A stretch of DNA of 64,000 nt from a virus. Each line of letters begins with the position of its first letter. Positions within the stretch are counted from its first letter, which is position 1. Shown here piece by piece: positions 1 through 64,000 of the stretch. The stretch is taken from IMG/VR virus record IMGVR_UViG_3300048011_000525, positions 1 through 64,000 of that record. One strand, given 5' to 3'. Below the pieces are notes generated by a model. It made no database searches and was not told the origin of the DNA. It saw only the letters and a program-made list of their open reading frames with translations. Position numbers and translations under genes: made by a program.

Positions 1-395
1 ATACACTATATAGAGCAAGAGTATGCGTATAGGCCCCGCTATAGTGATCAACAGCTAAGGCCCCGCTGTAAGGATAGTAAACAGCACACACCTAAGCATT
101 CTAATAAACGTAGATGAACTATATACTAGCATGATCACACTAGAAACTAGCACTACACGGATAAGCACATACTACCAAGGCAGTATGAGAGTTCCTTGCT
201 ATACTGTATACGAGAATGATCGTATAGTGATCCAAACCACACACAAGCCCACGGCATACACTATATATGAGGGGTTGAAATCTAAGGTGAAAAGTATTTG
301 AACTATGCCTCTCGCGACCTCAGTCAATCTTTTTTGAATACTGTATAAAATTACACTAAACCGTCTTAAACTGTAATAATATTACACGGCGAACC
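1..395. other. non-coding regulatory stretch at window start
   Basis: I see no supported gene here. The sequence is AT-rich with short dispersed repeats: GGCCCCGCT occurs twice near 32-70, TATAGTGATC occurs near 40 and near 225, and ATACTGTATA, the palindromic core of the early promoters, occurs near 210 and again near 338 (ATACTGTATAAAA) without a following gene. The second could be a weak -10 leading into the structured element at 396-475. A control or origin-proximal region is possible but unproved. Confidence 0.5.
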
Positions 396-475
396 TGGCT
401 TTACGGCCGATTCCGCCATGTTGCTAGACACCGTAAACGCATGGTAAAGCCACAGTTCGGCCGCCACCAGCGGCC
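396..475 (+). ncRNA. GC-rich structured element (candidate RNA)
   Basis: TGGCTTTAC (396-404) pairs perfectly with GTAAAGCCA (444-452), CCATG (416-420) pairs with CATGG (440-444) inside it, and GGCCGC/GCGGCC (459-464 and 470-475) forms a second hairpin with loop CACCA. CGGCCGA at 404-410 could also pair with TCGGCCG at 457-463, giving an alternative fold. The element is much richer in GC than its surroundings and has no reading frame. It may be a structured RNA, a terminator-like block or a DNA site; strand is assumed. Confidence 0.4.
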
Positions 476-480
476 TCTAG

Positions 481-747
481 TCACTCGCTATATAGTTCAC
501 ATGACTCTCTTATCACTACACTATATAGAGAGCTGCCCCTATCACTACTATATACTCTATCACTGAGCTTTACTACACTATATAGAGTGTCACTAAGGTT
601 GTCACTATATAGTCTATCACTACCATCACTATATAGTGTCACTATTGGCTTACTGTCACTGTCACTATATACTCTGTCACTAAGGTTGTCACTGTTGAAT
701 TGGTCACTACACTCATTTTTTGGATTTGTCAAATTTTTCTCGTCCAA
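481..747 (-). repeat. CTATATAG repeat tract, open on the minus strand (LYSD repeats)
   Basis: CTATATAG or CTATATAC occurs at 488, 521, 548, 578, 605, 629 and 665, with TCACTA blocks between. All spacings (33, 27, 30, 27, 24, 36) are multiples of three. The minus strand is open for 88 codons, giving repeated (L/V)YS(D/V) units, but its only start is TTG and I see no ribosome-binding site. The plus strand is also open over most of it. It may be an unusual repeat protein or a cluster of protein-binding sites; I favour binding sites slightly. Confidence 0.4.
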
Positions 748-888
748 AATCCAAGTGTTTTTTGGTGGGATAACCTATTGAAATCATTGAGAAAAATTCT
801 CCTTTAAAATCAAGAGGTTAGGTGGGGCCCCGGCTGTAAATCCTAAGTCATTGATCTTATTGGAGTTTTTGGTGTGAACCTGGGGAGG
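748..888. other. non-coding spacer
   Basis: No convincing gene. The minus strand holds an ATG near 784 behind AAAGGAG that opens a 24-codon frame ending in an ATGA overlap with another short frame. The plus strand holds the palindrome GGGGCCCC near 824 and a lone CGGCTG. Low support for coding. Confidence 0.35.
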
Positions 889-973
889 AACTGTTCTTTT
901 GCTCATTCGAACTGTAACCTCTTGATAGTATTGAGGTTTCTAATTCTTTCCTCTCTAGTGCAAAAGAACGGTT
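889..973 (+). ncRNA. nested inverted repeat abutting the first early promoter
   Basis: AACTGTTCTTTTGC (889-902) pairs with GCAAAAGAACGGTT (960-973) over 14 positions, with one U-G wobble that would be a C-A mismatch on the other strand, so the plus-strand RNA is favoured. AACCTC (916-921) pairs with GAGGTT (933-938) inside the loop. The right arm reaches into the -35 box at 972. Either an RNA element whose promoter lies further left, or a DNA cruciform/operator controlling that promoter. Confidence 0.4.
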
Positions 974-1000
974 GACAAGTGGGGAGAAAGACTGTATAAT
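972..1000 (+). promoter_or_regulatory. early promoter P0
   Basis: TTGACA 972-977, 17-bp spacer, consensus TATAAT 995-1000. It lacks the TATACTGTATA palindrome of the later early promoters. No ATG frame follows before the next promoter; only a GTG frame at 1043 or an untranslated RNA could be its product. Confidence 0.75.
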
Positions 1001-1042
1001 AGCAGCCGAGGTTGAGGCATATAGAACCTTCGCCCATCGGGA

Positions 1043-1144
1043 GTGTTTGTCTTCTACTTGGGGAATTCAGTAGCCCTAACCCTCTTTGCCCTTATTGTTC
1101 TTATAGTATACCTTCACTCTAGTCAGAAGTCAACCTCTTTTTAG
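1043..1144 (+). CDS. possible 33-residue membrane peptide (GTG start)
   Basis: A GTG frame downstream of P0 encodes 33 residues with a hydrophobic run (SVALTLFALIVLIVYL) and a short polar tail, a plausible single membrane helix. The purine-rich CGGGA is directly against the GTG, which is too close for a normal ribosome-binding site. The tract could instead be an untranslated RNA. Nothing is recognised by family. Confidence 0.25.
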   Translation: MFVFYLGNSVALTLFALIVLIVYLHSSQKSTSF

Positions 1145-1189
1145 CCAAAATCTTATTTTATTTTTGTGGGTATTTTGGAGAGAAAAAGG

Positions 1190-1218
1190 TTGACAACAGC
1201 CGGAAATGAGGTTATACT
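1190..1218 (+). promoter_or_regulatory. early promoter P1
   Basis: TTGACA 1190-1195, 17-bp spacer carrying CAGCCG, TATACT 1213-1218 inside the palindrome TATACTGTATA, then ACAGTTA. Confidence 0.9.
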
Positions 1219-1251
1219 GTATACAGTTAAACAATAAAGAGAGGGCTTAAT

Positions 1252-1491
1252 ATGTACGGAATGTTCACTAAAGAAGGAAATGAATTGGTCGCAAGGATCG
1301 CAGCAGCCGGTGAGAAACTCGCAGCACAAGATGGCGCAGCCAGTGCCTGGGGTTTTTGCTTGCGAAAGTTGGAGACTCTCAGCTATGGCGAAGGCTTTGG
1401 TGAGGCCACTGACACTGATGTGAGAGAGCGAGTCTACGGTGATGTGGTTGCAGCCGCAGATGACACTTGCGATTTTTATCTAGCTCATTGA
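1252..1491 (+). CDS. early protein of unknown function, 79 aa
   Basis: Starts at ATG 1252 behind AGAGAGGGC, the shared early ribosome-binding site, and follows promoter P1 directly. The 79-residue product is mildly acidic, Ala-rich (residues 17-30) and has two cysteines; I recognise no family or catalytic motif. It ends just before promoter P2, so it is probably a single-gene transcription unit. CAGCCG occurs twice in it (1304, 1451). Likely an early host-takeover protein by position only. Confidence 0.75.
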   Translation: MYGMFTKEGNELVARIAAAGEKLAAQDGAASAWGFCLRKLETLSYGEGFGEATDTDVRERVYGDVVAAADDTCDFYLAH

Positions 1492-1502
1492 GCAGAAAAA
1501 GG

Positions 1503-1531
1503 TTGACAGCAGCCGGATTAGATGGTATACT
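1503..1531 (+). promoter_or_regulatory. early promoter P2
   Basis: TTGACA 1503-1508, 17-bp spacer containing AGCAGCCG, TATACT 1526-1531 followed by GTATATAACAGTTA. Confidence 0.9.
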
Positions 1532-1570
1532 GTATATAACAGTTAGGGCAATATGTGGAGGGCACAGCCG

Positions 1571-1912
1571 ATGAATTTTGTAATTTCAACTCAAGTATTA
1601 GAGAACTATGGCGCTCATTGTGAGGACGGCAAGTTCAGCAGCCAGAACCATTATTGGAAGATGAAGGGCGGCATGGACTATCTGGTCAAGGACCTGGACC
1701 GTGTGCAAGATGCGGTGGCGTTCGTAGCAGCCGCGTTTTCGGACAACAGCCTGGGGTATAAAGAGTTCCCCATCGAGTGGCAGACCGAAGAGGAATGGAT
1801 TGCTAAACTGCCGGACGATGCAGACTATCGTGACTTCCTCAAAGAGCAAGTTTGGGTGGTTAGCCCTAAGACGGGGCGAAAGCACACCAAAGGTTATCCG
1901 GAGGAGTTTTAA
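1571..1912 (+). CDS. early protein of unknown function, 113 aa
   Basis: The start is set at ATG 1571 because GGAGGGCA lies 7-8 nt upstream; the in-frame ATG at 1553 has no such site and would place the RBS inside the gene. The 113-residue product begins MNFVISTQVLENYG, is soluble and rich in aromatic and charged residues, and matches the small hypothetical proteins common in T4-like marine phages. No motif is recognised. The next gene starts 1 nt after its stop, so the two are co-translated. Confidence 0.75.
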   Translation: MNFVISTQVLENYGAHCEDGKFSSQNHYWKMKGGMDYLVKDLDRVQDAVAFVAAAFSDNSLGYKEFPIEWQTEEEWIAKLPDDADYRDFLKEQVWVVSPKTGRKHTKGYPEEF

Positions 1913-1913
1913 T

Positions 1914-2090
1914 ATGAATACCTGTTCACACTGTAAGTCAGAGGTTGAGAACAACGCTCTTCGTTGTCCTTACTGCCTAGAGAATCCATATGATAATTTC
2001 GCATTTGAAACTGGTGGAACCTTTTCAACCATACTGGAATGGATACTCGGAACAGCCGTGGTATTGGTTATCCTGGCTTGGATATTTTGA
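1914..2090 (+). CDS. small zinc-ribbon membrane protein, 58 aa
   Basis: ATG 1914 lies 6-7 nt after GGAGGAG, one nucleotide past the preceding stop. Residues 4-7 (CSHC) and 18-21 (CPYC) form a CxxC-x10-CxxC zinc-ribbon pair, and the C-terminal 20 or so residues are a hydrophobic helix (ILGTAVVLVILAWIF). The protein would sit in the inner membrane with a short zinc-binding domain facing the cytoplasm. Function unknown. An in-frame ATG at 1800 is rejected because it lies inside the preceding gene. Confidence 0.7.
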   Translation: MNTCSHCKSEVENNALRCPYCLENPYDNFAFETGGTFSTILEWILGTAVVLVILAWIF

Positions 2091-2101
2091 GCAAAAAGAG
2101 G

Positions 2102-2130
2102 TTGACATCTCCTTAAAAGATGCTATTATA
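2102..2130 (+). promoter_or_regulatory. early promoter P3
   Basis: TTGACA 2102-2107 and TATTAT 2124-2129 (16 bp), or ATTATA with 17 bp. It belongs to a variant with P5: ...GCTATTATATAAGAGTAAGTTA replaces the usual TATACTGTATATAACAG. Confidence 0.85.
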
Positions 2131-2163
2131 TAAGAGTAAGTTAAACAAAGCGAGGGCAATAAG

Positions 2164-2373
2164 ATGGCAAATTCAAGAGACGTAGCACTAGAGTTGGTAG
2201 ACAACGGTTTGGTAACAGCCGAGGCGATGCTGACTATGTGCCTAAAGTATATGTCAACAGACGATGTTGAGGATATGCTTGACTGTAATGAGTTGAGCGA
2301 ACGGTTTATGGAAGACGATGACGGGCAGCCGACTTGGGAACAAGAGTGGGCAGACTTTGGGGAGGAATACTAA
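2164..2373 (+). CDS. acidic early protein, 69 aa
   Basis: Follows promoter P3 with GCGAGGGCA as ribosome-binding site. The 69-residue product is strongly acidic (DDVEDMLD, EDDDGQP, EQEWADFGEEY), typical of small phage inhibitors or DNA mimics, though nothing proves that role. It ends 1 nt before the next start, so translation is coupled. Confidence 0.7.
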   Translation: MANSRDVALELVDNGLVTAEAMLTMCLKYMSTDDVEDMLDCNELSERFMEDDDGQPTWEQEWADFGEEY

Positions 2374-2374
2374 G

Positions 2375-2965
2375 ATGCCAAATTGGTGCAATAACAATAT
2401 CACGATTCAGGGATCAACTGAAACTATCAAAACACTTTGGGAAGAGGCTACAGCCGAAGATGGTGGACTGCTATCAGCAATGGTTCCTATGCCCAAGGCT
2501 CTAGAAGGAACTACATCACCTACACCACAAGAAGGTGCCAGCAACTACGAAGGTGAACAGCCGATAGTAGATGGCTACGACAATTGGTATGATTGGTCGG
2601 TGGCCCGATGGGGAACCAAGTGGGATGTATCCACAGAAGGACTAGAGTTTACGGACAACGGAGACGGCACAGCCTCGATCAGTGGTTGGTTCGACAGTGC
2701 ATGGGCTCCACCACTTACTGCATACGAAACATTCTGCGAAAGCATGGACGGTGTCTACATTGAAGCGAGTTATCACGAAGGTGGTATGGACTTCGGTGGC
2801 TTCTGGGATAGCGAGACCGGTGAAGAGCATATGGACGGCATCCAAGAGACTTGGGAACAGTATAAAGACAACCTCGACGATGCTCCTAGTCTGTTCAAAC
2901 GCATAGACGAAGAATACGGTCTATCCGATCAATACGCTGAATGGGAAGAAATGGAAATGGAATAA
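2375..2965 (+). CDS. Api92-like ferredoxin-fold phage protein (DUF1281-like), 196 aa
   Basis: The start is ATG 2375, behind GGGGAGGAA and one base after the upstream stop; an earlier in-frame ATG lies inside the upstream gene. The N-terminus MPNWCNNNITIQGS followed by LSAMVPMPKAL near residues 34-44 is the signature I associate with the Api92-like/DUF1281 family of phage and mobile-element proteins. The middle is Trp- and Tyr-rich (YDNWYDWSVARWGTKWD). The family's function is not established. The C-terminus is acidic. Confidence 0.75.
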   Translation: MPNWCNNNITIQGSTETIKTLWEEATAEDGGLLSAMVPMPKALEGTTSPTPQEGASNYEGEQPIVDGYDNWYDWSVARWGTKWDVSTEGLEFTDNGDGTASISGWFDSAWAPPLTAYETFCESMDGVYIEASYHEGGMDFGGFWDSETGEEHMDGIQETWEQYKDNLDDAPSLFKRIDEEYGLSDQYAEWEEMEME

Positions 2966-2971
2966 AAGAGG

Positions 2972-3000
2972 TTGACAAGGATGTCTTCCTATGCTATAGT
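2972..3000 (+). promoter_or_regulatory. early promoter P4
   Basis: TTGACA 2972-2977, 17-bp spacer, TATAGT 2995-3000. The palindromic extension is degenerate here. Confidence 0.85.
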
Positions 3001-3032
3001 ATAAACACAATAAGAGATTAGGAGGGCATCCA

Positions 3033-3314
3033 ATGTCAACAGATTTAAGAAACGTTCCAGACTGTGTAGCACAGAACGAATTGACTCAGACACGCTTTTG
3101 GGGTGGCAAGGATCGATTGACTTGCATACAGATCACTCAACGCAAACCCAAGTATGATCCAGACAACGGCGGAGCAATGTTTAACCATATACAGTTGACC
3201 AAGCATCAAGCTCGTATGTTGGCAACAGAATTGATGTTGTTTGCAGAGGGCCGCGAAGTAGAAGAGTTGGCTGAGTTGGATGATGCAACATTTGGTGAAG
3301 AGGAGCCAGCGTAA
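3033..3314 (+). CDS. early protein of unknown function, 93 aa
   Basis: Preceded by AGGAGGGCAT, the only early RBS that matches all eight bases of the complement of the hairpin loops at 5256, 7912 and 8001. The 93-residue product has a basic N-terminal half and an acidic tail (EVEELAELDDATFGEEEPA). No family recognised. Its stop overlaps the next start (TAATG), so the two are coupled. Confidence 0.7.
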   Translation: MSTDLRNVPDCVAQNELTQTRFWGGKDRLTCIQITQRKPKYDPDNGGAMFNHIQLTKHQARMLATELMLFAEGREVEELAELDDATFGEEEPA

Positions 3315-3514
3315 TGAGACGATCCTATCGTATATACGGAATCAAGGACGGTGGCAAGGAAGAGTTTGTCACTTCAGTATCCGCAGCAGCCGACGGCAAA
3401 GCTGCACACCAGGCAATGAAGCTGCAAGGCTACTTCGATCGCATCGTTTGTCGTGATGTGCTAGGTGGCTTGCGTTTTGAATATAATTTAAAAACTGGTA
3501 GAAAATTGGCATAA
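3314..3514 (+). CDS. small basic early protein, 66 aa
   Basis: Starts in a TAATG overlap with the preceding gene. The 66-residue product is basic, begins MRRSYRIYGIKDGGKEEF and contains an Ala-rich stretch with CAGCCG at 3387. It resembles small single-domain beta-strand/helix phage proteins but no family is recognised. Promoter P5 begins a few bases after its stop. Confidence 0.65.
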   Translation: MRRSYRIYGIKDGGKEEFVTSVSAAADGKAAHQAMKLQGYFDRIVCRDVLGGLRFEYNLKTGRKLA

Positions 3515-3520
3515 AAGAGG

Positions 3521-3549
3521 TTGACAACTGAGCACTTCGGTGCTATTAT
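3521..3549 (+). promoter_or_regulatory. early promoter P5
   Basis: TTGACA 3521-3526, 17-bp spacer, TATTAT 3544-3549, same variant as P3. Confidence 0.85.
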
Positions 3550-3586
3550 ATAAGAGTAAGTTAACAAAGCTAGAAGGGCAAACAAA

Positions 3587-4051
3587 ATGGCAACACGTTC
3601 AAACATCGCATACAAAACAGCAGAAGGCAAAATCCGCAGCGTCTACAGCCACTGGGATGGCTATGTAGCAAACAATGGTCGCATCCTAGAGGAGAGCTAC
3701 CAGGACCAAGCAAAGATTGAAGCATTGGTTGCACTAGGTAGCATCAGCAGCCTGGGAGCAGAACTAGGCGAGCAGCAGGACTTCAACGATCGCAGCACAC
3801 AACAAGACGATTGGACACTAGCATATCATCGTGACCGTGGTGAAGATTTGGTTGTTAGCGAATACGACGACATTCCAAGTTGGATCAACGACATGGAGGA
3901 ATACGCTTACCTGTGGAACGGCAAGGAATGGCTTGTAAACGATCACGGTGCTAAGGACGCAAACGGCTTTCCTGTGTTCGACTTGCTGTCAACTGTAGTG
4001 CCAATCGAACTAGCACGTATGGAGCAGCGCATCGCAGCAGCCGCAAATTAA
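3587..4051 (+). CDS. conserved phage protein with MATRSNIA start, 154 aa
   Basis: Starts behind AGAAGGGCAAACAAA. The N-terminus MATRSNIAYKTAEGKIRSV and the following VYSHWDGYVANNG are the hallmark of a widespread phage family of unknown function whose members begin MATRS.IA and carry a (Y/C)HWDGY motif. Length is normal for the family. Residues 95-125 are aromatic and acidic. It is transcribed alone from P5. The C-terminal codons carry CAGCCG (4038). Confidence 0.75.
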   Translation: MATRSNIAYKTAEGKIRSVYSHWDGYVANNGRILEESYQDQAKIEALVALGSISSLGAELGEQQDFNDRSTQQDDWTLAYHRDRGEDLVVSEYDDIPSWINDMEEYAYLWNGKEWLVNDHGAKDANGFPVFDLLSTVVPIELARMEQRIAAAAN

Positions 4052-4075
4052 TTTGGTATTTTGGCAAATTAGGGG

Positions 4076-4104
4076 TTGACAGCAGCCCCTAATGAGGCTA
4101 TACT
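4076..4104 (+). promoter_or_regulatory. early promoter P6
   Basis: TTGACA 4076-4081, 17-bp spacer, TATACT 4099-4104, then ATATATAACAGTTAGG. Preceded by AGGGG, which with CCCCT at 4086-4090 can form a small inverted repeat around the -35 box. Confidence 0.9.
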
Positions 4105-4135
4105 ATATATAACAGTTAGGAAAGAGGGCAAACAA

Positions 4136-4324
4136 ATGAAACAGACAATTGGTTTTATCTTAATCGTAGTAGGAATGATGGTAGCAGCCGGTAGTGCTGG
4201 GGACTGTGACGGACAGTGTATGGAATACGCTAACAGCCTGAGCGAGATGCTTATGATCGCAGCAGCCGGAATTTTTGCTATGGTAGTAGGTGCGTTGGCA
4301 GTTTTTTCTGCACAAAATGATTAA
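4136..4324 (+). CDS. two-helix membrane protein, 62 aa
   Basis: ATG 4136 follows AAGAGGGCAAACAA; upstream in-frame ATGs lie inside the promoter. The product has two hydrophobic helices (about residues 5-19 and 39-58) joined by a loop with DCDGQC, suggesting a periplasmic disulfide hairpin or a metal-binding turn. Small inner-membrane early proteins of this kind often block superinfection or disturb host transport, but that is inference. CAGCCG occurs at 4185 and 4263 in different codon contexts. Confidence 0.7.
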   Translation: MKQTIGFILIVVGMMVAAGSAGDCDGQCMEYANSLSEMLMIAAAGIFAMVVGALAVFSAQND

Positions 4325-4331
4325 TTAGGGG

Positions 4332-4360
4332 TTGACAAACTCCGCAGTAGATGGTATACT
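4332..4360 (+). promoter_or_regulatory. early promoter P7
   Basis: TTGACA 4332-4337, 17-bp spacer, TATACT 4355-4360 in TATACTGTATA, then TAACAGTTA. Likely also supplies the tRNA cluster and the RNA at 5201-5289, since no closer promoter is visible. Confidence 0.9.
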
Positions 4361-4395
4361 GTATATAACAGTTAAACAATTGAGAGGCAAATAAC

Positions 4396-4713
4396 ATGAC
4401 ACAGAAAACTTTTGAAGTAGCAGGTACATCAACACTAAATGGCGTGACTAAGGTAAGGTTCGCAAATGACTATGTAGGTCGTTTCAAGATCCTTGTTAAG
4501 AACGGACACGAGAACATTGAGTTGATGGAACTAGGTGAGAAGATGACCAAGGCAGACATCTGCAAGGTATTGATTGCTCATCCAAACTTCCAAGGTGAAG
4601 ATCAGCAGAGTGCGATCGCAGAATTTGTTGTACGAAATGTGAAGGCGCAGCCGGAGCAGACAGAAACAACAAAGGTGGAAGCAGCCGAAGACGTCGAAGC
4701 AGAATTGGCGTAG
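4396..4713 (+). CDS. early protein of unknown function, 105 aa
   Basis: Starts 8 nt after GAGAGGCAA, a slightly diverged early RBS. The 105-residue product opens with a beta-rich segment (TFEVAGTSTLNGVTKVRF) and ends in an acidic low-complexity tail (EQTETTKVEAAEDVEAELA). No family recognised. It heads a transcript that probably runs through the 42-residue membrane peptide and the tRNAs. Confidence 0.7.
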   Translation: MTQKTFEVAGTSTLNGVTKVRFANDYVGRFKILVKNGHENIELMELGEKMTKADICKVLIAHPNFQGEDQQSAIAEFVVRNVKAQPEQTETTKVEAAEDVEAELA

Positions 4714-4816
4714 GCACTTCCACAACCAGGGCGTCCTTGTGTAGCAGCCGGGACACTCCAATAGAGAGCGGTGGGGCTCATTGGACACATTATTGCAGCA
4801 GCCAGAGGATCGGGCA

Positions 4817-4945
4817 TTGGAACTAAATGAAATCATCGCAGTCGTAGGGATTGCATTCACATCATTCATGGCGGGGTATCTACTTTCAGAGATGCATTCA
4901 TTCCGCAAGTATATCAAAGAAAATTGTTTGAAGGAGACTTCATAA
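4817..4945 (+). CDS. small membrane-anchored protein, 42 aa (TTG start)
   Basis: A TTG at 4817 lies 7 nt after AGAGGA and opens a 42-residue frame: a hydrophobic helix (about residues 5-23, IIAVVGIAFTSFMAGYLL) followed by a basic tail. Single-helix membrane peptides are repeated in this region (4136, 6496, 9833), which supports reality. The preceding 100 bases (4714-4816) show no gene, only CAGCCG at 4745. The downstream in-frame ATG at 4868 would cut the helix. Confidence 0.5.
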   Translation: MELNEIIAVVGIAFTSFMAGYLLSEMHSFRKYIKENCLKETS

Positions 4946-4952
4946 AGACTTA

Positions 4953-5029
4953 GGGCCTTTAGCTCAATTGGTTAGAGCACCGGACTCATAATCCGTAGGT
5001 TCCGAGTTCGAGTCTCGGAGGGCCCACCA
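4953..5029 (+). tRNA. tRNA with CAU anticodon, probably tRNA-Ile2
   Basis: Complete cloverleaf of 77 nt with encoded CCA; acceptor GGGCCTT/AGGGCCC, anticodon CAT at 4987-4989 in loop CTCATAA, T-loop TTCGAGT. CAU can be elongator Met or, after lysidine modification, Ile for AUA codons. The C4-G69 and C5-G68 pairs seen here are features of tRNA-Ile2 that TilS recognises, not of elongator tRNA-Met, so Ile2 is favoured. Confidence 0.9.
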
Positions 5030-5034
5030 AGTAA

Positions 5035-5111
5035 CTGCCCTTAGCTCAGCAGGATAGAGCAAGAGATTTCTAATCTCTAGGTCGGGGGTTCGAATCCCTC
5101 AGGGCAGGCCA
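5035..5111 (+). tRNA. tRNA-Arg (UCU)
   Basis: Acceptor CTGCCCT/AGGGCAG, anticodon stem AGAGA/TCTCT, anticodon TCT at 5069-5071, T-loop TTCGAAT, encoded CCA at 5109-5111. Reads AGA codons, which are frequent in the window's AT-rich genes. Confidence 0.93.
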
Positions 5112-5115
5112 ATTA

Positions 5116-5199
5116 GCCTCCGTGGTGGAATAGGTAGACACAAGGGACTTAAAATCCCTCGCTTATGGCGTCCCGGTTCGAGTCCGGGCGGAGGCACCA
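5116..5199 (+). tRNA. tRNA-Leu (UAA)
   Basis: Class II tRNA of 84 nt with a long variable arm (CGCTTATGGCG). Acceptor GCCTCCG/CGGAGGC, anticodon stem AGGGA/TCCCT, anticodon TAA at 5150-5152, encoded CCA. Reads UUA codons. Confidence 0.93.
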
Positions 5200-5200
5200 A

Positions 5201-5289
5201 GTTTAGGGAGTTGAGCAGCCGAACGAGCCGCCCTCACTCAAAGGTACCGCAGCGTATGCCCTCACGCTAAGGAACGCTCCTCCCTAAGC
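5201..5289 (+). ncRNA. candidate anti-RBS RNA downstream of the tRNAs
   Basis: GTTTAGGGAG (5201-5210) pairs with CTCCCTAAGC (5280-5289) over 10 bp, with one U-G wobble that would be C-A on the minus strand, so the plus strand is the RNA. Inside, TTGAG/CTCAA (5211-5215, 5237-5241) closes a loop holding GCCCTC (5230-5235), and AGCGT/ACGCT (5251-5255, 5264-5268) closes an eight-base loop ATGCCCTC (5256-5263). ATGCCCTC is the reverse complement of the early RBS GAGGGCAT. The RNA would be cut from the tRNA transcript. Small hairpins GCCC-TTT-GGGC (5288-5298) and GGTT-CCAG-AACC (5308-5319) follow. Confidence 0.55.
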
Positions 5290-5334
5290 CCTTTGGGCAG
5301 CAGCCGAGGTTCCAGAACCATCAGGCATCAGTTT

Positions 5335-5364
5335 ATTATAACACAGAGCAGCCGGGGTTGTCAA
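5335..5364 (-). promoter_or_regulatory. leftward promoter antisense to the RNA and tRNAs
   Basis: On the minus strand TTGACA (5359-5364) is preceded by AGG and followed after 18 bp by TATAAT (5335-5340), matching the early promoter class. It points left across 5201-5289 and the tRNAs and diverges from P8. No gene follows in that direction, so it would make an antisense RNA whose loops read GAGGGCAT. It may instead be an operator copy. Confidence 0.5.
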
Positions 5365-5408
5365 CCTAAAAATAACCAAAATAAAATTAAAAAATGGCAA
5401 ATAAAAGG

Positions 5409-5437
5409 TTGACAGTAACAGCAAACGAGGCTATACT
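5409..5437 (+). promoter_or_regulatory. early promoter P8
   Basis: TTGACA 5409-5414, 17-bp spacer, TATACT 5432-5437 in TATACTGTATA, then CAGTTA. Confidence 0.9.
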
Positions 5438-5473
5438 GTATACAGTTAAACAATAAAGCAAAGAGGGCAAACT

Positions 5474-5812
5474 ATGCTTACAATTACTAAAACTGGTTTT
5501 GAACAGAACGACGACTACACTAGCACTTTTTACGGTGTAGAAGGCGCGGTGACGCTTGCTGGCGACAGCTTATGGGGTGACACTGCGGGGCGAGTTGTTA
5601 ACGTTGAAGGCATTACTGTAACAGAAGAACAGTACGGTGAAGAGGCTGACGACAAGTACATGCACGTGACAGTGACACACGACAGCACGTGGGACATTTA
5701 CACTGACACTGCGTTTGCTGTAGCAATTAGCGAAGCGTTGGGCATGGACATTGACTTTACGGAGCAAGGCATGCAAGACGACGGACACGCGAGCATGGAA
5801 GTGTACAGTTAA
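5474..5812 (+). CDS. acidic early protein of unknown function, 112 aa
   Basis: Starts behind AGAGGGCAAACT. The 112-residue product is acidic and Thr/Asp-rich, with many GACAC/ACTGAC codon runs that give the DNA a repetitive look. No family motif. It lacks the CAGCCG motif found in most neighbours. Transcribed alone from P8. Confidence 0.7.
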   Translation: MLTITKTGFEQNDDYTSTFYGVEGAVTLAGDSLWGDTAGRVVNVEGITVTEEQYGEEADDKYMHVTVTHDSTWDIYTDTAFAVAISEALGMDIDFTEQGMQDDGHASMEVYS

Positions 5813-5831
5813 AAAAGTGGCAAAAAAGAGG

Positions 5832-5860
5832 TTGACAACGGCCTCTTTGTTTGCTATACT
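5832..5860 (+). promoter_or_regulatory. early promoter P9
   Basis: TTGACA 5832-5837, 17-bp spacer, TATACT 5855-5860 in TATACTGTATA, then TAACAGTTA. GAGG before and CCTC inside the spacer (5842) form a small inverted repeat around the -35. Confidence 0.9.
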
Positions 5861-5900
5861 GTATATAACAGTTAGGGCAATAAGTAGAAGGAACTACGCA

Positions 5901-6095
5901 ATGATCAAAGTATTCAACAGCGCATACCGTGAGTCGATCGAGCAGCCGAAGATGATTCCACTGGATGAAGTCAACATCGTAACACAGAACATCCACAACG
6001 GCGCTCCTTACATCTTGTTCGAGCACAAAGACTATCCGCTGGGCGCACTGAGCGCAACCTTCGACGGTGAGTATTGGGCTTGTGACCTTGATTGA
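5901..6095 (+). CDS. early protein of unknown function, 64 aa
   Basis: ATG 5901 follows GAAGGAACTACGCA; GGGCAA lies further up in the leader. The in-frame upstream ATG at 5751 is inside the previous gene and is rejected. The 64-residue product (MIKVFNSAYRESIEQPK...) ends with GEYWACDLD and is soluble; no family recognised. Confidence 0.65.
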   Translation: MIKVFNSAYRESIEQPKMIPLDEVNIVTQNIHNGAPYILFEHKDYPLGALSATFDGEYWACDLD

Positions 6096-6127
6096 TGATC
6101 CGTGTGATGATTGGTACCCATTAGGGG

Positions 6128-6156
6128 TTGACAAACCAAAGAAGTGACTGTATACT
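6128..6156 (+). promoter_or_regulatory. early promoter P10
   Basis: TTGACA 6128-6133, 17-bp spacer, TATACT 6151-6156 followed by GTAAGTATAACAATTAGG. Confidence 0.9.
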
Positions 6157-6187
6157 GTAAGTATAACAATTAGGAAAGAGGGCAAAC

Positions 6188-6457
6188 ATGGAAAAATCAA
6201 TTTACGAAGTAGGTGAACAGCACAAACAACTAGCAGCCGTTGGTAGACGCATGATGGACATGAGCGAGTATGCCAATTGCAAGGGCATGAAGGATGAAGA
6301 CTTCAAATTGCTCAACGACATGAGTCACGTAGGCAACCTGCTTACCAAATTGGGCAATGCGTTTGGTCCTAAGCTGGACAAAGACTTTACAGCCGAGGAT
6401 ATGGATTTAATTGCTCGTTTTATGAAAAAAGAGATTGACATTCCGCAGATGCGGTAG
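6188..6457 (+). CDS. early helical protein of unknown function, 89 aa
   Basis: Starts directly after GAGGGCAAAC. The 89-residue product looks all-helical and Met-rich, with basic and acidic patches in alternation; no family recognised. Its last seven codons contain the -35 box of promoter P11 (ATT GAC ATT), so coding and promoter sequence overlap. Confidence 0.7.
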   Translation: MEKSIYEVGEQHKQLAAVGRRMMDMSEYANCKGMKDEDFKLLNDMSHVGNLLTKLGNAFGPKLDKDFTAEDMDLIARFMKKEIDIPQMR

Positions 6458-6463
6458 TATACT
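6435..6463 (+). promoter_or_regulatory. early promoter P11, inside a gene end
   Basis: TTGACA 6435-6440 lies in the 3' end of the preceding gene; 17-bp spacer, TATACT 6458-6463 starts one base after its stop, then GTATATAACAATTAGGG. Confidence 0.88.
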
Positions 6464-6495
6464 GTATATAACAATTAGGGCAAAGGGCAAAACAA

Positions 6496-6633
6496 ATGAT
6501 TAAAACACTAGGTTGGTTAACAGTAATTGGAATAGGTCTTTACACAGGGATCCTACAGGCCATGTTGATATTTGCTGGTGCTGCGGTTATTTGGGTTGGT
6601 ACTTTGCTCGCTAGTTTGGGAGGCGCGATATGA
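6496..6633 (+). CDS. two-helix membrane peptide, 45 aa
   Basis: ATG 6496 follows AAAGGGCAAAACAA from promoter P11. The 45-residue product is almost wholly hydrophobic with two likely helices (about residues 6-20 and 22-40) and one Lys near the start, so it should insert in the inner membrane. Its stop overlaps the next start as ATGA (6630-6633), which supports translation. Function unknown; small early membrane proteins are a repeated theme here. Confidence 0.65.
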   Translation: MIKTLGWLTVIGIGLYTGILQAMLIFAGAAVIWVGTLLASLGGAI

Positions 6634-6863
6634 AATGGGTTTTGATAGCAAGCGTTCTTAACTGGCAACCAGTATATGACGATCAGAAGACCTGTCAACT
6701 AGCAGCCGAAGAGCTCAAGAAGGTATATTACCAAGAAGTCGCTGCGTGTATTCCAAAGCCGACTAACACAGCCGGTGAGAATGAGAATGTGGACCGCATG
6801 TTCGAACAGTTCATGAATATGGTAAAAGAACTACAAAAAGAAGTTGACAACGGCAACAACTGA
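6630..6863 (+). CDS. small early protein with hydrophobic N-terminus, 77 aa
   Basis: Begins in an ATGA overlap with the membrane peptide. The first ten residues (MKWVLIASVL) are hydrophobic, then comes NWQPVYDDQKTCQLAAEEL, a pattern seen in many small phage proteins, with two cysteines (C22 and C40) that could pair in the periplasm. The C-terminal half is charged and helical. The last codons hold the -35 of promoter P12. Possibly secreted or membrane-tethered; function unknown. Confidence 0.65.
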   Translation: MKWVLIASVLNWQPVYDDQKTCQLAAEELKKVYYQEVAACIPKPTNTAGENENVDRMFEQFMNMVKELQKEVDNGNN

Positions 6864-6872
6864 ACGTATACT
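6844..6872 (+). promoter_or_regulatory. early promoter P12, inside a gene end
   Basis: TTGACA 6844-6849 lies within the last codons of the preceding gene; 17-bp spacer spans its stop; TATACT 6867-6872, then ACATATATAAATTAAC. Confidence 0.88.
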
Positions 6873-6907
6873 ACATATATAAATTAACTTAACGCTGTGA
6901 GGGCACA

Positions 6908-7912
6908 ATGACAAACATTACAATCAAAGAAGGCACATACAAAATCCGTGGTAAAGACGTAGACCTATCAGGTATGACTTTTCCACTAGTAGAAGAATTC
7001 AAAGTAGGAGCACGAGGTGGCTACGTAACAGTAGACGGTTCAGCAGTTGCTGGCTTTCCACAGCGTAACATCAAGATCATGTGCGCAAGTGCAGATGACT
7101 ATGCCCAAACTGATGCTGCAATTAATACAGCAGCAGTAGAGGAGAGTGACGAAGAAGTTATCGAACGTATCCGTGAACGCTTTGACATGTTGAAGGACAT
7201 GACCAAAGCAGTCAAGAAAGGTGCTGTGCGAGCTATGATCGTTTCAGGACCTCCAGGTGTTGGTAAGTCGCATGGTGTAGAAGAAGTACTAGAGCGTTAC
7301 GACACACTAGAACATCTAGGTGGTTCCTCTAAGTATACAATTGTTAAAGGTGCAATGAGCCCAATCGGACTCTACTGTAAGCTGTTCAACTACGCAGACA
7401 AAGACAACGTTATCGTGTTCGATGACTGTGATGCGATCTTCGAAGAGCCACTTGCACTTAATATTTTAAAAGCTGCTCTAGACAGCAAGAAGAAACGTAC
7501 TATTCACTGGAACACAGACAGTTTCAAGTTGCGTAATGAAGGTGTGCCGGATTCATTCGAGTTCAAAGGTTCAGCGATCTTTATTACCAACCTTGACTTC
7601 CATGACGTAAAGAGCAAGAAGATACGCTCGCACTTGGAAGCACTAGAGTCACGTTGTCACTATATGGATTTAACTATCCACTCTGAGCGCGACAAGATGC
7701 TCAGAATTGCACAAGTCATCAAGGACGGAATGCTAGATAGTTATAAGGTGTCCGATGAAGTCAAAGAAGAAATCATTGATTTCGTGGACATTAATAAGAA
7801 GCGACTAAGAGAACTGTCATTGCGTACAGTACTTAAGGTAGCCGACTTAGCAGTTGCATTTCCAGATCGTTGGGAAGCAATGGCTGAGAACACTGTTATG
7901 AAACATTCTTAA
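6908..7912 (+). CDS. AAA+ ATPase, 334 aa
   Basis: Starts behind GTGAGGGCACA. Walker A GPPGVGKS (114-121) and Walker B VIVFDDCD (168-175) are intact, and ITNLDF near residue 225 fits sensor 1, so this is an active P-loop ATPase of the single-domain AAA family carried by many T4-like marine phages. Its substrate is not known; the N-terminal 80 residues carry no recognised domain. It is the longest early gene and almost alone in lacking CAGCCG. Its stop codon lies in the loop of the first of three hairpins that form its 3' UTR. Confidence 0.85.
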   Translation: MTNITIKEGTYKIRGKDVDLSGMTFPLVEEFKVGARGGYVTVDGSAVAGFPQRNIKIMCASADDYAQTDAAINTAAVEESDEEVIERIRERFDMLKDMTKAVKKGAVRAMIVSGPPGVGKSHGVEEVLERYDTLEHLGGSSKYTIVKGAMSPIGLYCKLFNYADKDNVIVFDDCDAIFEEPLALNILKAALDSKKKRTIHWNTDSFKLRNEGVPDSFEFKGSAIFITNLDFHDVKSKKIRSHLEALESRCHYMDLTIHSERDKMLRIAQVIKDGMLDSYKVSDEVKEEIIDFVDINKKRLRELSLRTVLKVADLAVAFPDRWEAMAENTVMKHS

Positions 7913-8034
7913 TGCCCTCAAGAATCATAACAGTTCAAGTGTTAAGCAGGCACCCCTCATAGCCCTCACGCTCTGCTAACACATGCGCCCGGAGTAGGAC
8001 ATGCCCTCGTCCAATACACTCCGGGCTTTTTTTT
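7905..8034 (+). ncRNA. 3' UTR with three ATGCCCTC-type hairpins ending in a terminator
   Basis: Hairpin 1: ATTCTT/AAGAAT (7905-7910, 7920-7925), loop AATGCCCTC, spanning the stop codon of the ATPase gene. Hairpin 2: GTGTTAAGCAG (7939-7949, one bulged A) with CTGCTAACAC (7973-7982), loop holding GCCCTC (7962-7967). Hairpin 3: GCCCGGAGT/ACTCCGGGC (7987-7995, 8018-8026) with inner GGAC/GTCC (7997-8000, 8009-8012) and loop ATGCCCTC (8001-8008), then eight T. The stems are unrelated in sequence but the loops are the same and complement the early RBS GAGGGCA. Probably a 3'-UTR-derived regulatory RNA. Confidence 0.6.
7987..8034 (+). terminator. intrinsic terminator of the ATPase transcript
   Basis: Perfect 9-bp GC-rich stem GCCCGGAGT/ACTCCGGGC followed by T8 (8027-8034). 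The stem carries a second hairpin, GGAC-ATGCCCTC-GTCC, within it. Confidence 0.85.
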
Positions 8035-8055
8035 GATCTTTTTTTGATTTAGGGG

Positions 8056-8082
8056 TTGACACAGCCGCCATTTGATTATAAG
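8056..8082 (+). promoter_or_regulatory. early promoter P13
   Basis: TTGACA 8056-8061; -10 is either TATAAG 8077-8082 (15 bp) or a displaced box in AGCTGTATATAACAG. The spacer holds CAGCCG. The least regular of the set. Confidence 0.7.
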
Positions 8083-8120
8083 CTGTATATAACAGTTAAC
8101 AAAGCAAGAGGGCAAAAGCA

Positions 8121-8513
8121 ATGACAACTGTAATTAAAGAGAACTTCCGCAAGTGTTCAGTAGAGGGATGCAACAAGCTGGGCCAGCACATGGGCAAGTA
8201 TCGCAAAGACGGATCACCTGTACGCAGAGCCAAGTGTGCCAAACATCATTCAATTGACTACGGCATGAAAGGTTGGGACTACAAGCAACACCGCAAAGAC
8301 TACTGTGAGAACCGTGACGGACGCTTGGGCTTCACCTGCACATCAACTATTGTAGATCCAGAGTGGCAACTAGACGCAGATCACATCAACGGCAACCCAA
8401 GCGACAATCGTCCTGAGAACATACAGACACTGTGCAAGTGCTGTCACCCAATCAAAACTAAAATGGAAGGTGATTACCTAACAGCCGGTCGCAAAGCATA
8501 CGGGGTAAAATAA
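8121..8513 (+). CDS. HNH endonuclease-like protein, 130 aa
   Basis: Starts behind AAGAGGGCAAAAGCA. It has an N-terminal zinc-binding cluster (C12, C17, C39, H42), and a C-terminal LDADHINGNPSDNRPEN with CKCCH (residues 85-109), the beta-beta-alpha HNH nuclease motif with H88 as likely general base. It is a free-standing early gene under its own promoter, so it may be a homing nuclease that has been tamed, or a host-DNA nuclease. Substrate unknown. Confidence 0.8.
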   Translation: MTTVIKENFRKCSVEGCNKLGQHMGKYRKDGSPVRRAKCAKHHSIDYGMKGWDYKQHRKDYCENRDGRLGFTCTSTIVDPEWQLDADHINGNPSDNRPENIQTLCKCCHPIKTKMEGDYLTAGRKAYGVK

Positions 8514-8537
8514 TTACGCAATTTGGTAAAAAAGAGG

Positions 8538-8566
8538 TTGACAACCGGCCTCTTTTTTTATATACT
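8538..8566 (+). promoter_or_regulatory. early promoter P14
   Basis: TTGACA 8538-8543, 17-bp spacer, TATACT 8561-8566 in TATACTGTATA, then TAACAGTTA. AAAGAGG upstream and CCTCTTT in the spacer form a 7-bp inverted repeat around the -35. Confidence 0.9.
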
Positions 8567-8599
8567 GTATATAACAGTTAAGCAAATGAGGGCAAACAA

Positions 8600-8971
8600 A
8601 TGCTAGTAACTAAACACACCGAGGAAAGCACACACAAGTTTTTTGCAATAGCAGACATTGAAGCTCGTGCTCGTGCAGCGTACAATGCAAACAAGCAGCT
8701 ATTTGAAAGTGCTGCACACCAGCAGCGTGTAGAACTTGTAGACACTATACTACGCAACATGCTCGCGGGCTACACTACAGCATATCAAACTGCTCGCGCT
8801 GCTACTAAACGCAAAGCAGCACACACAGAAGTCAAGTACGACCGCGTAATACAATACACAAGCAACAAGCACAAGCAGCTACGTGCAGCAGCCGTTGAGC
8901 AACTAGCAGCACTTGGACTTGACTTAGTATACAAACCCAAAACAAACAGCTATAGCGTACACGTACTATAG
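8600..8971 (+). CDS. early helical protein of unknown function, 123 aa
   Basis: Starts behind TGAGGGCAAACAA. The 123-residue product is Ala-rich, basic and predicted all-helical with possible coiled coil (residues 18-110). No family motif. The net positive charge would suit nucleic-acid or membrane-surface binding, which is inference only. Confidence 0.7.
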   Translation: MLVTKHTEESTHKFFAIADIEARARAAYNANKQLFESAAHQQRVELVDTILRNMLAGYTTAYQTARAATKRKAAHTEVKYDRVIQYTSNKHKQLRAAAVEQLAALGLDLVYKPKTNSYSVHVL

Positions 8972-9010
8972 CAGCCGCGGCCTGTGGATAACTTTTTGGT
9001 AAAAAAGAGG

Positions 9011-9039
9011 TTGACAAACACACACTCAGATCATATACT
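9011..9039 (+). promoter_or_regulatory. early promoter P15
   Basis: TTGACA 9011-9016, 17-bp spacer, TATACT 9034-9039, then GTATGTATAAGTTAAAG. Confidence 0.9.
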
Positions 9040-9071
9040 GTATGTATAAGTTAAAGCAAAGAGGGCACAAT

Positions 9072-9332
9072 ATGAAACGCAACATTAGAGCAGCATACAC
9101 AAAACTAAAAGCACTTGGTGCTCCCGTGTATGAAGGTGGTTGGAATGGTGAAGACACATTCCGAATCTCAGGAGAGGACAACGGCGACACCCTTTGGGCA
9201 GACTACTATGAAGAGTTTGTGCCCAGCACATGGGAGTTTGGTGTTAATCCTATTATCACTAAGGTACTGGACAAGCATGGCTTGTTTGCAGAATGGTGCA
9301 ATGCTGGTGTGCTTAATGTATATGAGAATTGA
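9072..9332 (+). CDS. early protein of unknown function, 86 aa
   Basis: ATG 9072 follows GAGGGCACAAT; the in-frame ATG at 9042 lies in the leader upstream of the RBS and is rejected. The product begins MKRNIRAAYTKLKALG and continues with an acidic, Trp-rich region (WNGEDTF, WADYYEEFVPSTWEFG). Small hypotheticals of this type occur in T4-like marine phages. No motif. Confidence 0.7.
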   Translation: MKRNIRAAYTKLKALGAPVYEGGWNGEDTFRISGEDNGDTLWADYYEEFVPSTWEFGVNPIITKVLDKHGLFAEWCNAGVLNVYEN

Positions 9333-9343
9333 GCAAATAAAGG

Positions 9344-9371
9344 TTGACACACAGCACACAGATGCTATACT
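9344..9371 (+). promoter_or_regulatory. early promoter P16
   Basis: TTGACA 9344-9349, 16-bp spacer, TATACT 9366-9371, then GTATATATAAATTAACG. Confidence 0.88.
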
Positions 9372-9403
9372 GTATATATAAATTAACGTAGAGGGCTAAA
9401 CAA

Positions 9404-9799
9404 ATGAACAACGAAACACTTACTCCAAACGCACTAGCAGAACGTTACACTGTAGAAGACCTACAGGCAATGCTCAACACTGCTGAGCAAGCGGCACGAA
9501 CTGCACAACATGACTTCCTAGAGCAGTGGAACACTAGCACAGGTGGTAACCAATATGGTGAGCCAATGTACTGTGGCTTTGCTTGGGTTAACATACACGG
9601 TGTTAAAGGCAATACTAAGATTGGTAGACGCTTGAAGTTGGCAGGTGTACAGCAGAGCTGGGACAAGAGCTTCCAAGTATGGAACCCAGGTTCACACGGT
9701 GGACAGAGCATGGATGTTAAAGAAGCAGGTGCTAGAGCATATGCAGATGTATTAACAGCATACGGCTTTAGAGCTTACCCAGGTAGCAGAGCAGACTAA
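9404..9799 (+). CDS. early protein of unknown function, 131 aa
   Basis: Starts behind AGAGGGCTAAACAA. An N-terminal helical segment (residues 8-45) is followed by a Gly- and aromatic-rich part (GEPMYCGFAWVNIHGVKGNTKIGRRL) ending in AYGFRAYPGSRAD. It resembles conserved hypotheticals of marine T4-like phages; function unknown. No CAGCCG occurs from here on. Confidence 0.7.
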   Translation: MNNETLTPNALAERYTVEDLQAMLNTAEQAARTAQHDFLEQWNTSTGGNQYGEPMYCGFAWVNIHGVKGNTKIGRRLKLAGVQQSWDKSFQVWNPGSHGGQSMDVKEAGARAYADVLTAYGFRAYPGSRAD

Positions 9800-9832
9800 T
9801 ACAGCAGGCTAGGCTGATGGGAGGCAAAAGAT

Positions 9833-9946
9833 ATGGATTTAATTAAAGTGTTGGCTTTTGTAGGGATTGGTTTGGCTATCGGCCAGATATATGTGCATTT
9901 TGCACTAAGGGAATTCTGGAAAGACCATAATGGTGACGACAAATAA
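9833..9946 (+). CDS. single-helix membrane peptide, 37 aa
   Basis: ATG 9833 lies 8 nt after GGGAGGCAAAA. The 37-residue product has a hydrophobic helix (about residues 4-25, IKVLAFVGIGLAIGQIYVHFAL) and a charged tail (REFWKDHNGDDK), so it should be an N-in or N-out inner-membrane peptide. It is the last gene of the P16 transcript before a terminator. Function unknown. Confidence 0.6.
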   Translation: MDLIKVLAFVGIGLAIGQIYVHFALREFWKDHNGDDK

Positions 9947-9968
9947 GAAGAACTGTGTGTGGGAAAAG

Positions 9969-9997
9969 ATCCTTGCGTGATGCAGGGATTTTTTTTG
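9969..9997 (+). terminator. intrinsic terminator closing the early region
   Basis: ATCCTTGC (9969-9976), loop GTGAT, GCAGGGAT (9982-9989), then a T8 run; a second T-run follows. Confidence 0.85.
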
Positions 9998-9999
9998 AA

Positions 10000-10206
10000 T
10001 TTTTTTTATTTTCGAGACCGGGGGGTCGGGGCTTATAAACACTAGTAAAATCAACAACTTACAAGTCCTTAATGACCGTTTTTTAAAACCATGGTCTAGA
10101 AATCACCACCTCACTTCTGTAAGTACTTCACCTAAATTTTTCGTAGCGCAACTTTTTACACTGTAGAACCCATTTCGGACTATATACACATGAAGGGAGA
10201 TCAACT
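10000..10206. other. non-coding stretch with first copy of an 80-bp imperfect repeat
   Basis: No gene seen. After GGGGGGTCGGGGC near 10020 the sequence holds TAAGTACTTCACC (about 10118) leading through TTTTTCGTAGCGCAAC to ACTATATACACATGA (about 10193). A diverged copy occurs at about 10287-10365. The repeat precedes the cysteine-rich micropeptide and may carry its promoter (TATATA near 10181). Confidence 0.45.
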
Positions 10207-10251
10207 ATGTGTAACTGTGAAACATGTACTTGCAAAGACTGTAAGTGCTAA
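10207..10251 (+). CDS. cysteine-rich 14-residue micropeptide, metallothionein-like
   Basis: ATG 10207 follows AAGGGAGA at a good distance and encodes MCNCETCTCKDCKC, then TAA. Six of fourteen residues are Cys in the regular order CxCxxCxCxxCxC, the CxC/CxxC arrangement that metallothioneins use to chelate Cu(I), Zn or Cd. Four charged residues lie between. No known phage protein of this kind comes to mind. A competing frame from ATG 10190 (33 residues, starting MKGDQLC) has no ribosome-binding site. Coding is inferred from the Cys spacing and the RBS. Confidence 0.55.
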   Translation: MCNCETCTCKDCKC

Positions 10252-10686
10252 TCTAATGTTGTGCGCAAAACTAACCATATGGAATGTGTAAGTACTCCAC
10301 CAAATTTTTTTGCGCACAATTTTTTTCTCACTACAAACCCCTTTTCGAGCGTAGCGTATACACACGAGTACTAGCGAGTGTGTTATGTACGCAGTACATA
10401 CTGTATAGTCTAAACGAGAACCTCTTAACTGTGCGCTACGGTGTTACGCACTTATAAATACTTTTGTAAGCACAGTGTACATCACAGTTTGAACATGTGT
10501 CACAAGTTTGCGTAAGTTTACGTTATATAAAAAAAGCAGACTAGCTGACTACACTGTGCTTACTTTTATCTTTTATGCATAAGTACTATATGACAGTCAA
10601 CTCAATCATAATTGTATACTCGTGTGCAGTACTACATGCTATTACATTACCCATATGGATATATCTACTCTTACTTGCGTTTTAAC
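10252..10686. other. non-coding stretch with second repeat copy and a late promoter box
   Basis: Contains the second repeat copy (about 10287-10365: TAAGTACTCCACC through CGTATACACACGAG) and TATAAATA at 10453-10460, a perfect T4-type late box pointing right. After the second copy an ATG at about 10386 opens only seven codons. No other gene is visible. Confidence 0.45.
10453..10460 (+). promoter_or_regulatory. late promoter box TATAAATA
   Basis: Perfect match to the T4 late consensus, pointing right toward the 10687 frame; the leader would be over 200 nt. Confidence 0.5.
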
Positions 10687-10890
10687 ATGTACACACTAAC
10701 ACTAAATTACGAGTCAAGCACAACATCGTATATGCAAGACATCAACACGTTTACATTTGCTACAGAGCTGTTGTTGCGAGGCATACACTGTGATCAACCA
10801 AGTGATTGTACACTTGTGTTTTGGAGTGAGTCAGATCTACTATATGCTACGCTTGCATACAAAGGAACAGCTACTCTAGCTTGGGATTAG
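10687..10890 (+). CDS. possible small protein, 67 aa
   Basis: An open frame from 10612 to 10890 has ATGs at 10612, 10636 and 10687. I choose 10687 (MYTLTLNYESSTTSYMQD...) because the upstream part is low-complexity Tyr-rich sequence. No good ribosome-binding site precedes any of them. The product is Thr/Ser-rich with no known motif. Codon use looks natural, and tandem terminators follow on the same strand, so a transcript is likely; coding is uncertain. Confidence 0.4.
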   Translation: MYTLTLNYESSTTSYMQDINTFTFATELLLRGIHCDQPSDCTLVFWSESDLLYATLAYKGTATLAWD

Positions 10891-10978
10891 AATGGTGTCT
10901 GTGCGCTTATATAAGCGTCATACAGCAGGTTTTATTGTTTGGGGCTTGTGTGATACTACGGTGTAAAATTTTGCTTAG

Positions 10979-11037
10979 AGCTAACTAGCGTTAGCTGCTT
11001 CGCAGCTTTTTGTGCTTTAACCGCGATGCGGCTTTTT
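10979..11037 (+). terminator. tandem hairpins and terminators between convergent units
   Basis: AGCTAAC/GTTAGCT (10979-10985, 10990-10996) overlaps AGCTGC/GCAGCT (10993-10998, 11002-11007) followed by T5, so the first stem can exclude the second. A third stem CCGC/GCGG (11021-11024, 11028-11031) is followed by CTTTTT. The two T-tailed stems terminate rightward transcription; leftward function is less clear. Confidence 0.65.
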
Positions 11038-11057
11038 GGCGCAAACGCTTCGCGCTG

Positions 11058-11843
11058 TTAGGCTATCTGGATGAGGCTGATTCTGTCTATGGTTGCTTCT
11101 ACATCTGCTAGGTTTATGCGAAACTCGTTGATTTGATCAGTATAGTCTGTGAGGTTGTCCACAGTAAACTCTGCTGTGTAGGTTACATATTCGTCAATTC
11201 TATTTCTATCTGCTAGTTCAAGTGTGATTATGTCAATGTCGTTACCGCCGTTGTTGGCACTTAGTGTGATCGCACTGCTTACACCTGTTACTTCAGTTGA
11301 GTTAAATGAAGCTGCCACACGATAGGTATTGCCTTCTACTAGTGCAAACTGTGAGCTTGTAAGAGTGCCGGTGTCACCTTCTTCTAGAATAAACGATACT
11401 TGGTCTGCGACGGTGCTGTCAATTGTGCCTGTGCCTGTTGTAGCACCTGTCCACTGACCTGCATAGTCAAGTATTTCACTGTCTGGTACTAGTTCAGCTG
11501 GAGGAGTTCCCCAACGCACCACAACACTTTGTCCAGGAGTTAGTGTGAGCTGTGTGCGCTCAAGCACACCACGTGGCACAATAGTAGTACTGTATTCAAC
11601 CCAGTCGTAGATCTTTGGCACTACGCTGTCACTTACTGCAAGTGCAATAGTGTTTGCTGCTTCTACATCTCTGTTGCACACACTTATTGCTGCAATAGCA
11701 TACGCCAATCCTGGCAATTTAGGTAATGTATATATTACGTTATCCAAACCGTCGCTGGTTGTAATGTCTGCTGTTGCTAGGCGTCCACTGGTTTGTGCGC
11801 CTGTTTTAACTGTAATACCGTGTACTGTAACTGATAATGCCAT
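11058..11843 (-). CDS. virion-type beta-rich protein, 261 aa
   Basis: Starts with MALSVTVHGITVKTG behind AGGAGA, 20 nt after a late box (11863-11870). The sequence is Thr/Val/Gly-rich and nearly Lys-free, typical of virion beta-sandwich proteins. The last 110 residues (from about DSEILDYAGQWTG) read like a carbohydrate-binding jelly-roll with YRVAASF. It is the last gene of a leftward late unit with a fibre-like protein and a protease, so a capsid or tail decoration, perhaps sugar-binding, is likely. No specific T4 homologue recognised. Confidence 0.7.
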   Translation of the reverse strand: MALSVTVHGITVKTGAQTSGRLATADITTSDGLDNVIYTLPKLPGLAYAIAAISVCNRDVEAANTIALAVSDSVVPKIYDWVEYSTTIVPRGVLERTQLTLTPGQSVVVRWGTPPAELVPDSEILDYAGQWTGATTGTGTIDSTVADQVSFILEEGDTGTLTSSQFALVEGNTYRVAASFNSTEVTGVSSAITLSANNGGNDIDIITLELADRNRIDEYVTYTAEFTVDNLTDYTDQINEFRINLADVEATIDRISLIQIA

Positions 11844-11861
11844 TTCGTTTTCTCCTGTATG

Positions 11862-12155
11862 TTATTTAGTGTACACTCTTTGTCTTTGGGTAGGAGTTCG
11901 AATTTGTGCAGCTCGCGTGATGCCATTGGGTTTGTAGTCTTGTAGTTGCGGCTTGCCTACCCAATCGCTTGCTCCTTTGTGACGTTGATTGTTTAGTTGT
12001 GCTGCAAATGCATCTGCTTTTTGCTGTGCTAGTGTAGCTCTTGTGGTATGCTGATAAGGAGCAAGTAAACTGTCCTCGTCAAATATACGTTTGGTGGTGT
12101 TTATACTTTTTGAGTATGCATGTATTGCATAAATTTGTGTTGGTGCTTTTGCCAT
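11862..12155 (-). CDS. small basic late protein, 97 aa
   Basis: Lies 10 bp downstream of the protease gene in the same leftward unit. The 97-residue product is basic and Gln-rich (QQKADAFAAQLNNQRHKGASDW) and ends with TPTQRQRVYTK; no motif or family recognised. Position suggests a virion or assembly role. Confidence 0.65.
   Translation of the reverse strand: MAKAPTQIYAIHAYSKSINTTKRIFDEDSLLAPYQHTTRATLAQQKADAFAAQLNNQRHKGASDWVGKPQLQDYKPNGITRAAQIRTPTQRQRVYTK
11863..11870 (-). promoter_or_regulatory. late promoter box ACTAAATA
   Basis: Minus-strand ACTAAATA 20 nt upstream of the ATG at 11843, with a normal ribosome-binding site between. Confidence 0.6.
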
Positions 12156-12165
12156 TGTATTTTCC

Positions 12166-13809
12166 TTATGTTACTGTAAAGATATATGGACTAACGTTTG
12201 TTGTTAGTGGCTGTTTGCCATATCTACTGTATAGCATTCTGTTTGGGCTGCCCATTATACTATCTAATATGCGACCATAGTCTGTAGAGCTGCCTGTGTC
12301 GTACACAACAGCAGTACTATCTCCTATGATACGATCTTTTATTTGTGCAGGAGTTAAATTAGGATTTACTTGCAAATGCTGTGCTATTACTCCCGCAACT
12401 TGAGGTGCAGCCATCGATGTCCCGCCAATGCTGGTCACTCTAAAAAACAATCCTCCTAGTCCCGGAACACTGCTAACATCAACTGGATATTCAATAGTAG
12501 TGTAACCATCTGTTACTCTTGACGTTGCTGCTGTTATTTCTGAGCCTGGCGCCCATATGTTAACTCCTGGTCCTCTTGAACTAGAGCTTGCTGTTTGGTC
12601 TAGTGCTTTTTCTTGATCAGTATATGTCTCTGCAAGGTATGCACTAAAGCTATCGTCAATGTTACCTACCATAAAGCAGTTATCACTGTAAGGACTAGAT
12701 CCTCGGTGATAGTTATATGTATTACCATTAAACACCACAGTGTTATTATAATCACTGCCACCAACTACATCTATTTTATTATAGTTGTTGCCTGCTGCTA
12801 TACAGATGTGTATACCGTCTGTGATCATGTCTTCTACTTCTGCGTCAACGCTTGCTACACGAGTTGCTTGTCTAAAGAATGTATTTGAACCTGCATCGAT
12901 AAATCTATCTCTACTAACACCAGTAGCATCTTCTAGCTCACTTCTTGTGTTATAGTCCACACCGTAAGTCCAAGCAGTTCCTCTATAAACGCCCGTCGTA
13001 GGATCAGTACTAAGAGTAGCACCATAACCCCAGCTCATATTAACAACTGTAGGGCGGCCGTTAGTTTTATTATTGTGCCACAGTCTAATTGTATCAAATG
13101 CATCTGATATGCTAATGCCAGTGCCAGGGTCACTAGGGCCTTCTAGTCCTGCTAGTTTTTGTGAATATATGTGTGCGCCTTTAGCCCAGCCGTAGAGCTT
13201 ACCAGCAGCAATACTGGCGCAATGCGTACCATGGCCGTCATAGTCACCATAGTGATTAGCGTCTTGGGTTCCCGAAAGTCCGGACTCAGTGTACCAGTCT
13301 ATTTGTTGTAGCCTACTAGTAGTGCCACTATCAAACCAGTCAGGGTGTAGTGGGTCTATGCCTGAGTCTTGAATAACAACATCAACCCCTGTACCATCTA
13401 CAGCATATTCATACTGCCCTTCTATTTCTGTAAGTCTAGTAATACCATCTGTATCAACAAAGTTATTAGCGTCTGCCATACAACGTCTTAGGCCCCAATT
13501 ACGGTAGTCGCTTTGTAATCCACTGCCTCTATAGAACGTGCCTCGTTGTGAAGCATTTAGTCCAATACTAATATCGTCACGCTGTTCTGGGGGTATCTCT
13601 ACAGCACGTACTCTAGGGTCTTTGCGCAGCTCTTCTGCTTCTTCATCTGTAAGCATAAAGTGTGTTTGTATCTTAGAACCTAGGCGTGGGTTAGCAACGT
13701 CAACTGAGCGATCGGGTATAGGGCCTGCTCCACTGCTCGCAGTAATCTCTGCTTCTAGTGCGGGCAAGTCTTCTCGTGTGTTGGCTATTACTGTGTATTC
13801 TCTTTCCAT
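12166..13809 (-). CDS. subtilisin-like serine protease (peptidase S8), 547 aa
   Basis: The complete S8 triad is present: Asp148 in VIQDSGID, His193 in DGHGTHCASIAAG, Ser465 in GGTSMAAPQVAGV, with Asn341 (AAGNN) for the oxyanion hole. Residues 1-75 look like an I9-type propeptide or a docking domain; there is no signal peptide, which suits a virion or cytoplasmic location. It is far longer than the prohead protease of T4 (gp21) and belongs to another clan. Sitting between a fibre-like protein and small virion-type proteins, it may process structural proteins or digest host surface protein during entry. Start ATG 13809 overlaps the upstream stop. Confidence 0.88.
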   Translation of the reverse strand: MEREYTVIANTREDLPALEAEITASSGAGPIPDRSVDVANPRLGSKIQTHFMLTDEEAEELRKDPRVRAVEIPPEQRDDISIGLNASQRGTFYRGSGLQSDYRNWGLRRCMADANNFVDTDGITRLTEIEGQYEYAVDGTGVDVVIQDSGIDPLHPDWFDSGTTSRLQQIDWYTESGLSGTQDANHYGDYDGHGTHCASIAAGKLYGWAKGAHIYSQKLAGLEGPSDPGTGISISDAFDTIRLWHNNKTNGRPTVVNMSWGYGATLSTDPTTGVYRGTAWTYGVDYNTRSELEDATGVSRDRFIDAGSNTFFRQATRVASVDAEVEDMITDGIHICIAAGNNYNKIDVVGGSDYNNTVVFNGNTYNYHRGSSPYSDNCFMVGNIDDSFSAYLAETYTDQEKALDQTASSSSRGPGVNIWAPGSEITAATSRVTDGYTTIEYPVDVSSVPGLGGLFFRVTSIGGTSMAAPQVAGVIAQHLQVNPNLTPAQIKDRIIGDSTAVVYDTGSSTDYGRILDSIMGSPNRMLYSRYGKQPLTTNVSPYIFTVT

Positions 13810-15644
13810 TATGCGTACTGATTAGTCTCCATAAACACTTGTACCAGCGACCCTCCTGCGTATAGCAGTTGAAATTTAAATACCTTTTGACCTGTTCCGG
13901 TACCTACAGGTGCTAAACTGTTTAGAGTTTCACTATTACCGTTTACTGTTACTGCATTAATATTAAGACCGCTAAGAGCATACAGATTAAATGTATAAAT
14001 CTTATCAGTGGTAGTGGGTACATTTGTAAATGCAATAGTCCTATTGCCGGAGGTAGCAAAATCATATGCAGTCTGTGTGTTAGATGTGTCTATTGTTATT
14101 TCAGTTGCAGTAGCAGTAGCTTGTCCAACTTTATAACCAACTAATCCAGTGTCAAAAGTCATAGTCGGCGCTTTAATTATTAAATCGTCAGTATAATTTA
14201 TAACAGCACCGTTTGTTGTTAAATTTCCGCTAAGATCAAATGTTAAGGTGCTGCCAAACTGTCCGCTATCAAATTCAAACAACTCTCCAAAGCTATTACC
14301 ATAAGGTCCGCTAAACTTAACTTTCCATTCTCCGTTTCTGTTGCCGCCATTATCAGCACCATCTAGGATAGTGTCTATTACAATATTGCCGCCGTTGGCA
14401 GCGTCGAGAATAATACCGTCTGGTGCGTCGAGTGTGATTGTGCTTGCACTTGTGATACTAGGCGCACCTGTTCCTGCATTTGCATATGTAGTTGCTGTAA
14501 TAGTTCCTACGTTTGTAATATCGTTTGTTGCTGCATCAAGAGTGCCTCCTAATGTAGGAGTTGTATCATCTACAACTTCTCCGCCTCCAACACCTGATAA
14601 GTCCGGTGGCGTATAAGTAAACTGCCCTGTAGAGTTACTATAAGACAGTGCGCCTCCGCCGCTTGCTGCATTTGAAACTACGCTTATATCAGTTAACGCA
14701 ATAAAGTCACTTACAAGAGCAGGACGGAATGTAAACGTACCGTTGCTATAACTTAAACTACCGCCGGCACTTGCTGCACTAGTTGTTACACTAAAACTAT
14801 TTAAATTTGCATACGTAGATAAGTCAGGTGGTGTAAATGTAAACACACCTAAAGTATTATCATATGCTAAACTGCCGGCGCCGCTTGCTGAACCGTTAGT
14901 AGCACTTAAATCAGTTAATTCAATTCCACTTTGCGCTACTGGTGCAGCAACATTAATCCATTGTCCACTATTGTATCCTAGTAGTTGTCCGTCTTGCGGC
15001 GTTGTTATAACAGTATCGCTTAGTTGACTTAACGACGGCAAAGATGTCGATACCTCTATGTCTCCAGTAAGATTAACACCAACTGTTACATTAGTGCCGC
15101 CTACAATTTCTACCTGAGATGTATCACCTTCAGAATCTGTTAGTGTTATATTCGCTCCGCTGTCACCTATACTAGCAGCTATTGAATATGTAGTATCTGT
15201 ATTTACAAACCCGGCAACAGTAGTGTTAACCCAATTAGTTCCGTCCCATTCTAGTAGCTGTCCTGCTACTAGTGGATTTGTTTCTGTGTCAACATCACCG
15301 ATGCTATTAATAGTACTAATGTCAATTGATAACCCGTCTAAGTCTGGAGCATTAATTAAATCATTATAGTCGCCGCTGAATAATAAATTAGTTGCATCAG
15401 AAAGCTGATTGATGTCGGTCGGTACAGTGGGTTTATTAGTTAAGTCGTTGTAGTTACCACTAAAGGTGTTAGCAGTGACCCAGGCCCTATCTGCCATAAC
15501 AATAGAGTCTGACTGGTTTGCAGTGTATATTCTTAATGTGTTTTGACCTGCGTCAAAAAATATTTCACCTGACTCACCACTAAGTGTATCAAGGCTTCTT
15601 GATGTTCTTTTTTCTAATCTTATACTTCGTATTGGTAATGGCAT
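13809..15644 (-). CDS. tail-fibre-like structural protein, 611 aa
   Basis: The start is set at 15644 (MPLPIRSIRLEKRTS) because AAAGGA lies upstream and a late box lies at 15667-15674; the frame is open further up. It contains fibre repeats: YNDLTNKP near residue 65, LSDxxxTxPxDGQLLxYxxxxW(V/I)N twice, and three copies of a FTPPDLS...SGGGxLSYSN unit between about 260 and 370. Such repeats are typical of phage tail fibres and long virion proteins. The C-terminal 150 residues are a separate beta-rich domain. Likely host-recognition or decoration fibre. Confidence 0.75.
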   Translation of the reverse strand: MPLPIRSIRLEKRTSRSLDTLSGESGEIFFDAGQNTLRIYTANQSDSIVMADRAWVTANTFSGNYNDLTNKPTVPTDINQLSDATNLLFSGDYNDLINAPDLDGLSIDISTINSIGDVDTETNPLVAGQLLEWDGTNWVNTTVAGFVNTDTTYSIAASIGDSGANITLTDSEGDTSQVEIVGGTNVTVGVNLTGDIEVSTSLPSLSQLSDTVITTPQDGQLLGYNSGQWINVAAPVAQSGIELTDLSATNGSASGAGSLAYDNTLGVFTFTPPDLSTYANLNSFSVTTSAASAGGSLSYSNGTFTFRPALVSDFIALTDISVVSNAASGGGALSYSNSTGQFTYTPPDLSGVGGGEVVDDTTPTLGGTLDAATNDITNVGTITATTYANAGTGAPSITSASTITLDAPDGIILDAANGGNIVIDTILDGADNGGNRNGEWKVKFSGPYGNSFGELFEFDSGQFGSTLTFDLSGNLTTNGAVINYTDDLIIKAPTMTFDTGLVGYKVGQATATATEITIDTSNTQTAYDFATSGNRTIAFTNVPTTTDKIYTFNLYALSGLNINAVTVNGNSETLNSLAPVGTGTGQKVFKFQLLYAGGSLVQVFMETNQYA

Positions 15645-15666
15645 AATAAAAATATTCCTTTGCTTG

Positions 15667-15683
15667 TATTTAGTCACTAAATA
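15667..15683. promoter_or_regulatory. back-to-back late promoter boxes
   Basis: TATTTAGTCACTAAATA is a perfect 17-bp palindrome that presents ACTAAATA on both strands, serving the leftward fibre gene and the rightward gene at 15700. Confidence 0.7.
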
Positions 15684-15699
15684 ATACAAAGGAGTATCT

Positions 15700-15954
15700 A
15701 TGTCAGACCCAAAAAAATTTAAACCTTATTATATTATTTGCGCTCACAGTAAAAAAGCAAATAAGATTAGAGAGCAACGACTGTCTACAGAATTAGAACG
15801 TATGAAAAAACCTGGAAGTCTAATTGAAGCTAAGGAACGTACTAAGAATTTTACTACTAGTTTAAATGAATCAAATACACTAAATGTAGATGACTGGAAG
15901 CCTTTATTATTTCTGCAACATACTGAAACAAAAAGACTGCCAGTTGAAGTTTAG
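15700..15954 (+). CDS. small basic late protein, 84 aa
   Basis: Starts behind AAAGGAG and a late box at 15676-15683. The 84-residue product is Lys-rich and helical (KKANKIREQRLSTELERMKKPG) with no known motif. It stands alone on the plus strand between leftward units. Function unknown. Confidence 0.65.
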   Translation: MSDPKKFKPYYIICAHSKKANKIREQRLSTELERMKKPGSLIEAKERTKNFTTSLNESNTLNVDDWKPLLFLQHTETKRLPVEV

Positions 15955-15964
15955 TTAATTACAA

Positions 15965-15972
15965 TATAAATA
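15965..15972 (+). promoter_or_regulatory. late promoter box TATAAATA, 4 nt from ATG
   Basis: Perfect late box; only CATT separates it from ATG 15977, so the mRNA should be leaderless. Confidence 0.65.
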
Positions 15973-15976
15973 CATT

Positions 15977-16147
15977 ATGACACAGCGTAAAGTATACTCA
16001 ACATCAAATTCACCTGCTAGTAGAAACGGCAACTACTCAGTAAGTTTAGATTTTTCAAAAGGCAGTCGAGGAACGGTTACTATTCAACAGCAACCCGAAC
16101 GTACTACCTTTACTAAAAAAGAACGTAAAGTAAACTATAAAAAGTAA
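15977..16147 (+). CDS. small basic protein, 56 aa, predicted leaderless
   Basis: ATG 15977 lies 4 nt after TATAAATA, so transcription should start at or next to the ATG. The 56-residue product is basic (MTQRKVYSTSNSPASRNGNYS...KKERKVNYKK) with no recognised family. It ends where the convergent acetyltransferase-like gene ends. The good promoter and basic composition support a real gene. Confidence 0.55.
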   Translation: MTQRKVYSTSNSPASRNGNYSVSLDFSKGSRGTVTIQQQPERTTFTKKERKVNYKK

Positions 16148-16600
16148 TTAACTGTATTCGAAGTTTTGACACTCGTTACCTCGTTCTAACAAACGAGCAC
16201 CATTTTTAATGTGGAACTTTTCTGCCATTTCAGTTAGAGGACTTAGGGTAACGAAGCGTTTACATCCTCGCACATCACGAACAAAGTCTCTAGCAGCAAA
16301 CACTATGTCTCTACCTGCTCCGCGATCATAACTCCACACAGTATAAAATACTGCAATTCGAGGAGGTACAGTTTCGTCTGCACAAGCAGCTTGACTCCAT
16401 AAGTCGAGTTCTTGTTCTGTAATAGGAACATCATTAGTATATGCACAACAGATTACTGCACGTACTTTGGATTCATCTTCGTTATACAAGACAAATGCTT
16501 CTCTACCTAAACTAGTTCTAAAGTTTGCACTAAGGTGCGGACGCACAGGATCATCATTGAATAGATACCACAGCTCGTGACTGTCTACGATTTTTAACAT
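16148..16600 (-). CDS. GNAT-like acetyltransferase, 150 aa
   Basis: The N-terminus MLKIVDSHELWYLFNDDPVRPHLS is followed by a beta-sheet core (VRAVICCAYTNDVP, RIAVFYTVWSYDRGAGRDIV) and ends with LSPLTEMAEKFHIKNGARLLERG, where A.KFH.KNGA matches motif B of GNAT acetyltransferases. Length fits the family. Substrate unknown. It lies just downstream of the gp41 helicase gene in the replication unit, as small conserved proteins do in related marine phages. Confidence 0.55.
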   Translation of the reverse strand: MLKIVDSHELWYLFNDDPVRPHLSANFRTSLGREAFVLYNEDESKVRAVICCAYTNDVPITEQELDLWSQAACADETVPPRIAVFYTVWSYDRGAGRDIVFAARDFVRDVRGCKRFVTLSPLTEMAEKFHIKNGARLLERGNECQNFEYS

Positions 16601-16612
16601 GTTTACTACCTT

Positions 16613-18046
16613 TTAGTCGTTGTCGAGATTGTTTAAGAAACTTCTCAGTTTGCTTGAATCTGTTTCAGCACGTATCTTACCTGCTGTTGCACCCTCTGCT
16701 GGATCTTCACGTGGAGTATCACTAGCTGTAACTGTGTTTCTCTTGATTGACTCAAGAACACTGTTGCCTGTGCTTTGTGGTGCGCTACTATAGCCGCCAT
16801 CATCATCTTCACCTAGATCTACAATACGTAGTGTGTCTACATCAAAGCCTAGATCAACTTTCATACCTACACCGCTACTACTACGTGTCTTCATTAACTG
16901 GATCTGATAACGTCCACGTTCACGCATTGCCCTACTAGTAAAGATACCAATCAAGTTGTCTGCTGTGTTAATTTTACTAATACCGCCGGAGATATGCGAG
17001 TGATCAAACTCAATCTCTTCTACACTTGATCTGTTCAACTGTGACGCTGTAACAAAGATAGTATTAAGTTCCATAGCCAAGTTACGTAACTCTTCCGATA
17101 CATACTTGTCTTTCACAAACAAGTTCTCTGCACTAATCTTTTGTCCGATTGGATGCATCAAGTCTAGATAGTCAATTAGTAGTACGTCTACTTTGCGTCC
17201 TGTTTTAATCTCATACTCTTTTAAGTACGCTCTAACATCGTTTGCGTTCTTGCCTGTGGGCATATATTTGACCTGGAACGCACCTGACTTCTTGCCAATC
17301 ATCTTAACTTTCATCTGTACATCATCAATGCTCTTAAAGATGTCACGACTTGGAATCTCACTTACCATAGCATCAAGGCGCATACCTACTAAGTTCTCAC
17401 TAAGCTCGAATGTTAAGTACATTACGTTAAGTCCTTGCAAGCACCAGTTCACTCCTAGGTTTGCCATAAACAAACTCTTACCTGAACCCGACCCACCTGC
17501 AAAGATATTCAGTTCGCCCCTGTTGAATCCGCCAAACAGTTTCTTGTCTAGTGTGGGCCAGCCTGTACTAATCTGTCCGTTCTTGTCTTTGATTGCTTCT
17601 AGTCTGCTCTTAGGATCAGCAAAGTAATCTGTGCCCAAGTCTTTCTGCAAGCCAATCTGTACAGCCTGCTTGACTAGATCTTCACATGCACCATACTCGC
17701 CACTCTCTAACAAGTCAGCACTCTTGAGAATAGCAGCCTCTAGTGCTTTGTGCTTACTGAATGTTTCAAAGTCCTGCAACAACCAGTCATAGTGATTCTC
17801 TTGTAGTTGCCCTGGGTCTTTCAAATTAGTGTCTGTAGCAGCGTTCACCATATCAAATGTAGGCAGTGCGTTATGCTCTTCTACATACGTTTTAATAAAC
17901 TTAGCTGGCTCTACCAAACGTCTATCAAATGTTTGCGGATCAAATACACCCTGACAGCGCACAAAGCTCTCAGCATCTGTCATAAACATTTCTAGATATA
18001 CCTTCTGTATATCATATCCGTAATCTGTGTTTTGTCTAGTTGTCAT
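16613..18046 (-). CDS. 41: replicative DNA helicase, T4 gp41 (DnaB-like), 477 aa
   Basis: The C-terminal RecA fold carries Walker A GGSGSGKS (184-191), the catalytic Glu region YLTFELSE (210-216) and Walker B VDVLLIDYLDL, plus ASQLNR and the arginine-finger end typical of DnaB/gp41. The N-terminal 140 residues are the helical primase-interacting domain. Length matches T4 gp41 (475). It unwinds the lagging-strand template with the gp61 primase encoded 3 kb upstream. Start overlaps the end of the carbamoyltransferase gene by 11 bp. Confidence 0.93.
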   Translation of the reverse strand: MTTRQNTDYGYDIQKVYLEMFMTDAESFVRCQGVFDPQTFDRRLVEPAKFIKTYVEEHNALPTFDMVNAATDTNLKDPGQLQENHYDWLLQDFETFSKHKALEAAILKSADLLESGEYGACEDLVKQAVQIGLQKDLGTDYFADPKSRLEAIKDKNGQISTGWPTLDKKLFGGFNRGELNIFAGGSGSGKSLFMANLGVNWCLQGLNVMYLTFELSENLVGMRLDAMVSEIPSRDIFKSIDDVQMKVKMIGKKSGAFQVKYMPTGKNANDVRAYLKEYEIKTGRKVDVLLIDYLDLMHPIGQKISAENLFVKDKYVSEELRNLAMELNTIFVTASQLNRSSVEEIEFDHSHISGGISKINTADNLIGIFTSRAMRERGRYQIQLMKTRSSSGVGMKVDLGFDVDTLRIVDLGEDDDGGYSSAPQSTGNSVLESIKRNTVTASDTPREDPAEGATAGKIRAETDSSKLRSFLNNLDND

Positions 18047-19523
18047 TATCAGCCTTCGTGAATACCTTTACTCCATACATTATAGCAAAGTCTTGTGCAT
18101 CTGTCAAGTCATTTACTATAGGGTCACCTTTAATATTAAGCGAAGTATTTAACAGTATTGGACATCCAGTAGACTCATACCAGGCTTCTAACAGTTTTCT
18201 AATTCCGCTATTGTCTTTATGTACCACCTGGACTCTAGATGTACCGTCTGCGTGTACGATGGAAGGATACAAGTTTGGATTTTTGCAACGGGCGGTAAAC
18301 TGCATATATTCATTTGCTCTCCCGTCAAAGTGTTCGTCATAATGCTCTGACAGGATAACTGGAGAAAATGGTCTGAATCGCTGTCGCTGTTTGATGTCAT
18401 TGACTCTGTCTTTGATGTCACTACCACGAGGGTCAGCAAGAAGACTCCTATTACCAAAAGCCCTAGGCCCAAACTCCGCCCTACCATTCGCAACGCCTGC
18501 GATTCCCGTTTTCTTGAGTTCGCTAATCGTTTCTTCAACCGGATACTCTCCTTCGATGTTGTAGCCTAAGTACGCATGATCCATAGGCAGTGTTTGTTTC
18601 TTGTGTGCTAGTACAGCACCAATAGCACTTCCAGCATCGCCCGGGTTGGGCATAATCCATACGTTGTCAAAAAATCTATAGGCCAAAGCATTAGCACTAC
18701 AGTTTAGTGCGCACCCTCCCATTAGTACTAAATTCTTACTAGGGCAATTTCGACTAGCCCATAGTAACGTGTTAATTAATACGTACTCATATACCTTCTG
18801 GGTAGCAGCAGCAATGTCAAACATGTCCTGCTCTGTAGTAAGATCCGGGCGCCACCATTTACACCCTCGGTGTAGGTTGTGCTTTATCTTAATACAAGGA
18901 TTATACCCTATACCTTCTTTGTCAATAAAGTCATTGAGTATGTCCATAAACAATCTGTCAGGGTTACCATATGCTGCCATACCCATAAGAATGTATTCGT
19001 CTTCGTTAGGCTTAAGACCTATTCTTTGTGTGAGAGCTGAATACCAAAGTCCGATAGAGTGTGGGTATCCTTGCGAGTAGACTTTCTTAAGTCCGTGTTC
19101 TTTAGAGGCGTTCCAGATGGTAAGGGTGTCGAACTCTCCAATACTATCAATACAGGCAACAGTAGCTTCTGTATAATCACTAGTATAAAAACCGGCAGCA
19201 GCATGGGCAAGGTGATGATCAGTATAGCGAATAGGAGCAGATATATCATACTGTCGAAGATAACGATTAATATTGTTTTCCCTAAAGTTCCAGCCTTGTC
19301 CTGCTCGAAGCTGTCTAAGAGTTTTTCTAAAGGGTCTTTCGTACCAAATAATTTCATCAGGTTCTCCCCATTGACGTGCATAGTTAATTATCTCTTTGTT
19401 GAGGTGCGCATCATTCTTAACTCTACTGAAGCGTTCTGTGTGACTAGCAAACTCTAGTCCTTCATTGTTGAACACTGCTAGTGCAGCATCGTGACTGTTT
19501 GCTGATATTCCCCAAGTTATCAT
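18036..19523 (-). CDS. carbamoyltransferase (NodU/CmcH/TobZ family), 495 aa
   Basis: The N-terminus MITWGISANSHDAALAVF is the HSP70/actin-like Kae1-type fold with DxHLAHAA near residue 102 (TDHHLAHAAAGF, metal-binding His), and the C-terminal YrdC-like domain shows RAEFGPRAFGNRSLLADPRG. Such enzymes move a carbamoyl group from carbamoyl-phosphate via a carbamoyl adenylate to a hydroxyl of a sugar or antibiotic. It overlaps gp41 downstream and a 2OG oxygenase upstream, so it is expressed with replication genes. The acceptor may be a modified nucleotide or a glycan; context does not settle it. Confidence 0.88.
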   Translation of the reverse strand: MITWGISANSHDAALAVFNNEGLEFASHTERFSRVKNDAHLNKEIINYARQWGEPDEIIWYERPFRKTLRQLRAGQGWNFRENNINRYLRQYDISAPIRYTDHHLAHAAAGFYTSDYTEATVACIDSIGEFDTLTIWNASKEHGLKKVYSQGYPHSIGLWYSALTQRIGLKPNEDEYILMGMAAYGNPDRLFMDILNDFIDKEGIGYNPCIKIKHNLHRGCKWWRPDLTTEQDMFDIAAATQKVYEYVLINTLLWASRNCPSKNLVLMGGCALNCSANALAYRFFDNVWIMPNPGDAGSAIGAVLAHKKQTLPMDHAYLGYNIEGEYPVEETISELKKTGIAGVANGRAEFGPRAFGNRSLLADPRGSDIKDRVNDIKQRQRFRPFSPVILSEHYDEHFDGRANEYMQFTARCKNPNLYPSIVHADGTSRVQVVHKDNSGIRKLLEAWYESTGCPILLNTSLNIKGDPIVNDLTDAQDFAIMYGVKVFTKADNDN

Positions 19524-20074
19524 CTGTTGTTTAAATTTAAGTTAAAGTTAGCAATGCATCTAGGTCCTAATTTAGGAATTCCAGCACCGTGAGGAATAAG
19601 TCCGTTAAATATTACACATCTTCCTTTCTTTGGTGTTACACTGCTAATTATAGTTTCGTAATCATCATCGTAGAATACAGTATCACCATCTGCATCATTT
19701 ACGTAATATATTAAACTTGTATGAGGGAAGTTTAAGTCAACATGCGGATCGTGATTTTTTAACTCTGTGTCATACGGAGTTGTTAAAAACAATCTTGCAA
19801 ATATAATATCACCTAGTGCATACCCTAATCGATTAACTACACTTACAGGTATAGTACTAAAGTTAGCCAGGTGAGGAGATAACTCTGCACTGCTTTTTAA
19901 TATATGCTTGAAGCTCATTGGACTTACTCCGTCTCGACGAGCAGTACCTTCATACTTTGCAGTCCAAGGTAATCCATTTTCGATCTCGCATCCTTTAGTC
20001 ATTCCCAAGCATAATGCTTCAAAGTAATCTTGATAAAACTCAGGAATACAATCGTCAATTATATCTAAATCCAT
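19520..20074 (-). CDS. 2-oxoglutarate/Fe(II) oxygenase, 184 aa
   Basis: The metal triad is visible: H111-x-D113 in DPHVDLNF and distal H162 in GLIPHGAG, with R172 positioned to bind 2-oxoglutarate. The fold and length resemble prolyl-4-hydroxylase-type oxygenases common in marine phages. It hydroxylates an unknown target. The ATGA overlap with the carbamoyltransferase gene suggests the two act in sequence: hydroxylation could create the hydroxyl that is then carbamoylated (inference). Confidence 0.82.
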   Translation of the reverse strand: MDLDIIDDCIPEFYQDYFEALCLGMTKGCEIENGLPWTAKYEGTARRDGVSPMSFKHILKSSAELSPHLANFSTIPVSVVNRLGYALGDIIFARLFLTTPYDTELKNHDPHVDLNFPHTSLIYYVNDADGDTVFYDDDYETIISSVTPKKGRCVIFNGLIPHGAGIPKLGPRCIANFNLNLNNR

Positions 20075-20089
20075 TTGTAAAGTACTTTC

Positions 20090-20734
20090 CTACTTATGTT
20101 CTACAATCAAATAATAAATGTCGTTATACATTTTCGATTGCGCATAGCTACTTATTTTAAGTCCTGCTTGATCAACTATTTCTCTAAAGTCGTCTGGGCA
20201 TGACCCTTGTGAATTCTCTTGCAAAATAATTTGTCCTTGGGGATGCAACAGTGGCTTAATCATTTTATAAAACTGTTTATGCGATTCCCATTCTGCATCT
20301 ACTAGTACATCTTCAACATGTTTGTGCTCTTTAATATTAAATCCTAAACACTTTGTTGCAGAGTCAGTATCCTTCCAATGAGGCGGATTGCCTACAACTA
20401 CATTATACTGTTGTGATAACGGAATAGATTCTAATGTATGTCCTTCGTAAATAGAAATATTATTAATAAAATTACTGTTGTCACGTGTTCTTTCTAGCAT
20501 TTCAATTGCAGGCAAGTACATGTCATTAAAAGAAATATTTTTACAGATGTCTGAGGCAAGCATTCCGTACCCAATAAATCCTGGTCCTGAACACCATTCT
20601 AACATATTATCAACAGTGCCGTGCCATTCTTTAATTACATCTATATATTCTAATGCAAAGTAGTCGCCGCCACCATTTGTTTCATTTGTGTAATATACAT
20701 CAAAATTGTTGATGCGCCATATGTAATCAATCAT
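20090..20734 (-). CDS. SAM-dependent methyltransferase with NPPH motif, 214 aa
   Basis: SAM-binding motif I is MLEWCSGPGFIGYGML (44-59); motif IV is VVGNPPHW (113-120), the NPPY-type signature of enzymes that methylate planar amino groups (HemK/PrmC-, PrmB- or N6-adenine types). No target-recognition domain is present, so a protein or small-molecule target is more likely than a DNA site. The start overlaps a 40-residue gene upstream as ATGA. Confidence 0.78.
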   Translation of the reverse strand: MIDYIWRINNFDVYYTNETNGGGDYFALEYIDVIKEWHGTVDNMLEWCSGPGFIGYGMLASDICKNISFNDMYLPAIEMLERTRDNSNFINNISIYEGHTLESIPLSQQYNVVVGNPPHWKDTDSATKCLGFNIKEHKHVEDVLVDAEWESHKQFYKMIKPLLHPQGQIILQENSQGSCPDDFREIVDQAGLKISSYAQSKMYNDIYYLIVEHK

Positions 20735-20853
20735 TTGTAAATAAAAGGATCCCGTTTACTAAGTTCTTCTAAACGCTTTTTTAATTCTTTCTTTTCTTTG
20801 TAACGTGCATAAGGTGTCTTTAACCATTCCCAAAATCTTTTTATGTAAACCAT
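20731..20853 (-). CDS. small basic protein, 40 aa, coupled to primase
   Basis: A 40-residue frame (MVYIKRFWEWLKTPYARYK...) begins inside the last codons of the primase gene and ends in an ATGA overlap with the methyltransferase gene. It is helical and strongly basic. Overlaps at both ends support real translation. It might be a small replication accessory; no family recognised. Confidence 0.6.
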   Translation of the reverse strand: MVYIKRFWEWLKTPYARYKEKKELKKRLEELSKRDPFIYK

Positions 20854-21842
20854 TTTTTTGCTCTCAGTCTAATTTTAAGTGGACTATCGTCTGCACTAAT
20901 AGCAATGCTATGCAGAGTATATAGTCTACCGTTACGTTGTACACTATCACCTATATCGTTAATGTCATCTGCCCAATCAGGCATGCTAACACTGTAACCT
21001 AGTTCTATTGCACGTTCGACAAGTTTCTTACCCGCCTTATCTCTATCAGGTACAACAATAATTTGTTTCTGTAGTCTATTTAACAACATTGCTTGTTGGT
21101 CACTAATTTCTGATCCGCCCAATGCACAACCTTCTATGTGTATAGCATCTATTTGTCCTTCGCACAAGACGGCAAATAGCTTCGTGTAGCGTTGTTCGTC
21201 TAGTCCGTATACGTAACCCGGCTGTACTTCTGTTAGGTACTTGGGCTTCTTGTCTGCTTGCACACTACGCCCTGTCCAGCCTACGATACGTCCTTCGTAG
21301 TAGAACGGAATAATAAGTCTATCACGGTACCCTAGGCTAGGGCTCCAGTAGTAGTCTGTGTCGTCTAAGTTTAAATGACGATCTGCCATATACTGTATCA
21401 CAGCAAGGAAGTGTTTAAAGCCTACGTTGTTCTCGTTGTAGTCGGGTATGTCTACTATTCGAACAGCATCGTCTGGCAACGGAACAGTATTAAACGTTGG
21501 CAGCGTTGCAATGCGTGATTGAGCTTCAACGCCTTCATTTTCTCTCATAACCTCAAGTGCCACCTTATTGATTACATCGTCAGGTGCTCCCATCCACTGG
21601 AGAAGTTTACGCAGCTTGTGACTAAAGTTCCTGCCCGGTTGCCAGGATGCCTTGAAGCCGCAGTTAAAACAATGATAACTTACGCCTCCATCTGGGTTGC
21701 TTATTAAGCCACCACGTCCGCGAGTGTCTGCACTGTTGCCATTGTGATGACAGCAAGGTGCATTGAAACTTAGCCAACCACTAGGAGTTGTCTTCCGCTT
21801 AGCCGGCAAGTATGTCAGAACTGTATCGTTTACTACACTCAT
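20841..21842 (-). CDS. 61: DNA primase, T4 gp61, 333 aa
   Basis: An N-terminal zinc-binding module (C30/C31-H32 and C58-C61 in YHCFNCGF) is followed by a TOPRIM domain with VLCEGQIDAIHIEG and VVPDRDKAGKKL (catalytic Glu and Asp). Length equals T4 gp61 (342). It makes the pentamer RNA primers and couples to the gp41 helicase. The mRNA appears leaderless: TATAAT of a sigma70-type promoter ends 6 nt before ATG. Confidence 0.92.
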   Translation of the reverse strand: MSVVNDTVLTYLPAKRKTTPSGWLSFNAPCCHHNGNSADTRGRGGLISNPDGGVSYHCFNCGFKASWQPGRNFSHKLRKLLQWMGAPDDVINKVALEVMRENEGVEAQSRIATLPTFNTVPLPDDAVRIVDIPDYNENNVGFKHFLAVIQYMADRHLNLDDTDYYWSPSLGYRDRLIIPFYYEGRIVGWTGRSVQADKKPKYLTEVQPGYVYGLDEQRYTKLFAVLCEGQIDAIHIEGCALGGSEISDQQAMLLNRLQKQIIVVPDRDKAGKKLVERAIELGYSVSMPDWADDINDIGDSVQRNGRLYTLHSIAISADDSPLKIRLRAKKWFT

Positions 21843-21848
21843 ACTATT

Positions 21849-21877
21849 ATTATAGCGTAGTTAGTAAAGTTTGTCAA
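21849..21877 (-). promoter_or_regulatory. sigma70-type promoter of primase, leaderless
   Basis: Minus strand TTGACA (21872-21877), 17-bp spacer, TATAAT (21849-21854), then six bases (AATAGT) and ATG 21842. Confidence 0.8.
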
Positions 21878-21884
21878 GCAGTTT

Positions 21885-22010
21885 TTAGTAGATTAATCCG
21901 TATGCTATACACCAAAGCTCTAAACCTACCTTGTATATAAGATAGTATAGAATTGGAGACATTATAAGTAGTCCAGGCCAAAAGAAAGGCTGTTTTGTTA
22001 AGTTTTTCAT
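21885..22010 (-). CDS. small membrane protein downstream of the receptor, 41 aa
   Basis: ATG 22010 lies 3 nt after the TonB-receptor stop. The 41-residue product (MKNLTKQPFFWPGLLIMSPIL...) has one or two hydrophobic helices around residues 9-25 and 27-41. Close coupling suggests co-expression with the receptor, for example as a membrane partner, but no ribosome-binding site is clear. Confidence 0.5.
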   Translation of the reverse strand: MKNLTKQPFFWPGLLIMSPILYYLIYKVGLELWCIAYGLIY

Positions 22011-22012
22011 AT

Positions 22013-23749
22013 TTAAAAATATACTTTGAAACCAGTTTTCCAGTTACGCCCTAATTGACTATAACCGTTTGGTCTCTGGTATTCCTTATTACTAATGTTA
22101 TATATCCCTGCAAACACTTCTAAGTTATTTTTTTTATAATTTAATTCTGTATTATAAATTACTATAGGATCTATATTCATTGTTTCAAATGTTATACTAT
22201 TAATATCTTTGTGCTTGCCATAGTAGTCTGCGTCAAAAGAATACACAATGTTGTCTACTATTGTTGCTAGTTTTAAATTATTAGTAACTTTAGGACGTCT
22301 TAGTTTTTGATTACCATTTGATGTCTTAGCATCTATAACAGCAACATTATTTTCTATAAAGAACTGTCCTATTTCATAGTTAAGTGTATTTTCAATACCT
22401 TTAGTGTAACTTGTATTGTTGTCGTTAATATATGTGCCATTATATACTATAGCATTTTGTTCTTGTGTTACAAACAAAGCCGTGTTTGAAAAGTTATTTT
22501 CGTAACCTATTTCATAACTTATAGTATCTTCTTCTAATAGATTAGGGTTACCTGTAAAGCCGTAATTGTCCTGTCCGTACATTTCGTATAGTGTTGGAAT
22601 TCTATATCCTGTTGATACACTAGCTCGCACACCGTTATTAAAGATACCTATTCTTCCTGTATTCTTTTCTCCGAATTCGTTTATGATATCATGTCTTATA
22701 CCATATGCTAGTGCAGTGTTGCCGATTATAGTATTTGAATTTATAAAAATACCTTTAGTTGTTCTCTTCTTGTCTACACTGCTTGTATAAGGAAACGCAC
22801 TATTAATGTTTATTAAAAAGTCTGCACTAACCTTTTCAACTTCAGTGCCAATAATTACATCAGTATTATTATAATTTAATTTATGCGATCCGTAGAAGGT
22901 GTCTACTGTACTATCATAGTCGCCTTCTAATTTAAAATCTTTTGTGTACACTCTATTATGATTAGAATTATTATACGTTAGTCTACTTTTTTCATTTGTA
23001 TAATCTAACTGTATGTTTTGCCAATTCCACTTGCCTGTATAATTTAATGTATCTGTTGTTGAGTCTAGTGCAGAATAATTTGTTTCGTTTATATAATTAA
23101 CCCGTATGTTATTATGATCGTCACTGTGTACTAAATTTAAATTTATGTTATCGTAATCATGGGGGTCTTTTTCTTCGCCATTTGGATAAACACTTATGCC
23201 GTCAGTTTGAAAAGACTCGATACTAACAGTATAGTTTAAGGTTGGAGATATCTGTCCTGATAGTTGTGCTTCTGCTGTAAGTAAATTATTACTACCCACA
23301 GTTGAGGAAATATACGATCTACCTGTAATATCAGATACTAAGTTAATTACACCTCCAGATGCATTAGCACCGTATGAACTGCTCATAGGACCTTTGTATA
23401 GTTCTATATTACTAATACCTGTAAAGTTATGTTGACCAATATCGTCAGTGCCAGTAGGGCTACTTTGATCTTTGATTGAAATGCCATTGAGTGTTATAAG
23501 GCTCTGATCGCTATCTGCTCCTCTAATATACAAAGAGCTCATTTGTCCTTTTGGTCCACTAGATAATATATCCACACTAGACACTTCGTTGAGTTCGTCT
23601 GTTTCTATAATTTCATAAGAGTACGTCGAGTTTGCAAAATACGACGGTGTCCTATCGGCATATACATAAATTACTAGCTCTGTAGCAAATGTTGAGGTCG
23701 CAAAAAAAGCCGCGAAAAACGCGACTAATAGTTTATTATAATTATTCAT
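22013..23749 (-). CDS. TonB-dependent outer-membrane receptor (BtuB-like), 578 aa
   Basis: A signal peptide (about residues 1-22, cleavage after TFA) is followed by ELVIYVYADR, like the TonB box of BtuB, a plug domain (residues about 40-140) with SSLYIRGADSDQSLITLNGI, IELYKGPMSSSYGANASGGVINL, and a beta-barrel with alternating strands ending in the aromatic KTGFKVYF needed for BAM recognition. The length is close to BtuB (614). Cobalamin, heme or siderophore uptake are the usual roles; the ligand is not predictable. It has its own promoter and a likely leaderless mRNA. Such a gene is most unusual in a phage; it may alter uptake or replace a phage receptor. Confidence 0.88.
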   Translation of the reverse strand: MNNYNKLLVAFFAAFFATSTFATELVIYVYADRTPSYFANSTYSYEIIETDELNEVSSVDILSSGPKGQMSSLYIRGADSDQSLITLNGISIKDQSSPTGTDDIGQHNFTGISNIELYKGPMSSSYGANASGGVINLVSDITGRSYISSTVGSNNLLTAEAQLSGQISPTLNYTVSIESFQTDGISVYPNGEEKDPHDYDNINLNLVHSDDHNNIRVNYINETNYSALDSTTDTLNYTGKWNWQNIQLDYTNEKSRLTYNNSNHNRVYTKDFKLEGDYDSTVDTFYGSHKLNYNNTDVIIGTEVEKVSADFLININSAFPYTSSVDKKRTTKGIFINSNTIIGNTALAYGIRHDIINEFGEKNTGRIGIFNNGVRASVSTGYRIPTLYEMYGQDNYGFTGNPNLLEEDTISYEIGYENNFSNTALFVTQEQNAIVYNGTYINDNNTSYTKGIENTLNYEIGQFFIENNVAVIDAKTSNGNQKLRRPKVTNNLKLATIVDNIVYSFDADYYGKHKDINSITFETMNIDPIVIYNTELNYKKNNLEVFAGIYNISNKEYQRPNGYSQLGRNWKTGFKVYF

Positions 23750-23755
23750 ACGCTT

Positions 23756-23784
23756 ATTATAGCGTAATTTTATTAGTCTGTCAA
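23756..23784 (-). promoter_or_regulatory. sigma70-type promoter of the receptor, leaderless
   Basis: Minus strand TTGACA (23779-23784), 17-bp spacer, TATAAT (23756-23761), six bases (AAGCGT), ATG 23749. Confidence 0.82.
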
Positions 23785-23785
23785 C

Positions 23786-24568
23786 CTAATTTCTTACTAA
23801 TACTTTAGAAATTTTACTTGCTGGATTTGCTGTTGCTTTAACACGTAAGTATGTATATACTCCGTTAAAGTTTACAGGAGTAGGTTCAGTTTCTGTACCT
23901 TTAAGATTTACACTTTCAATGTCTGCCCAATTAGTTGTGCCAGTTACTTGGTTTTCCAATGTACCTTGTACTACAACATCACCTACATATCCGTCTGTAT
24001 ATATTGCGGCAGTATGCAATGCTTCGTTGCCATTAATACCAGGCTGTGCATCTATTGCTTCACTGTGCCAAACATCATTGTCTTCTAAGAATGTATCTAT
24101 CGAATAACTTGCACTAGGCCCAGGAAATGCACTTCCACTTACTTTAATAACTCCTGCACTATCAAACCATTCGTTAGCATAAGTCTGTACTTTTGTTTCG
24201 TCATAGTCTACTAGATAGATATTATAAGATAGGTATTGGTCTTTAACATTTAGTAAATCATTTTCAGTAATAGTAACGCTAAACAGACCTTTTTTAGTGT
24301 ATGCAGTACTATCACCTTCTTGTAAGTTAACTCCGTCATGTTGAATAATCAGCTGTTTGTTTTCATCGAATGCAACAAATTTAGGCGTGTACCTATCCAC
24401 GTCTAACGGTTTCTGATCTGGATTAATTAATTTAAATTCTAAGACATTGTCAATGCCTTTATATACTTGTAGGTTTCTGCTATACACTGGTCTGTACTCC
24501 GTGACGTGTCCTGCTTCATTTGCTAGGACGTCTATTCTGTTTGCGACTAAATATCTTAAAGTTTGCAT
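23786..24568 (-). CDS. virion-type structural protein, 260 aa, predicted leaderless
   Basis: The start is set at ATG 24568 (MQTLRYLVANRIDVLAN) because GATAAATA ends 5 nt upstream; the frame is open to 24589. The sequence is beta-rich and resembles baseplate or fibre-linked proteins of marine T4-like phages: ...SRNLQVYKGIDNVLEFKLINPDQKPLD..., a BppU-type Ig-like N-terminal domain, then a C-terminal jelly-roll with TYLRVKATANPASKISKVLVRN. Its late promoter sets it apart from the neighbouring replication genes. Confidence 0.65.
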   Translation of the reverse strand: MQTLRYLVANRIDVLANEAGHVTEYRPVYSRNLQVYKGIDNVLEFKLINPDQKPLDVDRYTPKFVAFDENKQLIIQHDGVNLQEGDSTAYTKKGLFSVTITENDLLNVKDQYLSYNIYLVDYDETKVQTYANEWFDSAGVIKVSGSAFPGPSASYSIDTFLEDNDVWHSEAIDAQPGINGNEALHTAAIYTDGYVGDVVVQGTLENQVTGTTNWADIESVNLKGTETEPTPVNFNGVYTYLRVKATANPASKISKVLVRN

Positions 24569-24573
24569 AACTA

Positions 24574-24581
24574 TATTTATC
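24574..24581 (-). promoter_or_regulatory. late promoter box GATAAATA, 5 nt from ATG
   Basis: Minus-strand GATAAATA separated from ATG 24568 by TAGTT; predicts a leaderless late mRNA. Confidence 0.65.
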
Positions 24582-24589
24582 GGAATCAC

Positions 24590-24961
24590 ATGTTACTAAA
24601 AGATATTGAAAACAATTTTCCCTACATTAGTGTAGTACATTACGGCGGCAACGAGTATGTTGGCATAGTGATTAATCAAGATCAATATGTTACGTCAATG
24701 TATGTATATACTGATTTAAGATCAGAGGAAGAGAAGAAAGCGTTAATGGAACTCGGCGATGTATGGTGGTGGGAATCTAATCGAATGATTCCTATTAATA
24801 TCTTCTTAGGTAGAGAGATGGACAAGTTCCGTTATGCCATACAAACAATGAATTCAAAAGATGTTAAGGTAACAATAGGACCTTGTGTTAATTTAAACAA
24901 TTTAGCAATTAAACGAATTAAACGCAAAAGTGTACAGCTAGTTAAAAAGCCTAAGAACTAA
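24590..24961 (+). CDS. conserved hypothetical, 123 aa
   Basis: The frame is open from 24563; I choose ATG 24590 (MLLKDIENNFPYISVVHYGGNEYVG) because the upstream codons overlap the leftward promoter. The product is a mixed alpha/beta protein with a central DVWWWESNRMIPIN and a basic tail (RIKRKSVQLVKKPKN). Proteins of this kind occur in marine T4-like phages but have no assigned role. It overlaps the convergent DnaE-like gene by 11 bp. Confidence 0.65.
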   Translation: MLLKDIENNFPYISVVHYGGNEYVGIVINQDQYVTSMYVYTDLRSEEEKKALMELGDVWWWESNRMIPINIFLGREMDKFRYAIQTMNSKDVKVTIGPCVNLNNLAIKRIKRKSVQLVKKPKN

Positions 24962-25511
24962 TTTGCTCACACAATAAATTTATGTGTACAACACATGCCA
25001 TTGCATACGAAACTGCGTGTGCTTTCTTAAAAAAGTATTCACCATTAGTCGGCTTTGTCCACACTTCCTTCATTATTGTTTCCCAAGTCTCGTTCGCTAG
25101 ATGCCTCTTGGCTGGACGAATTATCGCTAGTGTTGCTGCTAATTGTTCTACCGAGGTGGGCTTCAATAGTTTCAATAGATTGTTGTGACCGTTTAGATGA
25201 AAGACTTTTTCGCTGAAGTCTTCGTGTTCCAATAGTTCCCATAGTGGTTCCCTTTCCATAAGTTCTTGTAAATGTGCCTCATCTCTTACATCTTTGTATA
25301 TAGACACATTTAAAAAATCTAGTTTAAAGTAGCCACGTTCTTCTGCTGTCTTGTGTTCGATCGTAGATAAGTTATCTACAGGATTATGTGGTATCTCTGT
25401 AGCATACACACCAGTATTATGTTTTTTACCTGTGTTTAATTTTGCCACACGATGTTTTAGTTGTGATAGTATTACATCTCTGTCTGCAAAATCTATATCA
25501 ATATCAGGCAT
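24951..25511 (-). CDS. miniature DnaE-like (Pol III alpha catalytic motif) protein, 186 aa
   Basis: The order of motifs follows the catalytic core of bacterial DNA polymerase III alpha: MPDIDIDFADRD (1-12, compare PDFDVDF with the two palm Asp), KKHNTGVYATEI (29-40, like the HAAGVVI segment), YFKLDFLNV (61-69, the third Asp in FDFLGL), LKPTSVEQLAATLAIIRPAK (116-135, like the LALYRPGP region) and FFKKAHAVSYAMACVVH (160-176, like FNKSHAAAYALVAYQ). All three acidic positions remain though the protein is a sixth of DnaE's length; PHP, OB and tau-binding parts are absent. Last gene of a coupled operon. Activity is uncertain; it may be an inhibitor or a relic with a new role. Confidence 0.65.
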   Translation of the reverse strand: MPDIDIDFADRDVILSQLKHRVAKLNTGKKHNTGVYATEIPHNPVDNLSTIEHKTAEERGYFKLDFLNVSIYKDVRDEAHLQELMEREPLWELLEHEDFSEKVFHLNGHNNLLKLLKPTSVEQLAATLAIIRPAKRHLANETWETIMKEVWTKPTNGEYFFKKAHAVSYAMACVVHINLLCEQISS

Positions 25512-26212
25512 TATAGATTACTTTCCTTTGCAACGTCTTTAACAAGTTGAACATCATTAGGCAATCTTTTAAATCTCATTGCCCAATGACTAGGATTAAT
25601 AACATGATAGACCATTTCTAGTTGTTCGTCATTAAACTTGCCTAGCATATCTTTTCCGCTTTTACAATTAAGCATTAACCAAGGACTTATCTTTCCATCT
25701 TTAATGTGCCACACTGCTCTATTCAAACTTATGTAATTAAAATAATGATTCCAAGCAGCGGGTTCGTTTTCTTCTGCCCAGTCCATCATAGTTTTTACAC
25801 TACGTTCAAGTGCAGTAGTTACATCTTCTTTAAGAATAAACTCTAGTGCATATTTTTCATATAGCTCGTCACGTGCCCAATGATCTAATTTAACTCCACT
25901 AGTAACTACATAGTCTATATATTTTTCAGGATATAAAGGTTTGACATTATTAAGAAAGCTACCAAACTTAACAAAAGCATTATAGTACGGACTTGCACAA
26001 AAGTCTTCATATGTTTTTTCTTTCTTAGTTCCTGCACTGAGCTTGTAAAATCTCTGAAAGGCATAAAATCCGTACCTCACTCTTTTTTCATCTTTTTGTA
26101 ATGCTCGTCTTTTCTTTTCACACATATGCGCCGCAAGAGTTTTCTCTTTTACATACCCGCTTCCGCAGTATTCACACTTGTATGGTTTTTCAGAGTTTGG
26201 CATTGATTTCAT
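25511..26212 (-). CDS. C2H2 zinc-finger protein, 233 aa
   Basis: I start at ATG 26212 (MKSMPNSEKPYKCEYCG), overlapping the upstream gene by about 23 bp; ATG 26203 is an alternative. A C2H2-type finger (YKCEYCGSGYVKEKTLAAHMC) sits at the N-terminus, followed by a helical domain of about 200 residues rich in Trp and Lys. Related proteins with one N-terminal finger occur in marine T4-like phages near replication genes; role unknown. Its stop overlaps the DnaE-like start. Confidence 0.65.
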   Translation of the reverse strand: MKSMPNSEKPYKCEYCGSGYVKEKTLAAHMCEKKRRALQKDEKRVRYGFYAFQRFYKLSAGTKKEKTYEDFCASPYYNAFVKFGSFLNNVKPLYPEKYIDYVVTSGVKLDHWARDELYEKYALEFILKEDVTTALERSVKTMMDWAEENEPAAWNHYFNYISLNRAVWHIKDGKISPWLMLNCKSGKDMLGKFNDEQLEMVYHVINPSHWAMRFKRLPNDVQLVKDVAKESNL

Positions 26213-26645
26213 GTTCTTCAGCCAATTGTTTGAGTTCTTTTTTTGTAGATAGTCTAGCAAGTAATTCTACCTCGTCCTGCTTCATGTTAGGATGTATTTG
26301 TTGTAAAAGTTTCACAGCATTGTTGTTGCCTGTCTTCTTTTTAAAACCAATCCAGTTGTGGCGTCTAATGTCACTGTTTGCGTTGTGTAGTGAACATAAT
26401 AGTTGCCATTGTAATTTAGGATGTCTAGTACCCAGTTCATTCCAATTTTTGTTATAGATTTGATTAGTCATAACAACAGCAAGTTCCTGTGCATCTCTAC
26501 TTCCAGAAACTGAACTAGCATATCTATTCAGCAACCAAAAGTTTACACACTTCTTTTGTTCGTCTGTTAGTTCGTCCCAAACAGACTTGGCGTTGCTATC
26601 TATACATGCTAGTACATCTTTTACTGGGAACGCTTGTTGTGCCAT
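26190..26645 (-). CDS. clamp-loader small-subunit-like protein (gp62-like?), 151 aa
   Basis: The pattern FWLLNRYASSV...ELAVVMTNQIYNK, KLQWQLLCSLHNA, then a C-terminal helix ending LARLSTKKELKQLAEEHEI recalls the layout of gp62, the T4 clamp-loader small subunit (IVNR..., KLQ.DFLL, LA-L). Overall identity is low, so the call rests on motif order and length (T4 gp62: 187). Located between KdsB and the zinc-finger gene in a coupled operon. Confidence 0.4.
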   Translation of the reverse strand: MAQQAFPVKDVLACIDSNAKSVWDELTDEQKKCVNFWLLNRYASSVSGSRDAQELAVVMTNQIYNKNWNELGTRHPKLQWQLLCSLHNANSDIRRHNWIGFKKKTGNNNAVKLLQQIHPNMKQDEVELLARLSTKKELKQLAEEHEINAKL

Positions 26646-27313
26646 GCTTCTACATCCTTAGGTGAATTAATCTCTATACCATTAAAGTATACACTCTCTG
26701 TGCCAATTGTGCAACCGTTTTTGAGCCACCGAAGCTGCTCTAGTTGTTCGATATCTTCTTCTGCTGTTACTGGTAAAGTAGGATAACGAAGTAACGCATC
26801 TCGGTCGTATCCGTAAACACCTAAGTGATGTTTACCGTACTTTGTAAATCCTCTACCAAACCAAAGTGCCATGCCTGCACCTTCAATCATCTTAACACTG
26901 TTAGGGTCACTACGCAATGTTGGGTCCATGTCAGTGTGTACTGTTGTGATATCGTATTGGTTTAAATTATAATATACATACTTGATAATATCTGTAGTTA
27001 CATCAGGCATGTCGCCTTGCACATTAATAAATCGTTCGTACTGTTCGCCTTGTTTACTTTGAGCAAAGCCTGCACAACGTTCTGTGCCGTTTGCATAATC
27101 AGTCTTGTCAATATAAACTTGGCTAGGGTCAAAGCGTTCTGCAATACGTTCGTCGTCAGTTAACACATATACATCACAATTTAATTCTTTTGCTGCCTTG
27201 CGACAACGTTCATACACTACACGAACCATAGGAATGTTGTCAAGTGCAACTAAAGGTTTACCAGGAAAGCGTATGCTGCCGTATCTAGCTGGTATTAGTA
27301 TTGCTGTTTTCAT
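26621..27313 (-). CDS. kdsB: CMP-Kdo synthetase, KdsB, 230 aa
   Basis: Start at ATG 27313 (MKTAILIPARYGSIRFPGKPL), overlapping the HemE stop as ATGA; the open frame upstream lies inside hemE. IPARYGSIRFPGKPL is the nucleotide-binding motif of 3-deoxy-manno-octulosonate cytidylyltransferase and INVQGDMPD and EDIEQLEQLRWL follow in family order. It activates Kdo with CTP to CMP-Kdo, the donor for LPS inner core and some capsules. KdsA is two genes upstream. Length is slightly below E. coli KdsB (248). Confidence 0.9.
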   Translation of the reverse strand: MKTAILIPARYGSIRFPGKPLVALDNIPMVRVVYERCRKAAKELNCDVYVLTDDERIAERFDPSQVYIDKTDYANGTERCAGFAQSKQGEQYERFINVQGDMPDVTTDIIKYVYYNLNQYDITTVHTDMDPTLRSDPNSVKMIEGAGMALWFGRGFTKYGKHHLGVYGYDRDALLRYPTLPVTAEEDIEQLEQLRWLKNGCTIGTESVYFNGIEINSPKDVEAWHNKRSQ

Positions 27314-28287
27314 CCAAATCTTTCTCTTATCATATCTACAAACATTTGTACATTGTCTTCTGGTGTTTCTTTGGTTATACCGTGCCCTAGTCCGCAAATC
27401 CATCCTGTTCGATCTATAGCTTGCATTTCATTACAAAAAGATTCTATATGCTTTTTAAGTTCTGATCTTGGTAATAGCATTAGTTGCTCATCAAAGTTAC
27501 CCTGTATAAATCCGTCTTTATATTTTTTAAATGTTCTATGTATATCAACAGTACTATCAATACCCAATCCTGCCCAACCCATTCTATACAAAGAAGGTAA
27601 GCATCTTGAATTTAAATGCTGTGTATAATATCCTGTGTTAGTATGTTGCAACGGCTTTAGTATATTCATGTAATGCGTTTTAAAAAAGGATTCACTCATG
27701 TTGCCTACACCACTATCAAGTATCATAACCTTTTCAGCACCTGCTTCTAATTGCAAATGAATGTTACGTTGAAGTACTGGCACTATAACTTCTTCTAAGT
27801 ATTTTGCCTTCCACTTCAAACTCATGTTAGGCTGTTTGCCTGTAGCATAATTTAACAGTGTCCAAGGACCTCCTACAAAGCCAATTAAACTTTTTGATCT
27901 ATGTAATGCTTCTCGAGTTGCTCTAACTGCACCTGCCTGAAACTCCATATGTTCAGATGCTCTACTAACATCGCTGTGGTCTTTATAATTGTCTTCATTA
28001 ATAGTCCATTCAAATTGTGGCCCTGGTGCAAACTTTAAAGGAACACCTAAACCTTCAATTGGAAATAATATATCACTGAATAATATTGCTATGTCAAAAT
28101 CAAATTGATCAATTGGTAGCATAGCAGTACGTGCGGCTATCCTTGGTAGTTTACACATTTGTTCAAATGTAAACTGTTCCTTTAGTTCCATATAACCTTT
28201 TTGATATCTGCCTGCTTGTCTCATCATCCATATTGGAGGACAAGGTTGATCGATACGATCACACGCATTTTTGAATTTAGTATTCAT
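27310..28287 (-). CDS. hemE: uroporphyrinogen decarboxylase, HemE, 325 aa
   Basis: All family signatures are present: PPIWMMRQAGRYQ (17-29), the ILFSDIL motif near 69-75, GFVGGPWTLLNYA and the GLGHGI C-terminal motif, plus QGNFDE. It decarboxylates uroporphyrinogen III to coproporphyrinogen III, the heme and chlorophyll branch. It lies between kdsA and kdsB with overlaps of 11 bp and 4 bp, so translation is coupled to Kdo genes. Slightly shorter than bacterial HemE (about 350). It looks like a cellular metabolic gene captured by the phage; whether it raises heme flux or shuts siroheme and cobalamin is open. Confidence 0.92.
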   Translation of the reverse strand: MNTKFKNACDRIDQPCPPIWMMRQAGRYQKGYMELKEQFTFEQMCKLPRIAARTAMLPIDQFDFDIAILFSDILFPIEGLGVPLKFAPGPQFEWTINEDNYKDHSDVSRASEHMEFQAGAVRATREALHRSKSLIGFVGGPWTLLNYATGKQPNMSLKWKAKYLEEVIVPVLQRNIHLQLEAGAEKVMILDSGVGNMSESFFKTHYMNILKPLQHTNTGYYTQHLNSRCLPSLYRMGWAGLGIDSTVDIHRTFKKYKDGFIQGNFDEQLMLLPRSELKKHIESFCNEMQAIDRTGWICGLGHGITKETPEDNVQMFVDMIRERFG

Positions 28288-29050
28288 GATGAAATGCTAT
28301 AATATCCTTTACTACATTTTCAAAATTATCTAACCGTAACATATTAGGTCCATCACTAGGTGCTATATCAGGGTCAGGATGTACTTCTAAGAAAAAGTTA
28401 CTGATACCCAAAGCACTAGCGGCACGAGAAAGCCCAGGAACATAATCGCGATTCCCTCCACTTGAAGTGCCGTTTCCGCCTGGCTTCTGTACCGAGTGGG
28501 TAGCATCCAATACAATAGGAACGTTATAATTAGTGAGCATATACTCAAGCCCAGTAAAATCAACAACCAAGGTATTATATCCAAAGCTAGTACCTCTCTC
28601 TGTTATCCATACTTCTTTTGCACCTTCTGTTTTACTTAGTATACCTTTAACATCCCATGGCGCAAGGAACTGTCCTTTTTTAATATTTACAATCTTATCT
28701 GTAGCACATGCTGCTTGAATAAGATCTGTTTGTCTACATAAGAACGCAGGAATCTGATAAACATCAACAGCATCTTTAAACTCACGTTCGATACGATTTA
28801 CCTGAACATAGTCATGTACATCAGTTAATGTCTTTACACCTAGTGTAACTTTGAGTGCAAGGAAGTCGGTGAGTGTAGCATCCATACCCATGCCACGTTT
28901 GCCGTTAGCACTTGTGCGATTAGCTTTATCGTAGCTGGCTTTGAAGTAATATTCAATACCGTACTTGTCGCACACACGTTTGCATTCCTTTGCAATCTCT
29001 GCACTCTGTGCAAGTGTTTCGTGCTGACACGGTCCTGCTATAATCTTCAA
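28277..29050 (-). CDS. kdsA: Kdo-8-phosphate synthase, KdsA, 257 aa
   Basis: MKIIAGPCQHE (start), YYFKASYDKANRTS (PEP and arabinose-5-phosphate binding), LTDVHD, LDATHSVQKPGG and the C-terminal LEVHPDPDIAPSDGPN are KdsA hallmarks. It condenses PEP with arabinose-5-phosphate. With KdsB it gives the phage its own route from arabinose-5-phosphate to CMP-Kdo (the KdsC phosphatase is not seen here and can be replaced by host enzyme). Overlaps the cupin upstream (ATGA) and HemE downstream. Confidence 0.93.
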   Translation of the reverse strand: MKIIAGPCQHETLAQSAEIAKECKRVCDKYGIEYYFKASYDKANRTSANGKRGMGMDATLTDFLALKVTLGVKTLTDVHDYVQVNRIEREFKDAVDVYQIPAFLCRQTDLIQAACATDKIVNIKKGQFLAPWDVKGILSKTEGAKEVWITERGTSFGYNTLVVDFTGLEYMLTNYNVPIVLDATHSVQKPGGNGTSSGGNRDYVPGLSRAASALGISNFFLEVHPDPDIAPSDGPNMLRLDNFENVVKDIIAFHHEY

Positions 29051-29376
29051 TGGTTTCTCCCTCCATCAAATACACAAATAAATTCTAATCCAAAATCTGT
29101 ATTGTTGTGTACTTTGTGAAACACGTTATCTTCTATTAGTACAGTGTCACCTGCTGTAACATCAAATATTTTATGATCAAGTTCCATTTGACCGCTGCCT
29201 TTGACAAACAAATAGACTTCTTCTTGACCAGCGTGTCTATGACCAGTTGTACTTGTGTTAGCCCTTAGCATTGTAGAACTAACAATTAAATTCTTAAGAT
29301 GAGTATTGTCTTTTACAATATAGCGACTATCTTCCTTAACAATATCGCCACCTATATCCCAATTTGTATATTTCAT
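29047..29376 (-). CDS. cupin-domain protein, 109 aa
   Basis: A single cupin domain with motif 1 TTGHRHAGQEEVYLFVKGSG (metal-binding H-x-H, Glu) and motif 2 near VLIEDNVFHKVHN. Such small cupins act as sugar or phosphosugar isomerases, epimerases or dioxygenases. It overlaps its neighbours by 4 bp on both sides, so it is translated with kdsA and probably acts in the same sugar pathway; arabinose-5-phosphate formation is an attractive but unproved idea. Confidence 0.75.
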   Translation of the reverse strand: MKYTNWDIGGDIVKEDSRYIVKDNTHLKNLIVSSTMLRANTSTTGHRHAGQEEVYLFVKGSGQMELDHKIFDVTAGDTVLIEDNVFHKVHNNTDFGLEFICVFDGGRNH

Positions 29377-29663
29377 TTGTTATCCTTTATCGTATAGTAA
29401 GTTGTTATCAATTTATCCATTTGTCTTTTTAGTGTGATATATTCTTCACACATAGCACAAAGATTTTTCCACTCACCATAGTCTAAAAGCTCACCCTGTG
29501 CTCTTGCAACAGCACCCGGATCTCCGCCTATAATCCAACGAGGTATCTCAGGTTTGTCGCGATAATGAGCGTAGACAATGCCGTCGCTACGCTCGTATAT
29601 TAACGGCTCATTTGGTATTAGATTTCCCAATTGCTGTTCCACTTGTTCTACGTACAATGTCAT
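29373..29663 (-). CDS. hypothetical protein between two cupins, 96 aa
   Basis: I start at MTLYVEQVEQQLG (ATG 29663); an adjoining ATG lies at 29666. The gene overlaps the end of the upstream cupin gene by 56 bp in another frame and the downstream cupin by 4 bp. The product is alpha/beta with IPRWIIGGDPGAVARAQG and CAMCEEYI; no family recognised. Overlaps suggest it is part of the Kdo operon. Confidence 0.6.
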   Translation of the reverse strand: MTLYVEQVEQQLGNLIPNEPLIYERSDGIVYAHYRDKPEIPRWIIGGDPGAVARAQGELLDYGEWKNLCAMCEEYITLKRQMDKLITTYYTIKDNK

Positions 29664-29970
29664 CATGATTAAATTCTGCCCAGTATAGCTCAAAAGCAAC
29701 ACCGTCTTCAATGCCTTCAAACTGGTGAATTTTGCCAGGCTTTACTTGTGTAAAGTCACCTGCTTCGAGGATAGTTTCGTCTACTAGTCCTTGATCATCT
29801 TGCCAAACACGTACAAGCATTTTACCTGACTCAACAAAGAATCCATTCCATTTATATTGATGCTCATGCTCCGAACATTTGTATCCTGCTTTGTATTCAA
29901 TACGGTGAAACTCTAGTACACCATTTGCGTGAATGAGCTCTGTCTGACCCCAGATCTTTCCTGCTTTCAT
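29608..29970 (-). CDS. cupin-domain protein, 120 aa
   Basis: The cupin motif KCSEHEHQYKWNGFFVESG (about 31-49) has H-x-H and the C-terminal half carries GKIHQFEG with the second His. First gene of the coupled Kdo/HemE operon; a good ribosome-binding site (AGGAG) stands before ATG 29970. Likely phosphosugar-binding; the exact reaction is not visible. Confidence 0.75.
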   Translation of the reverse strand: MKAGKIWGQTELIHANGVLEFHRIEYKAGYKCSEHEHQYKWNGFFVESGKMLVRVWQDDQGLVDETILEAGDFTQVKPGKIHQFEGIEDGVAFELYWAEFNHDDIVRRTSGTAIGKSNTK

Positions 29971-29979
29971 TTTATTCTC

Positions 29980-30486
29980 CTACAGTAAATTTGTATAATC
30001 TATTACTTCGCTTTGTCTACTAATGTCTTTGATAAAATAAGCACACAGCGGTTCCGGACTATCGTCGAGGGGTACTGCTAATAATTGTCCATTTTTAACT
30101 TTTGGAAAATACCATTTGACATCTGAGTAAAAGTTAGTAATTTTTATGTCGCCGAAATCAAACTTAAAACTACTTAAAGGATTAAACAGGAATGCTTCAA
30201 ACCCTCTATCATTTATACTAGTTAAAGGCAAAACTTCTAAATCAGGACCTGCTTCTGAGTCTCCAACTGCAATGTGCCAGTCAACTGGCATCGTAATTTC
30301 TTTTCCGTTAATTTCTAATACCATTGCCGGTGCACTAAATGATTCTAAAAAAATCATTGGCACAAAAAAGAAATCGGGGTTTTTAGGATCGCTGTTATCT
30401 AATACAGCAAATCGAACTTCGTCTTCAAGTTCTTCTGGTACGTCTTTTAACGGAAATGTTTTATTATCTAATGTTAATATTTGCAT
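29980..30486 (-). CDS. conserved hypothetical next to UvsW, 168 aa
   Basis: A 168-residue acidic protein, beta-rich (FFFVPMIFLESFSAPAMVLEI...), located 6 bp from uvsW. Conserved acidic proteins of similar size lie here in marine T4-like phages. No domain recognised. Its position at the head of the operon may mean it is read through from uvsW. Confidence 0.65.
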   Translation of the reverse strand: MQILTLDNKTFPLKDVPEELEDEVRFAVLDNSDPKNPDFFFVPMIFLESFSAPAMVLEINGKEITMPVDWHIAVGDSEAGPDLEVLPLTSINDRGFEAFLFNPLSSFKFDFGDIKITNFYSDVKWYFPKVKNGQLLAVPLDDSPEPLCAYFIKDISRQSEVIDYTNLL

Positions 30487-30492
30487 ATATTT

Positions 30493-31956
30493 TTAATTCC
30501 AATCTACTTTTTCTATAGTGAAAGGATACTGTGCTTCCTTATAGAACTTTTTACGTTGTGTTAGATGTCGTTTTGCAAATTTGCACGTTGAAGTGATATC
30601 CCAAATTTGTACGAAGTCTTTGTCTTTTGCCTTTCGAACGCCTCTGCCTATAGATTGAATTACCCGGACAAAACTTTTGCCAGGCTCAATGAGAACAAGA
30701 TTAAAAATACGCGGTATATTAATACCGACAGCCGCGACGCCGTATGTGGCGATAACGACATGATTAGTTCCTTCATTGATTTCATCATATGCCTCCTTGC
30801 GATCCTTTAGTTTAACATCGCCTTTTACGAAAACACTTCCTGGTATTAGTTCTTGTAGTGCTTCGCCAGCACTAATTCTATCTACTAGTATTAGAGTGTT
30901 TCCTGATTGTTTTACTGTGCTTAATAGTTTGCCTATATATTCTAGTCTATCTTTATTTGTTGTTAGATATTTTAATTCTGATTGATAATCTGTATGTGCT
31001 TGCGTGTCCATTAGTTGTACAACATTGACATGGCACTGAGATAGCACGCCTTTGTCTTGCAGTTCCTTAGCACTAATCTGTCCAATAACTGGACCAAGAC
31101 TAGCATGAATGCTTTCAAACTCAAACTTCTCTTTAGGTACTGTGCCAGTTAGTCCCCAACGGATAGGAGCATTACGTAGGTTGCGTGTAAGCAAGTTCTT
31201 AAGAACTTCTGCTTTGGCTTGGTGTACTTCGTCGACAATGATAGTGCTCACGCCTTCTAAGAACTCAGCTAGTGATAGTACTGCTGATCCGTCCTTGTGC
31301 TTCTTGTCTAGAATATTCAAACTCTGCCAAGTGCAAATAGTGTGAGTCTTACCTAACTCTTTTCTGTCGCCGAAGTACACCCCTACATCCAAACCACAGT
31401 TAATATAGTCTTCTTCTGTTTGAGTGACTAGACTCTTATTAGGCACAATAACAAGGCTACGCCCGTAAGATTCAGTTATGTGACTAAGAGTTGCTGTGGT
31501 AATTGTCTTACCTGCACCAGTTGCAATCTGTTGCAAGCTCTGAGGATGTTGTAAAAAATTATTAATCGATTCTACTTGATAGTCACGTAGAATAATATCT
31601 TCTCCTTCTGCTGGATGACCTTTAGGCCATACAACACCTTGATCTTTCCAATAGTTTTCTGTTACTGGAGTAAAATTAAATTGTATCGGATGCCTGTTGT
31701 CTTCAATATCAACTATTTGCACATTGTTTTTAGCAAGTATATCACTAACAACATCAAGGTGATTAACGTATCCTGTGCCACCTATGCCAAAGAAAGCAAC
31801 CTTGCCGTCCCAGCGTCCTAGTTTATATTGCGGCATATACTTTGCATACGGCACTTCAAACTTTAGTGCGTTCGCAACTTTTCTTCGTACGTCAACCTCT
31901 AGTCCTTCTAGCTTAATGTTTACTTCATCTTCAATTATTAATTTACATGACGCCAT
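30493..31956 (-). CDS. uvsW: recombination helicase UvsW, 487 aa
   Basis: SF2 helicase: motif I ATGAGKT (145-151), DEVH box (242-245), GLTGTVPK motif III, and motif VI QSIGRGVRKAK. Length and order match T4 UvsW (587, here without part of the N-terminal domain). It drives branch migration and origin-to-recombination switch. The start overlaps the preceding stop as TAATG. Confidence 0.92.
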   Translation of the reverse strand: MASCKLIIEDEVNIKLEGLEVDVRRKVANALKFEVPYAKYMPQYKLGRWDGKVAFFGIGGTGYVNHLDVVSDILAKNNVQIVDIEDNRHPIQFNFTPVTENYWKDQGVVWPKGHPAEGEDIILRDYQVESINNFLQHPQSLQQIATGAGKTITTATLSHITESYGRSLVIVPNKSLVTQTEEDYINCGLDVGVYFGDRKELGKTHTICTWQSLNILDKKHKDGSAVLSLAEFLEGVSTIIVDEVHQAKAEVLKNLLTRNLRNAPIRWGLTGTVPKEKFEFESIHASLGPVIGQISAKELQDKGVLSQCHVNVVQLMDTQAHTDYQSELKYLTTNKDRLEYIGKLLSTVKQSGNTLILVDRISAGEALQELIPGSVFVKGDVKLKDRKEAYDEINEGTNHVVIATYGVAAVGINIPRIFNLVLIEPGKSFVRVIQSIGRGVRKAKDKDFVQIWDITSTCKFAKRHLTQRKKFYKEAQYPFTIEKVDWN

Positions 31957-33194
31957 TAAATATTCTCAATAAGTTTCTTTTTCCACGGACTTACATCATC
32001 ATCATAATGTATAACTAAATCCAGACCTTCTAAATAGGAGTCTGTTTTAGCTCCCGGGCTTCTACTAGTAGTTGTAGTAATTGCAGCACTTGGAAGCCAA
32101 TCACTCTTTAGCATAGGCTTAGGAATTTTATTATTATTAATATACACTATTTTCGTACTGTTGTCAACCAAATTATTTAAATTGTTACGTTTAATATACT
32201 GATTAAAATCTACACCGTCTGAATTATTATCTAATCTAAACAACACACTACAACTTTCATTTGGTATAATACCATTAAATGCTTTATGAAATTGTACTAG
32301 TTCACTATAACAATCTTTTTCTGTCAACACAACTATTAACGGAAATCTATATAATTCTAATACAGATTCTGCAATATTTTCTATTGTATATTCTTTAGGA
32401 TTTATTTGAACTTGTGTCTTTTTTCTATTAACAATTTTTTGTGTTAAAGGTGTAAGAGTGCGCATACTTTGGATTAAATCTTCATCGTCAAAATGATTTA
32501 AACCAAATTTATCTTTTTGATCATAATACCTACATAGGTTATCAATGTTTGGTTCACCTATGCTACTTACAGCATAATCAAAACTTTTCTCGTGTAAATT
32601 TTTTAATTTCAAACTGTATATGCCTGGTAAATAATTTTCTTTATTATCTTTCATGTTTACTAACTTTCCGTAATATTCGTTTAATTGTTCTTCTACTTTA
32701 AAATTGTTTGACTCGTTAAATTGAGAGATAATTTCGTATGCCGTTTGTTCTGTAAACGGAAAGTAGTGTATTTTGTTTTCTTTATCGTATATGCCTTCGC
32801 CTAGATTACGTTTGATTGTTTCTATATTATTAATGAGCTTCTTTTGAAAAATAAATCGTACTGCTATCCAAGGTCCGTCACTTTGCTGTCTTTCCAAAAT
32901 ATTATCTGGACTGTCTACAATCTTAACCCAACGACTTCTGTCAACTTCACGCAAAGGCATGCGTAAGTTTTCGATAGCAACTTCGATATCGTAACCGTTG
33001 TCTTCGTATTGTGTCTTATAATAGATAATTTTTTGTTTAGCCAACTCACACTGCCTATCAGTGTATGCTGTGCCTTTGAATGTTTGTCGTGCAAGACTTG
33101 TAACTAAATTATAGTCACTACGATCAATGTTGAATGTACCTTCGTGCTCTTGTAATCCAACAAGAATTTCTATGCAATCTTCTACTGTTTTCAT
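31956..33194 (-). CDS. conserved hypothetical paired with UvsW, 412 aa, predicted leaderless
   Basis: A 412-residue protein beginning MKTVEDCIEILVGLQEHEG and ending VIHYDDDVSPWKKKLIENI. The C-terminal half (LIVVLTEKDCYSELVQ..., KIVYINNN...) reads like a nucleotide-binding fold similar to the second RecA-like domain of helicases but I see no Walker motif. TATACT of a sigma70-type promoter ends 6 nt before the ATG. Coupling to uvsW suggests a role in replication or recombination. Confidence 0.65.
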   Translation of the reverse strand: MKTVEDCIEILVGLQEHEGTFNIDRSDYNLVTSLARQTFKGTAYTDRQCELAKQKIIYYKTQYEDNGYDIEVAIENLRMPLREVDRSRWVKIVDSPDNILERQQSDGPWIAVRFIFQKKLINNIETIKRNLGEGIYDKENKIHYFPFTEQTAYEIISQFNESNNFKVEEQLNEYYGKLVNMKDNKENYLPGIYSLKLKNLHEKSFDYAVSSIGEPNIDNLCRYYDQKDKFGLNHFDDEDLIQSMRTLTPLTQKIVNRKKTQVQINPKEYTIENIAESVLELYRFPLIVVLTEKDCYSELVQFHKAFNGIIPNESCSVLFRLDNNSDGVDFNQYIKRNNLNNLVDNSTKIVYINNNKIPKPMLKSDWLPSAAITTTTSRSPGAKTDSYLEGLDLVIHYDDDVSPWKKKLIENI

Positions 33195-33200
33195 GTTAAC

Positions 33201-33229
33201 AGTATAACTTAAATTATCTTGTTTGTCAA
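33201..33229 (-). promoter_or_regulatory. sigma70-type promoter of the UvsW unit, leaderless
   Basis: Minus strand TTGACA (33224-33229), 17-bp spacer, TATACT (33201-33206), six bases (GTTAAC), ATG 33194. Confidence 0.82.
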
Positions 33230-34063
33230 GCGTTTAAGTGGGATACCTTGAGAAATTTCTTCTACAGTGAACTCTGTCCAAGCGTAGTCGTTTAGCCATT
33301 GTTGTCTATCTAACATTGCGGGGTTTTCAATATCGTGCAGGAAGTCTATATCATTAGCCACCGGATACGCTAACGAGGCAGTACCTACAAACGCCGGAAC
33401 GCCATTAATGATACTGTGTATACCCGGATTGCTTGAGTAACTTATAGTGGCCCATACATTGTCAAAGCCCATATCATAATCATCATAGGTGCCTGATAAT
33501 TGTCTAGGTTCTTGTCTATAAACATGTTTTAATCCTCTCTCAATATGTTCTAGCCTACAACGCGGGTGTGGACGAAATAATATAGGACGGGTTGTATGCT
33601 TGCGTATTTCATCGTACGTTTGTAAGATCCAATTGCTTACGCTAGGCATACCTTGCCACTGTAAACTTTTGTCATGTTGCCCTGCTATTAAAATATAATC
33701 GCCGTTGGATCTCCAAGGCTTACAAACCAATCCCAGGCTATCAGCCCTAGTCCGATCATTGTCTTGCTCACCAAAGTAAGCAGTTCGATTGATTCCATTT
33801 AATCCTACCTTCCATGTTGTTCCTCTTTTGATTCCGCCAACTTCGAGTACGATGGTCGATTTGGATTGTGCCATGTTTCGTTCCCAGATGTTTTTATTCT
33901 GAGCCATTCGACCAGAGAAAAGAACACTCCAAATAACATCAACATCACAAACAGGATCATTCCAAACAACATCATGGCCAGCAGCCACAAGGCTGTCAGC
34001 AAAGGCAGTAAAAACTTCTCTACTATTAAGTGCGCCATATTGTGTCCATAAGCTAAATCTCAT
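33209..34063 (-). CDS. KpsC/KpsS-like glycosyltransferase (Kdo transferase-like), 284 aa
   Basis: RPHP (164-167) and SSNPGIHSIINGVPAF (210-225) fit the CMP-Kdo-binding signatures of beta-Kdo transferases of the capsule KpsC/KpsS type (RxHP and S-x-x-G-x-E/I-x-x-x-x-G-x-P). The N-terminal 130 residues are an acceptor-binding Rossmann-type domain. This is one of three related proteins in the island; the donor CMP-Kdo would be supplied by the phage's own KdsA and KdsB. Acceptor unknown. Confidence 0.6.
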   Translation of the reverse strand: MRFSLWTQYGALNSREVFTAFADSLVAAGHDVVWNDPVCDVDVIWSVLFSGRMAQNKNIWERNMAQSKSTIVLEVGGIKRGTTWKVGLNGINRTAYFGEQDNDRTRADSLGLVCKPWRSNGDYILIAGQHDKSLQWQGMPSVSNWILQTYDEIRKHTTRPILFRPHPRCRLEHIERGLKHVYRQEPRQLSGTYDDYDMGFDNVWATISYSSNPGIHSIINGVPAFVGTASLAYPVANDIDFLHDIENPAMLDRQQWLNDYAWTEFTVEEISQGIPLKRLTNKII

Positions 34064-34065
34064 AT

Positions 34066-34073
34066 GTTAAATA
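34066..34073 (+). promoter_or_regulatory. late promoter box GTTAAATA
   Basis: Plus-strand GTTAAATA 32 nt upstream of the ATG at 34106; a normal leader and GAGGA site follow. Confidence 0.5.
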
Positions 34074-34105
34074 CTTCCATATAGCATATTTACACGAGGA
34101 ACACA

Positions 34106-34945
34106 ATGTCAGCAATAACTGTGGTTACAACTTTTCATCCCGAAGGATATTCAGTATACGGTGAACGATTTTTAGATAGCTTTGCAAAAAGAGTAGACAA
34201 GCGTATTAAATTAATTGTTTATGCAGAAGACGTTAATCCTCATAATCCAGACCCTACAAGAATAGAAATATTAGATCAAAAAACTGCACTTCCTAAATTA
34301 GTTAAATTTAAAGAACAATGGAAAGATGTACCTAAAGCAAACGGCATACCTCCAGAAGATATTAAACGCAAACGTCCAAAAGATTGGCATAAAGAATTTA
34401 AATGGCATGCAATACGTTTTGCAAATAAAACTTATGCTGTATTTGATGCTTGCAAAAGATCAAAAGACTGGTGTGTTTGGATGGATGCAGACAGCTTTAT
34501 TCATAGCAACTGGAGTTTCGAAGAGTTTAGTAATCTACTGCCAGAAAATGCTTTCATTACATATGTGGGCAGAGGAAAAGGATCACAAACTTGGCCAGAG
34601 TGCGGATTTTACGGTATGAATTTAAATCATCCTGTGTGTCACGAATTTCTAAAAGATTTCGAGAAGATGTACGAAGATGCAGACAACGGAATCTTTACAT
34701 TAGAAGAATGGCATGACAGTTATGTGTTTGGCGAGTTGTTAAAGAAATATAGCGAATTTCCTTCACACGATTATAGTGCCGAAATGTATCTTAAGGAAGC
34801 AAAGACAGGCGGTGGCGGACATCCACTTATTAACGGACCATTGGGCAAGTGGATGGATCATATGAAGGGCGGACGCAAAGACAAAGGTAAAAGCAACGCA
34901 AAAGATATCATGGTAAATAGAACCGAAGACTACTGGAAATCATAA
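34106..34945 (+). CDS. glycosyltransferase, GT-A fold, 279 aa
   Basis: A DxD-type motif in CVWMDADSF (about 128-136) follows a nucleotide-sugar-binding N-terminus MSAITVVTTFHPEGYSVYG. GEL and the PECGFYGMNLNHP segment fit GT-A transferases that use UDP- or GDP-sugars. It starts behind CACGAGGA and precedes a methyltransferase with a TAATG overlap, so the transferred sugar may be methylated next. Confidence 0.72.
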   Translation: MSAITVVTTFHPEGYSVYGERFLDSFAKRVDKRIKLIVYAEDVNPHNPDPTRIEILDQKTALPKLVKFKEQWKDVPKANGIPPEDIKRKRPKDWHKEFKWHAIRFANKTYAVFDACKRSKDWCVWMDADSFIHSNWSFEEFSNLLPENAFITYVGRGKGSQTWPECGFYGMNLNHPVCHEFLKDFEKMYEDADNGIFTLEEWHDSYVFGELLKKYSEFPSHDYSAEMYLKEAKTGGGGHPLINGPLGKWMDHMKGGRKDKGKSNAKDIMVNRTEDYWKS

Positions 34946-35484
34946 TGAAACCATTTTTATTTGATGTAATGCGAGAAATTATAGGCGATACTAACTGCTC
35001 GTTTATAGGCGAAATAGGTACACACAAGGGCGGCACTGCACAACAGTTTATTAATCTATTTGCTCCAAGGGTAACAAAATTAACTTATTATGGATACGAT
35101 GTATTTGATGCAGATAACCCTGACAAAGTTATGCATAAAAAAGAACGCAACGGAAAAGCGCCTGCTAGTTATAATGTAGCATCTGCAACTCTAAATAAAC
35201 TTAAAAGAAATCATCCTAATTTAGATTACAAATTATACAAAGGATTTACTACTACTACACTAATAAAACCTGTTGTGTTTGACTTTGTGTATATTGACGG
35301 TGGACATAGTTACGATACTGTTAAGCATGATTATTCAATGGTTAAAGACAGTAAAATAATTGTATTTGACGATGTTAAAATTGCCGGCGTTAATCGTAAT
35401 ATCAAAGAACTACAAGAGCAAGGCATTGAAGTGGAATTAGTTAAAACTGACTCAAAGCACACTTGGGCTGTAGTTCGTAACTAA
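34945..35484 (+). CDS. class I SAM methyltransferase, 179 aa
   Basis: Motif I FIGEIGTHKGGTAQQF (about 20-35) and a post-motif VYIDGGHSYDTVKHD with IVFDDV (about 132-140) match the Methyltransf_24/cephalosporin-hydroxylase group used on sugars. The start overlaps the preceding glycosyltransferase stop. It probably methylates a glycan. The 3' end overlaps the convergent Kdo-transferase-like gene by 4 bp. Confidence 0.75.
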   Translation: MKPFLFDVMREIIGDTNCSFIGEIGTHKGGTAQQFINLFAPRVTKLTYYGYDVFDADNPDKVMHKKERNGKAPASYNVASATLNKLKRNHPNLDYKLYKGFTTTTLIKPVVFDFVYIDGGHSYDTVKHDYSMVKDSKIIVFDDVKIAGVNRNIKELQEQGIEVELVKTDSKHTWAVVRN

Positions 35485-36407
35485 ATGTACTGACGCATAT
35501 GCTTCCAGCAGGAGCCGTCTTCTAATTCACTAAACTTCCAATGAAACATACTAATGCGTTCTAACCACTTTTGTCTATCAAACTCTTTTGGATTTTCAAT
35601 ATTTTCAAATCCGTGATGTGAAACTTCTGCACATTGACTAGTCGCAGGATCCGTTATAAAAGCATGGTATCCTTGTATAATAGGTCCTACAATAGCACTA
35701 CTGTTATGGTTAACTACGGCCCAACAGTTAACTAAATCTTTTTCTATGTTGTCTCTATTACTACTAAGAGCAACTTTATTAATTTTTCTTAATGTTTGTG
35801 CAATCTTATTTGCTTGTCTATTAGATTCATTATCTTTAGGATGCAACCTAACAATAATTGGGCGATCACTGTGATTGCGTATTTTTGTACAAGTAACTAA
35901 TAACCAATCAATTAACTTATGTTTACCTAAACTCCAGCCGCCTTCTCGTTGAGCACAAATTAAAATATGATTTCCGTTTGACTTTGTATTTTCTAGAGTA
36001 ATATTGGTATCTGTACTAATTTGTTGCCATCGCTTAGTATCTATGTCTGTATCACAATAGATACCAGTATTTGGAAATACGCCGTCAAAACTATATCTTA
36101 AATAATGATGCGGTGCATTTGTCTTATTAGCATATAAGAATAAATTAGCATCACCACTAACAACATGCTTATTATTAGTACAGTCAATAACACTTTGACG
36201 CAATCGTAAGTGAGGTGCATTTTTGCCACGTTCATGTTGCCAGCCTTGTATTACGCCCACGTCGGCATCTATTAAGGTGTTGCCTGTATGTAATACTCCT
36301 GTATCTCCTACTGCATTAACGCCTTGTACAAATTTAGTTAATATGTTAAACTTTTCTTGGCTTTTGTTTTTGCTAGGCACTACATTATAGTAACTAACTA
36401 CTTTCAC
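35481..36407 (-). CDS. KpsC/KpsS-like glycosyltransferase, second copy, 308 aa
   Basis: IIVRLHPKD near residue 193 and NHNSSAIVGPIIQGYHAFI near 242 repeat the signature of the 33209 gene, with His-Ser changes. N-terminal half: MKVVSYYNVVPSKNKSQEKFN. It overlaps the next gene by 4 bp. Probably a second Kdo or ulosonate transferase; degenerate motif makes donor uncertain. Confidence 0.55.
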   Translation of the reverse strand: MKVVSYYNVVPSKNKSQEKFNILTKFVQGVNAVGDTGVLHTGNTLIDADVGVIQGWQHERGKNAPHLRLRQSVIDCTNNKHVVSGDANLFLYANKTNAPHHYLRYSFDGVFPNTGIYCDTDIDTKRWQQISTDTNITLENTKSNGNHILICAQREGGWSLGKHKLIDWLLVTCTKIRNHSDRPIIVRLHPKDNESNRQANKIAQTLRKINKVALSSNRDNIEKDLVNCWAVVNHNSSAIVGPIIQGYHAFITDPATSQCAEVSHHGFENIENPKEFDRQKWLERISMFHWKFSELEDGSCWKHMRQYI

Positions 36408-38098
36408 TTAACTATTTCCCAAGCATAGCCGCTCATCATTTCTTCACGGTTAAATTGGCAATAACTTAGATGACACATTAAAGAATGCATTTCGTCTTTA
36501 TCTGGCATATTAAGATTTTCAACATCGGTTAAACTTGTATTACATACTGCTGTAGCACAGTTGGGACCTAGTGCAATAGCAGGTTTACCAAAATTTAATG
36601 CTTCGAGTGCTGCAATACTGTTATATGTAATAACACAGTATACATCATCTGCCATTGCTGCTTCTAATGATTGATTAGTGATTCTATCTCTACGATCTGG
36701 TTTTAGTCTAATTTCAATAGGACGATCAGTATACTTACGCAACTCGTTACTTACATTATTAACCCACTCTTCTGGCATTGGTTGATCCCATAACATCATA
36801 ACTTTTTCGCTAGGCGGAACTAATAGAATTTTTTTACCTTCACCTTTAAATTTTTTATATTTCCAATTTAATAATCTATCATCAGGTCTACTAACAATTG
36901 ATTGCGTATTTTGTAATTCGTTCTTTGTAACACGATGCCATATCTTTGCTTTACTACCTTCGTTGCCAAAATATCCTGTATCAATAGCATAAAACTCTCT
37001 ACCAGTTTCCCAACAGTGTTTAATAGCTTTGCGACTTCCGCCGCCAAGACCTCTGATAATTAAAGGTGTATCGGTAGTTTCTTCTGTCTTCCAGTCACTT
37101 AGTCGACCATTACTGCCAATTACAAAAGATTGCAAGTACTCATCGTATTGCAATCCATCCTTATAATTACTAATACCTTCTTCAGGCGCAATTGCAGCAT
37201 TTTTGTGAACAGTGCCTTTCATAAATTTATTTTGTATAACTTTCATGGCTTCTTCCTGTGTATTGCTGTAGTACTTACCGTGTATGTCCAGCGGTCCGGT
37301 TATTAATGTATGTATTGCTGTTTTTAAATCTTCAGGCAATGTTAATGCATTAAAGTGCGAACCTTTTGATTTTGCGTTAATTACTTTTTGTTCAGCGCCT
37401 TTAATACTTTCTAATAGATACTTACGTTCAGCTCTATAATATTCTAAGTTGTACTCACAGTCTTTATATTCTTCAAACCAAGGGCCGCCTTCTGTGTAAT
37501 GTAAAAACTTAGGCTTGCCGTCTTTAGGCTCTTTGTACCAACCTACTAACCAGTTCCATTCGTGACTGATCTTGCCTATTTCGCTATCATTAAGCCAGCT
37601 AAATCTATGTAAATACTTGCCATCAATGTCTGGGTCGTTTACTAAGTCTTTTGTTAGTTTTTCATTTGAAGGGTGACCACAGTTGAATAACATCATGCTT
37701 GACCAATTTTTACGTGGATAGTTAAGTTGTTGTTTGCCATCCATCTTTGTGCCTTCTTTTGGCGTATAATCATGCTGTGCGCACATTACTGCATATTTGT
37801 CGTCTGCTTGATCAAATAGTTTTTTAACATCATCGAGTGCAATAAAGTCACAGTCGATAAACAATGCCCAGCCATTAAATTCAGCAAGTTCTGGTACAAG
37901 AAATCTAGTAAATGTAAATTCAGTGCTTGCTAGTTTATCTGATTTGCGCCAGTATAAACCTTCTCGTTTTAAATTACGCTGCTTTAGCGGAACAATTTCA
38001 ACATTAACACTTGCAGTATCTATTAGGCTTTGTTTACAGGCCTGAAAAGCTATGTCTTCTCTACTATCCCAACCTACATAAATTCTTAATGGTTCCAT
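36404..38098 (-). CDS. fusion: GT8-like transferase plus KpsC/KpsS-like domain, 564 aa
   Basis: Residues 1-230 are a GT-A glycosyltransferase (RIYVGWDSREDIAFQACKQSL, WALFIDCDFIALDD with DxD). Residues 320-564 resemble the two Kdo-transferase-like neighbours (IEIRLKPDRRDR; TYNSIAALEALNFGKPAIALG). A linker with KGTVHKN and PLIIRGLGGG joins them. This is a two-headed enzyme, as in KpsC, so two sugars may be added in turn. It abuts the 38099 gene. Confidence 0.68.
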   Translation of the reverse strand: MEPLRIYVGWDSREDIAFQACKQSLIDTASVNVEIVPLKQRNLKREGLYWRKSDKLASTEFTFTRFLVPELAEFNGWALFIDCDFIALDDVKKLFDQADDKYAVMCAQHDYTPKEGTKMDGKQQLNYPRKNWSSMMLFNCGHPSNEKLTKDLVNDPDIDGKYLHRFSWLNDSEIGKISHEWNWLVGWYKEPKDGKPKFLHYTEGGPWFEEYKDCEYNLEYYRAERKYLLESIKGAEQKVINAKSKGSHFNALTLPEDLKTAIHTLITGPLDIHGKYYSNTQEEAMKVIQNKFMKGTVHKNAAIAPEEGISNYKDGLQYDEYLQSFVIGSNGRLSDWKTEETTDTPLIIRGLGGGSRKAIKHCWETGREFYAIDTGYFGNEGSKAKIWHRVTKNELQNTQSIVSRPDDRLLNWKYKKFKGEGKKILLVPPSEKVMMLWDQPMPEEWVNNVSNELRKYTDRPIEIRLKPDRRDRITNQSLEAAMADDVYCVITYNSIAALEALNFGKPAIALGPNCATAVCNTSLTDVENLNMPDKDEMHSLMCHLSYCQFNREEMMSGYAWEIVK

Positions 38099-38869
38099 TT
38101 AATCCCTTCTTTCAATGTCTTCTTCATAACACTTTCCCCGTTGTATTTCAAGGATGTGTGCATTTTCTTTACCTGGATTGCTTGCTTTGTGCCAAACTTC
38201 TTTAGCAATGTTATAAGGTCTACTTTCAGGTTCTAATAGTATTGAACTTTGTACACTGTTCCATTCAGTGTCCATTTTTACTTTACCTTCTAGTACGGCC
38301 CATTGTTCTGAACGTTTAAAATGTTTTTGATCACTTAAACTTTTGCCAGGATAAATTACAAGTTCTTTTACTTTGTAACCTTTCTCAGGCTTGTCATCTA
38401 GCACACGCCAATAGCCCCAGTCACGTTCTGTCTTTTGCGTTTTCCACTCATCAAGTATCCAACTGCTACTGTTGGCTTTGTTACTGCCGCCTACGCCAAA
38501 TGCAAACTCGCACCAACGATAGCCACCGTATACTTCATATTCAGGAGTTGTTGTATTGGTTCGATCTCCGCCGTTTGCAAAGATCATAATGTCGTCACCT
38601 GAAATCATTGTTGCTACTTGGCCAATTGCTTTGTTTGCTGTGTTGTCTAGATCGTCAAATCCAATAACCTGATCAACTACTTCTAGTTCTTTTATAATAG
38701 CACAACGTTCTTCAAAAGACATAAATGGTCTGCCTTTTTTGCGTGTTAACCAGTCGTCGCTATTCACGCCAACAATAAGTTTGTTGCCGAGTTTTTTTGC
38801 TGCTTTAAAATAGGCAATATGCCCTGAATGGAGAGGATCAAACCCTCCGGTAACTAACACTACTTTCAT
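38099..38869 (-). CDS. fusion: nucleotidyltransferase plus cupin phosphomannose-isomerase-like domain, 256 aa, predicted leaderless
   Basis: Residues 1-120 show GGFDPLHSGH and GVNSDDW of the RfaE/TagD-type nucleotidyltransferase. Residues 150-250 form a type II mannose-6-phosphate isomerase cupin (DWGYWRVLDD, KHFKRSEQW, EVWHKASNPG). Each part is normal in cells, but joined it would take sugar phosphate to an activated sugar. CATAAATA ends 5 nt before ATG. Substrate unknown; heptose or mannose phosphate are candidates. Confidence 0.72.
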   Translation of the reverse strand: MKVVLVTGGFDPLHSGHIAYFKAAKKLGNKLIVGVNSDDWLTRKKGRPFMSFEERCAIIKELEVVDQVIGFDDLDNTANKAIGQVATMISGDDIMIFANGGDRTNTTTPEYEVYGGYRWCEFAFGVGGSNKANSSSWILDEWKTQKTERDWGYWRVLDDKPEKGYKVKELVIYPGKSLSDQKHFKRSEQWAVLEGKVKMDTEWNSVQSSILLEPESRPYNIAKEVWHKASNPGKENAHILEIQRGKCYEEDIERRD

Positions 38870-38874
38870 GTAGA

Positions 38875-38882
38875 TATTTATG
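38875..38882 (-). promoter_or_regulatory. late promoter box CATAAATA, 5 nt from ATG
   Basis: Minus-strand CATAAATA separated from ATG 38869 by TCTAC; predicts a leaderless mRNA. Confidence 0.6.
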
Positions 38883-38889
38883 TGCGCAG

Positions 38890-39528
38890 TTATTGACTTT
38901 TTATGTTATTGAGTTCTTCTATTGTTAATGCCCAAGTAGACATTGCAAGATCATAATTGTAATTAACGATATCTTGATACTCGTCGTTGCTTAGATTTTG
39001 AAAATTATGATTTTCTAAATATTTAAAAGTTTTTAAGAAATTTTTACCTAAGGGTGTTTCTTTAAATAGTATTGGAACTGTTTTGGAAAAAACGGTTTCT
39101 ATAAATCTATACGTCCAAGCATTATCATGATTATACCATTCGCCATTATGATTAGGAACAAGACTATATTTTGTTTGTGATATTATAGTATAGTATTCTT
39201 TATCAAAATCGTACTTTATTGCCTTATCTCTTCCTTTTTTTGAATTAACAATAAAGCTATTTTTGCCTTTGTACTTTTGAAGTAATTCTTGTCTACCTTT
39301 ATCTTCAAAGTGTCCTACAAAGCAAAAATCATATTTTTTATCCTTTGCTATTTTATCAATTTGATTAATATAACTTAAAGGATATTTAAGTTCAAATTTA
39401 AGTGTGTCGTTAAGAGTTATAAATCCATTTTGATGATCTACTATAATATCAAATTTAGAAGAGTCTATATTATTTTCTATTAAACACTTTTCAAATAGTT
39501 TATATTGTAATTTGTCTTTATCTTTCAT
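38890..39528 (-). CDS. exostosin-like glycosyltransferase, 212 aa
   Basis: The motif SLVPNHNGEWYNHDNAWTYRFIE followed by ETVFSKTVPILF (about 137-172) resembles the nucleotide-sugar-binding part of exostosin/GT47 enzymes. Only the C-terminal type domain is present. Lys/Asn-rich with very AT-rich codons, like the neighbouring island genes, which suggests transfer from a low-GC source. It overlaps the pyruvyl transferase by 4 bp. Confidence 0.5.
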   Translation of the reverse strand: MKDKDKLQYKLFEKCLIENNIDSSKFDIIVDHQNGFITLNDTLKFELKYPLSYINQIDKIAKDKKYDFCFVGHFEDKGRQELLQKYKGKNSFIVNSKKGRDKAIKYDFDKEYYTIISQTKYSLVPNHNGEWYNHDNAWTYRFIETVFSKTVPILFKETPLGKNFLKTFKYLENHNFQNLSNDEYQDIVNYNYDLAMSTWALTIEELNNIKSQ

Positions 39529-40229
39529 GCTAACTCTAAAAATTGTTCTTCTATATCTTTTGTTAAATCTTTGTTTCGATCATAATATTTTATGTTATCT
39601 AAACTCTTATTTGGATCAGTTAAACTGCATCCTACTGACATAAAGTAATCATAAAATTTTGTATCATCGCCTTTTACTTTTTTACTTAGTTTAATCCAAG
39701 CGGCCGGAATACCATACGCATGTGCTGCAATAATTCCGTGTAAACTACTACTAATTATTTTTTCACATTTAGTAATTTCTTGTGCTACTACTAATGGATC
39801 TTGATTAATAACGTCTATAATATTATATTTTGGAAAGTTCTCTTTTGCAAATTTATAATCTACAAAATGTGGAACAATACCTATCTTATATTCTTTTTTA
39901 CTTTCTTTACAAAACTTTGGCAACAATAAAGCAGGATCTCCATAAATATCGGGACAGACACCTCCGTCTCGAATTACATACTTTCTTGTTAACGGACCTC
40001 TTACAAATTTATATGTAGAATTAGGATTTAACTTATATTTTTTACTTGCAGTTCCTGATCCTAAAATTAATGCATTATCGTTTGCTAATCTTGCTATGCT
40101 TCCTATGCATAAAGTATTAGCACTATCCTTTTCTGTAAATTTGTAATTTAAATTATAGTAATCAAAAATATAAGGACTTAATAAGTCTCCAAAGTTATTA
40201 TCTTGTTTCATCCACCAAAGATTATACAT
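39525..40229 (-). CDS. polysaccharide pyruvyl transferase, 234 aa
   Basis: NNFGDLLSPYI (start), RGPLTRK and GDPALLLP (about 78-105), and SSSLHGIIAAHAYGIPAAWIK (about 159-179) are the conserved features of the CsaB/WcaK pyruvyl transferase family. It adds a pyruvate ketal from PEP to a sugar of a capsule or LPS. It is in the middle of the glycan island with 1-4 bp overlaps on both sides. Confidence 0.8.
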   Translation of the reverse strand: MYNLWWMKQDNNFGDLLSPYIFDYYNLNYKFTEKDSANTLCIGSIARLANDNALILGSGTASKKYKLNPNSTYKFVRGPLTRKYVIRDGGVCPDIYGDPALLLPKFCKESKKEYKIGIVPHFVDYKFAKENFPKYNIIDVINQDPLVVAQEITKCEKIISSSLHGIIAAHAYGIPAAWIKLSKKVKGDDTKFYDYFMSVGCSLTDPNKSLDNIKYYDRNKDLTKDIEEQFLELA

Positions 40230-40909
40230 TAAAGATTCCTTGTTAAACTTTCAGTTTCAATATTACTACCAATTGCATAAAAAGGATGTAATCTTACTAC
40301 AGTAGGTACAGTAGTTTTAAGATTCAAAAGAGTATTGTTTATTTGCTGATCAGCAGGTCTATGTCCGTATGTTCTTGCACTATATACTAGTTTCCGGGCG
40401 CCCCTGGGTTTTAGTATATATGAATACGCACCTTTAAAGTAATTACTTATACCGTGTTTGCTTAAATTTTTACTAGAAGGATTTATATAATCTTGTATAG
40501 TTATAGAACTATGCTTTTCTTGATCTAATAATTTATCGTACTTACTACTATAAGGATCTAATCTGTCTAATTTAAGTACATCAGTAAATCCGTCTAATAT
40601 GTCGTTAGGCAATCTTCTAATAAAATAACCGTCATGTTCTAGTATAATAATGGGCTCATTTAGATCTATACATTTTTCCCAGAGATAGAAATGACTGAAA
40701 AAACAACCCGAAACACCGGGTCTATTTTTCTTAAATTTACCAGCTTTTACAATTCCAGTACGTTCGTAATGGTATTCTGAATTATGACCGTTTATAGCTT
40801 TAAAAAAATCAGGCTGCAAGTTAAATTTAACAGCCTGTTCGTAACACTCTTGTGCCATTCGACACGAATGATCATTTTCTTCTAGTCGAATAATAAAACT
40901 TTTTATCAA
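40229..40909 (-). CDS. glycosyltransferase family 25 (LPS type), 226 aa
   Basis: GVSGCFFSHFYLWEKCI (about 65-81) and IIILEHDGYF (about 87-96) are the GT25 signature with the DG/DxD-like metal site; these enzymes add galactose or glucose to LPS outer core. Length fits (E. coli WaaI-type enzymes are longer). Ends in a run abutting UvsY, so it may be co-transcribed with replication genes. Confidence 0.75.
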   Translation of the reverse strand: MIKSFIIRLEENDHSCRMAQECYEQAVKFNLQPDFFKAINGHNSEYHYERTGIVKAGKFKKNRPGVSGCFFSHFYLWEKCIDLNEPIIILEHDGYFIRRLPNDILDGFTDVLKLDRLDPYSSKYDKLLDQEKHSSITIQDYINPSSKNLSKHGISNYFKGAYSYILKPRGARKLVYSARTYGHRPADQQINNTLLNLKTTVPTVVRLHPFYAIGSNIETESLTRNL

Positions 40910-41361
40910 AGACTTGCATCCTCCATGCCAGCAACACGTAACTTAACTACATTAGTAATTTGCCATTGCTTTTGATCAAGTGCTTTAAGCACACCTAACC
41001 ACTTGTTGCGCATAAGAGCAAACTCGTTAATAATCTTTTCGTAGTCAACAACGTCTGCCTCACCGTCTACGTATTTTTCAACGTCACGGCTTGACAGAGC
41101 TCGTTGATAATTTTCAAGATATTTCTTAAAGTATGAACTACGCAATCTGCGTAGCTCAATATTTAAGTAGTTTAGGATTGCTTCAATTTCTTGAAGTTGG
41201 TTAAAGCGATGTTCTACAATGCCCGGCATACTTGCTGCCGCTTTTTCTACATTGCCTGCAAGTTTGCATTCAACTCTTGCGTCTACTAATTCCTGTTCAA
41301 AGTATGCTACAGCATTAGGAATTTTGCCTACGTCACGAGATATCTCGCTATACCAACCCAT
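40906..41361 (-). CDS. uvsY: recombination mediator UvsY-like, 151 aa
   Basis: A 151-residue helical protein with FNQLQEIEAILNYLNIELRRLRSSYFKKYLENYQRALSSRDVEKYVDGE, the pattern of UvsY of marine T4-like phages (T4: 137). It sits next to uvsX and gp32, as in the family. UvsY loads UvsX on gp32-covered ssDNA. It overlaps the GT25 gene end. Confidence 0.72.
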   Translation of the reverse strand: MGWYSEISRDVGKIPNAVAYFEQELVDARVECKLAGNVEKAAASMPGIVEHRFNQLQEIEAILNYLNIELRRLRSSYFKKYLENYQRALSSRDVEKYVDGEADVVDYEKIINEFALMRNKWLGVLKALDQKQWQITNVVKLRVAGMEDASL

Positions 41362-41364
41362 AAA

Positions 41365-41595
41365 TTAATCCCATTCTTCTTCTTCGTCAAGAACATCATC
41401 GTCATCTAAGTCTAAATAATAGTTAATGGCATGATCAAGTGCATAATCATTTCCTAAACAATTAGTAAGTGTATCATCAGCTGTACCCATGTCTGCCATT
41501 AAATCTACAAATCGTTCAGCAGCCATCTCGACATGTTTTTTATCAAGATACTCCTTAAACATATTCCAAACATCTATGATCTGTTCTTCTTCCAT
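41365..41595 (-). CDS. small acidic protein between uvsX and uvsY, 76 aa
   Basis: A very acidic 76-residue protein ending in DDDDVLDEEEEWD, 5 bp downstream of uvsX. Small acidic proteins occur at this position in related phages. Acidic tails of this kind often bind ssDNA-binding protein sites or mimic DNA; function not established. Confidence 0.65.
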   Translation of the reverse strand: MEEEQIIDVWNMFKEYLDKKHVEMAAERFVDLMADMGTADDTLTNCLGNDYALDHAINYYLDLDDDDVLDEEEEWD

Positions 41596-41600
41596 ACAGT

Positions 41601-42692
41601 TTACTCCTCGACTGGTTGTAATTCATCAGTGTCAATGTCTTCGGTAACATCGTCGTCCGCGGTATTTACCACTTGCGATTGTTTTACGAGATAATCTGAC
41701 ATTACCTTGTCGAGGTTTTCACCAATCCACTTTTTACGATAGTCAAGGATTTCTTCACCATCAAGTGTAGTGTATGCAAGCCTGTTGCCTTGCTTTTTAA
41801 TAATGTCTTTTGCTTCAAACAATTCAAGCAAGCCACTATAAGGATTCATACCTGTTTCGTATGGAATCTTAACCTGTACGCCTTCAAACGGTTTAGCATA
41901 ACGTGTTTTCATAACTTTACAGCCTGCACGAATACCCATAACCTGGCTAATCTTATTGCCATCTTCATCTTCTTTTAGTTTCAATTTCTTCATTGCAACT
42001 ACAATAGATGATGCATAGATAAAGCCTTGTCCACCTGAAATCTTATCATCTGGATCAAACATATCTTGCGATGCGTATGTGTGGTTAGTACAAACTAATC
42101 CTACGTTATGGCTACCAATCATGTTAACTGTATTACGAACAAGTGAAGTCAATGCCTTAGGCTTACGACCCATATCACCTTTCATATCACCTTTGTTAAA
42201 CTGATCAACATCTGTAGGTGTTAGCAACATACCCAAACTATCAATAACAAACAATACTTTAGGACGATCTTCGTCTGGCATTGCTTTGTAGTCTGTCATA
42301 AATGTTGAAATAGTTTTTGCTACATCATCAATCATTGACATATTAAGTTTAAGTAGTTTTTCTTCTGAAGTGTCTACATCTAATGCATGTAGCCACGATT
42401 CATCAAGTGCATTCTCTGAGTCAATTAGTACTACAAAAATGCCTTGTTTTTGTGCTTCTTTTACAATGTTACCTGCACAGATATATGATTTACCTGCACC
42501 AGACTCTCCTGCAAAAACTGTAACCTTACCCATTGGAACACCTTTGTTAAAGTCTCCTGAGATAAGATAGTTGAGTGCGTAGTTACCTGTGCTAATCCAA
42601 TCAGTAGGGTCATTAAAACCTGCACTCATACCTGAAATAGATTTAGTTAACGAGTTTCTAAACTTCGTTGGGTCGAATGATTTATTCGCCAT
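41601..42692 (-). CDS. uvsX: recombinase UvsX (RecA-like), 363 aa
   Basis: Walker A GESGAGKS (62-69), Walker B VLFVIDSLG, then the RecA-type ISGGQGF motif. Length is slightly below T4 UvsX (391), and the C-terminus is acidic (DDDVTEDIDTDELQPVEE), as expected for gp32/UvsY interaction. Good ribosome-binding site. Central to recombination-dependent replication. Confidence 0.95.
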   Translation of the reverse strand: MANKSFDPTKFRNSLTKSISGMSAGFNDPTDWISTGNYALNYLISGDFNKGVPMGKVTVFAGESGAGKSYICAGNIVKEAQKQGIFVVLIDSENALDESWLHALDVDTSEEKLLKLNMSMIDDVAKTISTFMTDYKAMPDEDRPKVLFVIDSLGMLLTPTDVDQFNKGDMKGDMGRKPKALTSLVRNTVNMIGSHNVGLVCTNHTYASQDMFDPDDKISGGQGFIYASSIVVAMKKLKLKEDEDGNKISQVMGIRAGCKVMKTRYAKPFEGVQVKIPYETGMNPYSGLLELFEAKDIIKKQGNRLAYTTLDGEEILDYRKKWIGENLDKVMSDYLVKQSQVVNTADDDVTEDIDTDELQPVEE

Positions 42693-42722
42693 GTGTATCT
42701 CCTATCTAAAAAGTTGGGCAAC

Positions 42723-42760
42723 TAAAAAGGGTTGCAATCAGTAAAAGCAACCCTTTTAGC
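42723..42760 (-). terminator. terminator after gp32
   Basis: AAAAGGGTTGC (42725-42735) and GCAACCCTTTT (42747-42757): an 11-bp stem ending in T-runs in the leftward direction. Confidence 0.8.
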
Positions 42761-42769
42761 TTGCTCTTA

Positions 42770-43741
42770 TTAACCTTGACGGCTTCTAATCATTGCTAGA
42801 ATGTCTTGGGCGTTGCCACCTTCTGCAGGAGCCGCTTCAGCCGCTGGTGCTGGAGTTGCTACTGGTGCTGCCTCTGCTACTGGAGCAGGTGCTGCCGCAG
42901 GAGTTGGTGCAGGAGTACTTGCTGCCGGAGCAACAGGGTCACCTGTACGTTGTGCCATACCCGCTGGACGGAAATATTGTCCCCAACGATCCATGTCAAA
43001 TGCTTCACCATCTACTGATGCTTCGAACATTTCTTGCATGACTTTGAGTTCAACATCGCCTGGCTTTTTAGGTAAGAAGTCACTTAGATTAAACAATCCG
43101 TGTGCATTAACAGCAGCCATTTCATTATCACCTAGTGGACGATCTCTACGTGCCCAATTAGATGTTGAATAGTCTGCATATCCGCCTTTAGTAGTTTTAT
43201 TAAGACGGAAGTCTACACCAGCAGTATAATCTGTTGGCAATTCTTCCATATCTGGATCCATAAGCGCCTGCTTAATGATATTGAAGATTTGAGGACCGAT
43301 AATAAATCTACGGATTGGATTCTCCGGAGTAGTGTCCTCGTTTAATGGGTTATCCGTTACAAAGCCTTGGAAGATGTAAGAACGCTTTTTCCAATACTTA
43401 CGACCCATATCTTCTAGACTTGGATCTTTAAACCAACCACGTACTTCGTTAAGAATGTTACATGTTTCGCCATACATTTCCATACACGGAATTTGTACTT
43501 GTACTGGACGCGAATCTGTTTGTCCTTTAACGCCTGCAAATGGTAGTTTAATTACCAAACGCTCTTGCCAAAAGAATGTGTTATCAGCGTTGCCATCAGG
43601 AAGGAAACGCAGAGTTGAACTCTCGCCTTCTTTCATATTCCAAAATGGGTAAATGCTGTTGTCACCACCGCCTGAATTGCGGTTGTTGTTTCCTGATTCT
43701 TGCTCTTTGAGCTTTGCTCGGATTTCTGCTAATGATGCCAT
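42770..43741 (-). CDS. 32: single-stranded DNA-binding protein gp32, 323 aa
   Basis: The OB-type core with aromatic residues (YPFWNMKEGESSTLRFLPDG) and a zinc-related CMEMYGETC segment match gp32. The C-terminal third (about 265-305) is a long Ala/Pro linker leading to a short tail; the very end (GNAQDILAMIRSRQG) is less acidic than T4. SD TAGGAGG before ATG. Confidence 0.9.
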   Translation of the reverse strand: MASLAEIRAKLKEQESGNNNRNSGGGDNSIYPFWNMKEGESSTLRFLPDGNADNTFFWQERLVIKLPFAGVKGQTDSRPVQVQIPCMEMYGETCNILNEVRGWFKDPSLEDMGRKYWKKRSYIFQGFVTDNPLNEDTTPENPIRRFIIGPQIFNIIKQALMDPDMEELPTDYTAGVDFRLNKTTKGGYADYSTSNWARRDRPLGDNEMAAVNAHGLFNLSDFLPKKPGDVELKVMQEMFEASVDGEAFDMDRWGQYFRPAGMAQRTGDPVAPAASTPAPTPAAAPAPVAEAAPVATPAPAAEAAPAEGGNAQDILAMIRSRQG

Positions 43742-43822
43742 AGTTAATGCCTCCTAAATGTTATGCCTATGTGCAGTAGCTACATTGCTACTAGTGCCTG
43801 TTTTGTTTGTAGCACAGTTCTT

Positions 43823-43851
43823 ATTATATGCTATTCTACAAACGTTGTCAA
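43823..43851 (-). promoter_or_regulatory. sigma70-type promoter of gp32
   Basis: Minus strand TTGACA (43846-43851), 17-bp spacer, TATAAT (43823-43828), about 80-nt leader before ATG 43741. Confidence 0.85.
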
Positions 43852-43904
43852 GTCTTTTTTAAAGAAAAACTTAAAAACTTAATGGATTACTCATCCAATT
43901 CTAT

Positions 43905-46031
43905 TTATCTTAAGCCTGCTAGTTCTTTCATTCTTTCGAATTCTTCTGACTGTCCTGCTTTTGATCTAATGTAGTCTGCTAAGATTAACATTCTATCAGC
44001 AGCTTCGCCTGCTGTATCTTTCTTTAAAGGATTGTCAAAAATGCTAAATGTTTTCTTAGTAAATTCTTTTGCTTTCTGCTCAAGCATGTCTGCAACTTTA
44101 TCCATCGGTGCATTATACTTCTTGAGCATATCAACCATTTTTTGTGCTGCACTGTCGTCGCCCATAACAAAATCTTTAGTAATACCTTGTAACAGCTTTT
44201 CAAGTACACCTGCTCCGCCATCGTCTGGTAGACCTTCTTCCATGTCTGCTTCTTTGTAGCCCATTACTTCTGCAACTTTGTCACTGATCATTTCAATGAA
44301 CTTTTTAGCAGGAGTAATGTATTGCTCGCCGTAGTCTTTTTCTACCATTGTTAATACTGCTGTTTCGCCTTTTGGAAACTGCCCTGTTTCACGATCGAAG
44401 TAACTAAGAATAAATTCGCCTAACGGTGTTTTTTCGTCTTCTTTTTCTAATTTAATCTTTTCGCCATCTGGACCATCAATTTCGTCGCCTTTTTTCTTGC
44501 CATCTCTTTTAGCATCTTGTACTGCTTTAGCGTATGCATTGCCTTCATCCATGTTGTCCATTACGTTAGCAACCATTTCGGCAGCTTCTTCGCCGTCTGT
44601 TCCGGTAATTTTTTCTATATCGTCAAACATTGCTTTAGTAATAGGCATAGCTTCTAGTGCTTTTTCTTGATCGTCGTAATCCCAATCTGCGTAAGGCTTA
44701 CCAATCATTTTTTCTGCTTTTGCAGTTTCATTTTGTTCGTAAGCATCACTAAAGATTCCACTATCCATTAAGAACTTTACGTAGCCTTCTGGAAGAGTGT
44801 CGCCGTTGTTACCAATTTTTGTTTCGTATTTTTTGACCCAGGCTTCAATCTCACTTGTCTTTTCTTCTTCGCCTTCTGCAAATTGACCCATCATCTCGTT
44901 AAAGCCTTGCTCTAGTTCGGCTTCTTCTGGTACACAATTGTTGACACGTTTGCCGCCCTTCATTTTAGTTTTAGGGTTGCCAATCTTTTTACCGTCCCAA
45001 CATGCTGGCCCGCCTGCTGGTGAGCTTTTCTTTTCACTCATTAAATCTTCAGCAGTAAGTTCTTCAGCCTTAGTTGCTTCACTTACTAGTTTATAAATGT
45101 ACGGGAATACATCTGCTAATTCTTCATTAAACTGCTTGATAGTTAATTGATCAATCCAATTTTCAGCAACATCACTTGGAACATCTTCCATTACTGCTGG
45201 AGCAAATGCTTCAAATGTTTCTTTGTAATATGCAGGACGTTGTAGAGATTCTAGTGTCTTTTTAACTGTGGCGATACGTGTTTTAACTACGTCCATATAC
45301 TCGCTTAGGCTTTCTGCCATTACAGCACTACGACCCATGTAAGTTTTAAACTTGCGCAATTTTGACATTTCTTCTGACATACTAACAATATGCTTACCAA
45401 AATCATCATAAGCGTTTCCGCCTTCTGCTACGTGACGTGCCATTGCTCTTGCACCAGTTAAGTGCTTGTATGGATATTTAAATCTTTCGCCTTCTGCGCT
45501 TTCGATGTATAATGAGCCAACTTTCTTTGCTCTACCACCTGGTATTTCTTGATTAATGCCTTCGGTGTGTTTAATCATTAAACGTGCTCCATCAAAGTCT
45601 TGATAACTTACTCTTGATGTGCCGTACATCTTTGATTCATTCATGTTTTCGTCCCCGCCACGGTTATTTGCTAAAAATTTGTAATCTCTACTATCTAAAT
45701 TTGATTTAGTAATATCTCTTGTGTCAAATGCTAGTGTTCGCTTTCTTGCAAACATTCTCAATTCTTTTAAAAAGTCGTACCAGCCAGTCTTAGTTGAGTC
45801 ACCTTCGTTGGCAACTAAATCTTCACCATAAACAACTGCTACACCTTTTTCATCTAAACTTATGCTTACTTTTCCTACAGGACGTCCTTCACTAACAAAG
45901 TTAAAGTCGAAGTAACGACCTAACTTAGGTTCGTTTGTTACATTACCTTCGGCATCGCCGATAGTAACACTAGGAAAACGTCCTCGTATTTTATTGAATA
46001 GTTCTTCTGCTGTTAAGTCTAAATTCTGCAT
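43905..46031 (-). CDS. large virion-associated protein, 708 aa, predicted leaderless
   Basis: The start is set at ATG 46031 (MQNLDLTAEELFNKIRGRF) because a late box ends 4 nt upstream; the longer frame overlaps terminase. It is acidic, helical and low-complexity in the middle, with a PACWDGKKIGNPKTKMK...NNCVP segment and a C-terminal EFERMKELAGLR. The (M)KELAGL ending recurs in structural proteins of marine T4-like phages. Function unknown; virion or head-core material is likely by position after the terminase. Confidence 0.6.
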   Translation of the reverse strand: MQNLDLTAEELFNKIRGRFPSVTIGDAEGNVTNEPKLGRYFDFNFVSEGRPVGKVSISLDEKGVAVVYGEDLVANEGDSTKTGWYDFLKELRMFARKRTLAFDTRDITKSNLDSRDYKFLANNRGGDENMNESKMYGTSRVSYQDFDGARLMIKHTEGINQEIPGGRAKKVGSLYIESAEGERFKYPYKHLTGARAMARHVAEGGNAYDDFGKHIVSMSEEMSKLRKFKTYMGRSAVMAESLSEYMDVVKTRIATVKKTLESLQRPAYYKETFEAFAPAVMEDVPSDVAENWIDQLTIKQFNEELADVFPYIYKLVSEATKAEELTAEDLMSEKKSSPAGGPACWDGKKIGNPKTKMKGGKRVNNCVPEEAELEQGFNEMMGQFAEGEEEKTSEIEAWVKKYETKIGNNGDTLPEGYVKFLMDSGIFSDAYEQNETAKAEKMIGKPYADWDYDDQEKALEAMPITKAMFDDIEKITGTDGEEAAEMVANVMDNMDEGNAYAKAVQDAKRDGKKKGDEIDGPDGEKIKLEKEDEKTPLGEFILSYFDRETGQFPKGETAVLTMVEKDYGEQYITPAKKFIEMISDKVAEVMGYKEADMEEGLPDDGGAGVLEKLLQGITKDFVMGDDSAAQKMVDMLKKYNAPMDKVADMLEQKAKEFTKKTFSIFDNPLKKDTAGEAADRMLILADYIRSKAGQSEEFERMKELAGLR

Positions 46032-46035
46032 ATTG

Positions 46036-46043
46036 TATTTATC
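46036..46043 (-). promoter_or_regulatory. late promoter box GATAAATA, 4 nt from ATG
   Basis: Minus-strand GATAAATA followed by CAAT and ATG 46031; overlaps the terminase stop codon. Confidence 0.65.
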
Positions 46044-47619
46044 ATATGTTACTGCTAATGAAGATTGGCATTGGTGGTTCGTAATCTTCGTCATGTTCTG
46101 CTTGATTAAATGTATTATATACTCTCGGATCCCAGTCTTTGAGTACAGCCATCATTCTAATAGCTAATAAAGTTGCACTAATTAAATCATCAGTCATACC
46201 CGATTTAGCATTAAAACTTGAACCTGTTGCTACAAAACCTTTTAACTCGCCTATTAAAGGTTTTGAATGTACAGTCATTTTGTCGCCTTCTACCATTGTT
46301 TTTAAACGACTACATGCTGTAATCTTTGTACTGTGTGTAGTATTAAAGCCTTTGCGGAACTTCCTAACGTGACCTTTTCTCATCGGTTCACTAACGAACA
46401 AACCCGGTATGTTCTCTTCCCCAAAATCGTTTATAACGATCAGCGCCGCTTCTCCTATGCCATTGTTTTCCACACTCCAGTACACATTGTTAGCACCCGA
46501 TGCATCTGCAAGATATTTACATATATCAGATAGGATTCTAATTTGTCCTGGTATAGCAGTTTGATTGTGTTGCCATTCTGCTACCTGTTCATAGCTTGGT
46601 AGCTCAAACACTTGTATAGCTGCATTGTCGCCGCCTGTTCCCATGCTAGGGTCAAGTGCTACTGCATACGTAAACTGGCTTGTAGGCTTCTTATACCAGC
46701 GTGTTTGCCCCATATTAAGTACAGGATTTCCACCTTCCATAGCTGCTAATTTAATTGAGTTAATAAGAGTTTCGTCGAATACTAGGAATTCACAACCGTA
46801 TTCACGACGGAATTTTTCTTCACCAATACGACCAATTTCATCTTCTTTCCATTTGTCGTCACGATCTGGATGTTCATTCCAGTTAGCCATAAATGATCGA
46901 AAGCCATTAACTCCTGTTTCAGTTTCATTGCCATGTGCATCAAACTTTTGCTCTGCTTGTTTCCAAATAGTAGCAAATGTATCTTCATCCGAGTTAGGTG
47001 TGCTGGTAATAATAGCACGACCACCTGTTGCTAGTGTAGGAGATATTGATGTCCAAAACTCTTCCGCAATGTTAGGTTGCACAAATGCAAACTCGTCACA
47101 GTATAGTAATGATATACTCATACCACGTCCTGTATTACCTGTGGTAGTTTGCGCTACAATACGACTTCCGTTTTCAAACTCAATTGATTGTTTGTTGTAA
47201 CTAGTAACACCAGCTCTAATATGATCCGGACAAGTTTCGTACACATAACGTATACGTGACATAATCTCTTGTGCGCCTGTATACTTGTGAGCTGCAACAA
47301 GTATAGTTTGATCTGGATTATACATTGCATACCAAGCAAGATAGATACTAGCACAAGTAGTTTTACCTGTCTGCCTAGGCATCATATTAATATTAAATCG
47401 ATAGTTATGGTAAGTGTCCATTAGACCTAACTGATAGTCATAAGGATCAAACAACAACTTCCCTTTTACAGGATGCTGAATGTATGCAAAATGTTTTGCA
47501 AAATACAAATAGCCATCTTTAGGATCCATGCATTTAGCAATGTCCTCTATTTGAGCATTTGTAAATGTTTCTTGTTTGTTCGCCTTTTTAATTAGGACGC
47601 CGTCTAATGATGCTGCCAT
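46042..47619 (-). CDS. 17: terminase large subunit gp17, 525 aa, predicted leaderless
   Basis: Walker A MPRQTGKTT (80-88) and Walker B LLYCDEF (171-177), then the nuclease with ALDPSMGTGGD, all in T4 gp17 order (T4: 610). It packages DNA into the prohead as ATPase and headful nuclease. GTTAAATA ends 5 nt before ATG 47619. Confidence 0.95.
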   Translation of the reverse strand: MAASLDGVLIKKANKQETFTNAQIEDIAKCMDPKDGYLYFAKHFAYIQHPVKGKLLFDPYDYQLGLMDTYHNYRFNINMMPRQTGKTTCASIYLAWYAMYNPDQTILVAAHKYTGAQEIMSRIRYVYETCPDHIRAGVTSYNKQSIEFENGSRIVAQTTTGNTGRGMSISLLYCDEFAFVQPNIAEEFWTSISPTLATGGRAIITSTPNSDEDTFATIWKQAEQKFDAHGNETETGVNGFRSFMANWNEHPDRDDKWKEDEIGRIGEEKFRREYGCEFLVFDETLINSIKLAAMEGGNPVLNMGQTRWYKKPTSQFTYAVALDPSMGTGGDNAAIQVFELPSYEQVAEWQHNQTAIPGQIRILSDICKYLADASGANNVYWSVENNGIGEAALIVINDFGEENIPGLFVSEPMRKGHVRKFRKGFNTTHSTKITACSRLKTMVEGDKMTVHSKPLIGELKGFVATGSSFNAKSGMTDDLISATLLAIRMMAVLKDWDPRVYNTFNQAEHDEDYEPPMPIFISSNI

Positions 47620-47624
47620 ACAAG

Positions 47625-47632
47625 TATTTAAC
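47625..47632 (-). promoter_or_regulatory. late promoter box GTTAAATA, 5 nt from ATG
   Basis: Minus-strand GTTAAATA, then CTTGT and ATG 47619; predicts a leaderless terminase mRNA. Confidence 0.6.
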
Positions 47633-47633
47633 C

Positions 47634-47658
47634 AAAAAAATAGGCACCGGAGTGCCTA
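47634..47658 (-). terminator. terminator between the 47683 gene and terminase
   Basis: TAGGCAC (47641-47647), loop, GTGCCTA (47652-47658), followed leftward by T7 (plus-strand A-run 47634-47640). Confidence 0.8.
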
Positions 47659-47682
47659 TTGAGTTAAGTGTTACGATAGTTA

Positions 47683-48393
47683 TTAACTACAGCCGCAACT
47701 GCCGCAAGCCATTAACTTTTGTTTTGCTTCGCCACATTCTGGACATGCTTCCATATCTGCGCCGTCTTCGTGATCGTGATCGCCTTCTGGATCACCTTCT
47801 TTAAAGTTTGCATAATCATCTTGTAATGCTTTAAGAATTATTTGCTCTAATGTTTCTTCTTCATCTTCAACAGCCATTGGATTGTCGCCGTCTTGTGTAG
47901 CAGCGTATGCTTTTTTAGACTTATGCAAATCATCACCGGAATCAATTACGTCATCAATTGAACTATACTGTTCGTCTGGCTCGTTATCGTATTCTGATAC
48001 TGCTTCGTCATCCATCTCAATTGAGTCATTACAGCTACTTGCACCAATATGCTTTTTGCCGCATTTTGGACAAGGTTCGTCTTGTATGCCTGGTTTTAGG
48101 TCGTCCATGTCTTTTGGTCCGTCTACAATATCACGTAGTCTTTCCATGTCTTGGCGCGGTGGCATCATATCTGCACCAACTTCGCCTGCATCTTTTAATC
48201 CTGCATTTTTCATCATGTCAATTAAGTCTGCAACATGATCTTTACCACGTGCATTTAATGACACATTCATTGAAACTGGATCGCCTTTGTCTTCTGCTGG
48301 TTGTGGCGGCATAGGTGGTACCATTGGCATGCCTTCTTCTACGCCACATTCTTCAATATTATCCATTGATTCTAGTAGTTTTTTCATATTCAT
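47683..48393 (-). CDS. zinc-binding virion-associated protein, 236 aa
   Basis: Start at ATG 48393 (MNMKKLLESMDNIEECG), 2 nt after the upstream stop; the longer frame lies in the upstream gene. Two Cys pairs, CPKCGKKH near 125 and CPECGE...CGSCGCS at the C-terminus, suggest zinc binding. The rest is acidic and Met/Pro-rich. No family recognised. It lies between head and terminase genes and ends at a terminator. Confidence 0.6.
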   Translation of the reverse strand: MNMKKLLESMDNIEECGVEEGMPMVPPMPPQPAEDKGDPVSMNVSLNARGKDHVADLIDMMKNAGLKDAGEVGADMMPPRQDMERLRDIVDGPKDMDDLKPGIQDEPCPKCGKKHIGASSCNDSIEMDDEAVSEYDNEPDEQYSSIDDVIDSGDDLHKSKKAYAATQDGDNPMAVEDEEETLEQIILKALQDDYANFKEGDPEGDHDHEDGADMEACPECGEAKQKLMACGSCGCS

Positions 48394-48394
48394 T

Positions 48395-48907
48395 TTAGTT
48401 AGCCTCCGGTGCCGCTGCACTTGGATCGTGCTCACGTTCTTTGCGAGCCACTTCTAGCTCTTTTAACAAATCCATAACACGGTTTCCGCCTACACTTTCT
48501 TGTGCGCTTTCGCCGCCCATGTCTTCTTGTGTTAATTTAGTTTGGTAAGTAGTATCTTCTGGCATTGCTTGATACTTCTCTTGCATTTCATCTGGATTAC
48601 GTACAATAATGTGTGCTTGATCAATATTACAACATTGTCCAATGTATTCTTGCAACACTTGCTGTGTTGAGGGATAATTAAGTTCAACTTCGTAATATGT
48701 AACTTCCATGTTTTCTAATTGTGGAAAATCTAATGGACGTTCTTGTATTGGAGTCTTTTTACCTTTAGACATTGAAGCAACACTGTACTTTTCTAAACAG
48801 CTTTTGATGCTATCTTCGCAGCCTTCGGGTAGTGCGCCAGCAATACCAACTTTAAAGTTATAAGTCTTTTTAGACTCATTTAGTAATTCTTGAAATCGTG
48901 TTTCCAT
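48395..48907 (-). CDS. conserved late protein of unknown function, 170 aa
   Basis: A 170-residue alpha/beta protein beginning METRFQELLNESKKTYNFKVGIAGALPEGC and ending with an acidic, Ala-rich tail; a late box (48929-48936) precedes it with a 21-nt leader. Position next to the terminase small subunit suggests a packaging or head-assembly role, but no homologue is recognised. Confidence 0.65.
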   Translation of the reverse strand: METRFQELLNESKKTYNFKVGIAGALPEGCEDSIKSCLEKYSVASMSKGKKTPIQERPLDFPQLENMEVTYYEVELNYPSTQQVLQEYIGQCCNIDQAHIIVRNPDEMQEKYQAMPEDTTYQTKLTQEDMGGESAQESVGGNRVMDLLKELEVARKEREHDPSAAAPEAN

Positions 48908-48927
48908 TGTACATATCCTATTATATG

Positions 48928-49428
48928 TTATTTATCTTTATCGAGTCCTTTGAGCTTCTCTAGTAGACTATTTCTATCTGTAACAACATACCCTTCGCCG
49001 CTGATCATACCGTCATCGCTAGGGCCGCTGTCCTTGTCCATCTTTTCTTTTTTAAGTTGTAGCTCAATCATCTTTAATTTTTTGTCTAGTTTAGCAGTTT
49101 TTGCGTCTAATGATGTTTTAAGCATGTTACCTGCAACTTCAAATACACGCCCACTGTAGCGACTTTCTACATTCATGCCTAAATCCATTAAATCGTCATA
49201 TGCTGTTAAAGCACGTTGTGCAATGTCTTCAAGTTCACTGTCTGCTCTATCGCCTAAACCCTTTACTCGAGGTAACGCACTTGCAATTTTGTCAAAGTCT
49301 TCTATATCACGAAAACTTTCTTCGTGAGCTAGTTCATGTTTAGCTTGAGCTTTTTCTTGCTCTTGTGCTTGTTTGATGATTTCTTTCGAATCATCCATAT
49401 TAAGCAAATCTTCTAATTTTTTAGTCAT
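48928..49428 (-). CDS. 16: terminase small subunit gp16-like, 166 aa
   Basis: The central coiled-coil ESRYSGRVFEVAGNMLKTSLDAKTAKLDKKLKMIELQLKKEKMD and the C-terminal VTDRNSLLEKLK follow the layout of T4 gp16 (164 aa), with N-terminal acidic region. It recognises DNA and stimulates gp17. A late box lies at 49455-49462. Confidence 0.75.
   Translation of the reverse strand: MTKKLEDLLNMDDSKEIIKQAQEQEKAQAKHELAHEESFRDIEDFDKIASALPRVKGLGDRADSELEDIAQRALTAYDDLMDLGMNVESRYSGRVFEVAGNMLKTSLDAKTAKLDKKLKMIELQLKKEKMDKDSGPSDDGMISGEGYVVTDRNSLLEKLKGLDKDK
48929..48936 (-). promoter_or_regulatory. late promoter box GATAAATA
   Basis: 21 nt upstream of ATG 48907; overlaps the end of the upstream gene. Confidence 0.6.
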
Positions 49429-49454
49429 TGTTCCATACCATTAACTGCTACTAT

Positions 49455-49462
49455 TATTTAGT
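49455..49462 (-). promoter_or_regulatory. late promoter box ACTAAATA
   Basis: 26 nt upstream of ATG 49428, overlapping the end of the sulfotransferase gene. Confidence 0.5.
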
Positions 49463-50093
49463 CAAATTCATAGTTGTATGTATTAATATCAGTTTTGTAT
49501 TTTTTATATACAATATCTTTTAGTTTAGGTGTATAATAATCTTGATATGATGTTCGATTAATTGTTTTATTTTTTATAGGGAGAGGAGTAAAACAATTAA
49601 TTTTTTCTTGTACAACTAAAAAATCGTTGTTTATATTTTCTAATTTTAAAACATAATCGCATTCGTGTGCCCAGTGATGTTGATTAAGTTTTTTAAATTC
49701 TGTTAAATAACCTTCAAACCCTATAGATTCTAAATGAAATGCTCGATGTTTTTGTAGCTCTAAATTATATTTAGATTTTCTTTTTTTTTCAAGTTCGAGA
49801 TTGTTTTTTAGTTTATCTACATAGATTTTTGCAAGTTCTAATTCAAAAGTATACCAACTAACGCACCAGTTCCACGGATTTCTTACTACACAAAATGTCC
49901 AACCTAATTCTTGTCGCGTTAAAGGTCCTAAACTATGATTGCCGTTTATAACTTGCTGTAATGTGGCGTGTTGTTTTCTTTTTGTAGTTTTTGTAGTTGC
50001 ATTTTCCTTTAACCAGTCAGTGATACTATTACCGCCAGTTTTTGGAATATGTATAAAAGTACAATTATAAGGTTCTGTTAATATTGTTGCCAT
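49458..50093 (-). CDS. sulfotransferase-like protein, 211 aa
   Basis: FIHIPKTGGNS (13-23) is the 5'-phosphosulfate loop and FCVVRNPWNWCVSWY (about 66-80) the 3'-phosphate motif of PAPS-dependent sulfotransferases of the heparan/chondroitin 2-O type. Catalysis of sulfate transfer to a glycan is likely. It is a lone enzyme among head genes, very AT-rich, overlapping gp4 by 1 bp, so it looks like a recently inserted cargo gene. Confidence 0.72.
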   Translation of the reverse strand: MATILTEPYNCTFIHIPKTGGNSITDWLKENATTKTTKRKQHATLQQVINGNHSLGPLTRQELGWTFCVVRNPWNWCVSWYTFELELAKIYVDKLKNNLELEKKRKSKYNLELQKHRAFHLESIGFEGYLTEFKKLNQHHWAHECDYVLKLENINNDFLVVQEKINCFTPLPIKNKTINRTSYQDYYTPKLKDIVYKKYKTDINTYNYEFD

Positions 50094-50530
50094 TATCTTC
50101 GTTTTCCGCTATGGAATATATCTTGTTCAGTTATAATTCTAAAAAATATACCCTTTTGTTTGCAATAAGCTCTGGCTGCTTCCCACTTGGCTTGATTAAC
50201 AATCCATGCTGCTTGATTGTGTCTACTACGACCTAATTTTTCTTTAACTGTTTGATTTTCAGGTTTAACTTCTATAAGTTCAACTCTTGATTTACCTTTT
50301 TTATCGGCATAAGCAATAAAAAAGTCGGGAACATAAATTGTATGCTTACCAGTTAATGGATTTTTATATGGAATTTTAATTGCTTCTGAAGCCCATTTTG
50401 CAACACTCGGGTGTTCGTCGCAAAATTTCATAAATGTAAACTCCCAACTGCTTCTATAAGTTGGAGTCTTTGTACCTATATATTTCTCTGGATTTTTGAG
50501 AGTAAATTTTCCCTGTGCAAATCTTCCCAT
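50093..50530 (-). CDS. 4: head completion protein gp4, 145 aa
   Basis: TYRSSWEFTFMKFCDEHPSV, KIPYKNPLTGKHTIYVPDFFI and LIEVKP form the nuclease-like fold of T4 gp4 (gp50/65). It is needed for head maturation and, in T4, tail joining. Length matches T4 (150). Confidence 0.88.
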   Translation of the reverse strand: MGRFAQGKFTLKNPEKYIGTKTPTYRSSWEFTFMKFCDEHPSVAKWASEAIKIPYKNPLTGKHTIYVPDFFIAYADKKGKSRVELIEVKPENQTVKEKLGRSRHNQAAWIVNQAKWEAARAYCKQKGIFFRIITEQDIFHSGKRR

Positions 50531-50536
50531 AGCATA

Positions 50537-50902
50537 CTAGTAGATAATATTTCTTTTCTCAAGTCGTTCATACTTGGATTCAACTTTAAAACCTAGTGTA
50601 CTAGTTTTTTCTCTATTATAGTTTAGTACATTAGCAACAATGTCACTTAGTTGTGTTTTGTTTAGTCCTTGCAAACTATCTATAAGTTCAAATACTTTTA
50701 TATTATCAATCTTTGCTTGTTGTAATAAAACTGTTGCAACTGCAATAGCACTTGATTTTTCAAAATCTCTATTTTCAAAAAATCCAATAACTGCGTCAAC
50801 ATCACTTGCAGGGTAAGATATTTTTTCTGTTAAATATTGATTAAAAAATTCTTTAACTGCACCTGCACTATCATTTGATTGTTGTTTTGGTAAATTTGAC
50901 AT
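50537..50902 (-). CDS. conserved late protein, 121 aa
   Basis: Located between gp4 and the tube-like gene, with tight spacing. Helical, begins MSNLPKQQSNDSAGAVKEFF. Conserved proteins of this size occur at this position in related phages; role in tail or baseplate assembly is plausible but unproved. Confidence 0.6.
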   Translation of the reverse strand: MSNLPKQQSNDSAGAVKEFFNQYLTEKISYPASDVDAVIGFFENRDFEKSSAIAVATVLLQQAKIDNIKVFELIDSLQGLNKTQLSDIVANVLNYNREKTSTLGFKVESKYERLEKRNIIY

Positions 50903-52311
50903 TATGTATTTCCTAACGGATTTTTCTGACTAGGTATTGTTCTTAAATTGCCTTGTCCATTTTCGTTAAAGTTATTTACAACTTGATTAGCAATACCAAT
51001 AACTTTTTGGTTGCCGTTTTCTATAGCTTCATCAACATTTTGCAATAGTGTTGCTTGTTCTGTTGCATTTAAATCATCAAATGCGGTAAGACTGCTGCCA
51101 GCTTGTCCTGTAGATGTAGTCAGCACACCAATAGCAAGCGCCTTCTTAGCAACAGTTTCTTTTAGTTCGATATTGCCGTCTAAAGATGCTTGTAGTGCAA
51201 CTGGTGGATAGAATTTGTCTTCTTTTTGTAATGTTATTGCTGTTGCTTCAGTGGATTGTGTGCCATTGCCGCCCGACTTAGGGAAACTTGTATTTGATAG
51301 TCCGCTTACATTTGTACCAGTTGCTGTTCTAATAGTTTTTCCGGCAACTTGAAATGCTTCACTTCTTACACCTTCTTTGGTAAGTTTTTTAGCATTGTTT
51401 ACTGTACGTGCTGCTGTTAGCAACGTGCCTAAGTCTGCTTTGCCACTTGCTAAATCTCCTAGCACACTAGTTCCGCCTGCTAATACACCCGCACTACCAA
51501 ATAAACTTGCACTACTGCCTGCTGAGATAGGACTTGGTGTACTATCATAATGGTCTGTAGCAAATCCTTTGGGCGATGTTCCTTCTGCAATAGGTCCGTC
51601 TGCATAAAATACTGTTTCATATGCAACAGTCATACTACTTTGTACTGGCTCTGCACTTGCACTATTATCTAAAGTGTCATGTTGCCAGCTTTCTATCATA
51701 GGATTAACAAGTGTCATTGTTAGATATTGATGTCTTGCAAGTTGGCTTATTTGGATACTTGTAAAGAATGGTTCGTAACTATCGTTGTCAAAACCAAATC
51801 TATATCCGTTTTGTTCTCTTCCTTTATAGGAATTAAATCTATCGTATGCTCTATCTGTTTGATTAGGGGCGCCAGCGCCGTCTCTACTACCGTATGTTCC
51901 ATCTGCATAATAATAGTTATAATAAGCAGTCCATAGTTGAGTAACAATACTGTTGCTGTCATCATGAAATGTAATATTTACAGGGCTGTAATCAATTCTA
52001 GTTTGTAAATTTTTCTTACGATTGTATTTGTTTTTAGTTTCTAAACTAATATCAAACTTAGGCATTGTTACTGCTTTTACAAGCATATTAACTTCGTTAG
52101 TGTGTCTTTGTACCCATTGAGGTAATATCTTATTAACTACATTATCATTTAAGTTAAGAGTTACATGATATAGAAATTTTTGTTTTGGAGATAGGCGAAA
52201 CTCGTTATCAGTGAACAAACGAGCCGCATGAGCGTAGTCAGCCATATTGCCTTTAGGGCTTAATGCTCCATTTACTACGTTATCTAAGAAACCATTGAAT
52301 ATACTTGCCAT
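50902..52311 (-). CDS. baseplate tube-like protein (gp54/gp48-like), 469 aa, predicted leaderless
   Basis: The N-terminal 240 residues have tail-tube fold hallmarks (KFLYHVTLNLND, AVTMPKFDISLETKNKYNRKKN, SPVNITFHDDSNS), as in T4 tube initiators gp48/gp54. The C-terminal half is low-complexity, Ala/Gly/Ser-rich. It would initiate the tube at the baseplate. GATAAATA ends 5 nt before ATG 52311. Confidence 0.6.
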   Translation of the reverse strand: MASIFNGFLDNVVNGALSPKGNMADYAHAARLFTDNEFRLSPKQKFLYHVTLNLNDNVVNKILPQWVQRHTNEVNMLVKAVTMPKFDISLETKNKYNRKKNLQTRIDYSPVNITFHDDSNSIVTQLWTAYYNYYYADGTYGSRDGAGAPNQTDRAYDRFNSYKGREQNGYRFGFDNDSYEPFFTSIQISQLARHQYLTMTLVNPMIESWQHDTLDNSASAEPVQSSMTVAYETVFYADGPIAEGTSPKGFATDHYDSTPSPISAGSSASLFGSAGVLAGGTSVLGDLASGKADLGTLLTAARTVNNAKKLTKEGVRSEAFQVAGKTIRTATGTNVSGLSNTSFPKSGGNGTQSTEATAITLQKEDKFYPPVALQASLDGNIELKETVAKKALAIGVLTTSTGQAGSSLTAFDDLNATEQATLLQNVDEAIENGNQKVIGIANQVVNNFNENGQGNLRTIPSQKNPLGNT

Positions 52312-52316
52312 ACTAA

Positions 52317-52324
52317 TATTTATC
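52317..52324 (-). promoter_or_regulatory. late promoter box GATAAATA, 5 nt from ATG
   Basis: Minus-strand box, then TTAGT and ATG 52311; predicts a leaderless mRNA. Confidence 0.65.
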
Positions 52325-52350
52325 CAATGTAATAAAGTACGTACATAAAG

Positions 52351-52375
52351 AAAAAGGGAGCATTGCTCCCCTTTT
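52351..52375 (-). terminator. bidirectional terminator after the tail tube gene
   Basis: GGGAGC (52356-52361), loop ATT, GCTCCC (52365-52370) with A-run before and T-run after, so it can act on both strands; leftward it follows gp19. Confidence 0.78.
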
Positions 52376-52402
52376 CAGTCGACTGTTTGACTAGTTTAGT
52401 TT

Positions 52403-53041
52403 TTAACTTGTACCTGTTGTTGATGCAATAGCTGCTACGCTTCTGCCAATAGCAGTACCAACTCCGCCGCCTGATGCGCCTTGAGTTTGGATTGCATTAT
52501 CGTACTTAACTGTAAGTGCAACAGTTACTGGCTCGTTAGCAGAATATGCTAGTGAGTTGTAATTTGCACTTTCTAAGTAACAACCGTATAGTTCAAAAGT
52601 TTCTAATACTTCTGGTGCATAGTTACCGTTACCACCGTCTAGAATTTCAATTCTAGTTACAAACTTGTAATCAATACCTGATGCTGCACTTGACTGTTCC
52701 ATAAAGTCGAACTGTCTTTGTAGTTGTTCACCAACTAGTTTTTGTACTGCACCTGTTGCATCGTCACGTAAGTTTAATGTAATAGCTTCCCAGGTATGTT
52801 TACCTGCAAGATAAACTCTTGAGTTATATACGTCAACAGTCATTGTCTCGAAGCTTACGTTAGGTCTAGTAACATCAACCACCTGTTTTGTTAGTTCAGT
52901 AACTTCGCCTGCACTTACACCAAAGTTTTCCAAGCTCACTCTAAAGCGATATTGGAGTTTTGGCATAAGCAACCCTTGTGTAGAGTTGCTTGCATCCGAA
53001 GCTAATGGAACTGTGATTTTTGATAATGATGAAATAGCCAT
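52403..53041 (-). CDS. 19: tail tube protein gp19, 212 aa
   Basis: LQYRFRVSLENFG near residue 28, PNVSFETMTVDVYNSRVYLAGKHTW and the beta-strand set that follows match T4 gp19 (163) with a short C-terminal extension. SD TAGGAGC before ATG and a late box at 53068-53075. Confidence 0.92.
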   Translation of the reverse strand: MAISSLSKITVPLASDASNSTQGLLMPKLQYRFRVSLENFGVSAGEVTELTKQVVDVTRPNVSFETMTVDVYNSRVYLAGKHTWEAITLNLRDDATGAVQKLVGEQLQRQFDFMEQSSAASGIDYKFVTRIEILDGGNGNYAPEVLETFELYGCYLESANYNSLAYSANEPVTVALTVKYDNAIQTQGASGGGVGTAIGRSVAAIASTTGTS

Positions 53042-53067
53042 TTAATTTGCTCCTAATTTGTTATATG

Positions 53068-53075
53068 TATTTATC
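53068..53075 (-). promoter_or_regulatory. late promoter box GATAAATA of gp19
   Basis: 26 nt upstream of ATG 53041 with a normal RBS between. Confidence 0.7.
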
Positions 53076-53078
53076 AAT

Positions 53079-56000
53079 TTACAGTCCTGCTATCTCACCA
53101 GTGTTTTTCAAGCGTAGTGGAACGTAAATAAATTCAACTGCTTTCACTGGTTCAATTGCTATATCTAAATACAGCTCGTTTCTATCGATACGTGCCGGTG
53201 TGTTATTGCTTTCGTCACATACTACTAAGAAGTCGTATAGTGCTCTAGCGCCAACTAGCTCTAGACATAAACTCTCTGCTGCCTGTTTGATTTGATCACG
53301 TGTAATCTTATCGTTTGGCTCAAAGATGTAAGGTTTAGCAAGTTTGTTAAGTTGGCTACGTAAGTAGATAACCAAACGTGCTACGTTAATTCTATCTAAA
53401 GAACTAGCACCTCTTGCACGAGTCTTTTGACCGTAGTTAACAAGTCCTGCTCCGTTGATAAATGTAATCGGGTTAACGTTAACACTGTATAGCGTATCAC
53501 GCTGTCCTTCGTTTAGTGCAACACTTGTAAATTCGCCTTCGGCATTAATATAACCTGTTGCTGTTGCGTTAGTAACTCCACCGCGTCTTGTACCTGCTGG
53601 TGCAAACCATGGATAAGAAACTTGATCGCTTAGTGCAATAGTGCGTAGCATCATGTGACTTGGTGGAACAACTACGTTGTTACCTGCGTTATCACTTGTG
53701 AAGCCTGCTGGGTAGAAGATACCTAAGTATTCATCTCTACTAACTAAGCCGTCATCGTTATCTTCAACTGCTAGTGCAACGTTCTGACCCCACTCATTAA
53801 GTGAAGTAGCGTCTGACGCTAATCTAAATGGACTGTCGCCTACAATAAATGCACTTAGTCCTCTATCATAGTTTAGGCTTACCATTTCGCCAATTAGCTC
53901 TGGATAACCTGGTGTTGCCATTATGTTAAACACTCTTGATTCGTCATCTCTGATTTCATCGTTGCTGTTAACCATTGATTGTAGCTGCTGTACAACAACC
54001 TTACGCTGTGCATGACGTCCAAAACTACCTGATCCATCTTCTTGGTTAGCTGATTCAGTAACCCAACGGTCAGTTCCGTATCCACTCATGCTTACGTCAC
54101 CCATTCTGCCGTTATCAGCAGTTGTATCAATGTAGTTACGTACATATTTCTTAACGTTGAATCCGCTACGTCTCATGTTCCATAGCAACATACCTTGTGG
54201 ATATAGTGCTGGATCTGGAGCATCTGGATCTAAGAAGTCGCTTGCGGCTAATTCTGCAATAGTTGCTTCTGTGCCGCTTCCGTCTGTACTCCAACGTGCA
54301 TCTGCAAATAGTACACCGTCTTCTGTGGTTTGATCTGATTTATCAACTAAATCCCACTGTGTAGTGCCGCCGTTGTAACGATAAATTGTTGGATAATTTT
54401 CTAAGTCAGCTGTGCTTACCCAAATGTCTTGATCAGTTGGGCTGCTTGGCTCAGTTGCTGCTGTAGTAACACCTGCTAACGGATGTAGAGTGTTGTATCC
54501 TACCCATGTAGTACCATTGTGTACCATCATGTCAACTTCGTCAACAACTGAACTATACCATAGTGTACCGTCTGCTGTTGTTGAGGTCGGAGCATCTGCT
54601 GATGCTGTAAATGTATCTAGTACTGCCCAGTTACTAACACCGTTTGTTGGAGTTATACCAATAGCTGCTAATGCGCCATCAGTATCAGCCATTTCAATGT
54701 CGCCGCCCAACTTGTGTGAAATAGTAACTTTATCGTTTGCATCTACTGAAGCAACAATATTAGTAAATCCTGAACTATTAATGGCATCGGCCATGTCATC
54801 AGCATCTGATGCTGCGCCTGCTGCTGTAAATGTTATAGTTCTTGTGCTTACTGTAGCATTTCCTACAAGTGTTTCTGATAAATTAAAGCTAACTGAACCA
54901 GCACTAATTTGTGTTGCTACTGCATTTGATGTAACAGAACTTGCACCTGCTGCACTTCTTCTAAATACTTTAAATTCAGCTAGTGGGCTTGCTGCTTCTG
55001 TCCAGTTAGACTGTACATACAAGTCACCAATTGGTAAGTTAACTCCGCCGCCTGTTTTGTCTAATGCTACAAGTGCTGCTTCATTATCAGCATAAATTGG
55101 TGCGCTTACTAAGTCCCATAGTGCAGTATCAGCATTCCAAGTTTTAATTCTCCAACGTGCGCCGCCATTTGGTTCTGTTGTTTTAACCCATACACTACCT
55201 GTTGGGCGTGTGTCGGTTCCTGAAGATTTGTACTGCGGTACACTTGTATGAGGTGCAATAGCTAGTTTTGGAACTGCATAATTGCCAATTGTAATACCTA
55301 GTGTGCCTTCTAAATCGTTGTTTCCTGCTTTTACTTCAAGCGTTGTAGCAACAGTTCCGTCATTTAAAATAGCAAGTTGATCGTCAATATTTGCTAATGA
55401 AACGCCAGTACTTGTTAGTACACTATTACCGTTTGAAACAATATCAGCCAATGTAGTTGCTGCGCCGCCTGATGCTGCTGCTGTAATTGTGTAATCACTA
55501 CCAGAAACATTAATAATAAATGTATCTGTATCAAGTAGTCCACTTGTAACTGCTTCAGTTCCTAATACGCTCGGAGTAGAACCTACCCAGTCATCTGATC
55601 CAACTTTAACCCATGTACCTAAATAATTTTTCTTGTACACTGCATATGATGTAGTTTGTCCTGCAACAATAGCATAATCGCCAATTGCGCCTACTGATCC
55701 TTTTGGAGCTCCGCCGCTGAGTTTGTCAGCATCAGTAATAATCATTGGACTTTGTACAGAGAAACTTTGTCCGCCTGCTGTGGTTGCTGCTTCGCCATTC
55801 CACTCAAAAATGCCAAATGCTGTAGAAGCTGTGTCTACCCAATAAGCGCCATCTGCTGGATCGCCTGTTGGTGCATCTGCTGTTGCTTGTAGTGCGCCTA
55901 AGTCTACATCTGCTCTTACAATCCAAGCTCTATTACTTACACCTAATAGTGAGTAAGCTGCTTGTAGTCCGTATTCATTAAGTTCACCTGCATGAATTGG

Positions 56001-56246
56001 ATTGTTATTGTTATCAGTGTAAAAAATTGGATCGCCGAATGTTTCAGTTAGATCGCGCTGCGATGTAAGCAAGTAAGGTTTGCCTGCGTTTGCTGCGGTT
56101 GTACCCGGAGCAATACCTGTGCCAGCGCCATTTGTTTTGTTTTCGGCGGTGGCTACAAAAATCATTGGAACTGTACCTGGTTCAGCGGGTGTGTAAAAAC
56201 TTTCGTCTACTACGCTTACCTGTACGCCTGGTGATGTTAGTGCCAT
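53079..56246 (-). CDS. 18: tail sheath protein gp18, 1055 aa
   Basis: The N-terminus MALTSPGVQVSVVDESFYTPAE and the C-terminal domain (RIDRNELYLDIAIEPVKAVEFIYVPLRL) are the conserved sheath parts. T4 gp18 has 659 residues; here about 400 residues (roughly 130-620) of repeated Ig/fibre-like sequence (DAPTGDPADGAYWV..., SPTDQDIWVST...) are inserted, exposed on the contractile tail. Similar long sheaths occur in marine T4-like phages. A late box lies at 56287-56294. Confidence 0.93.
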   Translation of the reverse strand: MALTSPGVQVSVVDESFYTPAEPGTVPMIFVATAENKTNGAGTGIAPGTTAANAGKPYLLTSQRDLTETFGDPIFYTDNNNNPIHAGELNEYGLQAAYSLLGVSNRAWIVRADVDLGALQATADAPTGDPADGAYWVDTASTAFGIFEWNGEAATTAGGQSFSVQSPMIITDADKLSGGAPKGSVGAIGDYAIVAGQTTSYAVYKKNYLGTWVKVGSDDWVGSTPSVLGTEAVTSGLLDTDTFIINVSGSDYTITAAASGGAATTLADIVSNGNSVLTSTGVSLANIDDQLAILNDGTVATTLEVKAGNNDLEGTLGITIGNYAVPKLAIAPHTSVPQYKSSGTDTRPTGSVWVKTTEPNGGARWRIKTWNADTALWDLVSAPIYADNEAALVALDKTGGGVNLPIGDLYVQSNWTEAASPLAEFKVFRRSAAGASSVTSNAVATQISAGSVSFNLSETLVGNATVSTRTITFTAAGAASDADDMADAINSSGFTNIVASVDANDKVTISHKLGGDIEMADTDGALAAIGITPTNGVSNWAVLDTFTASADAPTSTTADGTLWYSSVVDEVDMMVHNGTTWVGYNTLHPLAGVTTAATEPSSPTDQDIWVSTADLENYPTIYRYNGGTTQWDLVDKSDQTTEDGVLFADARWSTDGSGTEATIAELAASDFLDPDAPDPALYPQGMLLWNMRRSGFNVKKYVRNYIDTTADNGRMGDVSMSGYGTDRWVTESANQEDGSGSFGRHAQRKVVVQQLQSMVNSNDEIRDDESRVFNIMATPGYPELIGEMVSLNYDRGLSAFIVGDSPFRLASDATSLNEWGQNVALAVEDNDDGLVSRDEYLGIFYPAGFTSDNAGNNVVVPPSHMMLRTIALSDQVSYPWFAPAGTRRGGVTNATATGYINAEGEFTSVALNEGQRDTLYSVNVNPITFINGAGLVNYGQKTRARGASSLDRINVARLVIYLRSQLNKLAKPYIFEPNDKITRDQIKQAAESLCLELVGARALYDFLVVCDESNNTPARIDRNELYLDIAIEPVKAVEFIYVPLRLKNTGEIAGL

Positions 56247-56286
56247 TATAAATCTCCTATAATAATGTTTGAGCGTTTGTTATAGT

Positions 56287-56294
56287 TATTTAGC
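56287..56294 (-). promoter_or_regulatory. late promoter box GCTAAATA of gp18
   Basis: About 40 nt upstream of ATG 56246, with AGGAGA between. Confidence 0.6.
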
Positions 56295-56349
56295 AGAGTT
56301 TCAATAATTCACTGCTTATAACACCATAAAAAAGGTACCGAAAAGGTGA

Positions 56350-56357
56350 GCTAAATA
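56350..56357 (+). promoter_or_regulatory. late promoter box GCTAAATA, 4 nt from ATG
   Basis: Plus strand, then CAAT and ATG 56362; predicts a leaderless mRNA. Confidence 0.6.
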
Positions 56358-56361
56358 CAAT

Positions 56362-56697
56362 ATGAGACCATTATGCACATGCGGACAGCGTCCTGCTGCA
56401 ATAAACTACAAAAAAGGTAATAAAACCTATTATAGAAAGCTATGCGAACGTTGTTTACGTAACGGACTAGGACACGGCATTCCTAAGTGGAAACAACGAG
56501 GATATAAGAAAAAAGATGTTTGTGAAAAGTGTGGTTATAAGTCTAAACATCCTGAACAGTTTAATGTATTTCATATAGACGGGGATTTAAATAATTGCCG
56601 GCCAGGCAACTTAAAAACTATATGTGCTAACTGTCAGCGTATTCTTCAAAAAGATGGAGTTGTGTGGAAGCAGGGAGACTTAGTCCCTGATTTTTAA
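56362..56697 (+). CDS. HNH-like zinc protein, 111 aa, predicted leaderless
   Basis: Two zinc-type pairs (CTCGQ and CERC; CEKCGY and CANC) and FHIDGDLNNCRPGNLKTICANC, an HNH-like core with H74 and N80. This gene is conserved near the sheath gene in marine T4-like phages. A nuclease role is possible but the metal ligands are unusual. Its 3' end overlaps the convergent kinase gene by 71 bp. Confidence 0.7.
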   Translation: MRPLCTCGQRPAAINYKKGNKTYYRKLCERCLRNGLGHGIPKWKQRGYKKKDVCEKCGYKSKHPEQFNVFHIDGDLNNCRPGNLKTICANCQRILQKDGVVWKQGDLVPDF

Positions 56698-57187
56698 AGA
56701 TAGTTTTAATTAGTATTTCTACGTTCTTTTCAAGTCTTGCTAAATCGCCATTGTTGTCAATAGTATAATCACACATCCATTGTTCAATGCTCATCGAGTC
56801 AGGATCTTCTTTAGGCAAATGATCTGTACGATCAACCCAAATAGCATAATCAAAAATTTCTTCGTTCTGCATTGCAAAGAACTCGCGCTTGTTACGTAGC
56901 CCACAATAGATATCGTGTTTTGCAAACAAGTTACGCCCTAGACGTGCTAAATCATCTTTGCAGTAATTATGAATCATGTTGTACCATAGCACACGATGAT
57001 GGTGTCTATCTATATAACACTGTTCTTCGTCAGCATATCCGTACTCGTGTTTTAGTTCTTCAAATATAAAAAGCTCTGAACAGAACTTAGAACTTGATTG
57101 AAATGTATATCCGTACTTCTCTAACATTTCACAGACAGTATCTTTGCCGTGCCTGCCGTGTCCAACAATTAATAATTTAGGTAACAT
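56627..57187 (-). CDS. deoxynucleoside monophosphate kinase-like (gp1-like), 186 aa
   Basis: P-loop GHGRHGKDT (9-17) followed by a helix and the lid-like YGYADEEQCYID segment fit dNMP kinases (T4 gp1, 241 aa). It phosphorylates dNMPs for phage DNA synthesis. Start ATG 57187 with GAGGAG and a sigma70 promoter upstream. Confidence 0.7.
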   Translation of the reverse strand: MLPKLLIVGHGRHGKDTVCEMLEKYGYTFQSSSKFCSELFIFEELKHEYGYADEEQCYIDRHHHRVLWYNMIHNYCKDDLARLGRNLFAKHDIYCGLRNKREFFAMQNEEIFDYAIWVDRTDHLPKEDPDSMSIEQWMCDYTIDNNGDLARLEKNVEILIKTIFKNQGLSLPASTQLHLFEEYADS

Positions 57188-57211
57188 ACAAACTCCTCTA
57201 AGAATATGTAT

Positions 57212-57239
57212 ATTATAGCATCTTAGTTTACGTTGTCAA
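57212..57239 (-). promoter_or_regulatory. sigma70-type promoter of the kinase
   Basis: Minus strand TTGACA (57234-57239), 16-bp spacer, TATAAT (57212-57217); leader has GAGGAG. Confidence 0.8.
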
Positions 57240-57246
57240 GAAGTTT

Positions 57247-58230
57247 TTAGCCAATAGTGAAGCCGTAGCCTACACCGCCTGCCATTTGAGTTGAAACCTC
57301 TGCTTCAAGTTTTTCCATTTCGGCTTGTGCTTCTGCTTTGAGTGCGTCACCGTTAAGTGCTGATCCGCCTTGTGGTCCTGCAATAGTAGCAAACTTACTA
57401 CGTGCTTCGCCTAACATAAATTTACATGCAGCAAGTGTGTAGTCTTTAATCCATTGACTTGCTAGGTAGTCGTTTAACAACTCGCTGTCTGGTCGATAGT
57501 TGTAGCAATATAATAAAATAGTTTCGTTTGCTCTAGGACGCTGAAGCAGTGTTAGCTTTTTGCTTGTAGTGTTCCATTTAAATTCAATAAAGCTACCAAA
57601 CATTCTACCTACCAGTTCTTGGTATTGACTAAACATATCGTATGTTGCTAGTCCTCCTAAGTTAGAACTTGATAGCAAGTATGCGTTTGTGTATGCTAAA
57701 CTAAAAGGATCAAATAAACTTCCGCCGCCATTTTCGCCACTATCATAAAGTTTTACATTTACAACATCTCCAGTAGTTAACCCTGTGTTGAATGTAATAG
57801 TTCTTGCATTATAATCAGTAGAATAATCTGTAGTAACTGCACCGTTAACTGTTACTACAATAGATTGCACTATTCCTAAATTGTAATTTACATTAAAAAC
57901 TTGTTGAGATGCTGTTGATATTAACGTAGTTGAATATAATGCTGGTCCTGAGACTGAAGTACTTGGGCGTGAGCCAATGCTTCTGCGAAATGTTTTACGA
58001 ACTTCTACAACTTCGTTAGGCAATGTATATTCGCTTTGATCAACTATAGTATCCATAAACAAATAGCTTTCTTCTACGCTATTGTCACTACGCTGTCTAA
58101 ATTTAGAAAATGCTTTTTTAAGTGCAGTTTCGTAGTGGATAGGATCTAGTTCAACATCTACCATGCCTCCGCCAAGGAAGGCATTTACATAGTCGAATAC
58201 TTCTTGCTTTTGTGTTTGTGCTACTGCCAT
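57247..58230 (-). CDS. 13: neck protein gp13, 327 aa
   Basis: The N-terminal ELDPIHYETALKKAFSKFRQRSDN and C-terminal SQWIKDYTLAACKFMLGEARSKF match T4 gp13 (309 aa), with a beta-rich insert (about 95-165). It closes the filled head for tail joining. It faces gp14 head-to-head at 58240. Confidence 0.88.
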   Translation of the reverse strand: MAVAQTQKQEVFDYVNAFLGGGMVDVELDPIHYETALKKAFSKFRQRSDNSVEESYLFMDTIVDQSEYTLPNEVVEVRKTFRRSIGSRPSTSVSGPALYSTTLISTASQQVFNVNYNLGIVQSIVVTVNGAVTTDYSTDYNARTITFNTGLTTGDVVNVKLYDSGENGGGSLFDPFSLAYTNAYLLSSSNLGGLATYDMFSQYQELVGRMFGSFIEFKWNTTSKKLTLLQRPRANETILLYCYNYRPDSELLNDYLASQWIKDYTLAACKFMLGEARSKFATIAGPQGGSALNGDALKAEAQAEMEKLEAEVSTQMAGGVGYGFTIG

Positions 58231-58249
58231 TTACATTTCTCCGTCATAG

Positions 58250-58269
58250 TATTTATCTTTCGATAAATA
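58250..58269. promoter_or_regulatory. divergent late promoter boxes gp13/gp14
   Basis: GATAAATA on the minus strand (58250-58257, normal 19-nt leader with GGAG before ATG 58230) and GATAAATA on the plus strand (58262-58269, 5 nt from ATG 58275). Confidence 0.75.
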
Positions 58270-58274
58270 TGTGT

Positions 58275-59642
58275 ATGCCAAGACTTAGTTTATATAAACC
58301 AGAGCGCGGTGCAGACTTTAAATTTCTGGATCGACAAATTAACGAAATGTTCACAATAGGTGGTACAGACCTGTTTGTCCACAAATATATCGGTACGAAT
58401 GACGGTACAACTGAAAAGGATCATACACAAATCCAAGATATGTTGTTCTTAGAAAATCGCGATAGAAAATATGATTCAGACATATACACCATACGTGGTA
58501 TTTACAATGTACAAGACATTGACTTTGATTTAAGTCAATTTGGTTTGTTCCTTAGTAATGACACACTGTTTATGACTGTGCATATTAGTAGTTCTGTAGA
58601 TGCTATAGGACGCAAACTAATGCCAGGTGATGTAATTGAATTACCACATTTGAAAGACGAGTATGCACTAAATGATTTTAGTGTAGCACTTAAACGTTTT
58701 TATGTTATTGAAGATATCAACAGAGCAGCTGAGGGATTTAGTCCTACTTGGTATCCGCACTTATATAGACTAAAACTTAAACAGATTGTTGATTCGCAAG
58801 AATACAAAGATATACTCGACTTACCTGCAAGTGAAGATTATCCAGAAGACGGAACACTGCGTGATGTATTAAGTACATTTGAAGCGGAGATGAATGTTAA
58901 CAATGCAGTAGTTGCAGAAGCAGAAGCAAACACGCCTAAGAGCGGCTATGATGTTGACGACAATTATTACACACTTGCTGTGGACGAAAACACAGGTAGG
59001 AAAAAAGTTCAACAAGTTGCACAAGATGGTAGTACTATTACAGATAGTGCAACACCTACAACCCACGGATATAAGGGTGTACTAATTGGTGACGAATTTG
59101 CTCCTAACGGTAGTAACTTTAGTAGCGGGATTAGTTTTCCACTAGACAGTACCGAAGGTGACTACTTTTTACGCACAGACTTTTTGCCACAACGTATGTT
59201 CCGCTATGACGGTAGACGTTGGCTGAAAGCACATGATGTTAAGAGAGCTCCAATGAATAACGATACAACACAGACACTACGTGGTTCGTTTATTAATGAT
59301 ATAGATTCGTTTATTTACGACAGACACATTGCACAAGACTTTGTACGTTTAGATGTTGGAGATACTGTTATTAATACTGAGATTGCATATATGACTGCAA
59401 AGTATGTACAACTAGAATATACTAGTGATACAGGAGATGGTGCTCTAAGATTAAATTATGTTGTTGCTGACAATGCAGGCATGCTAACAAGTTATGACGA
59501 CAGCGGCACAGATAGAGTACGTATTACTTTACCAGCAGGTGCAATTAAAGACGAAGGATTGTATAGTTTAACACTACACAATGAAAGAACACAACAACGT
59601 CAAGCACTATCACAAGTGCTAAAACCTAAGGCAGACAACTAA
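58275..59642 (+). CDS. 14: neck protein gp14, 455 aa, predicted leaderless
   Basis: The start is set at ATG 58275 (MPRLSLYKPERGADFKFLDRQI) because GATAAATA ends 5 nt upstream; the frame is open to 58212. The first 200 residues match T4 gp14 (256 aa). The rest (about 200-455) is an extra beta-rich region. It forms the neck with gp13. Its stop overlaps the next start as TAATG. Confidence 0.88.
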   Translation: MPRLSLYKPERGADFKFLDRQINEMFTIGGTDLFVHKYIGTNDGTTEKDHTQIQDMLFLENRDRKYDSDIYTIRGIYNVQDIDFDLSQFGLFLSNDTLFMTVHISSSVDAIGRKLMPGDVIELPHLKDEYALNDFSVALKRFYVIEDINRAAEGFSPTWYPHLYRLKLKQIVDSQEYKDILDLPASEDYPEDGTLRDVLSTFEAEMNVNNAVVAEAEANTPKSGYDVDDNYYTLAVDENTGRKKVQQVAQDGSTITDSATPTTHGYKGVLIGDEFAPNGSNFSSGISFPLDSTEGDYFLRTDFLPQRMFRYDGRRWLKAHDVKRAPMNNDTTQTLRGSFINDIDSFIYDRHIAQDFVRLDVGDTVINTEIAYMTAKYVQLEYTSDTGDGALRLNYVVADNAGMLTSYDDSGTDRVRITLPAGAIKDEGLYSLTLHNERTQQRQALSQVLKPKADN

Positions 59643-61156
59643 TGGCTGAACACTTTTATGACGGACAAATAAGAAAATATCTCGTACAGATGATGCGGTT
59701 GTTTAGTAATTTTAGTTACCAAACAGGCGACGGTACTGAAAAACAAGTACCTGTTTTGTATGGAGACTTAACACGCCAAGTAGGAAGTATTTTAAGAGAC
59801 AATTCTGAAAATAAAATTCCAAGTGCTCCTCGCATGGCAGTTTATATTACAGGCTTAGAACTTGATAGAGATAGAACTAGTGATGCTAGTTATGTAAACA
59901 AGCGTCATGTAAGAGAACGTGCTAAAGATTCAAACGGTGATTATACCGATGAACAAGGACGTCAATATACAGTTGAGCGTTTAATGCCTACACCATATAA
60001 ACTAACTATAAATGTTGACATATGGAGTACAAATACAGATATGAAACTACAGATTATGGAGCAAATATTAATGCTGTTTAATCCTAGTTTAGACATCCAA
60101 ACCACAGACAACTATTTAGACTGGACAAGTTTAACAACAGTAATGCTAGACAGTGTAAACTTTAGCTCACGTTCAATTCCAGTTGGAGTCGATAGTGAAA
60201 TTGATGTAGGACAAATGACATTTAGCACACCAATTTATATTAGTCCTCCTGCTAAAGTTAAACGTCTTGGTGTTGTTACTAATATTGTTACTAGCATATT
60301 TGACGGTGACGGATATTATGACTTTGAAAAAATGCTTGAAGGTACTAACTTGTTTAGTATAGGCGGAGCAACTGCACCTTATGAAAAGGGTAGCGAGCAA
60401 AACGAAGTTGTTGATACAGGTGCCATGCCCAATGACGGTGATGGTGTTCTTACTCCTAGAAAACAAATTACAAGAACTGTTAAACCTATTATTAAAAATC
60501 CATTACAACATCGCATACTGATACTTAATGGACAAATTCAGTTGCTTGATAACGGCTTACCTAGCAACACTGCATGGTCTGAGTATTTTGAAGAAATTCA
60601 AGGTACTTATAAGCCGGGGTTAAGCATAATGTATTTTAGAAAGCCGGACATAAGCGGACTAGTTGCAGGACGTATTACAATCAATCCATTAGACGAAACT
60701 AAACTGTCAATTGCTTGGGATAGAGATACATTGCCAAGCAATGATACAATACAAGGCCCTGCTCGTAATGCTAATCAATATTCAAGTGTAGATTATATTG
60801 TAGATCCGTTGCGTTATGATCCGCAATCAGATACTTCAAAAGCAGGAGTACGATTGCTTATACTTGGTGCAATAGGTGATGCAGATAATGTAGATGGTGC
60901 TGATGCTTGGAAAAATACTGACAACACAGATTTTGTAGCAGGTGATAATGACATTATCGAATATGATGGCGCTAATTGGCATATTGTATTTGATGCAAGC
61001 AAAGACTACCTTCCGTACAATGACGAAACTATTACAACCTTATACACTACAAACTTAAATACCGGTGTACAATACTACTGGGATGGCGATCAGTGGTTAT
61101 TAAGCGTAGACGGCGAATATGCCAAAGGTGACTGGGTAATTGAGCTAGACGGCTAA
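59642..61156 (+). CDS. 15: tail completion and sheath-stabilizing protein gp15, 504 aa
   Basis: HFYDGQIRKYLVQMMRLFSNFSYQTGDG at the start and the PTPYKLTINVDIWSTNTDMKLQIMEQILMLFNP core are T4 gp15 hallmarks (272 aa). It caps the tail tube and sheath. About 230 extra C-terminal residues resemble the DGTNW/YWDGDQW repeats of the sheath insert, so they may decorate the neck. Confidence 0.88.
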   Translation: MAEHFYDGQIRKYLVQMMRLFSNFSYQTGDGTEKQVPVLYGDLTRQVGSILRDNSENKIPSAPRMAVYITGLELDRDRTSDASYVNKRHVRERAKDSNGDYTDEQGRQYTVERLMPTPYKLTINVDIWSTNTDMKLQIMEQILMLFNPSLDIQTTDNYLDWTSLTTVMLDSVNFSSRSIPVGVDSEIDVGQMTFSTPIYISPPAKVKRLGVVTNIVTSIFDGDGYYDFEKMLEGTNLFSIGGATAPYEKGSEQNEVVDTGAMPNDGDGVLTPRKQITRTVKPIIKNPLQHRILILNGQIQLLDNGLPSNTAWSEYFEEIQGTYKPGLSIMYFRKPDISGLVAGRITINPLDETKLSIAWDRDTLPSNDTIQGPARNANQYSSVDYIVDPLRYDPQSDTSKAGVRLLILGAIGDADNVDGADAWKNTDNTDFVAGDNDIIEYDGANWHIVFDASKDYLPYNDETITTLYTTNLNTGVQYYWDGDQWLLSVDGEYAKGDWVIELDG

Positions 61157-61164
61157 TTACTAGT

Positions 61165-61602
61165 ATGAACAAGATAGTTTGCAGTGGTGCTCTCTTTTAC
61201 GCACTCAATACAAAACGTTTTTTATTTTTACACAGAGCTGGCGGCAAGACTTCTGGCACTTGGGGACTTGTAGGTGGCGGCAACGAAGAAGGTGAAACAC
61301 CTTTTGAAGGACTTACACGTGAAATACAAGAAGAAGTAGGAAAACTACCTAAGTTTGTAAAAACAATACCTTTAGAAACGTTTGTATCAAATGATGAAAA
61401 GTTTAACTTTCACACATACCTTGTTGTAATAAAAGAAGAATTTTTACCTACACTAAATCATGAACACAACGGGTATGCTTGGACTACATTTGGTAATTGG
61501 CCTAAAACCCTACACCAGGGATTGCGCAACACACTACAAAATAAAACTAATCTTACAAAGTTAGAAACTGTATTTCAAGTAATAGACTTACTTGACAATT
61601 AA
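61165..61602 (+). CDS. Nudix hydrolase, 145 aa
   Basis: A full Nudix box, GGGNEEGETPFEGLTREIQEEVG (about 37-59), with catalytic REIQEEVG. It may clean up nucleotide sugars, ADP-heptose-related by-products or mutagenic nucleotides. It precedes the heptose genes but is separated from them by a promoter, so the link is loose. Confidence 0.82.
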   Translation: MNKIVCSGALFYALNTKRFLFLHRAGGKTSGTWGLVGGGNEEGETPFEGLTREIQEEVGKLPKFVKTIPLETFVSNDEKFNFHTYLVVIKEEFLPTLNHEHNGYAWTTFGNWPKTLHQGLRNTLQNKTNLTKLETVFQVIDLLDN

Positions 61603-61620
61603 CTCAAAAGACTGTATAAT
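61592..61620 (+). promoter_or_regulatory. sigma70-type promoter of the heptose operon, leaderless
   Basis: TTGACA 61592-61597, 17-bp spacer, TATAAT 61615-61620, six bases (ATGAGT), ATG 61627. Confidence 0.82.
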
Positions 61621-61626
61621 ATGAGT

Positions 61627-62763
61627 ATGAAAGTTTTAGTTCTCGGTGACATCATTGTCGACAAATATATCTACGGTACATCAACACGCATTAGCCCAGA
61701 AGCGCCAGTGCCTGTTGTAACATATCAGCGTGAAGTTGAGACTGTAGGTGGTGCCGGACTTGTTTACGAAAATCTTAAAAGTCTAGGTGTAGATGTTACT
61801 CTGTTTGTAATGCCTGGAAAGCCAAGCGTTAAAACACGAGTTATATGTGACGGACATTATATAACACGCATCGACAACGATGTACACACAAACGGATTAG
61901 ATGTATTAAAACGTGTATTAACTACCGACTTTACAGTATATGATTATGTTATTTTAAGTGATTACAATAAAGGTACACTAGACGAAAGTATTGAAATAAT
62001 CAAACACATTAATACATACGGATGTCGTATTATTGTTGATCCTAAAGAACACTCTAGTCACTATGAAGGTGCTTGGTTAGTAAAACCCAACGAAAAAGAA
62101 TTTCAAGAATACTTTATCAACTGGCACGGTAACATTATTACAACTAGAGCAGATAAAAGCGTTGTTGCTAACATTGACAATGAAGTATTTGAAATAGATG
62201 TGGAGCCGGTTGAGGTATCGGATGTAACAGGAGCAGGAGATTGTTTCTTAGCAGCATTTGTATATGGTCTTACTAAAGGTTATGATTACAAACATGCAAT
62301 TGAACTAGCAGTTAAAGGCTCTACAGAAAGTGTTAAGCATGTAGGCACATACACGCTACAACAGCGCGATTTAGAAGAAAGAGTAGTCTTTACTAATGGA
62401 GTATTTGATATACTGCACAAGGGTCATTTTGAGCTCTTAAAAGAAGCTAAATTTCTCGGTGCTAAACTAATTGTAGGTATTAATAGCGATGCTAGTGTAA
62501 AACGTCTTAAAGGCGAAACACGCCCAATTAATAATCAAATGAAGCGTATTAGTCAGTTAGAAATTTTACCGTGGGTAGATCAAGTAGTTGTATTTGATGA
62601 AGATACCCCATACGAATTAATTAAAAAAATTAAGCCGCATGTAATAGTTAAGGGCGGCGACTATACAGTAGAAACCGTAGTAGGACACGATTTAGCCGAG
62701 GTGCATCTTGTACCTACTGTTGAAGGCTACAGCACTACAGAAATTATAGAGGCAAGCAAATGA
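61627..62763 (+). CDS. hldE: heptose-7-phosphate kinase/adenylyltransferase HldE, 378 aa
   Basis: The start is set at ATG 61627 because TATAAT ends 6 nt before it; ATG 61621 lies in the promoter. The kinase half has RISPEAPVPV (near 21-30) and VTGAGD (200-205); the adenylyltransferase half has FTNGVFDILHKGH (near 255-267) and VKGGDY. E. coli HldE has 477 residues; here the kinase half is about 60 residues shorter, but the catalytic Asp in GAGD remains. It makes ADP-D-glycero-heptose, the LPS heptose donor, with HldD next. Confidence 0.9.
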   Translation: MKVLVLGDIIVDKYIYGTSTRISPEAPVPVVTYQREVETVGGAGLVYENLKSLGVDVTLFVMPGKPSVKTRVICDGHYITRIDNDVHTNGLDVLKRVLTTDFTVYDYVILSDYNKGTLDESIEIIKHINTYGCRIIVDPKEHSSHYEGAWLVKPNEKEFQEYFINWHGNIITTRADKSVVANIDNEVFEIDVEPVEVSDVTGAGDCFLAAFVYGLTKGYDYKHAIELAVKGSTESVKHVGTYTLQQRDLEERVVFTNGVFDILHKGHFELLKEAKFLGAKLIVGINSDASVKRLKGETRPINNQMKRISQLEILPWVDQVVVFDEDTPYELIKKIKPHVIVKGGDYTVETVVGHDLAEVHLVPTVEGYSTTEIIEASK

Positions 62764-63578
62764 AAATTTTAATTACTGGCCATAAAGGATTTATTGGACA
62801 AAATCTAACCCTGTTCTTACAAAACGAACACGAACTATTTGGATACGAATGGCAAGAAGATAGCTTACCAGAAGTTGAAGGTTTTGATTGGGTTATACAT
62901 ACTGGAGCGATTAGCAGCACTACAGAAACAGATGTAGATAAAGTAATGTTGCAAAATTACGAGTTTAGTAAATGGTTATATAACGAATGTAATACTAAAG
63001 GTGTTAATTTGCAATATGCATCAAGTGCAAGTGTTTACGGAACAAATACAGAGTTTAGCGAAGATGCTCCTAAACAGCCACAGAGCCCTTATGCTTGGAG
63101 CAAGTATTTGTTTGATCGCTGGGTTTGGGGTTTAAGTTCTCATAATATTATTGTACAAGGTTTCCGTTACTTTAATGTATACGGTCCATTTGAGGATCAT
63201 AAAGGTAATCAGGCAAGTCCAGTTACTAAGTTTACTGAACAAGCAATTAAGACTGGTAGAATAAAACTATTTGAAAACAGTGATAAGTACTTACGTGATT
63301 TTATATTTGTAGGCGATGTGTGCGAAGCACATAAACAATTGTTAGAAAATAAAACAGCAGGTCTGTATAATATAGGTACTGGTAACACAACTAGTTTTAA
63401 AGAAGTAGCAGAAGTAATTGCTAAAAAATATAATGCTGAAATTACAGAAATACCAATGCCAAAAAACTTAAAAGGACAATATCAAGAATATACTTGTGCA
63501 GACACAAATAAATTAAGTACAGTAACAGATATTGATTTTGCAACAGTAAAGGAGTATGTAAATGAGTCAACCAACTAG
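62760..63578 (+). CDS. hldD: ADP-heptose 6-epimerase HldD, 272 aa
   Basis: NAD-binding GHKGFIG (7-13), SSASVYGTNTEF, the catalytic YxxxK (YAWSK), and FRYFNVYGPFEDHKGNQASPV, the HldD signature. It converts ADP-D,D-heptose to ADP-L,D-heptose. Overlaps HldE by 4 bp. Slightly shorter than E. coli HldD (310). Confidence 0.88.
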   Translation: MKILITGHKGFIGQNLTLFLQNEHELFGYEWQEDSLPEVEGFDWVIHTGAISSTTETDVDKVMLQNYEFSKWLYNECNTKGVNLQYASSASVYGTNTEFSEDAPKQPQSPYAWSKYLFDRWVWGLSSHNIIVQGFRYFNVYGPFEDHKGNQASPVTKFTEQAIKTGRIKLFENSDKYLRDFIFVGDVCEAHKQLLENKTAGLYNIGTGNTTSFKEVAEVIAKKYNAEITEIPMPKNLKGQYQEYTCADTNKLSTVTDIDFATVKEYVNESTN

Positions 63579-63981
63579 AAAAACAGGCGTAGATCAAAAA
63601 GGCTGGGGATACGAGATGATTTGGGCTACTAACGACAAATACTGTGGCAAGATTATGGCCTTTACTAGAGAAGGTGCAACAACAAGTATGCACTTCCACA
63701 GAGAAAAAGACGAAACTTGGTTTGTTAATAACGGACGGTTTAAAGTGCGATATATTGATACATCTAATAGTATGTTGTACGAAAGAGATTTAAAAGAAGG
63801 TGATGTATGGCATAATCCGCCATTGCAGCCGCATCAATTAGTCTGTCTTTCTAAAGAAGGTAGTATTACAGAAGTAAGTACACCCGACAGTGTTGAAGAT
63901 AACTTCCGTATTGGCCCTGGAGACAGTCAAATAGCCGAAAAAACTCAAGACCAATTGCAAACTCAAACAACAGGAAAGTAA
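63562..63981 (+). CDS. cupin-domain protein, 139 aa
   Basis: One cupin with SMHFHREKDETWFVNNGRF (about 42-60), metal-binding H-x-H and Glu, and PHQLVCL near 90. It resembles the phosphomannose-isomerase-type cupin fused to the nucleotidyltransferase at 38099. Starts inside the end of hldD. Sugar-phosphate isomerisation in the heptose pathway is the likely area of action. Confidence 0.75.
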   Translation: MSQPTRKTGVDQKGWGYEMIWATNDKYCGKIMAFTREGATTSMHFHREKDETWFVNNGRFKVRYIDTSNSMLYERDLKEGDVWHNPPLQPHQLVCLSKEGSITEVSTPDSVEDNFRIGPGDSQIAEKTQDQLQTQTTGK

Positions 63982-63984
63982 CAA

Positions 63985-64000
63985 ATGACATTTGAAGAAA
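63985..64000 (+). CDS. start of a further heptose-operon gene (cut by window end)
   Basis: ATG 63985 lies 3 nt after the cupin stop and begins MTFEE before the window ends. By operon logic GmhA or GmhB would be expected, but nothing more can be said. Confidence 0.35.

Follow-up and report, generated by a model that had tools for sequence, protein, structure and literature searches.

A strand-specific hexamer dispersed through the putative early region of a T4-like giant phage

Why does one hexamer, CAGCCG, recur on a single strand throughout one block of a phage genome and hardly anywhere else? The window (the whole stretch of DNA that was analysed, 64,000 bases) comprises bases 1-64000 of a 115,582-base IMG/VR virus record, which is probably incomplete because contigs of some relatives exceed 270 kb. 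Its tail sheath is ∼42% identical to the sheaths of Pseudomonas phage PA5oct/MIJ3 and Agrobacterium phage Atu_ph07. The phage is contractile-tailed and a relative of giant phages, in a clade of T4-like giant phages.

The early block and its hexamer

An array of ∼17 consensus copies of a sigma-70-type promoter (GGTTGACA-N16/17-TATACT) spans 972..9372 on the plus strand, with starts from 972 to 9344. A promoter scan found GGTTGACA early-type arrays restricted to this block; on the plus strand, most of the promoters lead into a small gene, and three tRNAs lie among them. We took 972-9372 as the early block, its expression being presumed from the promoters, and assigned gene starts by our reading of leaders. 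Within the block, a conserved AAA-type ATPase gene (phrog_1250; 6908..7912, plus strand) has no CAGCCG site and served as the anchor for finding relatives. Pfam scans of 30 window proteins yielded an HNH nuclease match just below the Pfam cut-off (8121-8513), two methyltransferase-like proteins, and one primase-like Toprim protein, none of them tied to CAGCCG.

Other parts of the record have features of their own. The phage encodes a TonB-dependent receptor of 578 aa with plug and barrel (22013-23749, minus strand), which to our knowledge is unusual in a phage genome. It also has sugar-nucleotide genes, namely consecutive NUDIX, PfkB-cytidylyltransferase, and NAD-dependent epimerase genes (61165-63578, plus strand) and a cytidylyltransferase/mannose isomerase fusion (38099-38869, minus strand). 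In record bases 64001-115582, a strong strand bias affects GCCGCC and words like it (27/1, 17/0, and 14/0); they fall on the strand opposite to the mostly minus-strand genes, a preference that is possibly codon-driven.

All 31 plus-strand copies of CAGCCG that the initial annotation had counted in 1003-8977 were found (1003, 1197, 1304, 1451, 1510, 1565, 1728, 2053, 2216, 2326, 2451, 2558, 3387, 4038, 4185, 4263, 4648, 4682, 4745, 5216, 5301, 5349, 5943, 6234, 6390, 6703, 6769, 8062, 8482, 8889, and 8972). The reverse word, CGGCTG, had been said to appear about once in this interval; one copy lies just outside, at 831, and none inside, although zero carries little weight alone as only ∼1 is expected. 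For the other 55 kb about seven copies had been given, and we count 6 CAGCCG and 2 CGGCTG (831 included) in the remainder of the window. The whole record has 38 and 6, of which 7 and 6 are outside the early field (∼106 kb); the opposite-strand copies are at 831, 21219, and four more positions. Plus-strand density is 3.43/kb in the early region versus 0.061 per strand-kb elsewhere. The excess had been put at ∼40 times the base-composition expectation, which is right for the composition of the window, but a first-order Markov expectation (1.46) is fairer and reduces it to 21-fold (Poisson tail 4e-30).

CAGCCG ranks first of 4,096 hexamers in over-representation in the early region. Its one-mismatch neighbors are present there at 0-4 copies in 17 of 18 cases, the exception being CAGCAG with 21, and AGCAGC and GCAGCC are also high. 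The base 5′ of CAGCCG is A or G at every one of the 31 sites, 18 of which have the context AGCAGCCG, and the word is in practice RCAGCCG; the region's other CAGC words are likewise often preceded by A or G (41 of 54).

Selection on the hexamer and its distribution among relatives

We considered whether the field is a by-product of composition, codon usage, or a neutral mutational process. Most coding sites are in one frame (Ala/Thr-Ala-Gly/Glu) and the related words AGCAGC and GCAGCC are likewise high, as such a process might produce. However, codon and dinucleotide nulls fail to reproduce the counts. Synonymous-codon shuffles of the early genes gave a mean of 5.0 and a maximum of 12 coding sites (2,000 shuffles) versus 21 observed; this null was run with gene 2375-2965 begun one base early, which touched two sites and could not change the result. 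Dinucleotide shuffles of intergenic DNA gave a mean of 0.33 and a maximum of 3 (1,000 shuffles) versus 10 observed, a 30-fold excess in noncoding DNA, and shuffles of the whole region gave a mean of 1.56 and a maximum of 7 (500 shuffles) versus 31. The near absence of one-mismatch words and the retention of the core while its flanks diverged also argue against a by-product, which we regard as very unlikely. These results uphold the initial claims that amino-acid demand is not the cause and that the sites fall in different frames as well as in noncoding DNA: in correct frames, 17 coding sites read (A/G)CA-GCC-G and 4 read CAG-CCG, with the other 10 noncoding. There is good support for a genuine motif under selection.

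We fetched 80 related loci through the ATPase gene (6908-7912). Clear CAGCCG enrichment was found only in L011 (24/1 in 9.5 kb) and L009 (10/0 in 5.2 kb), in both of which most of the excess is at the early end of the contig, and mild enrichment in L012 (5/0). Approximately 75 other relatives lack it, but most were found with one anchor gene and many contigs are short, such that failure to find CAGCCG in a short one means little. In the ATPase tree, the window, L009, L010, L011, and L013 group in a single supported clade that L012 adjoins. Clade member L010 has zero plus-strand sites in 3.9 kb; CAGCCG was lost or never gained there, and the trait is clade-limited. Enrichment in related phages, which the initial annotation had proposed to check, is thus borne out by two bearers in the nearest clade but not by most of the ∼80 relatives. 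An assembly artefact is unlikely because three separate contigs carry the field. Further relatives obtained via four other early proteins included no new bearer, and a scan of other viral contigs for TTGACA-CAGCCG yielded no further enriched contig among the matches listed.

The window and L011 are alignable over 5.0 kb and 75.5% identical. Ten of 14 alignable sites of the window persist in L011, versus 27.5% of all hexamers (P ∼8e-4), which is near the persistence rate of leader words, and identity in the flanks of shared sites is 74%, the background divergence rate. Sites have also turned over, with seven found only in L011, at nonhomologous positions, and four found only in the window. A small gene of L011 (1090-1317) has five sites, each coding Thr-Ala. 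The 10 shared sites mostly show a G-to-A switch in the base before the core, and only 3 have kept it (P ∼0.003); overall, that base is G at 21 and A at 10 sites in the window, and A at 22 and G at 2 in L011. The switch looks as if the recognition preference has shifted and the word is following a changing reader. Alternatively, it may reflect a general shift in base preference.

Location of sites and candidate readers

The CAGCCG field begins with the first early promoter, ahead of which there is no plus-strand site in the window (1-970; 3.3 expected) or in L011 (1-826; 2.6 expected). Sites coincide with the early promoter array, are oriented in the direction of transcription, and in several cases adjoin a −35 or −10 element. 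The first early promoter (972..1008, plus strand) is TTGACA-N17-TATAAT followed by AGCAGCCG, and site 1003 is 2 nt after the −10 and straddles the predicted start; the layout is repeated at L011 826-862 (site 857) and at the L009 promoter at 24 (site 55). The initial annotation had placed sites 1197, 1510, and 8062 in promoter spacers, and they do lie 0-1 base after a −35 TTGACA. On the plus strand, CAGCCG is one base past TTGACA at 1190..1202 (the L011 counterpart, 1028, has no gap) and at 1503..1515 (common to L011 1321), and immediately past it at 8056..8067, ∼25 nt beyond a terminator U-tract. Past the same terminator after the ATPase gene, L009 (3321), L011 (7596), and L013 (1126) have a site ∼10-12 nt on, and in L012 site 1023 is directly after a −35. 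A minus-strand promoter, TTGACA-N18-TATAAT (5335..5364), contains the complement of site 5349 within its spacer and is kept in L009 and L011. Of the 31 sites, 21 are inside genes and only 1565 is between a leader motif and a start codon.

Upstream of the promoters, the lone opposite-strand copy (831..836, minus strand) is within a ∼25-base stretch identical in L011 (position 685). Separately, positions 771-935, just upstream of the first early promoter, contain repeats like TAAGTCATTGATCTTATTGG / TAACCTCTTGAT in both orientations, and similar words occur in L018, L022, L031, L034, L035, L066, and L069; the repeats are iteron-like and perhaps represent an origin or operator. Several CACTATATAG-like words are also upstream of the early block, at 486-715.

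The main rival to a signal carried by transcription is a polar repressor or roadblock bound to DNA. A phage protein would bind double-stranded RCAGCCG across the early block, occlude promoters, stop RNA polymerase from one side, and shut off early transcription. The sites directly after −35 elements, 2 nt after −10 elements, and just past the conserved terminator, in the window and in relatives, are what such a protein could use, and near-absent one-mismatch words suit recognition by a protein. A site across the predicted start is moreover awkward for a purely RNA-borne signal, because it needs upstream transcription, and suits a DNA-level reader better. On the other hand, DNA-binding proteins usually act independently of orientation, which makes the fixed orientation of CAGCCG awkward for an ordinary one. 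Most sites are inside genes, there is no helical phasing between them, and no candidate protein was found. We consider the repressor or roadblock unlikely, though it deserves to be taken seriously. Three measures failed to separate RNA from DNA models: helical phasing, predicted accessibility in RNA (sites are no more accessible than with shuffled flanks), and a density gradient, which is significant in L011 (P 0.003) and not in the window (P 0.07).

Polar signals of other kinds are improbable. Chi sites are short, asymmetric, over-represented, and direction-dependent, EcoP15I recognizes the asymmetric hexamer CAGCAG, and its sites in phage T7 are strongly strand-biased. CAGCCG resembles both in being a short, asymmetric, one-sided word, in the latter case also a hexamer in a phage, and the iteron-like repeats just upstream would suit a signal of genome maintenance (Chi-, KOPS-, or primase-like) as the relatedness of CAGCAG would suit an asymmetric type III or BREX modification site. 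But Chi is dispersed through whole genomes and over-represented along them, whereas CAGCCG is confined to one ∼8-kb block of early genes and falls to the low density given above elsewhere. Restriction by a type III system yields avoidance rather than enrichment, and the single-orientation arrangement by which sites escape type III cleavage, as in T7, does not hold here: the record has 38 forward copies and 6 reverse ones, the latter all outside the early field.

The chances are slimmer still for a small RNA of phage or host with CGGCUGU, for example from ∼831, that would pair with early mRNAs. CCGGCTGT at 831 is in the stretch identical in L011 and absent from comparable regions of several motif-free relatives, and a U opposite position −1 would explain the A or G there. 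However, the wobble-compatible variants CGGCCG, TAGCCG, CAGTCG, and CAGCTG are not enriched (0, 1, 1, and 0 copies), and the combination expected of small-RNA targets, wobble tolerance with a complement in a stable RNA, was not found. Positions 800-935 show no better folding than shuffled sequence and carry repeats that many relatives share, besides tRNA no Rfam family was matched at gathering score, and RNA accessibility gave no signal. We rejected a noncoding RNA at 800-935 for its shuffle-like folding and widespread repeats despite the conservation of CGGCTG at 831 in L011; exact-word scans for this stretch found no homologue except L011's own contig. Mimicry of the 530 loop of 16S rRNA (AGCAGCCGCGG) was also rejected, as CG follows at only 2 of 31 AGCAGCCG sites, most of which have A or G as the next base. 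Chi-like sites, type III modification, and RNA-RNA pairing thus fit poorly, leaving an RNA- or transcription-coupled signal and a polar DNA-binding signal as possible readings.

A different word may be involved in pairing with early leaders. A structured stretch 3′ of the ATPase gene (7913-8036, plus strand; fold z −3.3) has three GCCCUC words, two of them in predicted loops, plus a terminator, and is also found at L009 3194-3317, L011 7458-7592, and L012 6955-7108, and in others. GCCCTC recurs in 12 of 12 aligned relatives and 4 of 15 consensus pairs have two-sided changes. GCCCUC is complementary to GAGGGC, a word in the leaders of many early genes, ahead of the start codon (14 copies in the early region and 2 outside it), and the stretch is a candidate small RNA against early leaders. 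A second structured-looking stretch (5195-5290, plus strand), after the tRNAs and between CAGCCG sites 5216 and 5301, contains GCCCUC twice, one copy being predicted to lie in a hairpin loop.

A possible polar signal of early transcription

We tentatively favor the view that CAGCCG is a polar signal in early transcription that is recognized in nascent RNA or in the elongation complex. That it is a strand-specific nucleic-acid signal, as first proposed, is supported: the word exceeds every null, is restricted to the promoter array and oriented with transcription (31/0), is in coding and noncoding DNA, has been conserved and gained between relatives, and is carried by three contigs, the window's and two from separate IMG/VR records. 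In one clade of T4-like giant phages, early transcription units would be studded with RCAGCCG, which a sequence-specific factor of phage or host would recognize either in early RNA as it emerges or on the non-template strand within the elongation complex. Its reading would set early transcription, or the fate of early mRNA, apart from later classes through processivity, pausing, protection, or targeted decay. Site 1003, its counterparts in L011 and L009, and the spacer sites would be present in RNA only with read-through from upstream.

Two known systems are informative. In B. subtilis, the NusG-dependent pause hexamer TTNTTT is recognized directionally, on the non-template strand within the elongation complex, and occurs both in genes and, at higher density, in untranslated regions (PMC12288461). 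CAGCCG is likewise a short directional hexamer in genes and untranslated regions, and polar with transcription in DNA that its promoters predict to be transcribed, as expected of a NusG/RfaH-type signal; it differs in sequence and in forming a clustered phage early field rather than being host genome-wide. A search for the NusG family (PF02357) had no match in the three records, which are possibly incomplete, while the control matched 10 of 14 genomes; the search is blind to a host factor. RegB of phage T4 targets GGAG in early mRNA, mainly in translation initiation regions (PMC3014915). Here too a short motif would mark the early mRNA of a T4-like phage, but CAGCCG sits chiefly within genes and promoter spacers rather than in Shine-Dalgarno regions. 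A RegB search found no match in these possibly incomplete records, with a silent control. A literature search for CAGCCG and phage found no paper, which is weak evidence of absence.

It is possible, if somewhat more doubtful, that a dedicated factor uses a previously undescribed early-class tag, a seven-letter directional word across early units for which proteins were changed where needed. As the factor evolved, the first base of such a tag would change in concert at its sites from one lineage to the next. Where a directional word is scattered in this way, as Chi, KOPS, and NusG pause motifs are, it betrays a machinery that recognizes it. The sharpness of CAGCCG, its restriction to a single temporal gene class, and its turnover among near relatives argue for a novel reader of early phage transcription or mRNA.

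Follow-up and report, generated by a model that had tools for sequence, protein, structure and literature searches.

A putative multivalent antisense RNA from the 3′ UTR of a phage ATPase gene, with loops complementary to the early ribosome-binding sites

Immediately downstream of an AAA ATPase gene of a virus, an array of predicted hairpins exposes in its loops the hexamer GCCCTC, complementary to the GAGGGC ribosome-binding site (RBS) of the early genes of the same virus. We consider it likely that the array gives rise to a 3′UTR-derived multivalent antisense RNA that pairs with the early RBSs and represses them, repression being an inference in the absence of expression data. The DNA analysed (the window) is a stretch of 64,000 nucleotides of a 115,582-base record, which encodes a tail sheath and further virion genes and is therefore a virus and not a host-encoded alphaproteobacterial locus.

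The earlier note had placed ATGCCCTC in hairpin loops at 5256-5263, 7912-7919 and 8001-8008 of the plus strand, and all three positions were found again, as were the unrelated stems (AGCGT/ACGCT, ATTCTT/AAGAAT and GGAC/GTCC), the precise loop of the second being A plus ATGCCCTC. A fourth copy lies on the minus strand, where it is an RBS; four copies compare with a shuffle expectation of 0.84, and at least four were reached in 1 of 100 shuffles. Two further plus-strand GCCCTC copies, at 5230 and 7962, are also present, their description as loops requiring some qualification, with the former in a loop of 9 nt closed by a 3-bp stem within a multibranch fold and the latter in a large loop. Thus, all five plus-strand GCCCTC copies of the window fall within two noncoding elements, each in a predicted hairpin loop, and the full record contains only one more. 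The probability of finding all five by chance within 228 of 64,000 bases is approximately 6e-13, a value calculated post hoc. A chance origin of the loops was ruled out by the arrays of related phages, which provide independent confirmation of what was observed in the window.

Table 1. Positions of the features discussed, in window coordinates.
Feature	Position	Strand	Remark
Early RBS GAGGGC	1241..1246	+	gene start 1252
Early RBS GAGGGC	1558..1563	+	gene start 1571
Early RBS GAGGGC	2152..2157	+	gene start 2164
Early RBS GAGGGC	3022..3027	+	gene start 3033
Early RBS GAGGGC	4124..4129	+	gene start 4136
tRNA cluster Met(CAT), Arg(TCT), Leu(TAA)	4953..5199	+	
tRNA-linked element	5203..5287	+	12-bp closing stem enclosing two predicted hairpins
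Perfect sigma70 promoter TTGACA-18-TATAAT	5335..5364	-	directed back into tRNA-linked element
Early RBS GAGGGC	5463..5468	+	gene start 5474
Early RBS GAGGGC	6178..6183	+	gene start 6188
Sigma70-type promoter TTGACA-17-TATACT	6844..6872	+	ATPase-array transcription unit
ATPase-gene RBS GAGGGC	6899..6904	+	TIR with strongest predicted loop pairing, -20.9 kcal/mol
AAA ATPase gene, 334 aa, phrog_1250	6908..7912	+	3′UTR bears hairpin array
Array hairpin 1	7892..7934	+	stop codon enclosed; loop AATGCCCTC
Array hairpin 2	7939..7982	+	stem GTGTTA.GCAG/CTGC.TAACAC; CCCCTC and AGCCCTCA within a large loop
Array hairpin 3, intrinsic terminator	7987..8034	+	GCCCGGAGT/ACTCCGGGC followed by T8
Early RBS GAGGGC	8108..8113	+	gene start 8121
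Early RBS GAGGGC	8588..8593	+	gene start 8600
Early RBS GAGGGC	9061..9066	+	gene start 9072
Early RBS GAGGGC	9391..9396	+	gene start 9404

That GAGGGC is the RBS of the early genes was borne out between 1.2 and 9.4 kb, although the coordinates previously given for these sites are in fact those of the start codons, with the RBS just upstream of each (table 1). No gene within 11-64 kb uses it, RBSs outside the cluster being of the AGGAG/GGAGA type, and nearly all of the 15 GAGGGC copies in the full record are early-cluster RBSs; within the cluster, the gene at 3587 has AAGGGC in place of GAGGGC. In large relatives, matches to GAGGGC-N2-9-ATG are likewise concentrated on one strand and in one early block (19 of 21 within 0.5-10.5 kb in a 155-kb phage; 11/13 within 0.5-7.2 kb in a 268-kb one). 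Calculated loop-TIR duplex energies average −16.5 kcal/mol for early genes versus −7.7 kcal/mol for the others (P 2e-9) in a test that is partly circular. Loop-RBS pairing, as predicted from sequence and comparison, is well supported.

Such pairing might serve mainly to autoregulate the ATPase in cis, with the 3′UTR loops binding the GAGGGC of their own mRNA, as in the S. aureus icaR 3′UTR, the UCCCCUG of which pairs with its own SD (PMC3868564). The array is always found on the ATPase mRNA, and the RBS of the latter gives the best predicted pairing. However, one loop would suffice for this purpose and arrays have 2-5, tRNA-linked elements bear the same loop at a distance from any such mRNA, and the same RBS is retained by more than 10 early genes besides that of the ATPase, so that a chiefly cis function appears unlikely. 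An additional cis effect on the ATPase mRNA, besides the proposed action in trans, is possible.

The ATPase matches phage genes annotated nrdC.10. A cultured representative of the virus was not identified, and the best protein match in named phages is below 60% identity. The final codons of its gene form the 5′ arm of array hairpin 1, the outer helix of which covaries in 16 phages (covariation score 0.257 versus 0.069 on shuffling, 0/500, and no more than 0.05 with slid partners); hairpin 2 has a counterpart in most relatives, and the internal hairpin GGAC-ATGCCCTC-GTCC is nested in hairpin 3. The region 7895-8040 is predicted to fold much more stably than its shuffles (z −5.2, 0/200 as stable). 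With the stop codon within hairpin 1 and a terminator shared with the mRNA, the array has the position expected of a 3′UTR-derived sRNA. No match to 5180-8060 was obtained with Rfam covariance models up to E=5.

Similar arrays are carried by a family of large aquatic phages. They were found 3′ of the ATPase homologue in 64 related loci, all with a folding-energy z below −2 (mean −6.0), and contain 175 GCCCTC copies, 1-5 per array, with a mean unpaired probability of 0.88 compared with 0.21 for other GC-rich hexamers of the same arrays. Close to the ATPase stop, 167 GCCCTC copies were counted against at most 60 for permuted hexamers, a count reached by ones that overlap the motif. The positions flanking the hexamer retain 0.01-0.6 bit, and stem sequences are essentially unconserved. 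The constant loops, variable stems and complementarity to the early RBS claimed for the window thus hold in the 64 loci and recur, in 14 phages, at another site linked to tRNA genes; at the level of sequence and predicted structure, these features and their fit to an early RBS specific to the phages can be regarded as established. A DNA pattern scan for the array over viral contigs returned known array phages together with two chance matches (L176 and L185).

Ordinary transcription terminators or 3′-end protectors with loops alike by descent could account for the final array hairpin and for some tRNA trailers among the relatives, which are terminators. In the arrays, however, the loop hexamer alone persists as stems are replaced, each array includes several non-terminator hairpins, and termination needs no loop identity; the comparative data thus all but exclude this explanation.

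By the same sequence comparison, both the array and its RBS are absent from some related phages, which have AAGGAG-type RBSs. One of them (L070) lacks both features despite an ATPase approximately as similar as those of some array phages. In PA5oct (L088) and Cronobacter LPCS28 (L089), both named phages, the ATPase is present without an array behind it, and PA5oct has no AGGGC site among 22 genes. This contrast may, however, reflect a single evolutionary event. The base 3′ of AGGG, which is unpaired with 16S rRNA, is C at 319 of 431 sites in array phages but in only 3/13 sites of related phages without arrays.

Retention of this C, unneeded for 16S pairing, also bears on the possibility that the loops titrate something else, e.g. 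a GCCCUC-specific phage or host RNA-binding protein, with the RBS match being secondary. A single loop repeated in a multi-hairpin array is indeed the design of CsrB/RsmZ. However, a protein sponge would repeat its target sequence, and the loops found here carry its complement, so that little credence can be given to titration of this kind.

The tRNA-linked element (loops CCGCCCTCA at 5228-5236 and ATGCCCTC at 5256-5263) rests on comparative evidence, since the fold of 5200-5300 on its own is unremarkable and no better than that of shuffles (z −1.5, 19/200); it is without a T-run. A GCCCTC hairpin straight after the last tRNA gene is present in 14 of 23 tRNA-bearing phages (the window phage and 13 relatives), with the motif 25-37 nt past CCA regardless of which tRNA comes last. 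The minus-strand promoter directed into the element also occurs in four relatives (L005, L007, L014 and L065). A short RNA with GGGAGGGCACGGAGC, considered as an RBS decoy, was discarded, as its AGGGC pairs with GCYCU inside its own hairpin.

Loop number and the share of AGGGC sites are not correlated in 52 array phages (rho 0.10, P 0.47). In L032, AGGGC is found at only 2/33 sites, most being GAGGAGCA, yet four loops are intact, with which GAGGAGCA is still able to pair with one bulged A; a TGCTCC loop array was not found in this phage. In L062 and L091 most RBSs have moved off GAGGGC, and GCCCTC loops are retained only in degenerate form. Compensatory changes, sought in L032, L062, L116, L122 and L133, were not detected, the loops remaining GCCCT(C). 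As the loop hexamer is invariant, RBS pairing itself shows conservation and not covariation. The earlier note would have been refuted by relatives that keep the hairpins while RBS and loop change independently, a situation partly met by L032, L062 and L091. Overall, its interpretation as a base-pairing RNA is supported, but a decision between shut-off and titration, as well as transcript stability, is beyond what sequence can provide.

The array resembles a known alphaproteobacterial design, but its motif differs, it belongs to a phage and its presumed target is the early regulon of that phage. Like alpha-r14 (NfeR1) and cuckoo (CcsR1-4) RNAs, it combines several hairpins, one ultraconserved anti-SD loop motif and unrelated stems, and CcsR RNAs derive from the 3′ portion of a protein-coding mRNA and end with an intrinsic terminator (PMC10746234, PMC10253847). 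However, their motif CCUCCUCCC faces the general SDs of host genes, as opposed to GCCCUC and a phage-specific early RBS; CCTCCTCC occurs in none of the 64 arrays, the loop core of which is GCCCTC, and the gene linked to the alphaproteobacterial RNAs is a DUF1127 gene, where the arrays have that of the ATPase. The icaR 3′UTR, with its C-rich motif against an SD, and sRNAs with a C-rich loop of the RsaA type (PMC3961350) similarly block ribosome loading, but these are bacterial, have one or few targets and lack an array fitted to a private RBS. An accessible loop complementary to target SDs, as expected of anti-SD base-pairing sRNAs, is predicted here, with expression and repression only inferred. 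The 3′ETS-leuZ of E. coli is likewise a tRNA trailer that yields a regulatory RNA (PMC8166272), but it sponges host sRNAs, while the phage trailer loop matches early phage RBSs. For approximately 30 mRNAs, T4 RegA brings about repression at the initiation region (PMC3014915), the same outcome as proposed for the array, but it is a protein acting at AU-rich sites, whereas the factor would here be RNA. No report of a comparable phage RNA was found in full-text literature searches limited to open-access articles.

The c4 RNA of P1/P7 is also a phage RNA, with loops complementary to sequences around a phage RBS and blocking translation (PMC12197685), but it has a single target (ant, an antirepressor operon of a temperate phage) and a role in immunity, whereas the array has several identical loops and an entire early regulon as its proposed target. 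With this precedent, the RNA could chiefly silence the GAGGGC early genes of incoming relatives, and, as RBS and loop are identical across more than 60 diverse phages, the RNA of one phage would target all. However, the phage's own genes bear the same sites, so that self-regulation would be unavoidable, and no sign of lysogeny genes was met, though none were specifically sought; superinfection control as the main function is thus very improbable.

For the antisense RNA proposed here, the ATPase 3′UTR and its intrinsic terminator would generate a noncoding RNA of approximately 140 nt (7892-8034), each hairpin of which would expose a GCCCUC hexamer, with the trailer of the tRNA cluster as a putative second copy of the same idea. 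The loops would form 6-8 bp with GAGGGC(A), the RBS of early phage genes only. Whether released as a stable RNA or active from the mRNA end, the array is inferred to act in trans against 30S loading; early translation would go down, and late genes, having AGGAG-type sites, would escape. Since the array would be made from early transcripts, a delayed negative feedback on early translation may be inferred; repression, processing and timing all remain inferences. A broader proposal, for and against which the balance is even, is that of a private translation code, in which the early GAGGGC sites are distinct from the late ones, multivalent loops of the 3′UTR and tRNA trailer switch off or buffer the whole early class in trans, like an RNA version of RegA, and the antisense promoter of some phages may yield a counter-RNA with a GAGGGC loop.

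Shut-off of early protein synthesis in lytic phages is for the most part attributed to transcription switches and to proteins such as RegA. If the present interpretation is correct, a conserved phage RNA and a class-specific RBS would constitute a regulon-wide, RNA-only switch, which would explain why a non-optimal RBS is found whose conserved GC is unpaired with 16S rRNA, and a ready-made orthogonal RBS/antisense pair would be on offer.

The full virus record, whose first 64 kb make up the window, comprises 115,582 bases and includes tail-sheath and virion genes, the sheath being about 42% identical to its PA5oct and Atu_ph07 counterparts. The 'early' genes were so labelled from promoter type and layout, without timing data. 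Re-checking of the window sequence confirmed the coordinates that the earlier note had given for hairpin loops displaying GCCCTC, the complement of the early ribosome-binding site (RBS) GAGGGC, and the two noncoding elements concerned hold 5/5 plus-strand copies of GCCCTC in the window and 5/6 in the whole record.

Features of the window and of loci from related phages
Feature	Location	Strand	Remarks
Early genes	window 1.2-9.4 kb	+	sigma70-type promoters; RBS GAGGGC
Other genes	window 11-64 kb		RBS AGGAG, GGAGA or AAGGA-type
ATPase ORF	window 6908-7912	+	AAA ATPase (phrog_1250); resembles phage genes annotated nrdC.10
Array	window 7892-8034	+	directly continues ATPase 3' end; three hairpins, first encloses stop codon, last is intrinsic terminator
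tRNA-linked element	window 5203-5287	+	GCCCTC-loop hairpins
Promoter	window 5335-5364	-	perfect sigma70, just downstream of tRNA-linked element
Insertion	L025 2189-2640		between ATPase stop codon and array
ACGGGAGGGCACGGAGCNCTGA element	L018:9354, L201:2561	+	conserved, noncoding
ACGGGAGGGCACGGAGCNCTGA element	L039:179, L047:6092, L202:3210	-	conserved, noncoding
CTCCCGATG leader	L028:1129, L034:6274, L044:273, L033:7601, window 1035	-	

The array region of the window has a folding z of -5.2. Relatives of the ATPase were collected from viral and MAG contigs, and an array with 1-5 GCCCTC copies was found in every array-clade locus read past the stop codon, with a mean folding z of -6.0 over 64 loci (64/64 below -2). 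The 175 copies of GCCCTC in these 64 arrays have a mean unpaired probability of 0.88, while the remaining GC-rich hexamers there have one of 0.21. Conservation is limited to the GCCCTC hexamer (flanks, at most 0.6 bit, mostly <0.1 bit), ATPase identity among array phages going down to about 61%. The outer helix of the stop-codon hairpin contains 8 double-changed cells, and its covariation score of 0.257 exceeds that of every one of the 500 shuffles and of every slid control. This supports the predicted structure, although the shuffles take no account of relatedness. The array of L025 is otherwise retained despite its insertion. The arrays of L012, L016, L052, L065 and L149 include an additional small hairpin whose loop resembles CCATTAGA; the CCATT in it complements the AATGG found around start codons.

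In relatives of 155-275 kb, GAGGGC-N2-9-ATG is concentrated on one strand in one block of about 10 kb, where sense-strand GCCCTC is rare except in the elements. The base following AGGG is C in 319/431 initiation regions of array phages, in 3/13 of related phages without arrays and in 8/23 on the other strand. The 16S tail offers no pairing partner for this C, so that its conservation has another cause, the array loops being the obvious candidate. Array-less related loci have almost no AGGGC-type RBS, including L070, although its ATPase shares 59-66% identity with the array-phage ATPases. Duplex energies also set the 15 early initiation regions apart from the 59 others, which partly restates the motif.

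Within the array phages, the number of loops does not correlate with the share of AGGGC sites, and no joint change of loop and RBS was found among related phages. Support for pairing with the RBS thus comes from joint conservation and joint presence rather than from covariation. The earlier note, which proposed that these RNAs shut off or titrate the early regulon, would have taken hairpins kept while RBS and loop change independently as refutation; this condition is partly fulfilled: in L032 the RBS is mostly GAGGAGCA and the loops are intact, and in L062 and L091, with GGAGA sites, loops remain only in degenerate form. In many early genes of the latter two, ACTCC lies a few bases 5' of the GGAGA, with which it could form a local hairpin hiding the RBS in cis.

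In 14/23 tRNA-bearing loci examined, a long-stem hairpin follows the last tRNA (Leu, Met or Arg) of a Met/Arg/Leu cluster, with GCCCT(C) 25-37 nt past the CCA and stems unrelated between loci. A T-run 3' of the hairpin in L008, L011, L016 and L029 implies that it can terminate the tRNA transcript. In L005, L007, L014 and L065, instead of a T-run, a perfect minus-strand promoter lies just downstream, as in the window, and faces back towards the hairpin and tRNAs, and in these five cases the reading direction remains ambiguous; an antisense RNA would display GAGGGC and could act as a counter-RNA.

The ACGGGAGGGCACGGAGCNCTGA element, with promoter-like sequence immediately 5' of most copies, pairs AGGGC with GCYCU inside its own hairpin, and 6/6 viral contigs bearing it are array-phage contigs (L201 and L133 share one contig, L202 and L116 another). 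The CTCCCGATG leader, which in L028, L034 and L044 lies right after the TATAATAAACTACG of a strong promoter, has no obvious gene downstream and is a candidate for a further noncoding RNA.

Several hairpins with an identical anti-SD loop and differing stems are known from the alpha-r14/NfeR1 and cuckoo/CcsR RNAs (PMC10746234, PMC10253847), which share the design of the phage array; however, their defining motif CCUCCUCCC is absent from it. Phage P1/P7 c4 RNA (PMC12197685), the icaR 3'UTR (PMC3868564), RegA (PMC3014915) and 3'ETS-leuZ (PMC8166272) each have one feature in common with the array. Searches of the open-access literature yielded no description of a phage RNA that matches a class-specific RBS. 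The phenomenon is real and its physics ordinary; target, scale and setting are new.

Most likely, the array loops pair with the early RBSs and block initiation, although repression as the direction of the effect, like processing and timing of the RNA, is inferred. Action in trans is favoured over a cis-only effect by the presence of several loops in each array, by the second source at the tRNAs and by the many genes that share the site. Being co-transcribed with an early gene, the RNA would build up alongside early transcription and, once accumulated, would provide a delayed feedback leaving late genes unaffected.
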